From Daucus carota subsp. sativus (taxonomy: Eukaryota; Streptophyta; Magnoliopsida; Apiales; Apiaceae): a DNA stretch of 64,000 nucleotides. The notes beneath the pieces are model-generated. The model worked only from the letters and a program-made list of their open reading frames with translations. It was not told where the DNA came from and did not search any database. Location of the stretch: assembly GCF_001625215.2 (NCBI RefSeq), contig NC_030386.2:37141296-37205295 (forward strand). Reading direction: 5' to 3'. The stretch's first letter is position 1; each line of letters opens with the position of its first letter. A program made the position numbers and the translations under genes. Shown here piece by piece: positions 1-64,000 of this stretch.

Positions 1-2013
1 AGGTTCCTACCAATGCACATTCTTCCTCCGAAACCAAAAGGCACATACCCCATCTTGCTGCGACAGCCTCCATGCACAGAATCAGCCTCGAACCTCTCTG
101 GCCTAAATTCGTTTACAGTGTCACCCCAAAGACCACGGTCATGGTTCATTGACAATATATCGATCCACATATTTGTACCTTTAGGGATGACAATTTCACC
201 GACTCGAATGTCCTCTCTGGCTTGTCTCTGTGCATTGGGTGCTGACGGGTATAATCTTAATGCTTCACTCATCACCCATCCCATCTGCAAAGCAAATAGA
301 ATATAATTATATGCCAAACCAACAAAATGATCTCCTAGGTAGAACTAATTAATTTTCAAAAATTTTAATTAACCTTTTTCAGTCCAGAAATATTGGTGGC
401 ATCGACAACTTGATCTCCAATGACTTGTTTGATCTCTTGCCTCAGTTGATTTTGCCACTCCGGATACATAGCCAAGAGCATCAGGGTCCATATTAACGAT
501 AAAGCTGTCGTTTCAAAGCCTGCGAAGAAGAAGGTTTTGCACTCATCAACCAGCTCTTCAATGGTCAGAGTCCTTCTACAATCTTTATCAGCCAGCATTA
601 AGTCCAGCAAGTTTTTCTCTTGATGATCTGCAGTTATACCCGCTTCCCTTGATTTAATTCTGTTCTTGATGATTGTTAAAAACAGGGCATCGATCTCGTC
701 CCCAAGCCTCTTTGCTTCACGGTATTCCTTATGGCAGAAAAACTTGTTGAAAGGTACTCCAACATAACGGTTGGAAGCGAACAGAACTTGCTGCATGGTC
801 CTCAGCTTATGAAACACCTTTTTGCCGTTCTTGTGATCCATTCCAAAGCTCGTCTTGGCTACAATCTCCCCAGCAGTGGCTATGATCTCTGATTCGACCT
901 CAATTTCTTGCCTACCCGAGTTGATAATAGAGGTCCATCGGTCCAGCATTTCGTTTGTTGAGGCCACCATTATTAGGCTTCCCATGGCCTGTAGAAAGTA
1001 GAATGGAAATATGCTGATTATACTACAGGTAGCCACGTACGTTTAAGGTCGAAATATTAAAAGTTTTGACTAATTTCGAATAAACTTTAGTTATAATTAT
1101 TTTTGTCAAGCAACTCAACGAGACATTCAGATGTCTAGTTCTTACTCAGATGCCCACCGCATTATGAAAATAGAACTAAACACAGCGAGTCAATGAGCGA
1201 ATACAAGTGGCAACAATAAGGACAACTATGATATCAAATATATTGTTATTAATTACGCAAAAAGTGTTAGTGCGAGAACCTAATTCTGCATTATGTACAC
1301 AGAAAAGATTTATTTTTGTAAATAAATAATACTACATAAGAGCTGCATATAATTACTGTTCACACACGTACGCCAAACAAGCATCTTGTAATATACTTAA
1401 AATGTCACCTTGAGGTTGGCCGGAGAGAATGCAGGGGTAATGACACTGCGGTGTCGAAGCCAATCGTCGCCTTCCATCATAACTAGGCCATTTCCGAACA
1501 TCGCTTTTCTGTCGTTTTTGAAAACATCCGGTTTGCCCCAGCTCTTTCCCAGAACAGCCGAGGCCATTTGTTTCAGAAATTCAGGATCCGCAATACGTAG
1601 AAACGGTTCGGTTCCTAGCCAGTAGATAAACACTTTCCCTGCAACAACAAAAAATTAATATGATAAATATTTCATGCACAAATTCGATTTTTGTCTCGAA
1701 AAATTATCATGTTCTTACCATGAGATTTTTGCCACTCGGCGAAGTGTGGGACGACTTTCGAATGGATGTCATGGCTTATGGTGGTGCAAGAACAGGATAG
1801 TGCAGAAGCTCTCTTGTTCTTTGCGGCTACCATGTGTCTGATGTTTCCAAGAGGAAAGCTTGGAGAAGGACCAATTAAGCCATTCCTTCTCAGCTTCTTG
1901 TACACCATGTTTGGCCATATCCACAAGCTGTAAACAATTTTTAACACTACCAAGAAAAATGAAATAGCCAATGCTAATTCAACAGTTCTGACAAACCAAG
2001 TTGGAAGAGCCAT
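1..2013 (-). CDS. CYP715A: Cytochrome P450, CYP715/CYP714-like, tandem copy 1 (3' end cut by window edge)
   Basis: Exons on the minus strand are 2013-1719, 1638-1409, 988-374 and 284 to beyond base 1, all with GT-AG junctions that keep frame. The start MALPTWF was chosen over an upstream in-frame ATG (2067) because it aligns with the start of the third copy. The protein has an N-terminal membrane anchor, a proline hinge (GPSPSFPLGN), the I-helix oxygen-binding motif AGFETT, an ExxR in EALR, FRPERF and the haem loop FGFGGRMCIGR, just before the edge. It should be an ER-bound monooxygenase of the CYP72 clan. The CYP715 assignment rests on the neighbouring gene order (At5g52400 next to PAR1 in Arabidopsis); the sister family CYP714 (gibberellin and triterpene oxidation) is the alternative. 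The substrate is unknown. It is very close to copy 2 and intact as far as seen. Confidence 0.88.
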
Positions 2014-2104
2014 GACTTTTGTCACTTTTGTGTACCTGAAATGAGCCTCTATGAATTGGTTTGTCAAGGTTGTATACCCTTCTCGTGAGTGGTATGACCT
2101 CGTA

Positions 2105-2315
2105 GTAACCCTTAAAAGGATTTTTTTCCATTCATGAAATCAGGGCATATTCAATTGTGATTTTTATGATTCATTAAAATCTTGGTGTATTCAATTGAAA
2201 TTTTAAATTATGTTACAAAATCTGATGATATTTAATTATGATTTTAAATTATACTTAAGAATAGGATGGTATTTAATTGGGATTGTTTTAAATCCATTAA
2301 AATCTGATGGTCATT
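2105..2315. repeat. Short AT-rich tandem motif upstream of P450 copy 1
   Basis: Degenerate copies of a roughly 35 bp unit built around ATTCAATTGAGATTTTAAAAT occur in a row. The same stretch is present upstream of P450 copy 2 (6140-6355), so it was part of the duplicated segment. It lies in the promoter region, but no regulatory role can be read from it. Confidence 0.6.
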
Positions 2316-2482
2316 ACGTCATATATGGACTATTGAAACGCTTAATTCAAGCACGTGTTACAATAGCCAAAGAGATTTTGACATAATGAAACAATACTCA
2401 AGTAATATTACAATAATCGAAATGCGGTGTTACAATAGACATGACAGTGTTGCCACCATGTAAAACCACTGTTATAATATAG

Positions 2483-2927
2483 GGGCTGTATGGCTGAGTT
2501 TAAAAGAAATGACTTATTGATTAAAGTAAAGAAGCGGATAAGAAGTGAGAAGTTGATTTGCACTTATAAGTTACCAGAAGTGTTTGGATACCGTGACTTA
2601 TAAGATTTGTATGTGTTTGGATAACATAACTTATAAGTTAGTATAGTTTTGTAATATATAAATTATTTTATTTAAAAATAAATTATAATAATACAAGACC
2701 TTTTATTATTAAATACATGAAATATTTACAGATTCAAAATGTAAAAACAAAAAAGTTGATTTTTGAAACTGGTTCCCGTAATTGAATAATTCTGGATAAT
2801 TATTATTCTGTTATAGAATCGTGTTAGAATATTGTATAATTTTTGGAATTAAAAAAAAATTATCGTTTCCGGTTAGTATTTTTGGTAAACTAATTAATAT
2901 TTTGTAATTATATTTCACAAAAAATAT

Positions 2928-2970
<43 letters not shown>

Positions 2971-3302
2971 GTATACTACGAAACTCAATATATGAAGGTC
3001 GGTAATGGAGTGCTATCTATATCTATATCTATTATATATTATATTATATATAGAAAAAGGAGAAAATTGTGGAAAAAATTATAAATGAATGGGCACATAG
3101 AGACGAGAAAGCTTAAATACATAAACAATAAATAGACACGTACAGGAAACAATGCATTGAAATAAGTTAGAGAACAAAAGAAACCAGTTTTTGTAGCTTT
3201 TTTTTCTGCTCTTTGTGCTTATATTAAGCCCGGCTGAAGCCAAACACTTACAGAATAAGTGAAATGGGCTTCTAAGCCCAGAAGCTAACGAGCCAAACAC
3301 CC
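2483..3302. mobile_element. hAT-like MITE (GGGGCTGTATGGCT ... AGCCAAACACCC) with nested insertion
   Basis: The ends form imperfect inverted repeats (GGGGCTGTATGGCT against the reverse complement GTGGGTGTTTGGCT). The first 150 bp resemble the reverse complement of the right part of 40333-40749, for example AAAAGAARTGACTTATT. No clear 8 bp target duplication was found, so the family assignment is tentative. A second repeat (about 2750-3016) sits inside. Confidence 0.4.
2750..3016 (-). mobile_element. Partial copy of a terminal-inverted-repeat MITE, same family as 18266-18692
   Basis: The reverse complement of this stretch aligns with the left half of the element at 18266-18692. Shared pieces include AGCACTCCAT at the tip, GGAGTT(A/T)CGTAG, and CGATTCTATAACAGAATAAT further in. 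A (TA)n run at about 2937-2963 lies inside. The far end is not recognisable, so the copy is probably truncated. Confidence 0.55.
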
Positions 3303-3339
3303 ACATAGTTCTTGCTTTTATTTGAAATTAATTACTTAA

Positions 3340-3482
3340 TTTGTGGGTCCCACGTGCAGGCTTCACTTGTGGACCCATAATATGGCCCCACTTTAAATAA
3401 TTAATTGATTAATTAATCAATTAATTAGTGGGTCCCACATGTGGGCTCCACCACTAGTGGACCCAATGTATAGCCCCACTAT
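3340..3482. repeat. G-box-containing GTGGGTCCCACGTG repeat, short array
   Basis: Two degenerate copies of a unit with GTGGGTCCCACGTG, a GGGCTCCAC part and a TTAATTAATTAATTA spacer. It contains a CACGTG palindrome at 3351-3356. The larger array of the same unit is at 6455-6890. Confidence 0.6.
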
Positions 3483-3647
3483 AATCAAATAAATAATAAA
3501 AAAAAAAAACTAGTAACTGAGCATAAATTAAGTAAAACGCTGAATTGAAGTACTGATCTTTTATGACATCAGGTTCTCTGGCTTGCAGGTGCTCAGACAA
3601 ATAAAAAAAAACATGTTCAGACTTGCAGAAACTTTTAGTCTGCCTAA

Positions 3648-6045
3648 CTAATTAATCGGTTGAAACACCAGGGGAAGCCCCTTGCAAGGCCTCAAAGACA
3701 ACATGTGAACAGGGGAATGCTGATAATAAGGCGATAGCGAAAATGAAAACCTTGTCAAGATCAAGGTTAACACAATCTTGTACTCCATGATTGCAAGGTT
3801 TCTACCAATGCACATTCTTCCTCCGATACCAAAAGGCACATACCCCATCTTGCTGAGACAGCCTCCATGCACAGAATCAGCCTCAAACCTCTCTGGCCTA
3901 AATTCGTTTACAGTGTCACCCCAAAGACCGCGGTCATGGTTCATTGACAACATATCGATCCAAATATTTGTACCTTTAGGGATGACAACTTCACCTACTC
4001 GAATGTCCTCTCTGACTTGCCTCTGTGCATTTACTGCTGACGGGTATAATCTTAATGCTTCACTCATCACCCATCCCATCTGCAAAGCAAATAGAACATA
4101 ATTATATGCTGAACCGACAAATTTATGATCTCCTAGGCAGAACTAATTAATTTCCAAAAAATTTAATTAACCTTTTTCAGTCCAAAAATATTGGTGGCAT
4201 CGACAACTTGATCTCCAATTACTTGTTTGATCTCTTCCCTAAGTTGATTTGTCCACTCCGGATACATAGCCAAGAGCATCAGGGTCCATATTAACGCTAA
4301 AGCTGTCGTTTCAAAGCCTGCGAAGAAGAAGGTTTTGCACTCATCAACCAGCTCTACAGTGGTCAGAGTCCTTCTACAATCTTTATCAGCCAGCATCAAG
4401 TCCAGCAAATTCTTCTCTTGACGAGCATTAGTTATGCCAACCCGAGCACCCGCTTCCCTTGATTTAATTTTGTTCTTGATGATTGTTAAAAACAGGGCAT
4501 CGATCTCATCACCAAGCCTCTTTGCTTCACAGTATTCCTTATAGCAGAAAAAATTGTTGAATGGGACTCCAACATAACGGTTGGAAGCGAACAGAACTTG
4601 CTGCATGGTCCTCAGTTTATGAAACACCTTTTTGCCGTTGTTGTAATCCATTCCAAAGCTCGTCTTGGCTATAATCTCCCCAGTTGTGGCTATGATCTCT
4701 GATTCGACCTCGATTTCTTGGCTACCCGAGTTGATAATAGAGGTCCATCGGTCCAGCATTTCGTTTGTTGAGGCCACCATTAGGCTTCCCATGGCCTGTA
4801 GAAAGTTGGATCGGATATATGCTAATTATACTACAGGTAGCCACGTAGTTCCGTTTAAAGTCGAAATCTTAAAAATTTAATATCGAAATATTAAAAGTTT
4901 TGACTATTTAGAATAAACTTTAGTTATTTTTTTTTGTCAAGCAACTCAACGAGACATTCAGATGTCTAGTTCTTACTCAGATGCCCACTGCATTATGAAA
5001 ATAGAACTAAACACAGCGAGTCAATGAGCGAATACAAGTTGCAACAATAAGGACAACTATGATATCAAATATATTGTTATTAATTACGCAAAAAGTGTTA
5101 GTGCGAGAACCTAATTTTGCATTATACACAAGGAAAAGATTTATTTTAGAAATTAAATAATACATAAGAGCTGCATATAAAATTCCTTTGCATGCTAATA
5201 TAGTATTACTGTTCACACAAGTACGCCAAACAAACATCTTGTAATATGCTTAAAATGTCACCTTGAGATTTGCCGGAGAGAATGCAGGGGTAATAACATT
5301 CCGGTGTCGAAGCCAATCGTCGCCTTCCAGCATAACTATGCCATTTCCGAACATCGCTTTTCTGTCGATTCTGAAAACATCCGGTTTGCCCCAGCTATTT
5401 CCCAGAACAGCCGAGGCCATTTGTTTCAGAAACTCAGGATCCGCAATACGTAGAAACGGTTCGGTTCCTAGCCAGTAGATAAACACTTTTCCTGCAATAG
5501 CAAAAAATTTTGAGTAGCAGTAGGTGCACAAAATTATGTACATGACGAGGTGACAATTGATATGGTGAATTTTATTTAATTGGGGTTGTTAGATGTAAAT
5601 ACAAGAGGCTCATTTCAATTAAAATCCACCACATGTCATTATGTATAAAATTTTGTACATGATTATATGCACCAAGCATTTTCCAAAATTTATTATGATA
5701 AATATTTAATGCACAAAGTCGTTTTTTGTCTCGAAAAATTATCATGTTCTTACCATGAGATTCTTGCCACTCGGCGAAGTGTGGGACGACTTTGGAATAG
5801 ATGTCATGGCTTACGGTGGTGCAAGAAGATAGTGCAGAAGCTCTCTTGTTCTTCGCAGCTACCATGTGTTTGATGTTTCCAAGAGGAAAGCTTGGAGAAG
5901 GACCAATTAAGCCATTCCTTCTCAGCTTCTTGTACACCATGTTTGGCCATATCCACAAGCTGTAAACAATTTTTAACACTACCAAGACAAATGAAATAGC
6001 CAATGCTAATTCAACAGTTCTGACAAACCAAGTTGGAAGAGCCAT
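3648..6045 (-). CDS. CYP715A: Cytochrome P450, CYP715/CYP714-like, tandem copy 2
   Basis: Four exons on the minus strand (6045-5754, 5491-5262, 4795-4172, 4079-3648) give an intact 525-residue protein, the usual P450 length. Visible parts: membrane anchor at about residues 10-33, hinge GPSPSFPLGN at 48-57, I-helix AGFETT at 333-338, E389-x-x-R392, FRPERF near 443, and the haem loop FGIGGRMCIGR with ligand Cys472. The usual second Phe or Leu of the loop is Ile here, which is tolerated. Compared with copy 1, exon 3 is three codons longer, in the variable loop before the I-helix, and intron 1 carries a small inserted fold-back element. It is an ER monooxygenase of the CYP72 clan. Arabidopsis CYP715A1 acts in flower and pollen maturation, its substrate still unknown to me. 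CYP714 is the other possible family. Confidence 0.92.
5523..5673. mobile_element. Small fold-back MITE inside intron 1 of P450 copy 2
   Basis: Intron 1 is 262 bp here but only 80 bp in copy 1. The extra part has inverted ends (GGTGCACAAAATTATGTACATG against the reverse complement of CATGATTATATGCACC) and more inverted similarity inside. It is absent from copy 1, so it was probably inserted after the duplication. The family is not identified. Confidence 0.6.
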
Positions 6046-6139
6046 CGCTTTTGTCAGTTTTGTGTGCCTGAGATGAGCCTGTATGTGTTGGTTTGTCAAG
6101 GTTGTATACCCTTCTCTTGAGTGGTGACCTCTTGTCCTG

Positions 6140-6355
6140 AGTATTCAATGAGATTTTAAAAGATTTTTATTCATTCATGAAATTAGTGTGCATTCAATTG
6201 AGATTTTTAAAATCAGTTAAAATCTTGGTATATTCAATTATCATTTTAAATTATGTTACAAATCTGATGATATTTAATTAGAATTTTAAATTATACTTAA
6301 AAATTCGATGATATTTAATTGTGATTGTTTAAAATCCAATAAAATTTGATGGTCA
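6140..6355. repeat. Short AT-rich tandem motif upstream of P450 copy 2
   Basis: Same ATTCAATTGAGATTTTAAAAT-type units as at 2105-2315. Similarity between the two upstream regions continues to about 2430 and 6455, which marks the distal edge of the duplicated segment. Confidence 0.6.
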
Positions 6356-6454
6356 TATATATGGGTTATTGAAACGCTTAATCTAAGCATGTATTACAAT
6401 AGCCCTGAAGATTTTGACATAATTAAACACTACTCAAAGTAATATTACAACGGC

Positions 6455-6890
6455 CAAAATTAATTAATTAATTAATGGGTCCCACATGTACCCTCCACTC
6501 ATGGACCCCACTTTAATTGATAAATTAATTAATTAATTAATTAATTAGTGGGTCCCACGTGTGGGCTCCACCCCTAGTGGGCCCCACGTGTGGGCACCAC
6601 TTTACTAAAATAATTAGATTAATTATATAATGTGTTAAGAAATTAGTGGATCCCACGTGTAGGCTCCAGTTGTGGACTCATCATGTGGGCCCCACTTTAA
6701 TTAATGTGGGCACCACTTTATTTAAATAATTAATTAAATTAAATTATTTAATCAATTAAATTAACTAAATAATGAGTGATTTAATTAATTTGTGGGTCCC
6801 ACGTGTAGGCTCTACTTGTGGACGCACCATGTGGGCCCCACTTTAATTAATTAATTGATTAATTAGTGGTTCCACATGTATTCTTAGTAT
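6455..6890. repeat. G-box-rich minisatellite, GTGGGTCCCACGTGTGGGCTCCAC units
   Basis: About four to five degenerate units of roughly 110 bp alternate a GC-rich near-palindrome (GTGGGTCCCACGTG, GTGGGCCCCAC) with (TTAA)n spacers. CACGTG G-boxes are at 6556-6561, 6585-6590, 6654-6659 and 6800-6805. The array lies about 400 bp upstream of P450 copy 2. It may be bound by bZIP or bHLH factors, but that is inference. Confidence 0.7.
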
Positions 6891-6899
6891 GTAATTAAT

Positions 6900-8960
6900 T
6901 AATTACTTGATTAATTAGTGTTGTCCTAATTTTCAAGAAAAAAATTAAACAATCAAATAATATATTTTAACCAACCTTTAATTTATTTTTACTAAAATAT
7001 TAACAAAATTATGTCACAAATTAAATTATAAAAGCATTATATATGATATAAATATTTTATTATACATTAATATTATATAAAATACTAATAATAAATATAT
7101 TTATTTATTAGTTACATTGAGAATAACTGATATTATTACATTTTCAATGAGCTATATATGGTTGTTTTATAAAAATTTTTAAAAAAATCATCCTTCCGTA
7201 TTCATAGGGATTGTAGGTATGTAGTATTAAACCACAACTAGCAAAGAAAAAAATTACGTAAAGAAATATGAAATCGATATAGATTCAATGTTACTGCACT
7301 TCAATTGATAAATATATAATTGATTAGGGAAATCATATTTAAATAAAATAAACATGATGCACTTTGTATTAACAATTAATATAATCCATACTGTATTAAT
7401 GGCTCTATTTTTAAATTATACGAATAAGAGTCTGATAATCTTTTTTAACTTTATGCGTTCTTTATCAGATCTTTTCCCCAAAGAACAGCCTCGGGATAAT
7501 ACCTTTATTGTTATGTATAATCAAATATACAAGTAATATTCGACTTAAGCAGCCAGCCAGCGAATAGGCGATTCTTAAATGACGCGATGTGCTTTAAAAT
7601 TATCATTTCAAAATTCTGTCTGAGCATATCTCTTAAACCCAGGATACGTTTAGATAACCATGGACAATGGACATCATACATTTGGAATACTCACCATGAA
7701 ACGCACCATAAAAGGCACAAAATAAAATGATATTTTGGACCCATCATCTGCGTATGATCAAATAACAAGCAACAAAATGGATCCTAGTCACCGGTACGAT
7801 AAAGGTAATAATAATTATAAACTTTATTTTTCAATCATATGCTTCAAGAAGTCTATCAATTTAAATAATAATTATATCTACCCAGACTAATTGATCATTA
7901 AAATATTTTATATAAATTAAATAATATATTATTTAAAATATGAACTTCAGATTTTATTCATAATATATGTTAAATTCCACATAGCTTTCAAATTATACTT
8001 GTAGATGCTGTATGGTTTTCAATTAATGAATTGATTCTTTTTTATATATAAAAAAAAGAAGTTAACATTGACATTAACTCAATTTAAATGACTAGGTTAT
8101 AACTATTATTGTTCACTTTTAATACATAATTTTTATGTACTATTATGATACTTATTATAATTTAAATATTTTTAAGTTATATAAATTATTAAAATATAAA
8201 ATTATGAGAGAATAATATGATTAAATAAATTTTTTATTTGATGGTTGAATAATTTCTTAATAATTAAGTATGTCAAAGGACTAATTAAAAATTAGCTCGA
8301 ACATGTGTATTTTAAGGAGAATGTTAAAATGTGATTTTTAACATGTTATAATTTAAGAAGACGTATAAACTCATATATAAACCAACCAATCAACCTTTTA
8401 ATATTTCATTATTAATGATTAATAATATAATATAGAAAATATTATAAATTAAAGAGACGTATAAATCCAAACGATCAATATTTTGGTTTAATAGATAATA
8501 AAGGATATATTGTAAAAAGTTATATATCAAGAAGTTCTGTTGGTCGTCGAATACCAATCCGCTGAACAAACTCGACTTACAGAGGACCGATCAACTGTTT
8601 AAACTTTAATAATATAATAATATATAATATAGTATAAATTTATAATATTACTTTCAAAGTAAGACTATTAGAGTATTTAAAAATAATGTTAATATATTTT
8701 AGTTGAAAAATATCACTGATTATTTATTAATAGTTATATATAATGTTATACTTTTAATACATGTCGCTCGTGTTAATTATAATATATTAATTTTAAATTA
8801 ATTAGAAAATCTAAAAAAGATAATGTGTTTTAGTAAAAAAAAAATGATATTTTTGATAACATATTTTATACTTATATATCTATGAGATATATGGATGCAT
8901 ACGAATGATTGGAACTTTTGAGGAGGAAATGAAGTATCTTCGCTCCGTTTACAAGAATAT
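6900..8960. other. AT-rich intergenic DNA, no gene seen
   Basis: Only short chance reading frames are present. No coding similarity, RNA gene or repeat with clear ends was found. Confidence 0.6.
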
Positions 8961-8963
8961 TTA

Positions 8964-9199
8964 CTCCCTCCGTCCCACCAGATTCTTTACGTTACTTTTT
9001 GGCACGCATTTTAATGCTCTTATAAAGTATACTTACATTATATATTTATTTTTGAAAAAAATCCTGAAAAAAAGTTTGACGTTTAAACTTTTATTCAAAA
9101 AAAGAAAAAAATTAAAAATACGTTATAGAACTATACTTTACGAGAGCCTCAAAATACGTGCAAACAGTGTACGTAAGCATCCTGCTGGGACGGAGGGAG
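8964..9199. mobile_element. Stowaway MITE (Tc1/mariner type), 236 bp
   Basis: Terminal inverted repeats CTCCCTCCGTCCCA and TGGGACGGAGGGAG are flanked by TA on both sides (8962-8963 and 9200-9201). It has no coding capacity. Confidence 0.9.
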
Positions 9200-9204
9200 T
9201 ATTA

Positions 9205-11230
9205 TCTAACTGATACGTTATTAGAATAAACATTATGTATATATATCTATTTACTCCAATACAACCGAAAATTAATAAAATTAACACAAGTCAAGTGTGC
9301 GGTAGACTGATCATGAGCAATTGTTTACCACCTTTTGCCTTTGAGAATTAGTCCTTGAAACAGTATACTCGGACATGAAGACTAAAGTATTAACTTCTGA
9401 AGACCTATAAAGTTAAATTATTGTGTGTCTATACTATAATATAGTTAATAAATATTTTAAAAATCCAGTGTTAATTGTTTCCTTTTACACGTGCAGCTAG
9501 GAATACTAGTGTAGAAAGATTCAACGCGAAGCTCGTGGAGTCGTGGTCATGGGATGGGGATGCCAATTAAAAAAAGAAGTTTTCTAAGTTGGAATATGCA
9601 TGCATGGCTTTAAATTATAGCAGGCTTGCAGCGCATATTCATTTACCTTTCTAAATAAGTAAACATGCCATGCATTTTTGCCAAAATTACTTTATAAAAG
9701 ATTCACTATAACTCAACTTATTGAGTTTTTCGAAAGAAAATTATAATCTGTGTCTGCCTGCTTTTTTGCTTCAGGCCTCTAGGACGCATACACCCAGGGG
9801 CCTAGCTAAACTTTTGAACTAGTGGGGGCAAAATATAAGAGAGAGAAAAAGAAAAGAACAGGGGTAAAAAATTTGCTATAAAAACTGCCAGAAGAGATCG
9901 AACTTCTGCCTCTGGGTTAACATAAAACACTCAATCATGAGGGTAAATAAATAATTTATTGAAAATGATACTAAAAATATATATTTACTGGGAAGATCAG
10001 TGAGGACAAGTACCCCCACTGCACCCCTCTAAATACGTCCCTCATGCACCGAGCAGTGAGCACCCACCGACTCTACTTGCTATATAACTTGGTCTCTCAA
10101 GCGTGATGAGATCGTAGCGGTTTGTGTTTTCAGCATTGTGTTTTCAAGCACCTGAAAATTAAGGTTGTGTTCCATGGAATGAGGTGAATAGATGAAATAA
10201 AAAATTATACAGAAATTTTATGCATAAGAAATTAATAAATTATCTGTAATATTTAAATTTTATAATGAAATTTATAAGAAACAATATGAAGAAGTGAAAT
10301 GAACATTTCTTTCAAAATATTTAGGTTAGAATTTTAATTTAAATATTCAAATAATTTGAAATGGAAAAAATGAACTAATAAAAAATCGACCAAAATTTGA
10401 CTGAAATTTATTAATATTTTGTGAATTGATAATATAAAAAAAATATATCACTGGAAATAACTTTTAATCTACTTTAAGGTGTAATTTTTCGTTTTTCAAA
10501 ATAATGAAAAAGTGACTTATAATCTTTGGTTAAAAACTAGTCAATTTGACCGATAAAAATAGAAATGTGACAACTAAAAAAGGACGGAGGAGGGAGTATA
10601 AAACTAAAATTTAACTTTCTAATTTAAGAGATTTAATGAATTAATTTTTTTAGTTGTGAGGCTTGCACTTGATATCATTTAATTTAATAACAACATTAAA
10701 TATTATAGTTTTACTTATCCGACAAACTAGCAAGATTAATTTTAATGATGAGGTATATTTTTAAAATAAAATTTATTTTTATTTTAAATGTATATATAAT
10801 TTTAATTTATAATTAATGTGAGATTTACTCAGGTCATTATAGATTTAGCAATATGATGGGATGCAGGCAAGAATGTTTTTTCTCCTCAATGTAATCAAAT
10901 TTTTATGTGTTGTCTAATATTTGTAATGTGCCATATATGTTGAGCATGTTGACTTTTTCTTAATAAAAATAGGATGTCGTTTTAGGAAGAGAATTCCACA
11001 CTAACATAACAATTTCTAGAATTAAATATTTTAATAAATTTTTAAGCATAAATTTATATATCTTTTCATAAATAAATTTATTTCAAACTTACGATAACAC
11101 AAATAGATATATGTAATTCCTTCCAATTATAATATTACACATATATTACAAATTAATAAAAATATATTTGTAGTTCACAGCATAACTCAGACTTACATAT
11201 ACAATCAATCTAACATATATCTATCTTCGC
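9205..11230. other. Intergenic DNA downstream of P450 copy 3; one Stowaway-like end at about 10586-10600
   Basis: No gene seen. GGACGGAGGAGGGAGTA near 10586-10600 resembles a degenerate Stowaway right end, but no partner end was found. Confidence 0.5.
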
Positions 11231-11232
11231 AG

Positions 11233-14025
11233 CTACTTCTCGAGAGGTTTAACTATTAATTGCATCCCTTGAGTTGGCCTGAGGGAGAGCATAATAGCAG
11301 GCGAATGACAATACGAAGGTGACAAAGAGAAAGAAAACCTAGTTAAAATTAGGGCTAAAACAATCTTGTACTCCATGGTGGCCAAGTTTCTACCAACACA
11401 CATTCTTCCTCCGAAACCAAAAGGCACATAACCCATCTTCTGGTTGCACCCTCCATGCATGTCGGCCTCGAACCTCTCCGGCCTGAAGTCATGGACCGTG
11501 TCGCCCCAGAGGCCGGGGTCATGGTTCATGGCCACCACGTCGATCCACATATTTGTGCCTTTCGGGATCGTCACCTCGTCCACTCGAATATCATCTTTTG
11601 CCTGTCTTTGGACGTTCGGTGCTGATGGATATAACCTCAGAACTTCACTCATCACCCATCCCATCTGCAAATTGAAACAACAATTAAAGATTATAACATG
11701 ATCATATTCACCGAACAGTCCTACAAAATCTATCATTAAAAATAATACAGAATACCAGTAGTTATTCTACTATGATGTATTAGTATTTAAAATATGGATT
11801 TATTATTTTCCGGCCAAAATAATCAGCCATATATAAATGCGAGTGAGGATAATATATTCTAGAGCTTTCTTTTGATGTCGGTTATAGAAAAAGAGTTTGA
11901 GCTGTCATTAGTTACTCCGAAATGGACAACTACAGACTGTACAGTCGTTTTCCGAAATTGGGTGCTAGCATCACCATCGGACAGCCCCATTATCTAGGTG
12001 GAATGTCAACGTTTGTGTGTTAGTGTTTGTTATTCCTGAAAAGAATCTGGGTAACACGTGGATGCTTTCAACCCTGACCACACAATGTACACGCGCATTG
12101 AACGCATATTCCACTCACATATTTGCATGCATCTCCCACTCACACCCATGCAAAAAAAAAAAACACAACTCAATTCTGCACTCCCCCTCCTCACTTCTAA
12201 TATGCATGATCAAAGTTCTTAATTAATTACATTTTTATCCAATTTAAATATTATAAGATTAAATATTCTCTCAATTTCTTACTCTTTTCAATTATAAAAT
12301 AATTGAAAAGAGTAAAAAATGCAGGTGAATATTTAATTCATAAATTTAATTAAAAAGGTGTATGAAAGTATGGTGGATGAGATTATTCTTATATCGTGAA
12401 AGTTACTATTTTTAGAAATTTTGGACAACAAAAAAATGAAAGCTTAAAGACTTGATTTTCATGGATGTAGTAGTTAAATTGTTCAATTAGTACACATGTA
12501 CTAATTTCAAGTAAGCGGATATATGTGATTGTGTGCAAGTAAGGCCTAATTTGTAAGATGCAATTGTGCAGCTCAAAAAGTTGTTAAAACCATTAGTTTC
12601 ATTGAACCAAAGAATGCATGTGTTTGGGAAGATGTAGTGATTGTACTATAGCAAGTTTACCTTCTTTAGTCCGGCAAGCTTGGTGGCATCCACAACTTCG
12701 TCTCCGACAACCTGTCTGATCTCTTCTCTGAGTTGGTTTTGCCACTCCGGATGCATGGCCAAGAGAAGCAATGTCCATGACAGTGTCAATGCTGTCGTTT
12801 CGTGGCCTCCGAAAAAGAAGGTTTTGCACTCATCCACCAGCTCCCTTGTTGTTAAAGAATTCACTAGCCGACCATCCACGCAATTATCAGCCAGCATTAG
12901 GCCCAGCAAATTCTTCTGAGCGCCACTCTCGGTGTCTTTTGATTTGATTCTGTCGTTGATGATTGAGAGAAGAAGGACATCGATTTCGTTTCCGAGCCTT
13001 TTGGCTTCGAGGTATTGTTTAGGGTACATGAACTTGCTGAATGGGACTCCAACGTAACGATTGGAGTTGAATAGAGTTTGTTGCATGGCCCTTAATTTTT
13101 CCAATACCTTTTTGCCGTTTTCGTAGCTCATGCCGAAGCTCGTCTTGGCTATGATTTCGCCGGCAGTGCTGATGATCTCTCGCTCGACGTCGATTTCTTG
13201 ATGGCCGGAGTGTATCAGGGACGTCCATCTGTCTAGCATTTCATTTGTCGTCTCAATCATTAGGCTTCCCATGGCCTAAATGCAAATTTCACATTATAAT
13301 TAATTATTTGGGTCGTCCCAAAATATAACCAAAAAAAAAAATAAAAAATCGTGTATTATGGATTGAGCAATGTACCTTGAGGTTGGCCGGAGAGAATGCC
13401 GGAGTTATAACATGTCGATGACGAACCCAGTCATCACCTTCCACCATGACTAAGCCGTTTCCAAACATGGGTTTTCGGTCATTTCTAAAAACACTCGGTT
13501 TTCCCCAACTCTTGCCCAAAACACCTAAAGACATCTTCTTCAGAAACGCGGGATCGGCAATGTAGAGAAATGGTTCTGTCCCTAACCAATAGGTAAATAC
13601 TTTGCCTGAAAAACAAAACAAAAAAATAATAATTAAAAATCACAATTAGACCACCACATAACGTAAATTTCCAATCCATGCAAGCACAATGTGTATAATA
13701 CTGATAGCCTAATGAAATAGTACTTACCATGAGACTCTTGCCACTGAGCAAAATAAGGAAAAACTTTCGAATGGATGTCATGGGAGATGATGCCCAACAA
13801 AGACGAAGAGGAATCGCTCTGAATCCTCTTCGTCTTTGATTTCACCATATCATCAATGTTTCCCAGAGGAAAACTCGGAGACGGGCCACTTAACCCACTC
13901 CTCGTGAGCTTCTGGTAAGCCATATTTGGCAATATCCAGAGCCTGTAAACGATCTTAATCACTCCCAAAAACACTAGAATAGCTAAGGCTAATCCCACAT
14001 CTTTAAAAAACCAAAGCAACTCCAT
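11233..14025 (-). CDS. CYP715A: Cytochrome P450, CYP715/CYP714-like, tandem copy 3
   Basis: Exons 14025-13728, 13605-13376, 13275-12661 and 11664-11233 encode an intact 524-residue P450 beginning MELLWFF. It has a membrane anchor, the hinge GPSPSFPLGN, the I-helix GGHETT, an ExxR in EVLR, FRPERF and the haem loop FGFGGRMCVGR with Cys470. It is clearly more distant from copies 1 and 2 than they are from each other (GGHETT against AGFETT, different anchor), so it is the older branch and perhaps the ancestral-type gene. All intron positions are shared with the other copies. Intron 3 is about 1 kb and contains a perfect 16 bp hairpin (12279-12315). It is predicted to be an ER-bound monooxygenase of unknown substrate; CYP715 is preferred over CYP714 from gene order. 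Confidence 0.92.
12279..12315. repeat. Perfect 16 bp hairpin in intron 3 of P450 copy 3
   Basis: TTACTCTTTTCAATTA at 12279-12294 is followed by a 5 bp loop and its exact reverse complement at 12300-12315. It is probably a relic of a fold-back element. Confidence 0.7.
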
Positions 14026-14139
14026 GTCTCACTTATTTCTAAAAATGAACTTGAATGAATGTGTGTATAAATAGAGGTAAAGCTCTCCGTGTATGTGGAT
14101 ATCAGATGGTTTGTTATGGTTTGAGAGAAACAAATGGGG

Positions 14140-14147
14140 TATTTATA
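14140..14147 (-). promoter_or_regulatory. TATA box of P450 copy 3
   Basis: TATAAATA on the minus strand, about 115 bp upstream of the start codon, a normal distance for a plant TATA box plus leader. Confidence 0.65.
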
Positions 14148-14149
14148 GA

Positions 14150-17100
14150 ACAAGAATAGGATCTAATGTCAAAATTTGACTGGAAAAATACGTACACGAG
14201 TCAGATCTTGTATTTAACTTGTTTTTGAACAAAGGCTCGAATTCTAAAATGTACTTCATTATAGTTAACTAGTTTAATTGTTTTTTCTAATCACATGTTC
14301 CTGCGGCCCGGAACGAGTACACATTCTCGCAACAAGGCGGCGTCCCTACAGATTTTTTTTGACCAGTAAAGTCTCCAGTCTTCTTAAGGGTAAAAGTGTT
14401 TTGGCCCACTTTTATTATTAAACTCATCTCACTTGATCTGCTTTTTCATAAAGTCAAAATATAATAATGAAATGTACCGTAGTTGGGCTTCGTCATTCAA
14501 GACGTGATGAGATTCTTTCAAGAATTTTATCAGGACTGAACTTGTGTTTTCCGTCCAATCGTATTTTCGTTTTGATAGATGTTTTTGTAACAGTAGTATA
14601 ACATGGTATGAGTTGCCTATGCAATTTCTTACATGTTACCGTCTCTTTGAATGTTAAATTGGATTCGTTAGGGATCTTGCGTTACATTTCTTCAAATTTT
14701 CGGAGACCTTTGACAAACAATAGTGTGACTTCTAACAAATAATAGTGTAATTTAGAAAAAGAGAATATTTCACTAGAAAATACATCGTCTATTGATCATG
14801 TCTTAGACCCAATTTTTATCTTTTCACATATACGATTTTTTTTTTGTATCGCAAATTGATTATATGAAACATTTCTTTCTAAATATAACATCGTTAAATA
14901 ATAAAATCAGATTAGTTGTTAATAATAACCAGTCACAAATTTAAATAAAATGAGATGATTATACATGAGTATATATATGAATAACAAGAACATATTGAAC
15001 CGTTATTAATAAAAATAAAAAAAAACATATTGAACCAGAAAATAACATACATCCAATCAAAATTTTATATTCAAAATTATTATATAATTCAACAGTCTCT
15101 TTATAATATTATATAATCCGTAAACGGAATGAAAAATTATAATATTATCTCTATATTTGATTTTTAAATATTAAATGATATCAAAAGTGTCAAATATATT
15201 TACGTTTATAATTTAATACATTTTATTATTTAAAATTTTATTTATTTTTTAAATACTTTGACTTATAAATTATATTAAAATTATTTTATAAAAACTAAAT
15301 TAAAATTTATTTTTGATTATCAAAAATATTTTACATATTACTTCTAAAGTTAAAGATTTATGAAATAAAATATAAATGAAAATGAAATAAAAATCAGTAA
15401 AGAGAAAAAGAAATACCTAGTAGGGGCAGGAAATAGATTACGAGGGATTTTGGGTTAATCTAAAACCAAAACAAAGAGCAAAGGAATAACATTTTTCATA
15501 AAACAAATAATAAAAAAAAATGAAACTGATTGTTTGAGTTTCCCTTTGTTAGTTATCCTCTTAAGAATAAAAAGATATTATTAGAAATTACATTTAACAT
15601 AAAAATATGTATATTAAATTGTTATGCTATTTGGGTTATATATATAATTCAAAATGAGATATAATTGTGATATTAATTATTTTTTTTTCATTTACCAAGT
15701 TAAATATTAGTCCCACCAACTAAAGAAAATAGTCATATATAGTAAACATTATTTCCTAGATATTATTATCTCATTAAGAAATCAACCAAGACTAAGACAT
15801 TATTGTTGTAGACATTAACATATATTTTACTAAAAATAATGTGAAAAACTGTTTTGTAAATTTAAAAATAGCATTTCTCAATAAAAGCTTTAAATTCAAA
15901 AAATGTTTTTGGAAAAAGAATGTCCCATGTACTTTTGGAGTAAGCTTTTTTTTCAGTTTTTGCGAGAAATTATTATAAATTTTATTATTAAACCTCACCA
16001 TGAGATATATTATTTTTTTATGTTATTATTCGAATATGTAACAAAAGAATTATTGTTTAACAGTTATCTAATTTATATAGTAATATTTTTTTAACTGCAC
16101 TTTCTCTGAGAGTACTCGTGAGGAAAGTAGATTTGCTCATCAATTTGTTAGATTCAACTTAAAATCTTTTTTTTTTTTGATTCAACTTAAAATCTGGTAT
16201 GTCAGTCGTTTATTTATCGGAATTAAACAAGAAGAACTGCAAAATAGGGAGTGATTTTTTTCAAATGATTATAAATAATCAACATGTATACAATCAAACA
16301 TGAGTCCCAAAGTCTAGCTGAACAATTAAACTAGAGTCTGAAATGGACTATTTACGATCAATCGAGCTTGAAATCTTACATCGGCAATCACACACCAATT
16401 CAAACAATCCAATCCAAATAAACCAAATAGATTTGACTTTTTTCCAGAGTCCATTTCTAAGCGGATCTAATAAAGGTTGATTTTGTACTTTCCATTAAAA
16501 AACGTTATATTGTTGCCTCGTCAGCTACGAAAATCTCGTGTGAATCGCATTGCACTTCGAACATCAAAGCGTACTGTATATTTGGCTTCCCGAGCGATAG
16601 TAAAACAAAAAATGGAGAAAAAGTAGTAAAATGAAAACATGCACAGCTGTCTAAAAATAGTTTATACGTTGTGTATTTAAATTGTCATGGGTTTATGATG
16701 TGACCAAATTAACAAATGGGAGCCATAAGTTGAGCAAGATTTATATGGTAGCTAGTGAATAGTGCGTTGACTCTGAGATCTCACTGATATGTGTCACTAG
16801 CTAAGACTCGGTCATGCACAATCTCTAGAAGATAATTTCGGTTGCACGTATGTTCACAATAGGAAAGCATTTATATGTACAATAATAACATTGTTGTTGC
16901 TGTCAATAGGATATGAGAAGGGACTGGACTGCTTAATCATTTTCTTCTTGGCTGGGCATGCGGGAGGATATATGGGAGGCCACTATTGGGGGCGTATTCA
17001 CCAGGGACGGGACACTTGGAAACTAACATCATTCGTCTCTAATAACTATAAGTAATTAATACTAAATTATAGTTTAATATTGTGTTTAGTTGGGAGGAAT

Positions 17101-18260
17101 GAATACGAAAGAAAGTGGATTTAGATAAATATTTATAAATTTTATTTTTTACCCCATCCCATTCCGTACCTCGGTGATTGTACTCCCAATTCGAAAAGGA
17201 ATATTTCATTCTTTCCCATACTCATTTTGGTTCTAATACTCATTTTGATTCTAAGTTGGATTCCAACTCAACTCGAAAATTTCTCAGTACCAATATTCAA
17301 TTTTAAAATTATAAATTGTAACAATAAAAAAATAATTAATCAGTACTTTATAATTAACTTATTAGATTTAACTAATTTTGAGTTATTAAATATAACTTAT
17401 TTTGAACAATGAATGAATATTAGTGATTAAATTTATGCACTTTGGTCAATGGAAATGTAAATTATTTCAATCTAATATTAATTATGTGTTTAGGTAGTGT
17501 GGTTTATTTAATATCTAAATAATATTGTAGGTGTCTGGTAATATCTAAAATTTTCTCTTTTGTTTTTGTTTTTGTTTTTTTTTGTATTTTTGAAAACGCT
17601 GGAAAGAGAATGTACATCAACTACTTAACTCATTTGAATTGTGCAAAGTCTCAATCTTGCCGACAACTCAAACAATTGTTGGCTTGAAAGGAAAAATTTA
17701 GACTTGAGGCCGGTAACGTTAGTACTTGTAATTTATGGCAATAATAATTATTTTGAGAAAAAAACAAAGTGCAAGTATACCTAATGAACTATGACAACGC
17801 TAGGAGCTAGGACTTATAGCCGTGAAACTGTGAGAGTAGGTCATTGACTCCAAGGTACAGCAAATAACGGCTGCTGGACGGTGGTGTACGTCAGTAGTTA
17901 ATTCCGTTTCAAAGTGGTTTGCACAGGTTAGGTTCGACTTTCACTTTCAAGACCGTTACTTGGGCTGGTGATAAATCTAAAATCTTGTATTCTCTCGGTT
18001 AGTATTGCAATCATATTTTTACGATGACCCTCCAAACTTTGCGTTATATATCATAATAAATTCATATACTATATTTATCACTTTTCATAAAAGAAATAAT
18101 TATAAACAGAATATAATAACCTTTTTTGTCAAGAATTATTAAAAATTATAAATATTCCAATTAATATTACTCCACAATCGAATTATTCAGAATTATACTA
18201 CTATAGGACCAGTTTTGAAAATCATGTTTTTCTCAAATTTCAGATACTAATTATATATAT
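14150..18260. other. AT-rich intergenic DNA, no gene seen
   Basis: Several short frames look like chance. A small direct repeat (GATTCAACTTAAAATC) flanks a T-run near 16150-16195. Nothing else could be assigned. Confidence 0.6.
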
Positions 18261-18265
18261 ATATA

Positions 18266-18692
18266 GGGTAGCACTCCATAGCATACCCTCTTATATGGAG
18301 TTACGTAGCACACCATTATAAATATATACATAATATATATTCTATTATATTTTTTATGAAATATAATTGCAAATTTTGATTATTAAATCGAAAACGAAGT
18401 TATACAATTTTTTTATTCCAAAGATCATCCAAAATTATGCAATATCTCAACATGATTCTATAACAGAATAATAATCATCCAGAATTATTCTGTTGTAGAA
18501 TCAGTTTCGAAAATATACTTTTTTTAATCAAATTTTAAGTGTAGAATTACTTAAAATAGATTTATTTTATAGTATTTTGTATTAGAATCACGTTTTATAT
18601 TTATTCTATAACAGAATTTATAATAAAATTGATGATTTATAGTGGCGCACTACGTAACTCCATATAAGGAGTCCCTCTCTGGAATGTTGGCC
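18266..18692. mobile_element. Terminal-inverted-repeat MITE inserted in a (TA)n run
   Basis: The ends match as inverted repeats over some 60 bp with gaps, the best block being CTTATATGGAGTTACGTAG on the left and its reverse complement on the right. TA repeats lie on both sides, so a TA target duplication is likely but cannot be proved. A partial relative is at about 2750-3016. Confidence 0.65.
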
Positions 18693-18710
18693 TATATATA
18701 TATATGGACA

Positions 18711-18835
18711 TATATAAATTCTAATTTTGTAAATCGTTTCTAGTTTTAAGTCATTATCTTACTTGTATAAAAAAAATTTAGTTTAAATTTCGATATGACT
18801 TGGAGCTTGTTTTGGGTGAATATAAATAATTTAAA
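18711..18835. repeat. First copy of a ~125 bp direct duplication
   Basis: This stretch (from TAATTTTGT to GAATATAAATAATTT) recurs at 18855-18897 plus 19584-19670, where it is split by the TRIM element. The duplication therefore came before the TRIM insertion. Confidence 0.7.
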
Positions 18836-18897
18836 ATAATAACTTATATATAAATAATTCTAATTTTGTGACTCGTTTCTAATTTTAAGTCATTATA

Positions 18898-19583
18898 TGA
18901 AACAACCCGTGTCAAATCCCGAGCCTTTTTCGAAAATCGGGTCAAGTCCCGAAATCCGAATCTTAAAATAAGCCCAAATAAACTGGCCCAACTGCAACAA
19001 CTTGGGTAATCCACAAGCTCACCACAGGCCCCCAAAAGATCATGATTTGTTGGTGCAATTAGTAGTAGTACTTATGCTTATAAACTGAACTTAAGTCTCC
19101 ACACTTCTCGATGTGGGACTGGGGTGTTACAAACTCCCCCACTTAAAGTCCTGACGTCCTCGTCAGGCCGAAACGGATAGCCCATAGGCCCAGATCGAAC
19201 CTCTCTAGCCATTGTGGGATAATACCGGCGGGCTTCGTGTCCCCGCCTCCGGATCTCTGTCCATTGCGGGATAATACCACCGGCCTTCGTGTCCCCACCT
19301 CCGGCAACTTGACGAATCAAGCTTTCGAGAGCCTGCTCTGAATACCATATCAAACAACCCGGGTCAAATCCCGAGCCTTTTTCGAAAATCGGGTCAAGTC
19401 CCGAAATCTGAATCCTAAAATAAGCCCAAATAAACTGGCCCAACTGCAACAACTAGGGTAATCCACAAGCTCACCACATGCCCCCAAAAGATCATGATTT
19501 GTTGGTGCAATTAGTAGTAGTACTTATGCTTATAAACTGAATTTAAGTCTCCACACTTGTCGATGTGGGACTGGGGTGTTACA
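18898..19583 (-). mobile_element. TRIM (terminal-repeat retrotransposon in miniature), 686 bp
   Basis: Two 234 bp LTRs (18898-19131 and 19350-19583) flank about 218 bp of internal DNA. The minus strand is the element's sense strand: the LTR begins TGTAACACCCCAGTCCCACA, a primer-binding-site-like stretch resembling the initiator tRNA-Met site lies next to the upstream LTR (19335-19347), and a purine tract (AAGTGGGGGAG) lies beside the downstream LTR. A 5 bp target duplication TTATA is at 18893-18897 and 19584-19588. It is non-coding and non-autonomous and looks structurally whole. The LTRs differ at about eight positions, which suggests an insertion one to a few million years old. Confidence 0.88.
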
Positions 19584-19589
19584 TTATAT

Positions 19590-20070
19590 CTTGTATACAA
19601 AAAATAAAATTTAGTTTAAATTTCCATATGACTTAGAGCATGTTTTGGGTGAATATAAATAATTTAGTATTGATATTGATTCAATATTTTATTTTTATAA
19701 AACTTTCAAAATAATAATAACTAATTATTATAGTCAAATTAATTTAGAATGAAATGAGGTGAATTTTGAATTTGGATGCAAAGTATGCATTGTATTTTTT
19801 GGAAGTCACGTTCTTTCCCTTTGCAAAAAGTTAAACGTCTTCGTACAAATTTTCTTAGTTTTCACCGCATTGGTCTTAGATTTTGCCTTTTAACATATAA
19901 AGAAAAGAGAACGAAGATTCCCTCATAGCCAGACCGAAAGTTGAGTTTGTTTCATTTGCGTGTAACACTTGAAGGGGGGGTGGAAACTGGCGATCCAGTG
20001 TTCAGATTATGTTGTACTAAACCAGACAATGGTTGCCTCGTTTGATTTGAATGCTGATTAAAAGTAAGTA
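19590..20070. other. Intergenic DNA, no gene seen
   Basis: The beginning completes the interrupted direct repeat (to about 19670). Nothing else is recognisable. Confidence 0.5.
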
Positions 20071-20345
20071 CTCCCTCCGTTTCATCTACTTCTGAACAAA
20101 TCACATATAAAAAACTAACTTTTGTAGAAAACTTTCATTTATTATTATATTTATTGCAGTGACCAAGTATAATATGTGGGAATTGGGATATATTTGATCT
20201 AGAAAATATAATTTAGTAAGATGTGGTATAAACTTCATCTTGGAAATACAACTATTGACTATATTGTATTGAAAGTTGAAATGACACAACTAATTTGAAA
20301 CAATTTTTAGTTATCACATGTAATATGTAATATGAAACAGAGGGA
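20071..20345. mobile_element. Stowaway MITE, 275 bp
   Basis: Ends CTCCCTCCGTTTCAT and ATGAAACAGAGGGAG, flanked by TA. Confidence 0.85.
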
Positions 20346-20379
20346 GTATGTTTTTGTATTATTTAAAAAAAAACTGTGC

Positions 20380-20475
20380 TATTATATATATATATATATA
20401 TTTTTGATAAGCAAGCATAGTCTGTATATATATATATTTTTTTTATAAGCAAGCATAGTCTGTTATATATCATTC
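20380..20475. repeat. Tandem duplication with (TA)n runs
   Basis: TATATATATATATTTTT plus GATAAGCAAGCATAGTCTG occurs twice about 53 bp apart, with small changes. Probably replication slippage. Confidence 0.7.
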
Positions 20476-20479
20476 TTGG

Positions 20480-21137
20480 AGGAAATCACAAAATTGACTT
20501 TAACCAAAGCCAAAACAAAAAGAGGAGCTAGACCCATATATCATTCTCTGAGGAACTGTGCTATTATATGATGGACTGATATGTATTACATTTTCAATTA
20601 TATAGAGTATAAGATAATTGTTATACATAAAAATAATAAAAAGTAGTGACTATATGAAAAATCTTTGATCCAATGAGTCAATCTTCATTTATAAAATTTT
20701 AGTTAGAAGACTTTTTTTTGTGGAAGACTTTGTTTTTTATCGAATATTTGTGGAAGTCTTATAACAGATTTTCCATTGTATGATATCTTATTAAATAGAT
20801 AAACTTTTTATATTAATTTATAATAACATATTATTTTTGAGAAACAGTTAACTAATTATATAACTGGTCCCATGGATACAAAATGTCTTTGTAAGTTAGA
20901 AAAAAAATTATATAACTAGTATTTTATAATGATCATATTTAGTAATTAGTAATTAATTATTAATAATTTGAAAAATAATTGTTTTGACTAGTATACGTTT
21001 TAACCAACAGTTTGGATTTATGAAATTATTTAATAAATTATTTTTAGTTTGTATCTTAAATGGACATATAACAATAAATTCTTAATACTCAAGTTTCCGA
21101 CATACCGAAGTTCCAAAATATTTTCAAATTTGCCCAA
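20480..21137. other. AT-rich intergenic DNA, no gene seen
   Basis: No coding, RNA or repeat signal recognised. Confidence 0.5.
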
Positions 21138-21139
21138 TA

Positions 21140-21418
21140 CTCCCTCCGTCCCACCAAATTCTTTACTTTCCTTATTTGGCCGTCCCACCCATTTCTTTAC
21201 ATCACAAAACTTTCCTAAAATAGTTAATGGGTCCCATCACTTTCTCACTTTTTCTTCCTTTTCACACTACTTTTACTCCACCAACTCTCTTTTATATATT
21301 AAAAATCAATGGGTCCCACCACTTCACCCACTTTTCCTTCCCTTTTCCACTACTTTATACATATTTCTTAACCTCCGTGCCCAAACCCAATGTAAAGAAT
21401 TGGGTGGGACGGAGGGAG
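21140..21418. mobile_element. Stowaway MITE, 279 bp
   Basis: Ends CTCCCTCCGTCCCACC and GGTGGGACGGAGGGAG, flanked by TA at 21138-21139 and 21419-21420. Reading frames across it are by chance. Confidence 0.9.
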
Positions 21419-21419
21419 T

Positions 21420-24370
21420 ACAATATAGGATGAGATGAGACATACGAGATTATGTGGGTTCACACTTGGCCCATTCCTATTTTCACTGGCTCGATTTCAA
21501 TTGCCAAGCCCTTCACTATCTATGAAAATTTCAAGATACTTCATACCCAAATATGTTGGTCTCTTTTGTTTCTTTGCACGGTACTGCCTTGACCACTATT
21601 TAAAAATATTATTTTGAAATTTTTTTATATAAAAAGAAATATTAAATTCATTAGTATTATATTTTTATTTAAAAATAATACTTTTAAGTGTGCGGTCTAA
21701 ATTTTTTAAAAAATAGATTAATATTTTCAAACAGAAAGATCTTAATTTTCTTCGTATGCAAGAAGCTTTCTAATTCTAAAATTTAACAATAAAATTACAT
21801 TCATATATAAATTGTCCTGATTTCCAGATGCATTACATCACCTTAACACGGCTAACTCATTGAAAAGAAGTCTAGATTCTAGAAGAACCAGTACTAGTAC
21901 TGGATCTGTATATGTCAGCTCAAACACACAAGTGCCAACAAAAAAATTTGTTCCATGACAAGATGCTTCTCCTTCCACTTTTTGATAGGCAATACAGTTA
22001 TAAAGTGCCTTAATTCTGGTCCACATTTGATCAAAAAATATTCATGCATGGATCATCAAGCCAACCCAAGGCAATCTTGTGATTACTAAGACTAAAATGA
22101 TAATGATAATGATAATGATTTGTGAGAGCCCGCTGTGTTTACTTTGAAACCGACAAGGAGGGTTAGAAGTATCAATTTATGACAGAGGCCGCGAAACTAC
22201 TAGACACAGGGCCAGCTCCTAACAAGCATTGTCGTCCTTCCATGAAATGATGGCTATGGTGAAGAAATGTTGCATGTGTAGGCCATAAGTTGTTGTTGTT
22301 CATTCTGTGTGGCAATCGTAATGAATCTTTTTTTGGTTCTAGTTGATCAAAGAGAATAGGTGAAAAATGTGTCAACTTTGTCAAGACTGGCCCAGAGTGT
22401 GTGCAGCCAGATTGATGCAATTTAGCGTTGTGGGCTCTGACTTGAAATGCAATACATGCAGGCATATCATGAACTGATGGTCTGATGCACAATTTTTATT
22501 GATTGTCTAATAATAAACTTTTATACTTCTCAACTCAAACATATATATGCCCCGGCCCAAGATCAGTATCATGTACAAAGGAAAGGTTATAAGACAGTTC
22601 GAAATTATGCGGGAGTATGCAAAATAATTTATTATAAAATAATATAAGATATGACAAAAAAAGTGGTGACTTAAAAATAAAGCCAGAAGAGATTATAAAA
22701 GGTTGTCATGGTTATATGACATCATACAAGGCATTTGTTGGGCACTCTTAAATATGTCTTTGATATTCGTCTTCATGGCCAGACACCTGTGATATTTCTC
22801 TTAACCATATAAGATTCTTTTTAAACGAGTTAGTTATTTTATATGGATGGTTCAATCGAACAATTAAAAGGAGTGCCGAATAATATAGAATCATGTTCTA
22901 GATCTCCTCTAGAGTGTTGAATAATATGAAATCTTGTTTCGAATCCCCTCGAGCATGTAACAATTTTAGAGGAAATCTCGAAACTTCTCATAGTTACCTT
23001 AGAAGACTAGAGTATTGCTGAGGGTAGGTTAGACTAAACGAAAACCCCCCAATCATTCCAGATTATGTCAAGGAATTAAGGAATCAGATTACTTTTTATA
23101 TAAATGGGAACATAGTCAAAAGAAGAGCAAAGCATACCATATCTATATGTATGTACACATCTGAAATCATTTCGATAGTTGCTGTTTAATTATATGCTTA
23201 TAAACGTGGATCACTCTTAAGTCCTTTGCGTGATAGCCTACTATCAGAAGTTACAAGTTTGGTATGTTGCAAAGTCCAAAATATCGAACTAATTGTTTCC
23301 AGACTGACTTTAAATCATGAAAATGTTATATACAGTATCACATCTCTTCTTCCACCAAAAAAATGTGTTCATCGAGTTATACTTGAAACTGCTGAAACTC
23401 AGATTCCGTATCATGGTGGATCATTTAATATTCGAAGATTGTTGAAATTTTTAAGAATATATTGACTCCCAAGTGTAAAATATCTCGGTCTTGGATGATT
23501 CTGTCGAATAGTACGTTTACACTGGTGGCTTGTATTACAACACACCAACACTTATAACTGTAAGAGCACTATACTGAAGTTAGTTAAACTACAGGTGTAA
23601 GTTTTTTATTATAAGAAATTTTACCTGAGTTAGTTAAACTACAGCGGTTAGTTTCTCAGTAAATAATATTGATTTTTCCAACTTGAGCATAGTATTCGAA
23701 GAATTAATATTAAATATAATCTTTAATAGAAAGTAGGAACATGCACATACACGGGGAGGGAGAGCCAGAGAGTGAGAGAGTGTAAAATTATACACCAGTC
23801 CCTCTGATCTCTGTAGACAAGTATATTGCCGAAATATAATCTTGTATTATCCTGATATTCGTATATATCATTCCTTCCGATCCAATAAAGAGCTAATAAG
23901 AGTGTCATGCCGTGTTATATATATGACATTGACACCTTTGTTGACGCCCCTGTTCGGAGTTGCTCTTGCACCAGTACAGTTACATGTAAAAGTTAAGTTA
24001 GGCTCCGCTTCCGGAATATTTGTTCTTTGACGAATTTTTTAACTACATGCCTAATTGCATGCATGGGCTGCTTAGAGATAACACTACCCTACTAGATACT
24101 ATCGGATGGCATTTAAAACTAATATACTTCGGCACTCGAACGTCAGATCCTTAATATATTACCAACAAGATAATCCATTGTTGACCAAACTTACGAGGCT
24201 GTTTTCGTATATATAACAGTTCATATACGTTAAAATCAACAGCAATATTTAACAGCACCACCTTTAAGGTTTTGGAGAGTTCATGACAGTTAACATTACT
24301 GCCCTACTTTACTTGAAGACACAGTCTTAGTTCCCCTCCGTTCACTATCGAATCCAATCACTACTTCGAT
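21420..24370. other. Intergenic DNA, no gene recognised
   Basis: The base composition is less AT-rich around 21830-22500, and a 106-codon frame is open on the minus strand (22172-22492), but it resembles no family I know. A (GATAAT)n microsatellite lies near 22098. Confidence 0.5.
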
Positions 24371-24732
24371 CAAAGGAATGAAAGAGATCGATGAGCCCAA
24401 AGCTAAGTAGATGTGAACTTAACTGTTGACCTTCTGCAATACATAATTATTTTGTTCTTCTAAATTTCCAATTACACATACCAGAGAAAAAAAATTAACA
24501 TGTTATATTTCAACTTCACGTGTTAATTAATTATGTGTCGTTCGTACCATAGGCCACAAACACATAAAATAGTAGCCTTTGACTACATTTAGTGGTGTAG
24601 AGATTGAGATATTCGCAAATATTCTAAATTGAATCACTCAGGCAATTACAGATCACTCTATCAGTATATGTGTGGGGTTAGGGTTAAAACACTGTTTTTC
24701 CACTTCTCACTCTTGTCAATTCATCTAGAGAT

Positions 24733-24830
24733 GGCTAGTGCCATCTGTCCTAACTATACAGTAACTTAACTTGGTATATATAAGGAGCTTCTTCAGAGAT
24801 GAATCTTCACAGCCATCTCAAGTTACACAA
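24733..24830 (+). promoter_or_regulatory. Conserved proximal promoter of PAR1 copy A, TATA box 24775-24783
   Basis: TATATATAAGG lies about 115 bp before the ATG. The block TAGTGCCATCTGTCC ... CTATACAGT ... TATAAGGAGCTTCTTC is also found at 27837-27920 (copy B) and, more changed, at 37222-37318 (copy C), so the three genes share an ancestral core promoter. Confidence 0.75.
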
Positions 24831-24898
24831 AAACAAGCCTACAAGCTTAAATATTGTAGCCACTTAGCTTCCCCAACCTAGCTAATATATCTTGATCA

Positions 24899-25772
24899 AT
24901 GGCTTCTTTTAATTTTGCCTTCAAGATTTTTGCTGTTTCTGCTCTTGCATTTGCTTTCTGCTTCCAGGGAACCTTAGGTACCAAAAAATTATAATTACTG
25001 ATTAGAGCTAATTACGCTATAGGTTTTATTTTATGATGATTAATTAGCCTTTTTTTTTTTTGTTGTTGTAGGAAGCATAGCGTGTGAGGATCTGAACAAG
25101 GAGTCATGTGCCTACGCGATATCATCGAGTGGGAAGCGGTGTGTGCTGGAGCAGCGTGTACGTAGAAGTGGGGAGGAAGCATTCACTTGCGGTACGTCGG
25201 AGATTGAGGCTGACAAGCTCAAGGACTGGATTGAAAGCGATGAATGTATCCGTGCCTGCGGTTTGGAGAGGAACGTTCTTGGAATCTCATCGGACTCTCT
25301 TCTTGAGCCTCACTTCGCCAGGAAGCTTTGCTCTACTCAATGCTACAACAACTGCCCCAACATCATCGACCTTTACTTCAATCTTGCTGCCGGTGAAGGT
25401 ACATTTATACGTAAAAAATTATGTACTTAAATTTACACAATTCTATACTTCGAGAATATTTTTTTTTCTACTGATTTTTAACTAAAAGTCGTGTTTCAAA
25501 AAAAGACTACTAAATAATTATGACTAAATATTTTTTTACGGACAGGACTATTTCTTCCAAAATTCTGTGCATCTCGAGGAAGGAGGACACGACGTGGAAT
25601 GAGCGAGCTAATCAGAAGCTCAGGAGGTGTTGCAGCAGGGCCAGTGAGTGCTGGTAAGTTGATGGTGGCGGAGGGGCCCGAAGCGGAGGAGTTTATGGAT
25701 GAGGAGGCAGAAGCACCGGCCGCAGACAACATGTTGATGGAGGAAGAAGCAGAAGCTCCAGCATTCTTCTGA
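24899..25772 (+). CDS. PAR1: PAR1-family secreted cysteine-rich protein, copy A
   Basis: Three exons (24899-24977, 25072-25398, 25546-25772) encode 210 residues. Residues 1-26 form a hydrophobic signal peptide ending near QGTLG. The mature part has ten cysteines in the PAR1 (photoassimilate-responsive protein) pattern, including KRCVLEQRVRR, DECIRACGLER and QCYNNCPNIIDLYFNLAAGEG. A basic stretch (RGRRTRRGMSELIRSSG) follows, then an acidic Glu/Ala/Pro tail in which EAEAPA occurs twice. PAR1 proteins are plant-specific and secreted; tobacco PAR1 is induced by sugar build-up and by virus infection, and its molecular function is unknown. Intron phases are identical in the three copies. Copy A and copy B are nearly identical, including parts of the 3' UTR and the promoter. 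Confidence 0.92.
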
Positions 25773-25779
25773 TACATTA

Positions 25780-27560
25780 AGGAATGAAAATAGAGAAGGT
25801 GTTGTAATAAGGAATGTTTTGGGATTCCAGTTTGGCCCGACTTGTTTTGGTTGTGCGCTGTAGTAATATCTGCGTTTACATATATATAATTAAGTATCTT
25901 TAATCTTTAATAAGAAAAGAAATGTTAGATGTTTGATTGTATATCAGCTTAATTAAACAAATCAATTTAATTAATGTGAATTATATATATGTGTTGGCGT
26001 TGCTACCCATCTTATTATATTTGTTCGTTAAGGTCTGTCTCTCTTTTCTAGAATCAACGCAACAGCAGTACTGTACTGCAGTACGAAGTTACTTAACGTC
26101 ATCGCTATTAATTAATTACGCAAACTCGATCAAGTCCAAAGTTTATTTCTCACATAATTTTCGTCTTTAATAAATTTGAGTATTTCAATCTAAAGCTGGG
26201 GGTAGCCTGGTACGGTGGTTCTGGGCAGCGGGTGAAATTAAAAGGGTTAATAGATTCAAACTCGACACATGTACAAAAAATATAAAAAAAAAAGTTATAA
26301 ATCATAACTTATTTTTTGTTTACAAATTATAATTTCCTTATTTTGAAACATTAAATAACTTATAAATCAATAAGTCATTTCTATCATTCACAAACTTATA
26401 GCTTTATCTTTCCTTTTCACTTTGCATCTCCGTTTCTCCCTTCATCTTCATTATTAATTATAGTTGTATTTCCTTTTCTTAATCATTTTAATTTTAGTTA
26501 TCAAGTCCATATATACTCATAATTCTTAAAATGATGATATATGTTATTAGCATAATTTTGTTTTTTAAATCTTTTTAATTGTCAAAGAAGTTAAAATACA
26601 TAATGTTCTATCTGGTTAAACTTATAAACTTATTTAGCCAATTAAGAATTTATTTTAAGGAATATATATATATATATATATTATTGGAATTAAGTATTTA
26701 GAAGATATTAAATATTCTGATTTGCACAAACTATTATTTATTTTTAAAAAAAATTATAAATATTTACATATTATTTTAAAAAAAACTCCATGCTTAGTTG
26801 GTGAAAAATAAGGCAAGGTATATATGACCGATAATCCTCCATCAGGCGTTCTCTAAATTTAGGATTGTTTATGTGTGTGTATAATAATATTTTAGCTGTG
26901 TAAATTATGACAGGTAGTCTACTCCTAAATAAATTAGGCTTGTATTATAATCATAAAAATAGAGAAAGGGAGGATGAAGACGAGACAAAAACAACTATAA
27001 TAACTTAAAATTTAGAACATTTTTTTGTTTTTATGTTTTGGTGGCGATCTATGCATGCGGACCACAAACGCTTGATACTCATATTGATTTTGTTGTTCAA
27101 TTTGGACCGGGGATTCGATCAGCCAATTTTATTTTGTTTTAAAGGAAATCAATAATTGGTACAGACAAAACTCAATTTCCCGTCGTCATGTTTAGCATTA
27201 AGAAATCAGTAAATCTTATCATCTCCATAGCATTTTTGGGCACGAAAATCACATGTAGTGCTGATGTTTAGTCATTTCTCGTTAATTCGTCGATGGTAAA
27301 AACCCATTTTCTTTGCATTATTACCAATAATAGAAGCCATTTTTCGATAATTCTGCTCCAGAGAGGTAAGCACAACGACTCACATACATTTATACGTCAC
27401 AAACATGACAGGAACTTTTACATAAACACACACATAACAAACTAATAATTAGGATTTCGAGTGCTAGTTACACTTAACAGCACGTACGACTGATTTGCAC
27501 CATAAATCAGTCACTGCGTTGCTTATTGCGAACATTGTTTAACTCATCCTAGTAGCTTCC
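25780..27560. other. Intergenic DNA between PAR1 copies A and B
   Basis: The first 100 bp are the 3' UTR shared with copy B. A weak tRNA/SINE-like head (GGGGGTAGCCTGGTACGGTGG) lies at about 26208 but without a clear box B. Beyond about 27560 the sequence resembles the upstream region of copy A. Confidence 0.5.
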
Positions 27561-27836
27561 ATTCAATAGAAGGGATGAAAGAGATGGATGGATCGATCAG
27601 CACAAAGCCAAGTAGATTGTCAACTTAATCGCTGGCCTACATTAATTGATAATTACGTTGTTGCTTCTATAATTCTAATTACACACACCAGACTGACGAA
27701 ACTAACATGTTGTACTTCAACTTCATGTGTTACCTATGTGTCGGTCCCATGGACACACATAAAAATAAGCTTTGAATACATGTAGATATCGAGATGATGT
27801 GCGCTAATAGTCTAAATTGAAACACTCCACACATAG

Positions 27837-27920
27837 CTAGTGCCATTGTTCCTAACTCTACAGTAGCTTAACTTTGTGTATATAAGGAGCTTCTCTAGAG
27901 ATGATAATTCACAACCATCT
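27837..27920 (+). promoter_or_regulatory. Conserved proximal promoter of PAR1 copy B, TATA box 27879-27885
   Basis: TATATAAGGAGCTTCTCTAGAGATGA matches the copy A promoter. The similarity to copy A extends upstream to about 27560 (24370 in copy A), so more than 400 bp of promoter was duplicated. Confidence 0.72.
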
Positions 27921-27984
27921 CAACTTACACAAATACAAGCCAACCTAGCTAGCAGCTTGCGCGCTATATATATATATATCTCCA

Positions 27985-29146
27985 ATGGCGGCTTCTTTTA
28001 ATTGTGCCTTGAGGATTTTCGCAGTTTCTGCACTTGCATTTGCTTTCTGCATTCAAGGAACCTTCGGTACAAAATTTATTAATTACTTATACGAGCTATT
28101 TTTTAATTTTTTTTGACAAAAACAACTTATAACCTTACAAATGAGTATCTGTTCTAATAAGTTCTATATCGGGGTGAGCTAGCCCCAGGATGACCGATGA
28201 TAAGCTCTTAACCACTTGAGCTATCCAACCGTGCTCACTTATACGAGCTAATTAATTATGCTATACGAGCTAATTAATTATGCTATATGTGTTATTTTGT
28301 GATGATTAACTATTTTTTCTTTTTTGTTGTTGTAGGGAGCATAGCGTGTGAGGATCTGAGCAAAGAGTCATGTGCATACGCGATATCTTCGAGCGGGAAG
28401 CGGTGTGTGCTGGAGCAGCGTGTGCGTAGAAGTGGGGAGGAAGCTTTTACTTGCGGTACGTCGGAGATTGAGGCTGATAAGCTCAAGGATTGGATTGAAA
28501 GCGACGAATGTATCCGTGCATGCGGTTTGGAAAGAAGCGTTCTTGGAATCTCGTCGGACTCTCTCCTCGAGCCACACTTCGCCAGGAAGCTCTGCTCTGC
28601 TCAGTGCTACAACAATTGCCCTAACATCATCGACCTTTACTTCAATCTTGCTGCTGGTGAAGGTACAATTTTACTTTTATATATACTTATATGTACACGA
28701 TACTTGCTGGTAGTGACGGGATTAGGATTCTGAAAAACAGAGACTAAAAAAAGTTAACGCTAATATATTTTTACTACTGATTTTTAACTAAGAGTTGAGC
28801 CTTCAGAAAAAAATAAATGAATACCGAATCTTCAACTCAATACTACTGAACTAACAAATTAGGAAAAGAGCATTCTATCTAATACTGATACAATAACTAT
28901 AATTAAACTTTAATATGTACAGGATTATTTCTACCAAAATTCTGTGCATCTCGAGGAAGGAGAACACGACGTGGAATGAGCGAGCTGATCAGAAGCTCCG
29001 GAAGTGTTGCAGCAGGGCCGGTGAGTGCTGGTAAGTTCATGGTGGCGGATGGACCCGAAGCTGTGGAGTTTATGGATGAGGAGGCAGAAGCACCGGCTGC
29101 AGACAACATGTGGATGGAGGAAGAAGCGGAGGCTCCAGCATTTTGA
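27985..29146 (+). CDS. PAR1: PAR1-family secreted cysteine-rich protein, copy B
   Basis: Exons 27985-28066, 28336-28662 and 28923-29146 encode 210 residues beginning MAASFNCALRIF. The signal peptide, the ten-cysteine core and the acidic EAEAPA tail match copy A with few changes (for example GLERSVLGISS in place of GLERNVLGISS), so this is a recent duplicate. Intron 1 is longer than in copy A because a SINE was inserted into it (28099-28236). The protein is predicted to be secreted, with molecular function unknown as for the family. A CACTA transposon begins 295 bp after the stop and may lie close to the natural polyadenylation region. Confidence 0.92.
28099..28236 (-). mobile_element. tRNA-derived SINE in intron 1 of PAR1 copy B
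   Basis: On the minus strand the element starts GAGCACGGTTGGATAGCTCA and contains a good RNA polymerase III box A (TAGCTCAAGTGGTTAAGAGC). It ends in an A-rich tail (CAAAAAAAATTAAAAAA). A perfect 14 bp target duplication ACTTATACGAGCTA flanks it at 28085-28098 and 28237-28250. Box B is degenerate. Copy A lacks it. Confidence 0.85.
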
Positions 29147-30244
29147 TACATCAAGGGATGAAAATACTGAAGGTGTTGTAATAAGGAATATTTTGGGATT
29201 CCAGTTTGGCCCGACTTGTTTTGGTTGTGTGCTGTAGTAAAATCTGTGTTTCTGAGTTGGTTTCACATATGTATTTCAGCTTAATTGAACATAATCCAGT
29301 GAATCAATATGAAATATATGTGTTGGCTTAGCTACTCATATCGTTACATTTTTTTTCCGATGATTGTCCTTTTCTCTTTTTCAGCATTAGATGATAATGG
29401 AATCGGTGAGAAACAGCCATCCACCAAATTAATCACCAGACACTACAAGAAAAATGGTCAAAAGCCACCAACTAAAAGCTACCAGGTTCAAAAGCAACCG
29501 TATGTGGTTGCTTTTAAAGACAATTTAGATTATAAGAGATTGAAGCATAAAAGCAACCGAAAGTGGTTGCTTTTACATTCGGTTGCTTTTGTTTAGTTGC
29601 TTTTATAGGCGGTAGCTTTTAAGTGGTCGCTTTTAAATATAAAAGCAACCGGCGGTCGCTTTTAAGTTCCGTAAAAGTAAGCGGGAAAATTCCCGCGGAA
29701 AGGACTAAAAATTGTAGATATAAAAGCAACCGATTTCGGTTGCATTTATAAAAGTAACCGATTCCAGTTGAATTTATAAAAGCTACCGATTATTTTTATA
29801 TACCTACTTTATTCTTATATAACATTTTTCTTATATAGCTACTTTATTCTTATATAATATTTTTCTTATTTGTTTGTATTTTTATTGACAAAATTATATA
29901 TATAATTTGTTTCTATATAATTCAGGTAAACGATGATATAGAGCTTAAAACCAAATTCAAAGATTTAATTTTCTACAAAATAATATTGGACAACATAGCA
30001 ACTACCCTTTTTAACCAAAACACATTATCCTTTTAGATTCATACCTAAAAAACCAATTTTCCAAAAATAACACATGCAACATACATACTAAAAAGAATAT
30101 TGTTATATATAATTATTAATATATAACCGATGATATGTTTGAACTAAATACATTAATTTTTTTTTTAGTTACTTCATGTTATCAATTTAAAAGTAATATC
30201 ATGAATCTCTACTATCAGTTTATACTATACTATATACTATACTA

Positions 30245-30292
<48 letters not shown>

Positions 30293-30874
30293 AAATGAAA
30301 TATTGATAATTTTATTGGCTAGTCGAGTTTTATCAGCTGGTCGGTATTATTTTACGGGCGGGGCCTCCTTAATATATAACATGTTCAAATAAACTTTTTT
30401 ATTATCAATTAAGTCAAAACATTTAAAAATTCTGCCATTATGATCGCTTTGTATTTCAATTAAATTTAAAAAATAGAGAATAAAATCACAAATTTTATAA
30501 ATCATCCATGCATGGCACGGGCTATAAACTAGTACAAAGTATATGTCTAACTATATAATATTTCAATTGTGGGAACTTCTTACAAATAAAGTCTTGGAAA
30601 TTACTGCGGACGGACGGATACAAGAAGTTCTTGACCTTTACTATGACGATGGTCATCATGTATTTTTTTTAATTTTTTAACCGGGTAGTTTATGATCCAT
30701 CGAATGAGCCGGATATGATCTCACTAACATTAAATATCATTATTATTTCAATTATTCAAATAACTACCATTTAGTCTAAGTAAATATAATATTATAATAT
30801 ATAATAATTATTTTTAGTTAGTTTTTTTCTCTCATATATAGTTATATACTGATTGATAATAAAATTATCTAATA

Positions 30875-31108
30875 CTCTCTCCGTCCCAAAATACATGTCA
30901 CTTTGACTTTTTTCACATAATTTGAGATGCAAAAATAATATACTTCTACATATTATTTTTCAAAATTTCCTTTTCTGAATAAAAATATAGATGTTAAATT
31001 TTTATTCAGAAAAAGAAATTTGAAAATTAATATGTAGAAGTATAATATTTTTGCATCTCAAATTATGTGAAAAAAATCAAAATGACATGTATTTTGGGAC
31101 GGAGGGAG
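30875..31108. mobile_element. Stowaway MITE nested in the CACTA element; long hairpin
   Basis: Ends CTCTCTCCGTCCCAAAATAC and the inverted GTATTTTGGGACGGAGGGAG, flanked by TA. Nearly the whole 234 bp folds back on itself with few mismatches, so a transcript would form a long double-stranded stem. Confidence 0.92.
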
Positions 31109-31998
31109 TAATAATAATATTTTAATAACACACTTGAAATAATGAAGTTCAAATAAAAGTTACCTGTTTGATAATTTTTGACATAATAATCTTTCACAAG
31201 TTTTAATGGTAAAACACATAATGTTAATACTTTGCCAAAAAAAAAAAAAGACCAAAACATATATAAATTTACATTTAATTTTTTTAAAAATAATTTTTAA
31301 ATAAAACAATAAACAATTGAGAAGTCAAACTCGGATTATTTTTTTATTACTACTTATGTAATAATAAAAAAAATAATTATTTTTTCGGGTTCCCACGCAT
31401 ATCAGCCCAGGTTTTTCACTTTCCCTCTTTCCCACTTTACTTAAATTTGTAGAGTCTTCATATTACTTCTACAGTAGCTATTTACTTTTCCTCTTAACAT
31501 GTATATTCGATTGGCTGACACTGACACATCATGGTCCAGCACACTCCAAATTATCTTTCAGCTTAGACGGCTTAATTGATAAGCTATCTTTAATTCGATA
31601 TATACTACTTTCATCGCTGCCTCTGTTTATTTGTCGGGAAGGACAAACAAATTCACATTAGTACAATGCAGAAATTCTCAAATTTACACTCCAAATTTTC
31701 TTTACAGGTGTCCTTTTTGTTGGAACACTTCTGCCTCCTTTTACATTTGGAATTAGAAGCTTTTTGTGAATTTATGTGATAATCTTGCTACATCAGAACC
31801 TGATATTTTCAAATGAGAGATAAATTGTGTTAGATAGGAAAATACAATTCAAATGAACATAATCACATGCTTAGAATGATATACTTTACACTGCATTTGT
31901 TGTAGTTGTAAAATAGTTTACCCTCGCATTTAGGCATTCGTTGTCGTTTTATACACTGCAAATGTGATCCTTACATCACATTATTGTATTTTATGCAG

Positions 31999-32364
31999 GC
32001 TAGTAATAGCAGCGGTGGAAGGGGATGGAGACAGGGAGGTAAGATGTGATTTGTGTGTTCTGTACACTGATATCTTAGTGTTTTATGTTGGAATTATAGG
32101 TATGTAATTTAACATACAATTTTTCTCTATATATGCTTCAAATATATTTTAATATAAACCCTAGCTAGGTGCCGCCCCCCTTCATGATTTTATAGGTGAC
32201 GGGTTTACATACATGAACATCTGCTAATCTGGTTTATGTGTTAGAAGAAGACTCGGAAAACAATTTCTTGACTACTTTTATTTGTGTAGGAAAATGTTCC
32301 TGAAGTTCCGGTGGAGAATGATTTCTTGTTAAATGGGGAGCTCGACGGGGAGGATGTACATTGA
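31999..32364 (+). pseudogene. Two exon-like pieces inside the CACTA element (captured gene or transposon gene tail)
   Basis: A piece at 31999-32038 has good splice borders (GCAG before, GTAAG after) and reads LVIAAVEGDGDRE in the frame that ends in phase 0. After an AG at 32289, the piece 32290-32364 continues in the same phase as ENVPEVPVENDFLLN and runs to a stop after GEDVH. Together they make a plausible acidic C-terminus. No upstream exon was found. It could be the tail of a transposon protein or a captured host fragment; I do not recognise it. Confidence 0.35.
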
Positions 32365-33210
32365 TTCATTATCCTCTGTGTCCATAGTCAGTTAAAGTAT
32401 GTATTAGTTAGACTTTGTCGGATGGTTATTTATTAGCTTTAGTTTTATGTAATCTTTTGGTATGTACTGTTTGATTGAGATCAAACAGGAGATGATGTAT
32501 AGGGTTGTTGGACAGGTTGTGTAAAATGTTATATCTATTTTTATGCAGCTTTGATATATTTATTGTTTTAATTTTATTAATACCCCTCCCTCTGATATGA
32601 TGATGTATATTCATATCCCTCCCCCTAATATAATGTTGTTGGGCACCTTTTGATTGGGGTAGTCAAAAAACTAGCATGATTTTTTTTTATGAAATTACCA
32701 TATAAAAGCAACCGGAAATAATTATGGTGGCTTATTAAATGCCACTGATTTTGGTAGAATTTCTTTGATTTCGGCGGGAAATTCAAATTTTCGCCAAAAA
32801 AATGAAGTAATTTGGACAAATCCAAAATTCAATAAAAGCGACCAACAAGGCGGTTGCTTTTATATAAAAGCAACCGGAAATGAGAAAAGCAACCCCCTTA
32901 TTTGCTACCGACAGTGTTCGGTTGCTTTTAGTCAAAAGCAACCCAGTTCGGTTGCTTTTATCTAAAAGCAACCATATTTTGACGGTAGCTTTTAGCCATT
33001 TTTCTTGTAGTGAGACCATTGATAAATAGTTTATTTGCAATCACACATATAACCATTAACATAAGGTGATCAAGGTTCAAACCAATTCGAGTCAGAAACT
33101 TGTTTCGGCAATTAGAATAGTGCCAATCACTTATTACACTCAAAAAGGCTCAACTATCAAACTTCTACAAGATATAAAATAGATAACTCAAGCGAAACTC
33201 AGAATGACTC

Positions 33211-34027
33211 CTAACCCGAGCCCTTGGAATCCAGAACTGACTTGGGCCTCAACTGCAAAAACAAACAAAAAAACATAAGCGCCAAGGTATTTCCTTGTAT
33301 TCGTTCACTAGTATTACAAATGGGATGAAAATATAAATCCAACCTGGTTGCTGTGTCCACACTTCTTCTTCCTGCAGTTCTTGGCTCGAATGTCCAAACG
33401 TGCATAGCATCTATTCAATCAATTAAACTACATAATCAACATCATTAAAGATAATAACACATCATTAAGCATGCACTGTATTGTACTTTTAAAAAAAAAC
33501 TCAGCCTTACTTTCTACAAATCATCTTCTTCTGGTTGTACTTTTGAGCCAACACAATCAAGTTCGGATCGATCCTTCCATGCCCTCCCTTTCCTCCTCTC
33601 AGCCTCACAAGAACATCCACCGTCGACTCTGCACAACCATTAAAATCGTCACTCATTGCAACTACTTCTATACATTAATTAAAAACACACACACTATTAA
33701 CATTACCGTTCTGGATCTCATAATCAGCAACGACATGATAATCTTCAAGCTCTTTACCAGCAAACACCAGCCTCATTTCCTCCGCGTCAGCACCAGCTTC
33801 TCAAACAAAACACAGTAAACATTATAAAAAAAAACACGTACCCAACATGCAACGAGTCAAGACGTTAAATATCATCAAATTAAACGCTGCAAACTCGTAC
33901 AGTCAGCTCAGAACTCACCACCACTCTCTTGAACAATCAGTCTCTTCACGAACTCAACCGAGTCGCTGGACTTAACATCGAGGGCAATAGTCTTGCTGTC
34001 CAACGATTTCACAAATATTATCTGCAT
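33211..34027 (-). CDS. Diverged ubiquitin-60S ribosomal protein eL40 fusion
   Basis: Five minus-strand exons (34027-33919, 33799 or 33796-33707, 33628-33511, 33410-33344, 33252-33211) give about 141-142 residues without a stop. The N-terminal part is a ubiquitin fold: [37 protein letters not shown] and the cleavage site RLRGG. An eL40-like part follows ([46 protein letters not shown]) with all four zinc-binding cysteines. Normal plant ubiquitin is essentially invariant, but this copy is only about half identical to it. K48 is kept, while K63 is Asn, H68 is Asp and I44 is Val. Six extra residues follow RLRGG and the C-terminus SVLDSKGSG is non-standard. The first intron junction is ambiguous by a codon or two. 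It could be a neofunctionalised gene or a slowly decaying paralogue; the open exons and splice sites favour the first. Confidence 0.75.
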
Positions 34028-34099
34028 CTTACTCGTCTTTGTTTTCTATCTGAGTGATCAGAGTGTTGAAAATAAAAGTCCTAATATTCATAGAATAGA

Positions 34100-36510
34100 C
34101 AAGCTTGTTTTCTTTGGAACTTAAGAAAAACAGTAAGTATTATTTCGTTGGCTTGAACTTCAAAAAAACCATAGAGATTTAAATACACCTGATATAACTA
34201 CTCCCTACAAATCAGCAACAACATGCACCTAGAATTACTCCAACACACTCCTAACTGCACCATGACTCACCTAAACAACCTGAAACAAACTAAACACTTG
34301 GTTTACTGCATAGACGTGGCTAACAGGTGCTAATATTAAAAACTAAACAAATAATTAAAATTATAAGTTTAAGATTATTCCAACACAGAGATGGTGGTGC
34401 ATTTACGGAGGTATTTAATTATATATGTATTTGCGTAGAGGTTACTTCATACGTGGAGAGGAGATAAATGTATTTTGCAAGGAAATAATTCGCTTGCGCT
34501 ACACACAAATTGTCTAGGTTTGAGTATCAAGTAAAAACCGAATACTCAGCAACTTTTTAGTGTTTTCTATCTGCGGGTGTTAATATATTTATCAGCATCA
34601 ATATTGAATTGGATATCAGCAAATTACTGTGCACGTACACAGAGTCCATTGACAAGGGGCTGGCGTTTACCAAATTTATAAATTTCACAAAATTCTTGCC
34701 TGACATATTTTTAAAAATTCCAACACAATACATAAATTTATTAAAAATTATGATTTCAAAAATATAGGGCAATAAAATAGTGCAGTTATAAAAATATGCA
34801 TTCCCTTAAATTAAAAAGCTAGTACGGCGAACACAATGGAGTAGACGAGTGTTAAGGCATTGTCTTTGTGGTTTCATGCATGTTATGAGTTTTTTATTAC
34901 GCATTCTGAAATTTATTAAAATAATTATAATTCTCTAAAAGGTATCATGAATAAGAAAGGGTGACGGTTTGTTATCAACCATAACCTCTATTTTGTTTTA
35001 ATATGTCTGTATTTCTAATAAAACAAGAATAATTTAAAAGACTAGGTTATTATTAAAGAGTTAAGTTCTATGGAGTACAAAAAAAATTGAAGTATTGAAG
35101 TACAAAGTTTGATAAAATGTAATCTAGTCATCTAAATTTCAATTTTTTTTGTCCAATAATATTTGTAAATATTTGACAACCTGCACATTATGTTCTGCAA
35201 CATAAATATCGTGATCAAATGGTAGAATAATTACTTTTATAAATCACAGGACTCTATGTTCTGCAATATAACTAATAAGCAGAACAATAATCTTAATATT
35301 TGTTAAAGTTGAAAGATATTAATGATTAATTGACAATTATGTGCAAGACAACTTATAAATGATAGATTATATCAAAATTTGGATAATCAAAGATATTATA
35401 TAGGATCAAACTAAAAAATTATGATTTGTACTTCAATACTCCAATGTTTTTATGTACTCCATAGAATTTAACTCTATTATTAAAATGTACTTGGTCTTTT
35501 AATTTGCGATTGTTTTGGTGGTATAAAGAGCGGTAATCATTTAATTTGGTTCTTTCTTGAGTACATAATGGCTGAATTTAAAATTATTATTTACAAATTT
35601 ATAATATGACTTAATTTGGTAATTTAAATTATCTGTTTAAATAATTTTGATTTATTAATGACTTATGAATTACTGAAAATATGATAGTAAAAAAAGTGAT
35701 TTATTAGTAAATTGTAATCTATAGATAATTTTTATAAATAAATAAAAAAGGAAAAAATATTAACTTGAACTAACTTTAATTTGAAAAACTTAAAATCCTT
35801 GATTTGAAATCACTTTCCAATTTATTTTTAATTTTGACTTCATTTCTGAGTTATTGGATAAACGCATATTTGCAAATTTGAAATTAAAAAAAAAAAAAAA
35901 ACTTGAGATCCGTTCCTGACTTTAGTTTTGACCGACTCTAGCACCACTGTGGGAATACACTCTGTTCGGTGATGTGATCACGTTGACACTTGTCTCGAGT
36001 TGACAAACAAAAATTACTGTTCTGACACGTGAAATACAGTTAAAACTGATACTGTAATCTTTGATTGAATACAGTTTGATTTGATTAAACTCGACCGTTA
36101 TAGAAATGATCATTTCAACTACTGCACAGCTACAAATATTGCCCTAACATTTTCAATTTGGAGTATATTCTTCATGACTTCCATCTTGTGCCGTGAATTA
36201 TTCTAATTTTTATACACATTACAGTTTTCTCGTGTAAATTAGCACATAATCATGAATAACGGATTTTATAATGGGTGTTCGTTAATAATTATCTTTTAGA
36301 TAGTTAACACATTTTTATTTATCACATTCTCATTATTAGTGATGATTTTTTTTATACACAAAAGCTTTCACCCATCTTTCATATGTCTAAATAAAAAGAG
36401 TTCAAAAACAGGAATCGTGCTATAAGTATTAAGTGCCCGGCCATATTTTGCTTGTTTAGTTGTTTGTAACAGAAAAAATGTTTTCTAAATGTATACTGAA
36501 AATGAAAATA
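34100..36510. other. Intergenic DNA, no gene seen
   Basis: AT-rich. The piece at about 35560-35850 weakly resembles the hAT-like MITE family (ATGGCTGAATTTAAAA), but its ends are unclear. Confidence 0.5.
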
Positions 36511-36515
36511 ATGAA

Positions 36516-36806
36516 CTCCCTCCGTCCCCTTGAATAATATACATATGAAATGGACACGGAGACTAAAAAAAGTGTATAAAGTAGTATGAAATAATGGGAA
36601 AGAGAAAGAAAAGTGGGTATAGTGGTGGGACTCATTAATTTTTAATATATAAAAGAGTGATAGTGGAGTAAAAAGTAGTGTGAAAAGGAAAGAAAAGTGA
36701 GAAAGTGGTGGGACTCATTAACTAATTTGGGAAAGTTTTGAAATGTATAGAATTGAGTAGGACATCCCAGAAAGGAAAGTGTATAGAATTAAATGGGACG
36801 GAGGGA
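36516..36806. mobile_element. Stowaway-type MITE, about 291 bp
   Basis: Ends CTCCCTCCGTCCC and GGGACGGAGGGA. The flanking TA pair is not well kept (AA on the left, TTA on the right), so this is an older copy. Confidence 0.78.
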
Positions 36807-36904
36807 TTATCACACTATCACAGCGATGCATGATGGGAAACGAATAAAGCAGTACGTCCAATCCTAACGAGAAACAAAACAGATAGTGTACGGGACCCTG
36901 ACTG

Positions 36905-37005
36905 GGAGCCATCAGACATTGAAGTCGGCACTTACCATTTACCAACACACTCACCGCCTGACGCGTGTACAACTTCATCTAAATCTACCCTTTCCAGATT
37001 ACAGT
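36905..37005 (+). repeat. Segment resembling the AAE3 promoter
   Basis: GAAGTCGGCAC ... CGCCTGACGCGTGTACAAC ... CCTTTCCAG parallels GAAGTCGGCAC ... CATCTGACACGTGTACAACC ... CCTTTCCAG at 41812-41882, upstream of AAE3. The order and spacing are kept. Here it lies about 340 bp before PAR1 copy C. Confidence 0.55.
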
Positions 37006-37221
37006 TACGCATTCATACATTTGCAAGTCCATCAGTCACTACAGAATTATGCACCCACATATCACTATTCTCTTTAATAATTTTCCAATTATTTTGCTAT
37101 ATAATGCCAATGAAAATTTTGACAATCGTTCATTAATTATTCATCAATAGTGTACGTATATATGTAGGGCTTTGGATGGTTGTTTTATTACAGTTGTTAA
37201 TCTCGACCGTTCATCTAGACC

Positions 37222-37318
37222 TAGCTAGTGCCACTTGTCCTGACTATACAGTGTTTTTACATGTATTTATAGGGCTTCTTTGTAGATGAATGTTCACAAA
37301 TCACAGCCATCTGAGAAA
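37222..37318 (+). promoter_or_regulatory. Proximal promoter of PAR1 copy C, TATA-like box 37264-37271
   Basis: TAGCTAGTGCCACTTGTCC and CTATACAGT match the other PAR1 promoters. The TATA region has changed to TATTTATAGGGC. It lies about 75 bp before the ATG. Confidence 0.6.
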
Positions 37319-37341
37319 CAAGTTTTTTTATGTTTTGAAAA

Positions 37342-38250
37342 ATGGCTTCTTATAACTATGTATTTAAAAGTTTAGCGGTTTTAGCGGTTTGGGCACTTGC
37401 ACTTATCTTCTGCACTCAAGGCACCTTGGGTACATTTGCGGTCGTATTAGTATCCGATTCGGTTAAATTATCATCCCTGCGCTTTGAAATTTTAGGATAA
37501 CGGAAATTAATATTCGTTGAAATGCAAATTATATGCAGAGAATTGAAATAACAACTTAATTATATGTATTAAGTTGTATATGACAAGTTGAGAATTGAAT
37601 TTTTTTTCTTGGCATTTTACAGGAAGCATTGCATGTGAGAACTTAGACAAGGAGTCATGCGCCTATGCAATATCTTCAAGTGGGAAGCGGTGTGTGCTGG
37701 AGCAACGCGTGCGTAGAAGTGGCGAGGGAGCTTACACTTGCGGCGCGTCGGAGATTGAGGCTGATAAACTCAAGGACTGGATTGAAAGCGACGAATGTAT
37801 CCGTGCATGTGGTCTGGAGAGGAACGTTCTTGGAATCTCGTCTGATTCTCTCCTCGAGCCACACTTCGCCACAAAGCTTTGCTCTACTCAATGTTACAAT
37901 AACTGCCCTAACATTATCGATCTTTACTTCAATCTTGCTGCCGGTGAAGGTACTATTTTACATCTTAAATTACATGCAAAAAGTCAAAACGTATATGCTA
38001 ATGGGGCACTATTTTTACAGGAATGTATCTTCCGAAACTTTGTGAGTCTCAAGGAAAGAATGCGCGACGTAGCATGGCCGAGATCAGAAGCTCCGGACTT
38101 GTTGCGGGCGGACCGGTGAGTGCGGGTAAGCTAATGGTGGCAGAGGGACCTAATGCTGTGGGTGAGCTGATGGAGCAAGCAGATGCACCAGAAGCTAGCA
38201 CCAGCCTCGTAGTCCTGGATTGTGGAACACCTTCGCCTGCAGCATTTTGA
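37342..38250 (+). CDS. PAR1: PAR1-family secreted cysteine-rich protein, copy C
   Basis: Exons 37342-37429, 37623-37949 and 38021-38250 encode 214 residues. A long hydrophobic signal peptide (MASYNYVFKSLAVLAVWALA...) ends near QGTLG. The ten-cysteine PAR1 core is kept (KRCVLEQRVRR, CIRACGLER, CYNNCPNIIDLYFN). The third exon has diverged from copies A and B: the acidic EAEAPA tail is replaced by MEQADAPEAS, then a Cys-containing end (VVLDCGTPSPAAF). It is the oldest branch of the three and may have a different role. Exon 2 has the same 327 bp length as in the other copies, so the central domain is under constraint. Molecular function is unknown for the family. Confidence 0.92.
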
Positions 38251-38259
38251 GTTATTATG

Positions 38260-40330
38260 GTCAAACATTATTGAAAAAATTATAATAAGGTTAAAATTTC
38301 GGCATTGCCGATTTATGTTGTCGTCCGTGTGTTTAGTTTGATTCTTAGCACTATAATTTTAGCTTTATAATTGGGAGTTCTGAGTGGAGTCAAGACGAGT
38401 GTTGGCTGTTGTAGCCTGAAAGGGTCCTCAGGAGTTATGCTTGCTTTGTTGATAAAGAACAAAAAAGTAATGTCAGCTTGGAAGAAATATTCGGGTAATA
38501 AACGATATTCGAAGGGACTAAATCGAGCAAATTAAATGCCAATGTTTATATTATAAAGTGTAAAGAGTCCATCTCGTGTCTCGGTATAAATTTACATTCA
38601 TAGCAGTACAATATTCTCTCTACTTCTTTATTAAAGGCTTATATTTCTATATTTCTATTTTTTAATATTTTGTATCTCGTAAAACTCAAGCGTCATGCAA
38701 GGCCTGACAAAGAAAAAGAAAAAAGTGCCATAGAAGTCGGCTAAGACCGTGGATTATAAAATAGTCGAAGTATTTTATGGGATAAAACGTATATTTTTCA
38801 TTATATTAATTTCTCATAAAATCAGGTATTAATCCATTTTAGAAAAACCTAATTTCAATTAATCGATCAAAATGTAGATGAGATGAATTGGAAGAACTAC
38901 GACTATAGGATATTAATCGGAAGTTTTTCAATTGAACGTTTTCCAGTTGTGACGGAGTCGGCACAATTATATAGTGGTTAATAAAATATTTCTTCTGATT
39001 TCGGTTATGAATAATATATTATAAAGGGAAATTGACATCTACATATGCTAGTAATATAGTGATTCAAAAATTATACACTGAACAATGATATAAAAATGTG
39101 ATCATATGAAAAATAATATTTTTATTTAATTTATTCGCTGAATAGTTACAAGACCATTTCCTATTCATGATGTTGAAGTTTAGTTTTGTAGTGGAATTGC
39201 TAACTTAACAAGCCCGAGTGAAGTTAAGTTTACCAATTCTTCACCTGGGCCTGCTTTCTTCTAATTTTATTTTAAGACATGCGGTCTAATTGAAAGGGCT
39301 GTGGGTTGGCTTGCTGCTTTGAAGCCCAAAGTTAATGATTGCGCGATGTAAAAGTAGCTTATTAAATTTACACTTCCTCTTCCTCGCAGCTCACAAGTCA
39401 TATAATTCCTCACTTTTGTGGTTGTTTCTTCAACAATTCTCTCACAATTAAAAGCAATCTTCGAGAAAGATTCCATAACTTTAGTTAAAGTGGATGAACC
39501 CCGATTATATTATAGGCAACAACCATCATAAATCACTAATATTCTTATGCACCCAAAAAAAATTGTTAGCTAATATTCGTCGAGCACTTTACTAATATAT
39601 ATCGATCGTATTCATTTTGTTGTGGAGCACCACTCATTTTACCAATTTCATTTGCTGTAGAGTGAAATAATTTTAATATTATGATATATAATTAAGTTTT
39701 ACTTTCTATTTATTCCCGAGTTGATTTTGTTTTGAAATCAAATTAATTCCAAAAAGTTTACTTTCGTTTTTAAGTTGGTTTACAGTGATTAAAAATCAAA
39801 ACATATATGTCTCGAGAAATTTGAACTCCCTCTTCAAATCCTTTAAAAAAAAAACTCTTTAAAACAATTTTTCGTGTTAGTCTAACATTTTAAAATTTTC
39901 ATATTTCTTTCCTGACAAAATTACTTCTAATTATCAGAGATTTAATTCTAGATGCTAGAGAGGTAAACATTATCATGTGGAACCCAGGAATAAAATTCGC
40001 CGCTGGTTCTTCGATCCAACGAAAACCCAGGTCCAACATGGATGACTGCCTTTCTGGACCCATTTAGAGGCAAAACACAAACAGCCTTCTGCCCCTCTTT
40101 TTTAACCCTGGTAATTTATTTAATAATTGTCTCGGCTAATAATATAGATGGTATTTTTGTTCAAAAACAGAAGAAAAATAGTTTCCCTGAATTTAAAAAT
40201 ATTTTTTTGAATAATAATTGTTAATTCAAAAACTGCTTTTAAATTAGTAAACTTAAGAAAATTCCAAATTATTATTTATTTAACTTGATTTTGAACAAAT
40301 TGTTTTTAACTTATAAATGAAAAGTTAGTT
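38260..40330. other. Intergenic DNA, no gene seen
   Basis: Nothing recognised beyond the PAR1 copy C 3' UTR at the start. Confidence 0.5.
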
Positions 40331-40332
40331 AT

Positions 40333-40749
40333 GTGGATGTTTGGCAATACTTAAAATAAGCATTTCTGGACTTCTTTTGACACTTTAAGCTACTTCTACT
40401 TTTTACGTAGTGTTTGGCAAAAGAAGCAGAAGTGCTTCCTTTGAGTTTTTTAAGCCGGAAGTTAGAAATGCTAGCTTTTTTGAGCTTTTTTAGGTATTTG
40501 TATTTTATTTGAAGTTTTTAAAATTTCAATATGTAATAAGCTTTATTTATTAATAAAGTCTCCTTTGTTTTAATAATTTCAATTTTGCATGAATTTATAA
40601 ATTTAAATTACCAAACACTCAATTAACTTATAAATAAAAGTTATCCATACACTTTTAATAACTTATAACTAAAGTTCACTTATTACTTATAATCCAGTTA
40701 TTTGCTTTAACTAATAAGTCACTTCTTTTAAATTAAGCCAAACGGTCCC
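40333..40749 (-). mobile_element. hAT-like MITE related to 2483-3302
   Basis: The ends GTGGATGTTTGGC and GCCAAACGGTCCC are inverted. The reverse complement of the right part, with AATTTAAAAGAAGTGACTTATT, matches the left part of the element at 2483. No clear target duplication. Confidence 0.45.
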
Positions 40750-40759
40750 TATGAGTGAG

Positions 40760-41790
40760 AAGCAAATTTTGATTACATGTTTAGATTATTTTTTTTTGTG
40801 TTTACACCCTTTCGGTTAGAAAAATTATTAATATACAATTTGTGTTTGCATCAGAACTAGAACTAGGAAAGTGTCAGGCGCGGTCTATTTCTACAATTCT
40901 ACTTGGGCCGCTGATGAGAATATAAATACACCGCAAGTATATTTTTCTTCGTACGTGTTATATTTGTCTATTCGCAAAAATTTTATTATTAGATTGCGTA
41001 TAAAAAACAGTACACCTGGGGGTGATGAAAAGGCAAAAGCCAAGTGGCACAACAGGTGTTAAAAGTTTAAACCGTTGAACCACTTGCCTGTGCGGTGAAT
41101 AATCTAATATTTAAAAAAAGTGTTTTTACACAAATATTTATTATTTGAAATTAAAGTCATTCATGCAAAAATAATATATTTCCATTCATTCTATTTACAG
41201 TTAGTACGTATAAAATCTAGAATATTCTTAGTGGGATCGCCACAATATTTGAATTGAATATTATTTAGTCTTTCTGGAAAATAAAAAGTAGATATAATTC
41301 TTAATCACCAAGTCAATTAAATTTGTTATCAAACATACTACTCGTGACCAGAATTTTGATTACAAACAAAAATAAAAAAAACATCTTAATCACTTGGAAA
41401 TTGGAATATCATGTATCGTAATTTAGTGGGTTCTTCACTTCGAGTGTATAATAATTCATTCATGAATTCCCGTCTTTTTATCATGTTAACAAAAAAGACA
41501 TCAGGAATTATAAATAACATATATATCTCTTTCTTTCTCTTATTTTTTTATAAATTTATTTAACTGACATATAAAACTAAGATATATATAAAGTATGTTT
41601 AGGAAAAAAATTTCAAAAAATTTATTAATTTATATTTTATTAGAATATTAAAATACCTGAACAAACAATAATCATAATTATAAATTTTAAAAGTCAGGAA
41701 AAAGTAAAATAAAAGAACAACTGTCAACAAAGTCGACGAGGAAGCAAAACAGAAATCGCAAACTTGTAGCAGTAACAAGATTTCAAGTTG
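40760..41790. other. Intergenic DNA upstream of AAE3, no gene seen
   Basis: AT-rich. A tRNA-like motif on the minus strand near 41040-41100 (CAGGCAAGTGGTTCAACGG) could be a SINE head, but the ends are not visible. Confidence 0.45.
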
Positions 41791-41811
41791 ATTCGAGCAT
41801 GGAGCCACTAG

Positions 41812-41935
41812 AAGTCGGCACGCATCCCAAAGCACTCTCCATCTGACACGTGTACAACCTTCCCCAAGTCTCGCCTTTCCAGTCACCACCTTCCAACTGG
41901 CTGTTTTGCTTCCCCAACTTTCTATATATATCACC
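41812..41935 (+). promoter_or_regulatory. AAE3 promoter: G-box CACGTG 41847-41852 and TATA box 41923-41930
   Basis: TATATATA lies about 90 bp before the start codon, and a perfect ACACGTGT G-box/ABRE-like site lies about 170 bp before it. The segment is partly repeated at 36905-37005. Confidence 0.65.
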
Positions 41936-42019
41936 ACACCACGTTCCTGTCAATTACACAAACACATTAAACACATTCATCGATTTATTACACACACAGA
42001 CAGCTATATACAAGTGGGG

Positions 42020-45000
42020 ATGGATAATTTGACGCTCACCGGTTTGTTAAAGCGAGCCGCCGGGAAGTTTCCGGAGCGGCGGGCGATATCGGTGTCCGGC
42101 GAGTTTGATTTGACGCATGCTCGGTTGGATGAGCTGATTGAGCAAGGCGCTTCTCGGCTTGTTGCGGCCGGGGTTAAGCCTGGCGATGTTGTCGCTCTCA
42201 CTTTCCCCAACACTGTTGAGGTATTTCATGGTTGTTTTGATAATTAACAAATTCACGTATTCGTGTTGTCTTTGACAAGATTCGAATTGTACGACGTCGT
42301 GTTTTCAATTTATTTTTATTTGTTCTGTATTTTAGATATTGTCTGTTTTAAGGCCTTTGTGAGGATTTAGGAAGCAGGAAGCTCTTTTATAACCCTGCAT
42401 AACCCCTGCTTGTAGCATGTCTCAAATAGTACTTTCTAACTCTTTCTTGTTTCGGAACCTCGATTTTAGAGTGAAGAGAGGATCACTAGGATGTTGAGTA
42501 AGTGTTAATCCAAGTCTCATTGTCTGTGTCAATCAAAGTCCCATCGTCTTGATAATTCTATTAATACGAGGTCTTTTAGGAGGAGAAGAAGTGAAGAACA
42601 GATCCTTGTGGGCTTGATCACGGTCTAGAACAGACAATATCATATACTAATGTGGAGTTAATGGGTGTTGCGAGGCTAACAAGTGGCATCAGACCCGAAG
42701 GTTAAGAATTGGATTGAAGGGAGATTGTTGAATGAGTGTCAATCCAAGTCCCACATCATAAAAATAAAAAAGATTTGTCTTGAATTGAATATAAGTAGCC
42801 AAAGAACTTCCATTGGTATAAGATTGTTGAGGGAGCCCAAAAACAAATCCTGGCAGCCAACATAGGACCCATTTTTGGTGGAAATTTACCTTGGAACAAC
42901 TCAATTGTAGTAATTCTAGTATTTAACCCCCCGAAAATTGCTTTGAGCATGGATTACTTGATTGATGCTCCCAAATGTAGTCAGGCAACAAGTTATTTCA
43001 GTTTTTTGATGCAAAACCACTTTTCGACTCTCCTAAGAAGCTCTGGTAGGCTCATGTGGTGAAAAACTGACAGCATGAATATAAAAACATGTTGATTTTC
43101 TTGTGTTTGGTCACAGTTTACTATCTGAACTACTATTCCTGATTATATTGTTTGGTGAACATCAGGTGGTAATTGATATTGTATGACTTGTTTGCAGTTT
43201 ATAATTATGTTTTTGGCAGTGATTCAAGTTCTATATTGCTTAGTGAACATCAGGTTGTAATTGATATTATATTACTTATTTGCAGTTCATCATTATGTTT
43301 TTGGCTGTGATTCGAGTTCGAGCAACGGCAGCCCCGCTTAATGCAGCCTACACATCTGAGGAGTTTGAGTTCTACTTATCTGACTCAGAGTCAAAACTCT
43401 TAATAACTTCAAAACAAGGAAATGAATCAGCTCAAGCTGCAGCTTCATCACTGAAGATCCCGCATGTCACAGCCATTCTTCCTCAAGCTAACTCAGAAAT
43501 TACACTCTCTACATCTCAATCCGAGTCGAACTCGGTCTCAGAAATCATCAACCAATCATCAGACATCTCTCTATTTCTCCACACATCAGGTACTACTAGT
43601 CGACCTAAAGGCGTGCCACTTAGTCAACTCAACTTGGCTTCATCTGTGCAAAACATCATATCGGTTTACAAACTTACAGAGTCAGACTCGACTGTGATTG
43701 TTCTTCCGTTATTCCATGTCCACGGTTTGATCTGCGGGTTACTGAGTTCACTCGTAGCTGGAGCTGCTGTAACGCTACCATCCGCTGGTAGATTTTCTGC
43801 CTCAACTTTCTGGGCAGACATGAAAAATTATAATGCTACGTGGTACACAGCTGTCCCTACAATACATCAAATCATATTAGATCGTCACTCGGTCAAACCT
43901 GAAACCGATTACCCGAAGCTCCGTTTTATTCGGAGCTGTAGTGCTTCGCTCGCCCCAGTAATATTGGAGAGACTTGAGGAAGCATTCAAGGCCCCAGTTC
44001 TGGAGGCTTATGCAATGACAGAGGCTACCCATTTGATGTGTTCAAACCCGTTACCTGAAAATGGGCCGCATATCCCCGGCTCGGTTGGAAAAGCTGTAGG
44101 TCAAGAAATGGCTATTTTAAATGAAAATGGGATTGAACAAGAAGCTGGAGCGAATGGAGAGGTCTGTATCAGGGGTCCAAATGTGACAAAAGGTTATAAA
44201 AATAACCCGGAAGCAAACAAAACTGGCTTTCAGTTCGGTTGGTTCCATACTGGAGATATTGGTTATTTGGATTCAAACGGATATTTGCATCTAGTTGGAA
44301 GAATCAAGGAGCTTATCAATCGTGGAGGTATTCGCTCTTACTATTTACTCATAAATTCACATTTTCTAGTAACATACATGCCCCTTAGTTTGTCACATCT
44401 TTTAACCAAGATGGAAAAAACATTGTTTGCGAAATTATTGATTGCACAACTTAAATATTCACTCAGTCGATGTGTACACACTCGTGACTATAAACTCAGG
44501 CTTCTAAGGATCACTATTACCCATCTTAGCTGCTGTTTACATGAGTTAGATATCCAGTTTAAGCATCTAATTTTTATATTTGACCACTTTAATCTGTTGA
44601 ACAATTACTATAACAGTTAACTTTGCTAAAATGGGTGTTGGTAAAATGGGAATGAGAGAATGTTACTTTGCTCAAATGTTGGTGGCATCATCAGTGGCTT
44701 TCCATGACTTGTTTCACTTATGTGTTCTTTACATGAATTTCAGGTGAGAAGATATCTCCAATTGAAGTCGACTCCGTTCTCCTGTCTCATCCGAACATAG
44801 CTCAAGCAGTTTGCTTCGGAGTGCCTGACGACAAATATGGAGAAGAGGTGAGGAACATCTCTCTATTGTCCAATTGTTTTTACAGTCTTTATTGGCTTCA
44901 TTCTATCTGCATTGCGAAAAAACTTCTAGAAAACCATTGACTCCCTACAAAAGGATGTGTTACTGTAATATATTGTTGTTGTAAATAAATATTGCTCAAC

Positions 45001-45601
45001 TGAAAAAAGATGGCATTAAAGATGGTTTAGACTAATGAGCACCGTTTTAAAGATGCTGTAGTTTGTTTGTACATGTTGACCACGGATCTCTGACTTTAGG
45101 ATGATTTTGATACTGAGCCAATATAGTCCCAACTCCCACGGAGATAGGACAGGATGTGACTTTAGAAGTTCTGCCCCTCTCTATTTGTGAGTATAAAAGT
45201 TCCGTGAAAGTCATTGCCTCTACTCCTAGAGACTACTAGAAACGACGTTGTTTTGGTGCAGTACCTAAAAATTGTTTGTACGCTTGGAGTTCTACATGAT
45301 TAAGAAAAAACATGGTCCTACTGTATGTTTTCGGTATTTTGATATGCAGCTAACAATATATAATGCATTACGTTAATTTCAGATAAATTGTGCCGTCATT
45401 CCACAAGAAGGAACAGACCTTGATGAAGCAGAAGTGTTGAGGTTCTGCAAGAAGAATCTTGCAGCTTTCAAAGTGCCAAAGAAGGTTTTTATTACAGACT
45501 CTGTTCCTAAGACTGCCACAGGGAAAATCCAAAGGAGGATTGTTGCAGAGCACTTCCTTTCTCTAATCTCTACTGCTAAAGTGCCGAAATTCGGAGCCTA
45601 G
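42020..45601 (+). CDS. AAE3: Acyl-activating enzyme 3, oxalyl-CoA synthetase
   Basis: Exons 42020-42220, 43286-44327, 44744-44847 and 45383-45601 give 521 residues, close to Arabidopsis AAE3 (514). It belongs to the AMP-forming acyl-CoA synthetase superfamily. The phosphate-binding motif SGTTSRPKG is at residues 168-176, YAMTEATHLM is the A5-type motif, TGD with Asp391 binds the ribose, GRIKELINRGG is the hinge at about 405-415, and the catalytic lysine is in TGKIQRR (Lys497). AAE3 joins oxalate to CoA using ATP in the CoA-dependent oxalate breakdown route, which limits oxalate build-up and supports defence against oxalate-secreting fungi. The protein ends KFGA with no PTS1, so it is probably cytosolic. 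The 3' end of intron 1 carries a tandem duplicate of the exon 2 splice acceptor (43198). Confidence 0.95.
43150..43325 (+). repeat. 88 bp tandem duplication across the intron 1/exon 2 junction of AAE3
   Basis: The sequence GTGAACATCAGG ... TTTGCAG followed by TT(T/C)AT(A/C)ATTATG occurs twice with a period of 88 bp (acceptors ending at 43197 and 43285). The downstream acceptor keeps the frame. The upstream one would shift the frame and run to a stop within about 60 bp. Confidence 0.85.
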
Positions 45602-45609
45602 ACTAGATC

Positions 45610-46600
45610 AATCTCATATCCAACTCTTAAAAATTGCAGTCCTTGGGGTGGAATAAAGTGCTATTCATTAAAACGTGAACAATGTGCTTAGCAAAAAAGA
45701 AAAAAATTGTGATCGAAATTTTTGTGTTCACAATATTTGTAGACGTTAATTGATATCTATGGTGTGAACTGTTTCAACCTGGTGCCTCATTTTTATTTTA
45801 TATTTTTTTTTTACATTGTTCAAGTCAAGGATTGGTGTTTTAGTGCTCGTTCTTCCTTATTTGTTTTGCAATGTAACTATTTAAGTAATTTTAAAATCGT
45901 TATTTATGCACAAAATTAGTCATTGCAATTTTTTAATGTGTGCTATCAAAGTTAAAGATAAAAATGAATAAGAAAGAGATGGTTTTTAAACAGGGATGTA
46001 AATCATGTAATTTGAATAAAGTCAACTCAAAATTTGAAGGAAGCTGACTCAGCTCGAATTCGAGTTTCAGAAAAATTAAAACACCAAAGATCTATTTGTT
46101 CTATCACCCATTGATGCATCATCCTTTATTTAATTAATTAATTAGTGGTGATTTTCAATTTTAAATTGAAAAAACAGCTTAAAACGAAATTGGCAAGCTA
46201 AACATATATCTGAACAACTTTTTTATTTGTATAATTTTCAATAAATAAAAATCATCATTCAAATTAATAATATATTGATCTATTATTATTTTTTTGTTAA
46301 ATTATAAATTATTTATAAGAAAAATATTTTAATAAATTTAATTAAATTACTATCTATCATATGATTTTAAATTTTAAATTATAATATTAACAAACCCGAA
46401 ATCTTCGTAAACAAAGTCAATCACTACACACAAATGTAAAGGTCGTCAAATAATTAGAGAAAAATAATATTATGTATCCAACGTTTTATTACATTTTTTT
46501 TCTGATTTTAATTAAATGATTATTTTTATTATACTTAAAAATAATTATATATTATCAACTCAAATATTAGAAAAAAAAAATTCGAACAAAGGCCATATTC
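45610..46600. other. Intergenic DNA after AAE3, no gene seen
   Basis: AT-rich with short T and A runs. No feature assigned. Confidence 0.5.
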
Positions 46601-46624
46601 ACAATCTATTACCCCGCAGACACA

Positions 46625-46764
46625 GGCCCACAAGTCACTTACAGCCCCGAGGCCCTCAGGCAGTCAGGCCTTGCCCATAAATTTCATCGACAACACGGGT
46701 CAAACTCAACTCTATCCATACCCGTAACCCGTTTCAAGAAACCCGAAACTCCCTTAAACCCTTA
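46625..46764 (+). promoter_or_regulatory. Promoter of zinc-knuckle gene: site II-like GGCCCA and telo-box-like AAACCCTTA
   Basis: GGCCCA (46625-46630, reverse of TGGGCC) and AAACCCTTA (46756-46764) lie 220 and 89 bp before the ATG. Such pairs are common before plant ribosome-biogenesis genes. The telo box is one base off the AAACCCTAA consensus. Confidence 0.5.
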
Positions 46765-46844
46765 TTGTCTTGCAGCTGCAAACCCTTGCTTACACACAGG
46801 TCCATCAATCTGTGTCTATCAACTCGCTTAATTGTTCCTCAGAA

Positions 46845-49602
46845 ATGGTGAGCCAAAGACAAAGAATAGCCAGAAAAAAGTTCAAAGAAGCAAACCCAGA
46901 TAAGTTCCCAAAACAAGAACCAACCCCAGCTAAAAACCCAGACAAGAAGAAGAAGAACAAGCCCCAATTCAAGAAGAAAAAGGCAGATTCTAGTGACCCA
47001 AATAAGGGAACCAAGAGAATATCGAGTCACAAAAAACACCCACTTAGAGTTCCTGGAATGAGGCCTGGTGAGAGCTGTTATATATGTAAAGAAGTTGATC
47101 ATATTGCTAAACATTGCCCTGAGAAAGCTCAGTGGGAAAAGAACAAGGTCTGTTTTCCGGAAACTCGGGTTTTTTTTTAAATAGTACTTCTGGTTTTTGA
47201 ATGTGGTGTAATGCATTTGTGAATTTGTATTACTGGAATTTGACATATTTTATTATTGGATGACTATGACTCTGTAGATTTTAAGTTATGATTTGAGATT
47301 TTCTTTTATGTTTGCTGTAAATCAGACTGCTTAATTACTGCTACTGGATTTGAATATGTATTTTAATTGGTGTTTTTGGCGTAAATCCTTGATTATAGTA
47401 GTTAAAGCTACAAGTTCGATCATCGTACCAATAATTTGCTGGTAGCTATGTTTATGTTTGTATTTACAACAAAATTTCATATATAAGTGACTGTGGAGAT
47501 CATGTCCTTCATGAAGTTCTCTTTGTTTTAATCCTAGTAGTTCATAAGACCATTTAAGCACCTCAAGTTTGGGTAAGTTGAATCTGGACAATTTTCAGAT
47601 GTTTTATCATCTTCATATTAAAGAAATCGAGGTGCATTCACTGCTTCTCCTTTGGTACCAAGTGTGGAATGACTGCTTCTCCTTTGGTAACAAATTTGGA
47701 ATCACGTGTTTTCTATGCAAGAGGTGGTGAAGGATATTTTTGAGGTGTAATAAATTATGAAAACAACGAAATTTGTTTCAGCAATTGCTTCCGTCTCGTA
47801 ATAGTTGGAAAGATAAACCTTATACAATGAATGCATCATTGTAGGCTTGTATAGGGCCCAAGAGGATTCTCCTTCCTGCTTAAAATTATCAAACACTTCC
47901 CTCGTGCATAATTTCACAAGTAAATCTAAATTTTAGAATGCACTCTATGTCTAGACCACTAAACATCCTGCATGTGACTTGTTTTACTGTTACAAATAAT
48001 TTTGTATAATGATTTTATTTAAGAATATTTTATGATATTTGTAGATATGTTTATCGTGCCGACAACGTGGCCATAGTCTTAAGAATTGTCCAAACAAGAA
48101 TGAACACACGGTGGATAAGAAACTATGCTACAATTGTGGAGAATCTAGTCATTCTCTTGCAGAATGCCCTCAACCACGTGAGGAAGGTAATTTAGTTTGC
48201 ATCATGGTAGTGTATCTAAAAGTAATATTGCATAATTAAGTGGCTCGTATTCTCTTTTGGATTTTGTACAAACAGTACAGATCTCCAAAATAACTTAGTT
48301 GTAGTTACTATGAGTATGCTTAGTTAAGCTAAATTAAGATGATATTGTGAGTTGTGTGCTAACAATATGAGACTTCTATAGTGGTGCTGTGATTTTAGGC
48401 CATAACATGATGCATGTAATATTGCCACAAGCTTTGGCATTATTGAGTGATGTTATTTTTTTTGTGATTTAGAGAATTATTTGCTTGCCCCTTGGGTCCT
48501 CCACTGCTCATTTTGACAAGGGGCCTGGCTCGTGGATGGCTTACTCTGCCCTCAGTTTATTATGAAGACTTTAAACCTCTATTATAAAAAACAATAAGAA
48601 TGTCTTACATAGCATACAATGTAGAACTCATACAGAACTATAAAATATGTACTCATTGTATCTTGGGGTATGTACAGAGAATATCTCTGAGCAAAGTCAG
48701 ATGATTAAGTAATTTATGATACTAACTTGCTTATTATCGTTATTAAGAATATTACACTGGCAATTATGTTTATATTCGGATTGAACATTTAGAACCAATA
48801 TAAGACTTTACAGTGGTAAAATTCCATACTTCTCGGATGGACTAAATAATCTTGGAGAACCTCATAGATGAATAGGTTTTTCTCTCGTGTGGTGTGAGGA
48901 AACCACATTTTCATGGTTGTCCTGCTGTGTAGTGTATATTCTTCTTTCCTATTAGTACTTTGAAGCTCTTTTATTGGCTCTGTTTGCTGTCATATTTTTT
49001 TGAAAGTCTCAAAGTTGGTTGTGGTGGGATTAAATAAGGGTACACAAAATATAGATTACATAATCTGGTATATGCTTGTCCTGTTTTGTAGTTTTACTTG
49101 CAATATTTTTGCTTTAAATTTGTATCATAATTTTGATAGGCAATTGTTGACAGTACTTCGATTCTTTCTTTGGGGTCAGATTAGCTTGTTTATGTACTAA
49201 TTGTAGTAGAAGCATGCCAGTTGTATTGCCGATAGCAGGAGAATTGTGTAATTATTTAAAAGGATTGTGTCTGTGATTACCCTTATGTAATCATGTTTAA
49301 AGACATCATATAGACTTGCACGTTACAAGAGCATGTAGGCTGATAATATTGTCAGGAGGATATCTTTAAGCTGAGCTGAGATTTGTTTATATATAAAAAA
49401 ATAAATGGATCGCGATTCACTATGGCATTTTTCATGAATGCAATCTATGACTTGTACAGGAGGGACCAAATTTGCAAATTGCTTTATCTGTTCTGAGCGT
49501 GGACACTTGAGCAAGAACTGCCCTAAAAACACTCATGGTATCTATCCAAAGGTACAATTTTTTACCATCAGATATTGCGATCTCTTGTAATTTTTTGCAA
49601 TT

Positions 49603-49639
<37 letters not shown>

Positions 49640-51001
49640 TGATTTATGCATGATTATGTACATAGATATGATATCATACACATATATTACTTCATTCCAT
49701 ATATCATTTACCAATGTACAAATTGACCTTTCTTTTTCTCATATCTTTTATTAAATTGATTGTCTGACATAACCAGAGAAGTCTACGAAGTCTTAGACTG
49801 ACATTTTCCGCTTAAATTTCTGTAGGGTGGTTGTTGTAAAATTTGCAGTGGTGTGACACATTTGGCAAGGGATTGTCCAAACAAAGGCACCAGAAATACT
49901 GGGTTTGGCAAAATATGTAAGTATTCCGATAGTACTTTGTTTTATGGTACCTCAATATGAAGTGTGCAGTAACGGACGCAGAAGTTTTTTCATGGGGGCC
50001 TGAATTAATATATTAAAACTTTACATTCTATTTATAACAACTTGAAATAATGATAACATGCTATGTTTAAAATATAGTCGATAAATATAGCCATTATCAT
50101 CGAAACAAAATGTGATACAGGTTCAACAAATTTTACATAATGTCTTATAGGTCCAATTTCGCCAACCATTATAGCCGATCTCATTGGAGATGCTCTAAGT
50201 ATATAGAGCAATTAAATTTAGTATATGGAAGTAAAAAAGTTCACAAACTCAGGAAGGGCCAGGGACCTCACTGGAGTCCTGGACCCCCTCCCTCGATCTG
50301 TTTTTATGTGATACTAGTCTGACAGTCACATTTAGTTTCTTTTTGGATGCTCCTCGTGACATGTTTTAAACTATATATTAAATTCTTACAGAAGCAAAGC
50401 TTGTTTTGCATACTTGATGTAATTCTTAAAACTGTGTGCAAACTCTAATTAGCTATTTAATACTCCATATTACAACCAAATTGATGTTCATTGCTGTAAA
50501 CACATGACCATGTTCTATTGTACTATTTGTTTTTTAGTGAGTCAAAATTTAAGGTTCATATTGGAGGATTTTCAAAAACTGTATGTTCGTATATTTGCCC
50601 ATTTTCTAATTGATAGCGTACAGGTTTTACTCGATTGTTTGTTCTTTACTCACTTTGTAAACTGAACATTACATTTGATACATCCGTCAAGTGTTTTGCA
50701 TCTCTAATATATAGACTGATGTCTATTTTTGTCGGTTTGTTATGCCATATTGCCATCTATCTGAACCAAGCAATTCTCGTTGACTATGTTCTCTGCAGCA
50801 GCTAGATTTGAAGATAGACCCACAGGGCAGGTGACAAAGCTCACCAGTGGCGATGATCTTGACGATGATTTTACAGTGGAGGATGCTCATATAGTTGATG
50901 CCGAAGAACCCGCTAATGAGAAAGTTCCGTCTTTGGTTTCAGAAAGCAATGAAAAAACAAAGAAGAATCAGGGACCGAAAGTTGTGAATTTCGTTGGCTG
51001 A
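46845..51001 (+). CDS. CCHC zinc-knuckle protein, ZCCHC9-like
   Basis: Exons 46845-47147, 48045-48186, 49460-49551, 49826-49916 and 50799-51001 encode 276 residues. The N-terminus is Lys-rich (KNPDKKKKNKPQFKKKK) and looks like a nucleolar/nuclear signal. Five CX2CX4HX4C knuckles follow, at about residues 78-91, 103-116, 129-142, 156-169 and 183-196. The C-terminus is acidic (GDDLDDDFTVEDAH) and ends KVVNFVG. Human ZCCHC9 and related proteins act in RNA handling and rRNA maturation, so a nucleolar RNA-binding role is likely. Start MVSQRQRIARKK was chosen because conserved homologues begin here; an in-frame upstream ATG (46770) adds an unlikely stretch. The last intron ends GCAGCAG, a NAGNAG acceptor. 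Matches Arabidopsis At5g52380 by position. Confidence 0.9.
49605..49640. repeat. (TG)n microsatellite in zinc-knuckle gene intron 3
   Basis: About 16 uninterrupted TG repeats. A likely polymorphic marker. Confidence 0.9.
49970..50315. mobile_element. Possible MITE in zinc-knuckle gene intron 4
   Basis: CAGTAACGGACGCAGAAG ... GGGGGCC at the left and GGACCCCCTCCC at the right give a loosely inverted layout like that of the hAT MITE at 61783. The tips do not match cleanly and no target duplication is visible. Confidence 0.25.
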
Positions 51002-51601
51002 TGAAGGCTATATTTTTGGCTTGAATGAATGCACAATTGTCTGTTTGTCCTTCCATAGTCTGCCACAATTGCAGTATTACATGTACCAGATAACATTTTA
51101 ATTTTTCTTTTAAAGAATCAGCTGTGAGATTTAATTTCATTTTACAACACATAAAGCTATTGCAACTTCTCAACCTTACTTCCTCCATGTTATACACCTT
51201 AAAGTAGTTATATTTACATGTAAAACTGAGTGAAAATAATCAAAATAGTACAGAAAGTCTTTCAAATATCACATCCGGGAAAATTATATTTACTGCATGT
51301 CATATATAGAAAAGGTGTTACAGGAAAAATATATTTGTTTTTCCCTTTTTTTGTTTGAATTCTTTAGGATTTATGGTTGGCTAAAATTAGAAATTCCCAA
51401 GCTTTGTTTTCACCCTCAAAAAAGTAGTTTTTTCCCCGCAAGTGTCTCTCGCATTTATTTGAAAAAGTCCCCTTCTCTATTGAATTGAAGGATCTTTTAA
51501 TTAATTCATTTTCTGTCTTACATTTTCTCTTCTCTCAATTGTATTTGATTTCTCTCTCATTTTACAGGCCGGTTGGTCGTTCCCCAACGCCAAAAGACAC
51601 A

Positions 51602-52596
51602 ATGGTAAGTAACAAGTTGTATTAGTCTGTCTTTCTTTCACATCAATTAACACTCGCACAAATTTGAATCGTTATGCAATGTGTTTTTGAACTCTCAACC
51701 TCTCGTAAGAAAGAGAAGTAATCGATAGATTACAATATCCCCCGCCCTCTTGAAAGATGAGTAACCGTTGTATCCGGTATATGTGATTATTTTCTTTCAG
51801 ATTTTATGGAGAAGAATAGTTTAATAAAGAAAATCTGTAAGAAAAACGACTTTAGAAAAACAACTTTAAGAAAACTATCTTCGTAATTTTTTTTTAACAT
51901 GTTGCTCGATATTTTACGAATTTTGTTGCTATGTTTTGTAGCATGTAACTCGATATCTTACAAATTTTGTTGTTATGTTTAACGTTGTTTTCAATGATAC
52001 GTAGTCGAACGCCGCATCTGGAATGTCTGTGCATGACGAATGTAAACTCAAGTTTCTGGAATTAAAAGCAAAGCGAAACTTCCGTTATATCATCTACAAG
52101 ATTGATGATCAACAAGTAGTTGTTGACAAGCTCGGGGGCCCTGATGAAACTTACGATGATTTCACCAATTCTCTCCCAGCTGATGAATGCCGCTATGCTA
52201 TCTATGATTTTGATTTCACCACTTCTGAGAATTGCCAGAAAAGCAAGATCTTCTTTGTTGCGTGGTAACATAATTATTTATTTGTTTTTTTAGTTTAATT
52301 TACGCGATAATTCATTGAAAAAAGTGTGGTCACTAGTCTAATCCCCGAGCAGGATGTCTTGGGGAAATAAATAAGATATACGCGGACCTTACTCCTATGG
52401 TTAACGAGAAGCAGTTTTAAATAATCGAGTCGATGATTGTTGCAGGTCACCGGATACATCTAGGGTGAGAATGAAGATGGTGTACGCAAGCTCCAAGGAT
52501 AGATTCAAGAGAGAATTGGATGGAATCGGAGCTGAGTTGCAAGCAACTGATCCCAGTGAGATGAGTCTCGACGTTGTAAAATCCCGAGCAATCTGA
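51602..52596 (+). CDS. ADF10: Actin-depolymerizing factor (ADF7/ADF10-like)
   Basis: Exon 1 has only the start codon (51602-51604) in its coding part, then 52005-52264 and 52446-52596. The product is 137 residues, a single ADF-homology domain. An ATG-only first coding exon is the normal layout of plant ADF genes. [13 protein letters not shown] gives the regulatory Ser near residue 6. [31 protein letters not shown] and [15 protein letters not shown] form the actin-binding helix and loops. ADFs sever and depolymerise actin filaments in the cytoplasm; ADF7 and ADF10 work in pollen. The leader before the ATG is CT-rich (51500-51560), typical of a strongly expressed plant gene. Assignment to ADF10 rests on sequence type and on gene order (At5g52360). 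Confidence 0.94.
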
Positions 52597-52835
52597 AAAT
52601 CTTGAATAACTCATGCATATAATGTCCAATATGCCTCATTACCATTCTTAATATTTGTCAAATGAGGCTTGTATATTTCTGTTTCCCATCTACATATGTT
52701 ATTTATTAAGTAATATAGTACACTCGATGTCCTTTGAGTGAATATACTTTGTTTGTTTGGTTTTGGTAATAACAATGTAGCCTAATTCTGTTTTCTTCTC
52801 ATACGGTGCCATTTATTATATTTGAATGTTGAATA

Positions 52836-53097
52836 CTCCCTCCGTCCCCTTTTATTTGTCCTTTTTGAAAAAATAACGCATCTTAAGAAAATGTTAGGTG
52901 GATATCTTGTTTTCATACATATCCCTAATAAATGTAATGAATTAGATAGAGTTGTGTATATATATATGCTAGTCAAACATTGGGAGTTGTTACATTTTGA
53001 AAAAACATAAAAAAAGTTGCTTTGAAAATAGAAGTGGACAAGTAATTTGGGACAAATTTTTTTTTCAAAAGGGACATGTAAAAGGGGACGGAGGGAG
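52836..53097. mobile_element. Stowaway MITE, 262 bp
   Basis: Ends CTCCCTCCGTCCCCTTTTA and the inverted TAAAAGGGGACGGAGGGAG, flanked by TA (52834-52835, 53098-53099). It lies 240 bp after the ADF stop codon. Confidence 0.92.
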
Positions 53098-53104
53098 TAT
53101 TATT

Positions 53105-53575
53105 TTATCGACTACGTGTATGTTTTTAAGTTATTACATATTATTATTATCTGAAGCACATACATAAACTTAACTCTGACCCCAAATTAAATAAAAAAAT
53201 TATTGACATCTTTAGATTTTAAATCAATAAAAAATTCATTCATTATCAGATTAGCTTTCTCAATATTTTATTAGCATTTAAAGTCTCTATTTGAGCGATG
53301 CTAGAGAAAAATTAGATGCATAACTTTACAAATTAAAAAGCATCGTGACAGCAAAAGAATCGTCGGTTATTTTTTATGCTAATTTGATGGTAAAATAATT
53401 ACATCAAAATAAAAGAGTCAAAATAGGACAAACAGAAGACTCGGCCCAGAAATTTACAGAATGGGGGCAGTAAGTACAATAATTAAAAGCCCAAATATTA
53501 TTGGCCTGCTGATCTTGAAGATCCATATATATATTTTTCATTTCATCATCTATCTCCAAATAAAAATCAAGTAAA
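53105..53575. other. Spacer before the MSBP gene, no gene seen
   Basis: AT-rich DNA that must include the promoter and leader of the MSBP gene. No clear TATA box was picked out. Confidence 0.5.
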
Positions 53576-53581
53576 ATTATA

Positions 53582-54949
53582 ATGGCGATTGAACTATGGG
53601 AGACGTTGAAAGAGTCAATCACAGTCTACACCGGCTTATCTCCGGCGACTTTTTTCACTGTCATAGCTTTGGGCCTGGCCTTATACTACGTCGTTTCGGA
53701 GCTTTTTGGTTCGTCGTCTTCCGAGGCGCAGTACAAGCGGTCTAGAGACGCTGAAGAGGAGGTGCAGCCGTTGCCGCCGCCGGTTCAGCTCGGCGAGATT
53801 ACCGAGGAGGAGTTGAGAGGTTATGACGGCGCTGATCCTAATAAGCCGTTGCTTATGGCTATTAAAGGCCAGATCTATGATGTTTCTCAGAGCAGGTTGT
53901 GTTTAATTGAATTCAATTTGATTTTGAATTTTGTGTTTTTTAATTGAATTGAATTTATTTGTTAGTGTTTAAGCTGTTGTGATTGAAATTATTTGGTTTT
54001 GGTTAGTATGTAGAGATGGATGTGTGTGTAAGCTGTTGTGATTGAAATTATTTGGTTTCGGTTAGTATGTAGAGATGGATGTGTGTGTAATTTTCTGTGG
54101 AGAGGTTGAGATAATTGTATGTCGGAAATAAGTGAATTCGTTTGGTAAAGATAGCACCTAGGGACTTTATGTGATGATATTAAAATTCAAAAACTTAGGG
54201 TTGGAGTAAAGGTGTGAGAGTTGTTGTTGGGAATCTTCGGTTTTCTGTCCTTTTAGTTGCACATAGATTGTAGGCAGTAGGTGTTGTTTTGTGTGGTAGA
54301 AATAGAATCAAGCGGCAGGGAATTGGTTGACAATGAAACGACAAGAACTTCACTTGAGGACAGCTAAATTGTTAAGCGACAAGCGTGGATATGTTTTAGA
54401 ATTTTAGCCGGATAAAACACAGAACGTAGCTTCTTGTGATAAGACGTGTAGATGGTACAGTACATGTTTGTAGTGATTCTGAGATATAATGCGCTCATGA
54501 CAAGTCCTTATAGTTATTTGCTGAATCTATATCAGTTCATAAACGACAAATGCAGTATTTATTCATAATGTTCCATCACTTAGCATATTTATACCTATGT
54601 CTAACTGTGGTGCATCTACTTGTGTAGGATGTTTTATGGTCCCGGTGGACCATATGCACTGTTCGCGGGAAAGGATGCGAGCAGAGCCCTTGCGAAGATG
54701 TCATTTGAGGACAGTGATCTAACTTCGGATATCAGTGGTCTTGGTGTATTTGAGCTTGACGCCTTGCAGGATTGGGAATACAAGTTCATGAGCAAATATG
54801 TGAAGGTTGGAACCATCAAGAAGACAGTACCAGTGACTGATGGTGAAACGACTGAAGGTGATGCTAAGCCGGCAGAAGCTGCTCCATCAGAGTCTGTAGT
54901 CCCAGAACCAAAGGAAACCACGACCGGTGGTGAAGCTGATAAAGAGTAA
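53582..54949 (+). CDS. MSBP1: Membrane steroid-binding protein (MAPR family)
   Basis: Two exons (53582-53895, 54628-54949) encode 211 residues. A membrane helix is at about residues 22-42 (FFTVIALGLALYYVVSELFG). A charged linker with PLPPP follows, then a cytochrome b5-like haem/steroid-binding domain at about 72-172 (ITEEELRGYDG, AIKGQIYDVSQS, YGPGGPYALFAGKDASRALA, LDALQDWEYKFMSKY). The tail is rich in Glu, Thr and Pro. Arabidopsis MSBP1 binds progesterone and brassinosteroid-like sterols, dampens cell elongation and brassinosteroid signalling, and also scaffolds monolignol P450s in the ER with MSBP2. It is next to MBD and ADF genes as in Arabidopsis (At5g52240). The single intron holds a 59 bp tandem duplication. 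Confidence 0.94.
53970..54087. repeat. 59 bp tandem duplication in the MSBP intron
   Basis: TAAGCTGTTGTGATTGAAAT through GATGTGTGTG occurs twice head to tail (53970-54028, 54029-54087) with one visible difference, so it is recent. Confidence 0.92.
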
Positions 54950-54959
54950 TGGCCTTCAC

Positions 54960-55645
54960 ATCTGAACAGCAGTGTAACAGGGAAAGTGGTGATTAAAGTA
55001 ATGAATGATGTTTTTTCTGTTCATCTCATTTCCCATTTTAGGGGATATAAGTTAAACTTTTATCATAAGTTGTAAGAATAACGAATTCTGCGTGTTTACT
55101 AGTGTGTTGGAAGTTATGATATCTAATTTACAGGTATTTTGAAATTACTATTATCTTGTCAACAATTTAGTACAGTCTGCGATGCTGTTTCACTTGGAAT
55201 TCTTCAACTGAAACAGCACGCAAACCTTACTGCTTCTGTAGAAGGAAGACGGATAAAATTGTTCTGATTCCCAGCAAGTGACACTTTTTTCTTCATGCTA
55301 GGGGTGGCAGAAGATTGGCTTTATGAAAAGTTTTTTAGTAGCAGGCTAGCAGAAACACAGCTTAACAAGTGAGTTTTGCGAAGTGTCTATTCTGATTATT
55401 GCATTCAGGAAATCAGAAATTCAAGGTTGAAATAGTGAATAGCCCAACACTTGCACGGTTTAAATTAGAATCACAAAAGGTCAAACTTTGACAAATTGAA
55501 AGTGTAGGGTCAGTAATGAAAAATGCTATGAAATGTTAATTTTGTTCAGACTAATAATCTCTACATGTGAATAAATCATCCAAACAAAATGAATTATTTA
55601 TGTTATTATCGTATCATTCGAGAAAAGAATTTAAAACTCCTAATT
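54960..55645. other. MSBP 3' UTR and spacer, no gene seen
   Basis: No coding or repeat signal recognised. Confidence 0.5.
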
Positions 55646-55648
55646 AAT

Positions 55649-57184
55649 GGGAAAATAGATTTTTTTGCCACCCAACTTATTATTTGTTTAGAAACCTACC
55701 ACTGAACTATAACTTTTTTCTTTTTTGCCACTAATGTTAGGTTCGGATTTTTTTTTTTGTCACTAACGTTAGGTTCGGATTTGATTATTAACACAATGTT
55801 ATTATTTTGAGTTAATTGCATTTGGCACCCCTTTGATTTCAGCATGTTGCACATTGCACCTAATAGTTTTGGAATAAACACTATGCAGTCCCTTACTTTT
55901 AACCCGTAGACACCTTGCACCCTTTCCGTTATCTTCTGCCGTTACCGTTAACTTTTGAAGGGGCATTTTGGAAAATTTTATTATATTTAATTAAAATCAG
56001 ACCTTTATTTAAATTTTCCGACCATCTAAACGATATTTTTCGGAAATCTATTTTCCAGTAGTCTGCAATATAATAGTGATCCGTGTCTATATCTTTATAT
56101 GTAATTACTCCATATGTGTCCTAGGTAGTTTATCTTAGAGGACGAGAGTACGGATTTTTTACTCAGAAAAGAAATCTCAAAATTAACTTATAGAACTATA
56201 TTTATAAAAAGTGGGAACCTTAAAATACGTGACAAGTAGTGGTAAATAACTATAAAGTCAAGTGATGCTATATATTTGTGGAGTCTTAAAATAATTTATA
56301 AAACTAAATTTTTTAGGTTCTTAAAATGCCTCTTAAACTCTCGTACTTCAAGGTAAACTAGCTAAGAGACATATAAATGACTGTATATAATGTTATAGAC
56401 ACATATCATATCACCATAATATTGTAGACTACCACTATGTTTTTATAATGCTAAAAAAATAACATATTGTTAATAATCAAATCAAAACATAACGTTAGTG
56501 ACAAAAAAAAATCCAACGTTTTTATAAGGAAAAAAAAACCAACATTAAATTTTATTCAGAAAAAATAAAATAAAATAATTTTTAAAATTTTTTGGAGTCT
56601 CAAAATGCGTGTCCAACTCTCGTCCTGCAAGGTAAACTACCTAGGACACTACATAAAGATATAGACACATATCAGATCGTCATTATATTGCAGACTAACA
56701 CTATATTTTAATAATACGAAAAAAATAACATAGTGTTAATAATCAAATCCGAACCTAACGTTAGGGATAAAAAAAAAAGTCCGAACCTAACATTAGTGAC
56801 AAAAAAGAAAAAAATTATAGTTCAGTGGTAGGTTTTTAAACAAATACTCCCTCCGTCCCCCTCAATTGTTTACATTGGAGGGGGACACGGAGACCAAGAC
56901 AATGTATGAAAAATGAGTAAAGTTAGATGAAAAGTGGGTAAAGTGGTGGGACCTATCAATATTTAATAATAGATTTGAGATAGTGGAGGAAAGTAGTGGG
57001 TGTAATAGTAGGTTTTATTGTTAAATATGAGATAGTGGGGGAAGATAGTGGGTGTAATGATGGGAAAAATTTACTATTTATAGTAATGTAAAGAAATGAG
57101 AGGGACATCCCAAAATAATAACTGCAAAGAAATGAGAGGGACATAGGGAGTAATAAGTTCGGTGGGAAAAAAATCTATTTTCCC
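55649..57184. mobile_element. Long-inverted-repeat (fold-back, MULE-like) element with nested insertions
   Basis: The left arm starts GGGAAAATAGATTTTTTTGC and the right arm ends with its near complement (AAAAAAATCTATTTTCCC). The arms run inward past CCTACCACTGAACTATAACT and TTAGGTTCGGATTTGATTAT and resume at AGTCTGCAATATAATGA and GTGTCCTAGGTAGTTTA. The left arm is split by about 240 bp of other DNA (55820-56063, starting GAGTTAATTGCATTTGGCACC). The right arm is split by a Stowaway (56847-57150). A third, direct copy of the arm unit lies at about 56340-56540. A target duplication is unclear, so the superfamily is a guess. Confidence 0.7.
56847..57150. mobile_element. Stowaway MITE nested in the fold-back element, 304 bp
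   Basis: The left end is CTCCCTCCGTCCCCCTCA and the right end is the more decayed GAGGGACATAGGGAG. TA lies on each side. Confidence 0.85.
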
Positions 57185-58080
57185 TAGTAATAATCAATAA
57201 AACTTTTTGTTTACGAATAAATCATCCATTACTTAGACAATAATGGGGTAAATTTTATTTTATTTTTTGACAAATAATGGGGTAAAATTTAAGTCATATA
57301 AATAGAACACACACTTGAAGCTTCCAGTACACGAAATACCCAAAGATTTTCTTTCCTTCACGGCTTGTTCGCATATTCAATGGTAGGCGTTCGGTTACGA
57401 TTTACGGCTGTGTCACTAGTTCTCATTTTAGAAGTAGCACAACTGGGCGATAAAAACAAGAAAACCCCCAAATTCTACACTACTGCTCAGCTAAATTTGT
57501 ATAATCTTGTGGGCACAGATGTCAGTCCAACAAATTATACTCCTCTTCGGTATATTCTTCTGGTTAAAATTAGTTGTTATATTTGACGATTTTGATTGTC
57601 AATTTAATTAATTTTGATCGAAAATTAAAACGCAATCACTTATTATTTGAAAACATTTAAAATTACATTTTATTTCACAGAAAAAGAATTAAAATCAAAT
57701 CAGAAGATTATATGTGTGAATTATGAATATATTCTCAAATATTAAATAAGTAACCGTAGCCTCTCCTGTAACTTCCAAAATCTGATTCTAAAGATCTTTC
57801 AACTGAGAAACTATAATAATTTTTTCTGAATATCGACTAATATGAGAATTCGCATTTATCTCGCAATTTAAATTTTTTAACGAAAACACTAAAAATAGAC
57901 AAAAAAGGGTGAAAGAACACGTGAGATTCAACATTCATCGCACTTGTACATACATGTGAGGAGTCACATTTAATGTTATACCGCTTTGAATAAGCCACGA
58001 CTTTTTCGACTCAAAAACACTCTCAACTCTCCTTTACTTACCAGATTAAACATTAATAAACATTCTTCACAGATTCCGGC
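57185..58080. other. Spacer upstream of the MBD gene
   Basis: A 73-codon frame (57365-57586) follows a TATA-like ATATAAATAG at about 57297, but the product resembles nothing I know. It may be chance. Confidence 0.4.
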
Positions 58081-58086
58081 GGAGTG

Positions 58087-61000
58087 ATGGCGGAGAAATC
58101 TTCGCCGTCGGAGTGGCAGCTTCCGGCCGGCTGGACCTCCACGGTCAAAACCTCAAAAAACGGTCGAAAATACAAGGTATATACTTTTTTTTTCTAATTG
58201 CTCAGTTTAACTTAGCTTTATTACTCATTTATTTACATCTATTGCAGTATAAGCTCAAAATCATGCTTTAATCTTGTATATATATGTATCTGAGTAGACT
58301 TATCTACTTAGATTAACTGCTGTGTTGTGTGCCTTTTACATCGGTGGTGTATGTGTGCTATATGATTTTTCGGGTTGTTGCGAAAGGGGGATCTTTGTTA
58401 AAAGTTTAGCAGGAGTGTGTTGGGATTCATTGATGGACTGTGGTATAGTTAAGATACCTCTTTCTCGCTGCTCCGTTTAACGGGAGATCGAGGGTTTCGA
58501 ATCTTGTCAAAAACATGATGAGTGCGTTAGTGTGTTTAATTATAAGAAAAATAGGTTTGATGGGTAGAAATAAGGGGTGTTGTTCTATTTTCAATTTTCG
58601 CGCCAATTTTCAAAAGTAGTGAGTGAACCTTTTGTATGTTTAGGATCCGAAAACAATGAATAGTAGGTAGTATTTTTAGTATTGTGATAAATTAGTGTGT
58701 CCATGATCCTTTTTTTTTCAAGTATTTATTAATAGAGAAAAGAGAAGTTGACCAAAACCGAATAAAGGAGGTATGGGATATAGTCGTGTGTTGTGAAAGG
58801 TGTGTTTACTCGCGCATTGCGACTTTGAGTAAGATTTATAAGTTATATAGTTAAGTTCTTTTGTGAGTTCCAAATTGGAAACAAATTCCAAGTCAAAATC
58901 AAAGAACTTGTTTAAACTCGCAAGTCTGGGTGCAAAGCTCAATCGACCTTTTACTGGAGGAAACAAAATTTTTGATCTTTTCCACCTCAAAACCAACCAA
59001 GGAGCTTACTTTTTATCTCTTTGTTTTTGCTAAATTCTTTTTCCAATCTTTTTAAGCTAAATTTCTGTTTCGACTCTTCTCAGCGCCTTTTGAATGAGGA
59101 TTTGAGAAGAGTTGCACTTTGGAGAGGACAACACGATGAAAGAGATAGAAGAATACGAGCACCCTAAGATGAAGTTAGACACCCTGAAGCATAGTTCTTG
59201 AACTTTGGTTGGTTGATGTATACTGACCTATTTCTGTATTAGTTCAGATTATGCATGTGCTATCATTTTGTTAATGATTTGAATGTTTATCAAATTTGTT
59301 CCCTTTTATGTATTATATCATTATACAATTATTTACACTATTTTAACTTTCTGTAAAAATTGTGTGGTTACAATTCCGAGTTGTTCCTTAAAGTTGACTT
59401 GTGTTCTTTATGAGTTTGTGCCTTCCACCTTAGAGATACTGGCAAAACAATATGATTTATGTATAGATAAGAACACAAGGTAAATAAAACGTTCATATAT
59501 CAAGAAAATAATGCCTGGTTCTATAATACAAGACACGTTGCAGATATCACATTCTTGTTGGACAATTACTTTTTTAGTTTAGATGCAAGATTCCGCTGAA
59601 CACTTATGGAATTCTACTGCTCGTTGAAACTATAATCTTTTTAGTTTTGTTACCGCCCACACTTTCCCTTGACCCATTTCTCCATGAGTTCTCTTACCAG
59701 CAAACAGAGCAATTCTGTTGGGTTTTTATCAGATCCGTAACCTGTTCAATCCAAGACTTTATTCCTTTTTCTAAGCTTATCTATGGCTCGTTACTACTAG
59801 TAGAGGGCAAGAGAACTTGACCTAAATTAAATAAAAGAGAGATAACATATTATTGTATTTTGGCAAAAAGCATGCTCACTCGCGCATTGCGCGAGTATGT
59901 GCAAGATTGTGAATTAAAAAGTAGTGGTCTTTTGTGAGTTTAAACTTGGAAATAAATCGCAAGTCAAAAAAAAAAAAAAAAGAAGAAGAGAACTTGCCTA
60001 AACTCACAAGTATATGTGCGCAGCTGAATTGACCTTTTTTTAAACAAATACAACTTTTGATTTCTTCTACCTTAAATTAAACCATGGATCATCTTTTTCA
60101 ACTCGCAATGAAGAAAAATAGAATGTGACCGCCCTGTGATGGATTTAGAGTGTTAGACAATTATGAAGCATAGTTGTTGAACTTTGTTTTGTTGATGGAC
60201 TATTTTCTAAGGACATGCTTCATCAGTTCCACTGGGCAAGTTTATGTGATAAGCTAGTATCATATGTCTAATATTCTAGTATTCCAATCGTGGGATGCAT
60301 TTGCTCTTTTTTAGAAATATATTTTCATAACGGGGTGGAGTTTTGGAGGAAGGGGAGCAGTTCTTTAGACATATATTCGCACTATGAGTAGTTTGTAATT
60401 ATTAGAACTTTAAATCAGCTGTTAATATACACAATTACATGAATAAAACCTAATATTGAATCAAAACTGAATTTTAGGATTTCTTACAGGATTTGTGAAG
60501 CCTTCAGGCTTCTTCTAACTTTGAATTATTTTGTTCATTGTAGTGCTATACTGATCCTTCGCAAAAACTCAAATTCCTCTCAAAACCTGAGGTGATTCGT
60601 TATCTTAACAGAGTTGAATCCAATCTCCCGCTCAAATCAGAAGGCAGTAGTGAAGATCCCGGGCCTCCTAGACTACCAGAAAAAAGCAAGGAGATGATCG
60701 TGCAATCTGACAAAAATGTTCGTAATTTTGTATTTCCTATATATGTTATGTTGTGTTTGGTCGGGGAGAAGGGATGAAATAGAACAGGTGAAAATAAAGG
60801 AAAACAATGGAGGTATTGGGGAAGACTTGACAAAAAAAAACAGTGAATGCAAAGTTTCTATCGACATTTGGGAAGAAAATGGGTATAAGGAAGAATAAAG
60901 CATTCCATGTGGAATGAGCAAAGGGATAAAATCTTTGTACATTTACTCATAATGAGTTCAAATCTCATCCCATTCCTTCCAAATTCATTCATCCAACCAA

Positions 61001-64000
61001 ACACAACATTAGTTCCTCCACGCTGAAAAGAGTCTCAGTTCAGTAATATGTATTGGTGTTTAAAATCCTATAGTTTCAAATTATTGTCATTTTACTTATA
61101 ATTAATTTGAGTAAAATCTATCAGGAACTGGTTTAAAGTTACCATCCATTGGAGCCTGGAGCCTTGGTATCTTGAAATTTTGATATATCCATATGTATAT
61201 GAGGATTTTTAAGTCATGGTTATACATACTAAAATGATCCTTTTTCTGGGGTGGAGGAATTAGTTTTTGTTGGTAATTATTCTGTTAAGATTCTAATAAT
61301 GTGAAGAGCATAGGTTGTAGTTGAGGAGGCTGTTGCAGAAGGACTGCCCCCTGGATGGATGAAGGAAGTGAGAGTTACACAAAGGGGTAAAAGCATCAGA
61401 AGAGATTCGGTACTTATTCTTTAAAAAATCTCAGGCCCTCTTATCTGTGTTTATTTTTTTAAATGAGAAACATAAATCAACTTTGAAAGTATAATGATTT
61501 GTATTATAACATACTTACAGTGGGCAGATGGTTTTTTGATGTGGTTTATAGTACGGTTTAACTGATATCTGTTCTCTGCAGTATTACACTGATCCTATCA
61601 GTGGTTACGTATTTCTCTCCTTAAAGGATTGTAAGCGCTATCTTAAAACTGGAGTATTAGGAAAGTCTTCATACAAGCCCAAAAATAAAGATCATGTAGA
61701 TATGGAGCTGGAAAGTGATAATATATCTGTAAGTTTGCTTGCTCATTAGCTTCTCACTTTTATTGTTTTTGTCATTTGTAAACAGTGGCGGAACTAGAAA
61801 TTCATGTAAGGGGGGGCGTCATATAAATAACATAATATTATAATGGTCATTAAATTTCTGATCAGAGCTTCCGGAGAATGGTGTTTTGTTTGCTAGGCGA
61901 GATGGGGAGTATCCTTACTCTGTTTCTTAACTCTATTTCTTGACTGTATGTTTTAGTGCGTGTATTTCTTTCTTCTGTTTTAAGTGAACTTGCTGGGTGG
62001 GCCTGGGCTATTTTAACCTATGGACTTAGGAAATTTATGTGTACAAAAGTTTTGATTTTATAATTTAAGCCGGGGCAGCCAGATCAATCAACAAAATGAA
62101 GCCTGTAAAATATTTTTACATACGAGTTAAGCAGGGGCAATGGACCCCCCAGTCTCACTGCTCCTTCCGCCACTGTTTGTAAATCAAGTTGGTCAGTAAT
62201 TAGTTGTCCAATTTTTCTCTGTTCGTGTATTACCTACCTGCACTAACTGCTTTATTTCTCTATTGCCTGTTTTATCGAAATTTTTTTTTACATGTATCCT
62301 TTTCTTCATTTTCTCCTTGTTTAATCAAGTACTGCAAGTTCAGTCATTGGGTTAATGAATGGGCTTTATGGTTCTCTATTATATAAGTTCAGTCATTGTG
62401 TTTAATGAATGGGTTTTATGGTTCTCTATTATATATGCCAGATGACAGTTATAAGATTTATGTTGTTTGTGTCCCATTTGTTTGATGCTAAGTTTTACCT
62501 TTTCCTTTGATATGATTTGCAATTCATGATTTTAGAGTTGAGGTAAGACACAATAATAGTGATAGGGTGTTTTCTCTGTTGTGCATATTTGTCAGTCGCC
62601 TGCTATAGATCAAGGAAAGGAGGTACAAGACGGAGGAATTGATAAACCGGGTACTGAGAATAAAGAAGAGATACTTACTCCTACCATCACAGAAGATCAC
62701 ATATGCCTCCAGTATCCAAATTCTGATCAGAGTAAGCTTATATATGTAGCCTCATAATATGCTACTACTGCACTTCTGTTCCAGTTTCGCTGTACCTTGA
62801 ATAGTTGTCATCTTCTGTTTATGTTTCAATTCTCTTCTTAACATGCATCTTTTTGGCTTTTGTTTCGTCTCCAGTTTTAGTTTCCATTTTCCTCTGTATG
62901 TAAAGCCTCTGAGAGTCTAAAACATTAGTCAGATACATTAGTTTGCCTTCTCTTTTAGTATTTTACTGTAATTAATAATAAGATAGAAAACCCATCATTA
63001 CTAGTACTGGAATTTCATGCTGTGGAAATAAGATATCTTTTGGAAGTGAACCATGTCATATGGACACACGGGTTGGTTTTGTTAATTTACTGGATTGCAT
63101 CTATCCCTTTGCATTTGTTTAATGTTTATTGCATATGGCAGGTAGAAGTGACGTAACAGAGAGTGATTTGAACTCGCAAAGTACCCAAAGTTTGGAGCAA
63201 GTAGAAGGGAAATCGGATTCCAATATAAATACACTTGTTTCATCTCCAGTGGTTGAAGATTATCCTAAGAACTTATTGGAAAATGGGGCGGAAATCCATG
63301 ACACTGACAAGTTTGAGAACAGTAAAAACAAATCAAATTCCAAGAGGTCTTCTTCCTTTCCTCGCCGGGCTTCAAAGCGCCTCGCTGGCATTGAATTAGA
63401 CCCAGTGCCTATAGAGTTAGTGGAAAATGGGGCAGTACATGAGACTGACAGGATCCAGACCAGAATAAACAAATCAAATGACAAGAGTTCATCTGACTTT
63501 CCTCGTCGGTCTTCAAAGCGCCTTGCTGGTGTTGAATTAGACCCAGTATTGGAGCTAAAAACTAATGATCGAACTCGTCGACCCGCAGCTCAACTGTCAG
63601 GAGAAGCAACAACTAGTTTTAGTGGGAAAACTCATGACTTGCCTACTACAGAAGAGCTTCCTGGAAAATTTGTATTGGGAACTATGACTAGTGAGCATCA
63701 AAGACTGTCTCTTGGCTTGCCCCCGGCAAACTTAGCAAATTATGAGGAGCCAGGTGTACAGGAGAAACAGTTACAATTCTCTGAAGAGCAGGCTGGGGAG
63801 AAGGAACCTTCACCTATTTTAAAAGAACAAGCGGCAGAGGAGAAACCTTTAAATGCATCTGGAGAGCAATATGAAGCTGAGGATTTAATAATGCTTTCTA
63901 AAGAAAATCAAGGCAAAAAGGAAAAACTTCTGTTTGTTTCGAAGGAGGAAACTGCAGAGAAAGAACATGCTAATGTTATTGATTCATTACTTGAATCATC
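58087..64000 (+). CDS. MBD13: Methyl-CpG-binding-domain protein, MBD13-like (3' end beyond window)
   Basis: Exons 58087-58176, 60544-60717, 61314-61409, 61582-61728, 62596-62731 and 63142 onward, all in frame, still open at the edge. Two MBD-like modules follow each other: LPAGWTSTVKTSKNGRKYK plus CYTDPSQKLKFLSKPEVIRY (about residues 12-51), and LPPGWMKEVRVTQRGKSIRR plus YYTDPISGYVFLSLKDCKRY (about 98-141). Each module is cut by an intron at the same place, just before the (C/Y)YTDP strand, so one module arose by duplication of a two-exon unit. Later exons are hydrophilic, and exon 6 has a repeated basic motif (FPRRASKRLAG and FPRRSSKRLAG, about 55 residues apart) that may touch DNA. It should be nuclear and chromatin-bound. 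Whether it binds methylated CpG cannot be told from sequence; several plant MBDs do not. Matches At5g52230 by order. Confidence 0.88.
58735..60205. repeat. Two diverged direct repeats in MBD intron 1 (58735-59220 and 59807-60205)
   Basis: Shared landmarks in the same order: ACTCGCGCATTGCG, TCTTTTGTGAGTT, GAACTTG near AAACTC(G/A)CAAGT, ATTGACC/ATCGACC, then AAGCATAGTT(C/G)TTGAACTTTG. Each copy is about 400-480 bp. The second contains the palindrome ACTCGCGCATTGCGCGAGT at about 59877-59896. The origin is unknown. Confidence 0.7.
60749..61008. mobile_element. Tourist-like (PIF/Harbinger) MITE in MBD intron 2, 260 bp
   Basis: Terminal inverted repeats TGTTGTGTTTGGTCG and CAACCAAACACAACA, with the typical 3 bp target duplication TTA at 60746-60748 and 61009-61011. 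The 5' end lies only about 30 bp after the exon 2 splice donor. Confidence 0.85.
61783..62175. mobile_element. hAT-type MITE in MBD intron 4, 393 bp
   Basis: Ends CAGTGGCGGAACTAG and the inverted TCCTTCCGCCACTG, flanked by a perfect 8 bp target duplication TTTGTAAA (61775-61782, 62176-62183), which is diagnostic of hAT-type transposition. It is non-coding. Confidence 0.9.

Follow-up and report, generated by a model that had tools for sequence, protein, structure and literature searches.

A diverged ubiquitin-eL40 fusion gene in carrot and its relatives within the genome

The ubiquitin-eL40 fusion at positions 33211-34027 raises the question of whether a copy so far removed from ubiquitin is a maintained gene or one in decay and, if it is maintained, what its product might do. 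The first-pass annotation of this DNA had offered three readings: a new ubiquitin-like modifier, an inert ribosomal variant or a gene in slow decay. The locus lies within a stretch of 64,000 nucleotides of the carrot genome (C6:37141296-37205295), which is referred to as the window; positions given without a contig are those of the window.

Gene structure and encoded protein

The gene (hereafter the window gene) is on the minus strand (34027-33211, or C6:37174506-37175322), with its ATG at 34027 and its stop codon ending at 33211. It comprises five exons, which together span 429 nt and encode 142 aa:

33919-34027, minus strand: exon 1, beginning with the ATG at 34027; ubiquitin residues 1-36 and the first base of the following codon
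33707-33799, minus strand: exon 2, the middle of ubiquitin; its acceptor is a tandem NAGNAG site
33511-33628, minus strand: exon 3, the end of ubiquitin, RLRGG, the insert KGGHG and the start of eL40
33344-33410, minus strand: exon 4, the zinc-finger part of eL40
33211-33252, minus strand: exon 5, 13 protein letters and the stop

The coding sequence contains no internal stops. All four introns are GT-AG, with phases of 1, 1, 2 and 0 at the entry of exons 2-5, and their places are those of the two canonical ubiquitin-eL40 genes of this genome (four matching introns). The intact five-exon fusion initially proposed was therefore recovered over its exact span, and the reported absence of frame-breaking changes was likewise confirmed. 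The splice sites had been called good, which is true of the GT-AG borders but less so of two sites: the intron-1 acceptor reads GAG followed directly by AAG, such that the product may have either 141 or 142 aa, and the donor of intron 4 is a weak one (GTTGGA). A Pfam ubiquitin domain (3.9e-17, 62.2 bits, cut-off 25.4) is followed in a single frame by Ribosomal_L40e (1.6e-27, 95.6 bits, cut-off 23), the arrangement that identifies a ubiquitin-eL40 fusion, and since both scores are above cut-off a chance match was excluded. A processed (retro) copy was also excluded, given the four introns and the fact that the intron edges and 5′ flank can be aligned with a relative on C3 (C3b, see below). No Rfam matches were found within the window.

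The ubiquitin half is indeed about half identical to the genome's own ubiquitin (41/76, 54%) and, at 80 aa, is four residues longer than the 76-residue protein. It does start with MQI, as first described, but reads MQIIFVK and so carries one additional Ile; three further residues are found near positions 36-40. Strain on the fold might result from the Ile, which falls in the first strand, and from these three additions. Retained are K6, K11, K27, K48, R42, R72, L73, R74, G75 and G76, as are the RLRGG junction motif, from which cleavage is predicted, and the four zinc cysteines of eL40 (4/4); alignment thus upheld the list of conserved features in the first-pass annotation. The same is true of two substitutions that it had named, K63N and H68D, the first of which accompanies the altered lysines K29L and K33E and the second the recognition patch changes I44V and V70L. 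L71V was also found. At what we take to be the 15 core positions of ubiquitin the residue is still hydrophobic (Val, Ile, Leu or Met) in 15/15 cases, compared with identity at 30/61 of the other positions. Near-identity, the seven lysines and an intact L8-I44-H68-V70 patch are all lacking, and the protein does not qualify as ubiquitin proper. Neither does it qualify as RUB/NEDD8, in which the residue at position 72 is not Arg, as R72 is kept.

The eL40 half is identical to canonical eL40 at 38/52 positions. It is preceded by an insert after Gly-Gly that amounts to five residues net (KGGHGRIDP vs IIEP), rather than the six originally counted, and it ends in SVLDSKGSG in place of the basic KKIK. 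This tail had been considered new; it differs from the canonical one, but is common to two paralogues.

Diverged relatives and selection

The genome (441,086,747 bases, 11 contigs) was searched with the spliced window protein. This recovered a cluster on C3, two canonical ubiquitin-eL40 genes and some broken copies, alongside polyubiquitin and further ubiquitin genes. The ubiquitin-eL40 loci are as follows:

C1:40200554-40202054: canonical ubiquitin-eL40 (C1 gene)
C2:46112103-46113425: canonical ubiquitin-eL40 (C2 gene)
C3:59607679-59608584: diverged ubiquitin-eL40 without intron 1 (C3a)
C3:59614104-59615780: diverged ubiquitin-eL40 with five exons (C3b)
C3:59618827-59619250: cluster piece, exon-4/5-like after an unrelated start, ubiquitin part not seen (C3c)

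The proteins from the C1 and C2 genes are identical. The window protein shares 54/79 ubiquitin and 54/62 eL40 residues with C3b, and 33/76 and 44/60 respectively with C3a, both of which also have the new tail and a comparable insert behind Gly-Gly. The three diverged genes agree with one another against the canonical ones in twelve alignment columns, including the K-G that follows Gly-Gly, so that the residue after the junction is Lys in all three, and S-V-L-D-S in the tail. A further comparison of the window gene with C3b gives 26 positions (15 in ubiquitin, 11 in eL40) where these two agree against the canonical sequence. Since C3b carries K48R and C3a carries K6Q, K27M and R74V, along with L71A, the diverged family keeps the signature of the ubiquitin fold without a constant set of chain lysines. 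In C3a only intron 1 has been lost, and the junction reads RLVGG. C3c, the fourth member of the cluster, consists of eL40 exons 4-5 behind a first exon of unplaced origin.

Stops have already arisen in three processed copies derived from the C2 gene, which are 85-90% identical to it across 146-251 aligned columns, and these copies are a useful contrast to the intact window gene. Separately, what seems to be a polyubiquitin array in decay is found at C4:48831590-48855926, a cluster of ubiquitin-like pieces of which several have stops.

The window gene and C3b are separated by 49 synonymous and 40 nonsynonymous steps (dS 0.84, dN 0.13, dN/dS 0.16), with dN/dS at 0.21 in the ubiquitin half and 0.09 in the eL40 half. 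The synonymous share of these differences (49/89) compares with an expectation of 23% (P 6e-11). Moreover, in the 35 codons of exons 4-5, which include the new tail, 11/11 differences are synonymous (P 1e-7). A purpose-written codon model was then applied to five genes, with equal neutral length assumed for the window gene and C3b, a reasonable assumption for two copies within one genome. Under this shared clock the window gene had an omega of 0.135, with C3b at 0.112, C3a at 0.094 and the C1 and C2 genes at about 0; fixing the window branch at an omega of 1 led to rejection of neutrality (2dlnL 44.8 for the whole gene, 16.4 for ubiquitin, 32.3 for eL40). When branch lengths were left free, neutrality was not rejected for the window gene (2dlnL 0.33, 0.96 and 1.06 respectively) or for C3b (0.04, 0.01 and 0.03), because such a fit may place the synonymous changes on the sister branch. 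Omega reached its upper bound of 20 in 2/3 of the free-length fits, with synonymous sites near saturation, and per-branch omega without the shared clock was set aside as unstable.

By relative-rate counts, amino-acid changes are not over-represented on the window-gene branch, with 5 changes vs 6 in C3b when the C1 gene is the outgroup and 7 vs 4 when the outgroup is C3a. As total dN is 0.13, any neutral distance on this branch would be at most about 0.13, or approximately a third of the branch if the clock is even. In neutral simulations at 0.42 substitutions per site, 85/4000 runs remained free of stops; with indels added at an assumed 10%, none did (0/4000).

Long-term decay since the birth of the gene is unlikely, because C3b bears the same changes and dN/dS is 0.16. 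The suggestion of slow decay as a pseudogene is therefore not sustained over the long term, given a relative in the same genome that shares these changes, and the word 'inert', as applied to a ribosomal variant, finds no support over that span. A pseudogene would show a broken frame or a dN/dS near 1, and the window gene shows neither; neutrality is rejected under the shared clock and is not rejected in the free-length branch model. That the window gene and its relatives constitute a long-term conserved gene family is close to established. The finding is of note because few known proteins change as little as ubiquitin, yet here a small, old family of altered fusions has been kept intact by selection.

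Upstream region and candidate roles

Comparison with C3b divides the flanks of the window gene into shared sequence and an insertion:

34393-34556, minus strand: 5′ flank common with C3b (C3:59613881-59614053, 69.9% over 176 columns)
34386-34390, no strand: target-site duplication CTCTG, copy 1
34064-34385, minus strand: solo LTR of 322 bp, TG...CA, oriented like the gene and inserted between the ATG and the old 5′ flank
34059-34063, no strand: target-site duplication CTCTG, copy 2
33159-33210, minus strand: 3′ flank still alignable with C3b, part of the aligned block 33439-33159

A distance of 36 bp separates the solo LTR from the ATG of the gene, and the LTR adds five upstream ATGs (34311, 34263, 34224, 34172 and 34091). 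Copies were found at C1:47884133 (95%) and C8:18625033 (80%). A MITE was considered for this insert and dropped in favour of an LTR, on the grounds of the TG...CA ends, the 5-bp duplication and TGGTATCAGAGC following the C1 copy, which we take to be a primer-binding site. The LTR is young, differing from its nearest copy at 12 of 318 aligned bases, and the selection signal therefore mostly predates its insertion. The TATATA of the window gene, which falls within the shared 5′ flank, lies at -398 from the ATG, or about -71 when the lengths of the LTR (322 bp) and of a single duplication copy are subtracted; that of C3b lies at -77. A telo-box (AAACCCTA) and site II (TGGGCC/T), presumably the promoter motifs of ribosomal-protein genes, occur within 400 bp upstream of the C1 gene, the C2 gene and C3a. 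Neither was found in the 400 bp upstream of C3b or the 700 bp upstream of the window gene, a loss which suggests that expression of the latter may be restricted. The LTR may disturb translation through its upstream ATGs or, since its orientation matches that of the gene, may serve as a new promoter. On the 3′ side, a CACTA-type transposon (29441-33012), with inverted CACTACAAGAAA ends and a 3-bp AGA duplication, ends 199 bp beyond the stop codon.

We regard the chances as evenly balanced that this is a real, long-conserved gene for a specialised eL40 paralogue whose leader is cleavable and derived from ubiquitin. A canonical ubiquitin-eL40 gene would have been duplicated to give rise to the three diverged genes, the chromosome-3 lineage later being copied to chromosome 6. 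Once transcribed and spliced, the product would fold as ubiquitin plus eL40, and a deubiquitinase would be expected, from the retained motif, to cut after RLRGG. The eL40 variant thus released, with a Lys start, five extra N-terminal residues and SVLDSKGSG instead of KKIK, would then enter the ribosome. The ubiquitin-derived half would act mainly in cis as a leader for folding and maturation, and not as full ubiquitin, because K29, K33 and K63 are gone and the recognition patch is altered. This model draws on yeast, in which the ubiquitin half of the eL40 precursor is reported to aid eL40 production and to be partly replaceable by SUMO, and in which uncleaved precursor is reported to perturb the GTPase centre (PMC6721733, PMC8122580). 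The same reports describe a proposed cis-acting role in folding and maturation for ubiquitin in both the eL40 and eS31 precursors (PMC8122580, PMC6721733).

A once-useful gene that the solo LTR has recently silenced, with decay just beginning, is a rather unlikely alternative. It arises from the presence of the LTR upstream and from the free-length branch test, in which neutrality could not be rejected. The intact CTCTG duplications, the few mismatches to the nearest copy, the five upstream ATGs so close to the start codon and the nearby CACTA element are all consistent with such an event. However, the frame and splice sites remain intact, the relative-rate counts are even-handed between the window gene and C3b, and an LTR in this direction could itself act as a promoter.

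We also think it unlikely, and slightly more so, that the gene encodes a new ubiquitin-like modifier, whose processed half would be activated by E1 and placed on targets of its own, with eL40 as the carrier. Its core is intact, RLRGG, R42, R72, K6, K11, K27 and K48 are kept, and the ubiquitin half is under constraint (dN/dS 0.21, 2dlnL 16.4 under the shared clock); a precedent exists in human UBBP4, a variant ubiquitin that is reported to be conjugated (PMC7066184). Nevertheless, this is the less constrained of the two halves, and canonical ubiquitin shows only 2 nonsynonymous vs 39 synonymous steps between the C1 and C2 genes. Moreover, key residues are not constant across the family (K48R in C3b, R74V and L71A in C3a). 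Sequence by itself does not decide between a modifier and a ribosomal variant, but the constraint leans towards the ribosomal reading because it is stronger in the eL40 half (0.09 vs 0.21).

A regulatory or decoy eL40, either incorporated into few ribosomes or competing with the assembly of normal eL40, for example in one tissue, is improbable. An inserted N-terminus and a tail without KKIK, common to three genes whose eL40 half is strongly constrained, would fit such a role, as would the loss of ribosomal-protein promoter motifs in the window gene and C3b and their presence in C3a. Lys is a destabilising N-terminal residue and, on this reading, would make unassembled copies of the variant short-lived. 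Against the decoy reading, canonical eL40 likewise starts with a bulky residue (Ile).

The window gene can be set beside several known systems. With the canonical plant ubiquitin-eL40 genes it shares domain order, the RLRGG junction, the four zinc cysteines and intron places; it is distinguished from them by its ubiquitin half (54% identical, four residues longer), the five net residues after Gly-Gly, the tail and the 700 bp upstream without telo-box or site II. No report of diverged ubiquitin-eL40 genes from carrot or another land plant was found in the titles and abstract starts of the open-access literature, and we know of none that describes a diverged, conserved family of this kind in a land plant.

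In animals, FUBI-eS30 (FAU) similarly places a ubiquitin-like domain with Gly-Gly, in this case reported as 36% identical to ubiquitin, N-terminal to a ribosomal protein (PMC8354635). As described there, its partner is the small-subunit protein eS30, FUBI has one lysine, and it is the standard source of eS30, whereas the carrot genome retains two ordinary ubiquitin-eL40 genes. A tentative broader reading, less likely than not, is that a land-plant lineage evolved its own ubiquitin-like protein from an extra ubiquitin-eL40 gene that was freed from conservation and then held. It would parallel FUBI-eS30 in plants, with a variant eL40 dedicated to it and a promoter that has left the ribosomal-protein programme, and its new sequence would have been held for about as long as the time since the last genome duplication.

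Ub-L40 has also escaped conservation in Plasmodium (Vivax and Ovale lineages) and in Giardia, where polyubiquitin has not (PMC10457151). According to that report, 14.5-30.3% of residues are changed in Plasmodium and L40 is unchanged. In the window gene, 35/76 positions differ, eL40 has changed too and the diverged genes are extra copies. Dalhuisen et al. describe divergent Ub-S27a as common in protists and divergent Ub-L40 as previously known only from Giardia, add the two Plasmodium lineages and ask whether such divergence is more widespread (PMC10457151). A multicellular plant with three diverged copies and two intact genes would provide a strong positive answer. Because the normal supply of ubiquitin is untouched, knockouts of the diverged genes can be studied in isolation, which makes this a tractable system. 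Several Ub+RPL40 genes are recorded in land plants by a Pinus massoniana paper, with divergence not discussed in the available part of its text (PMC13074694). A large Pfam survey is described as having dropped ubiquitin domains of <80% identity and would therefore have missed genes such as this one (PMC8122580). Human UBBP4 is again similar, as a pseudogene-looking ubiquitin gene with reported conjugated variants, but its UbKEKS is given as having four substitutions, stems from a polyubiquitin-type copy and has no ribosomal partner (PMC7066184).

Origin and neighbourhood

Lastly, neighbours of the gene within the window are duplicated at C3:6.64-6.85 Mb (PAR1 91%, AMP-binding enzyme 87%, a third gene 87%). 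No ubiquitin gene from this block was among the genome matches listed, and a search for a relic in 14 kb of it returned a single 27-bp match (E 0.005) that was not convincing; a whole-genome-duplication partner at this site was accordingly dropped. Because no ubiquitin partner was found in the block, the window gene would most likely be a dispersed DNA copy from the lineage at C3:59.6 Mb. Homology between it and C3b spans flank, exons and parts of introns. Their dS falls inside the range of the partner genes (0.64-1.21), and by this measure the split is about as old as the genome duplication.

Three tandem PAR1 genes (25071-25400, 28335-28664 and 37622-37951), 93-100% alike at the protein level, flank the ubiquitin-eL40 gene on both sides, the middle copy matching Pfam PF06521. 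Further away, the minus strand of window positions 1-14025 carries a cluster of cytochrome P450 pieces, in which 1-2413 and 3796-6450 form a tandem duplication of roughly 90%.
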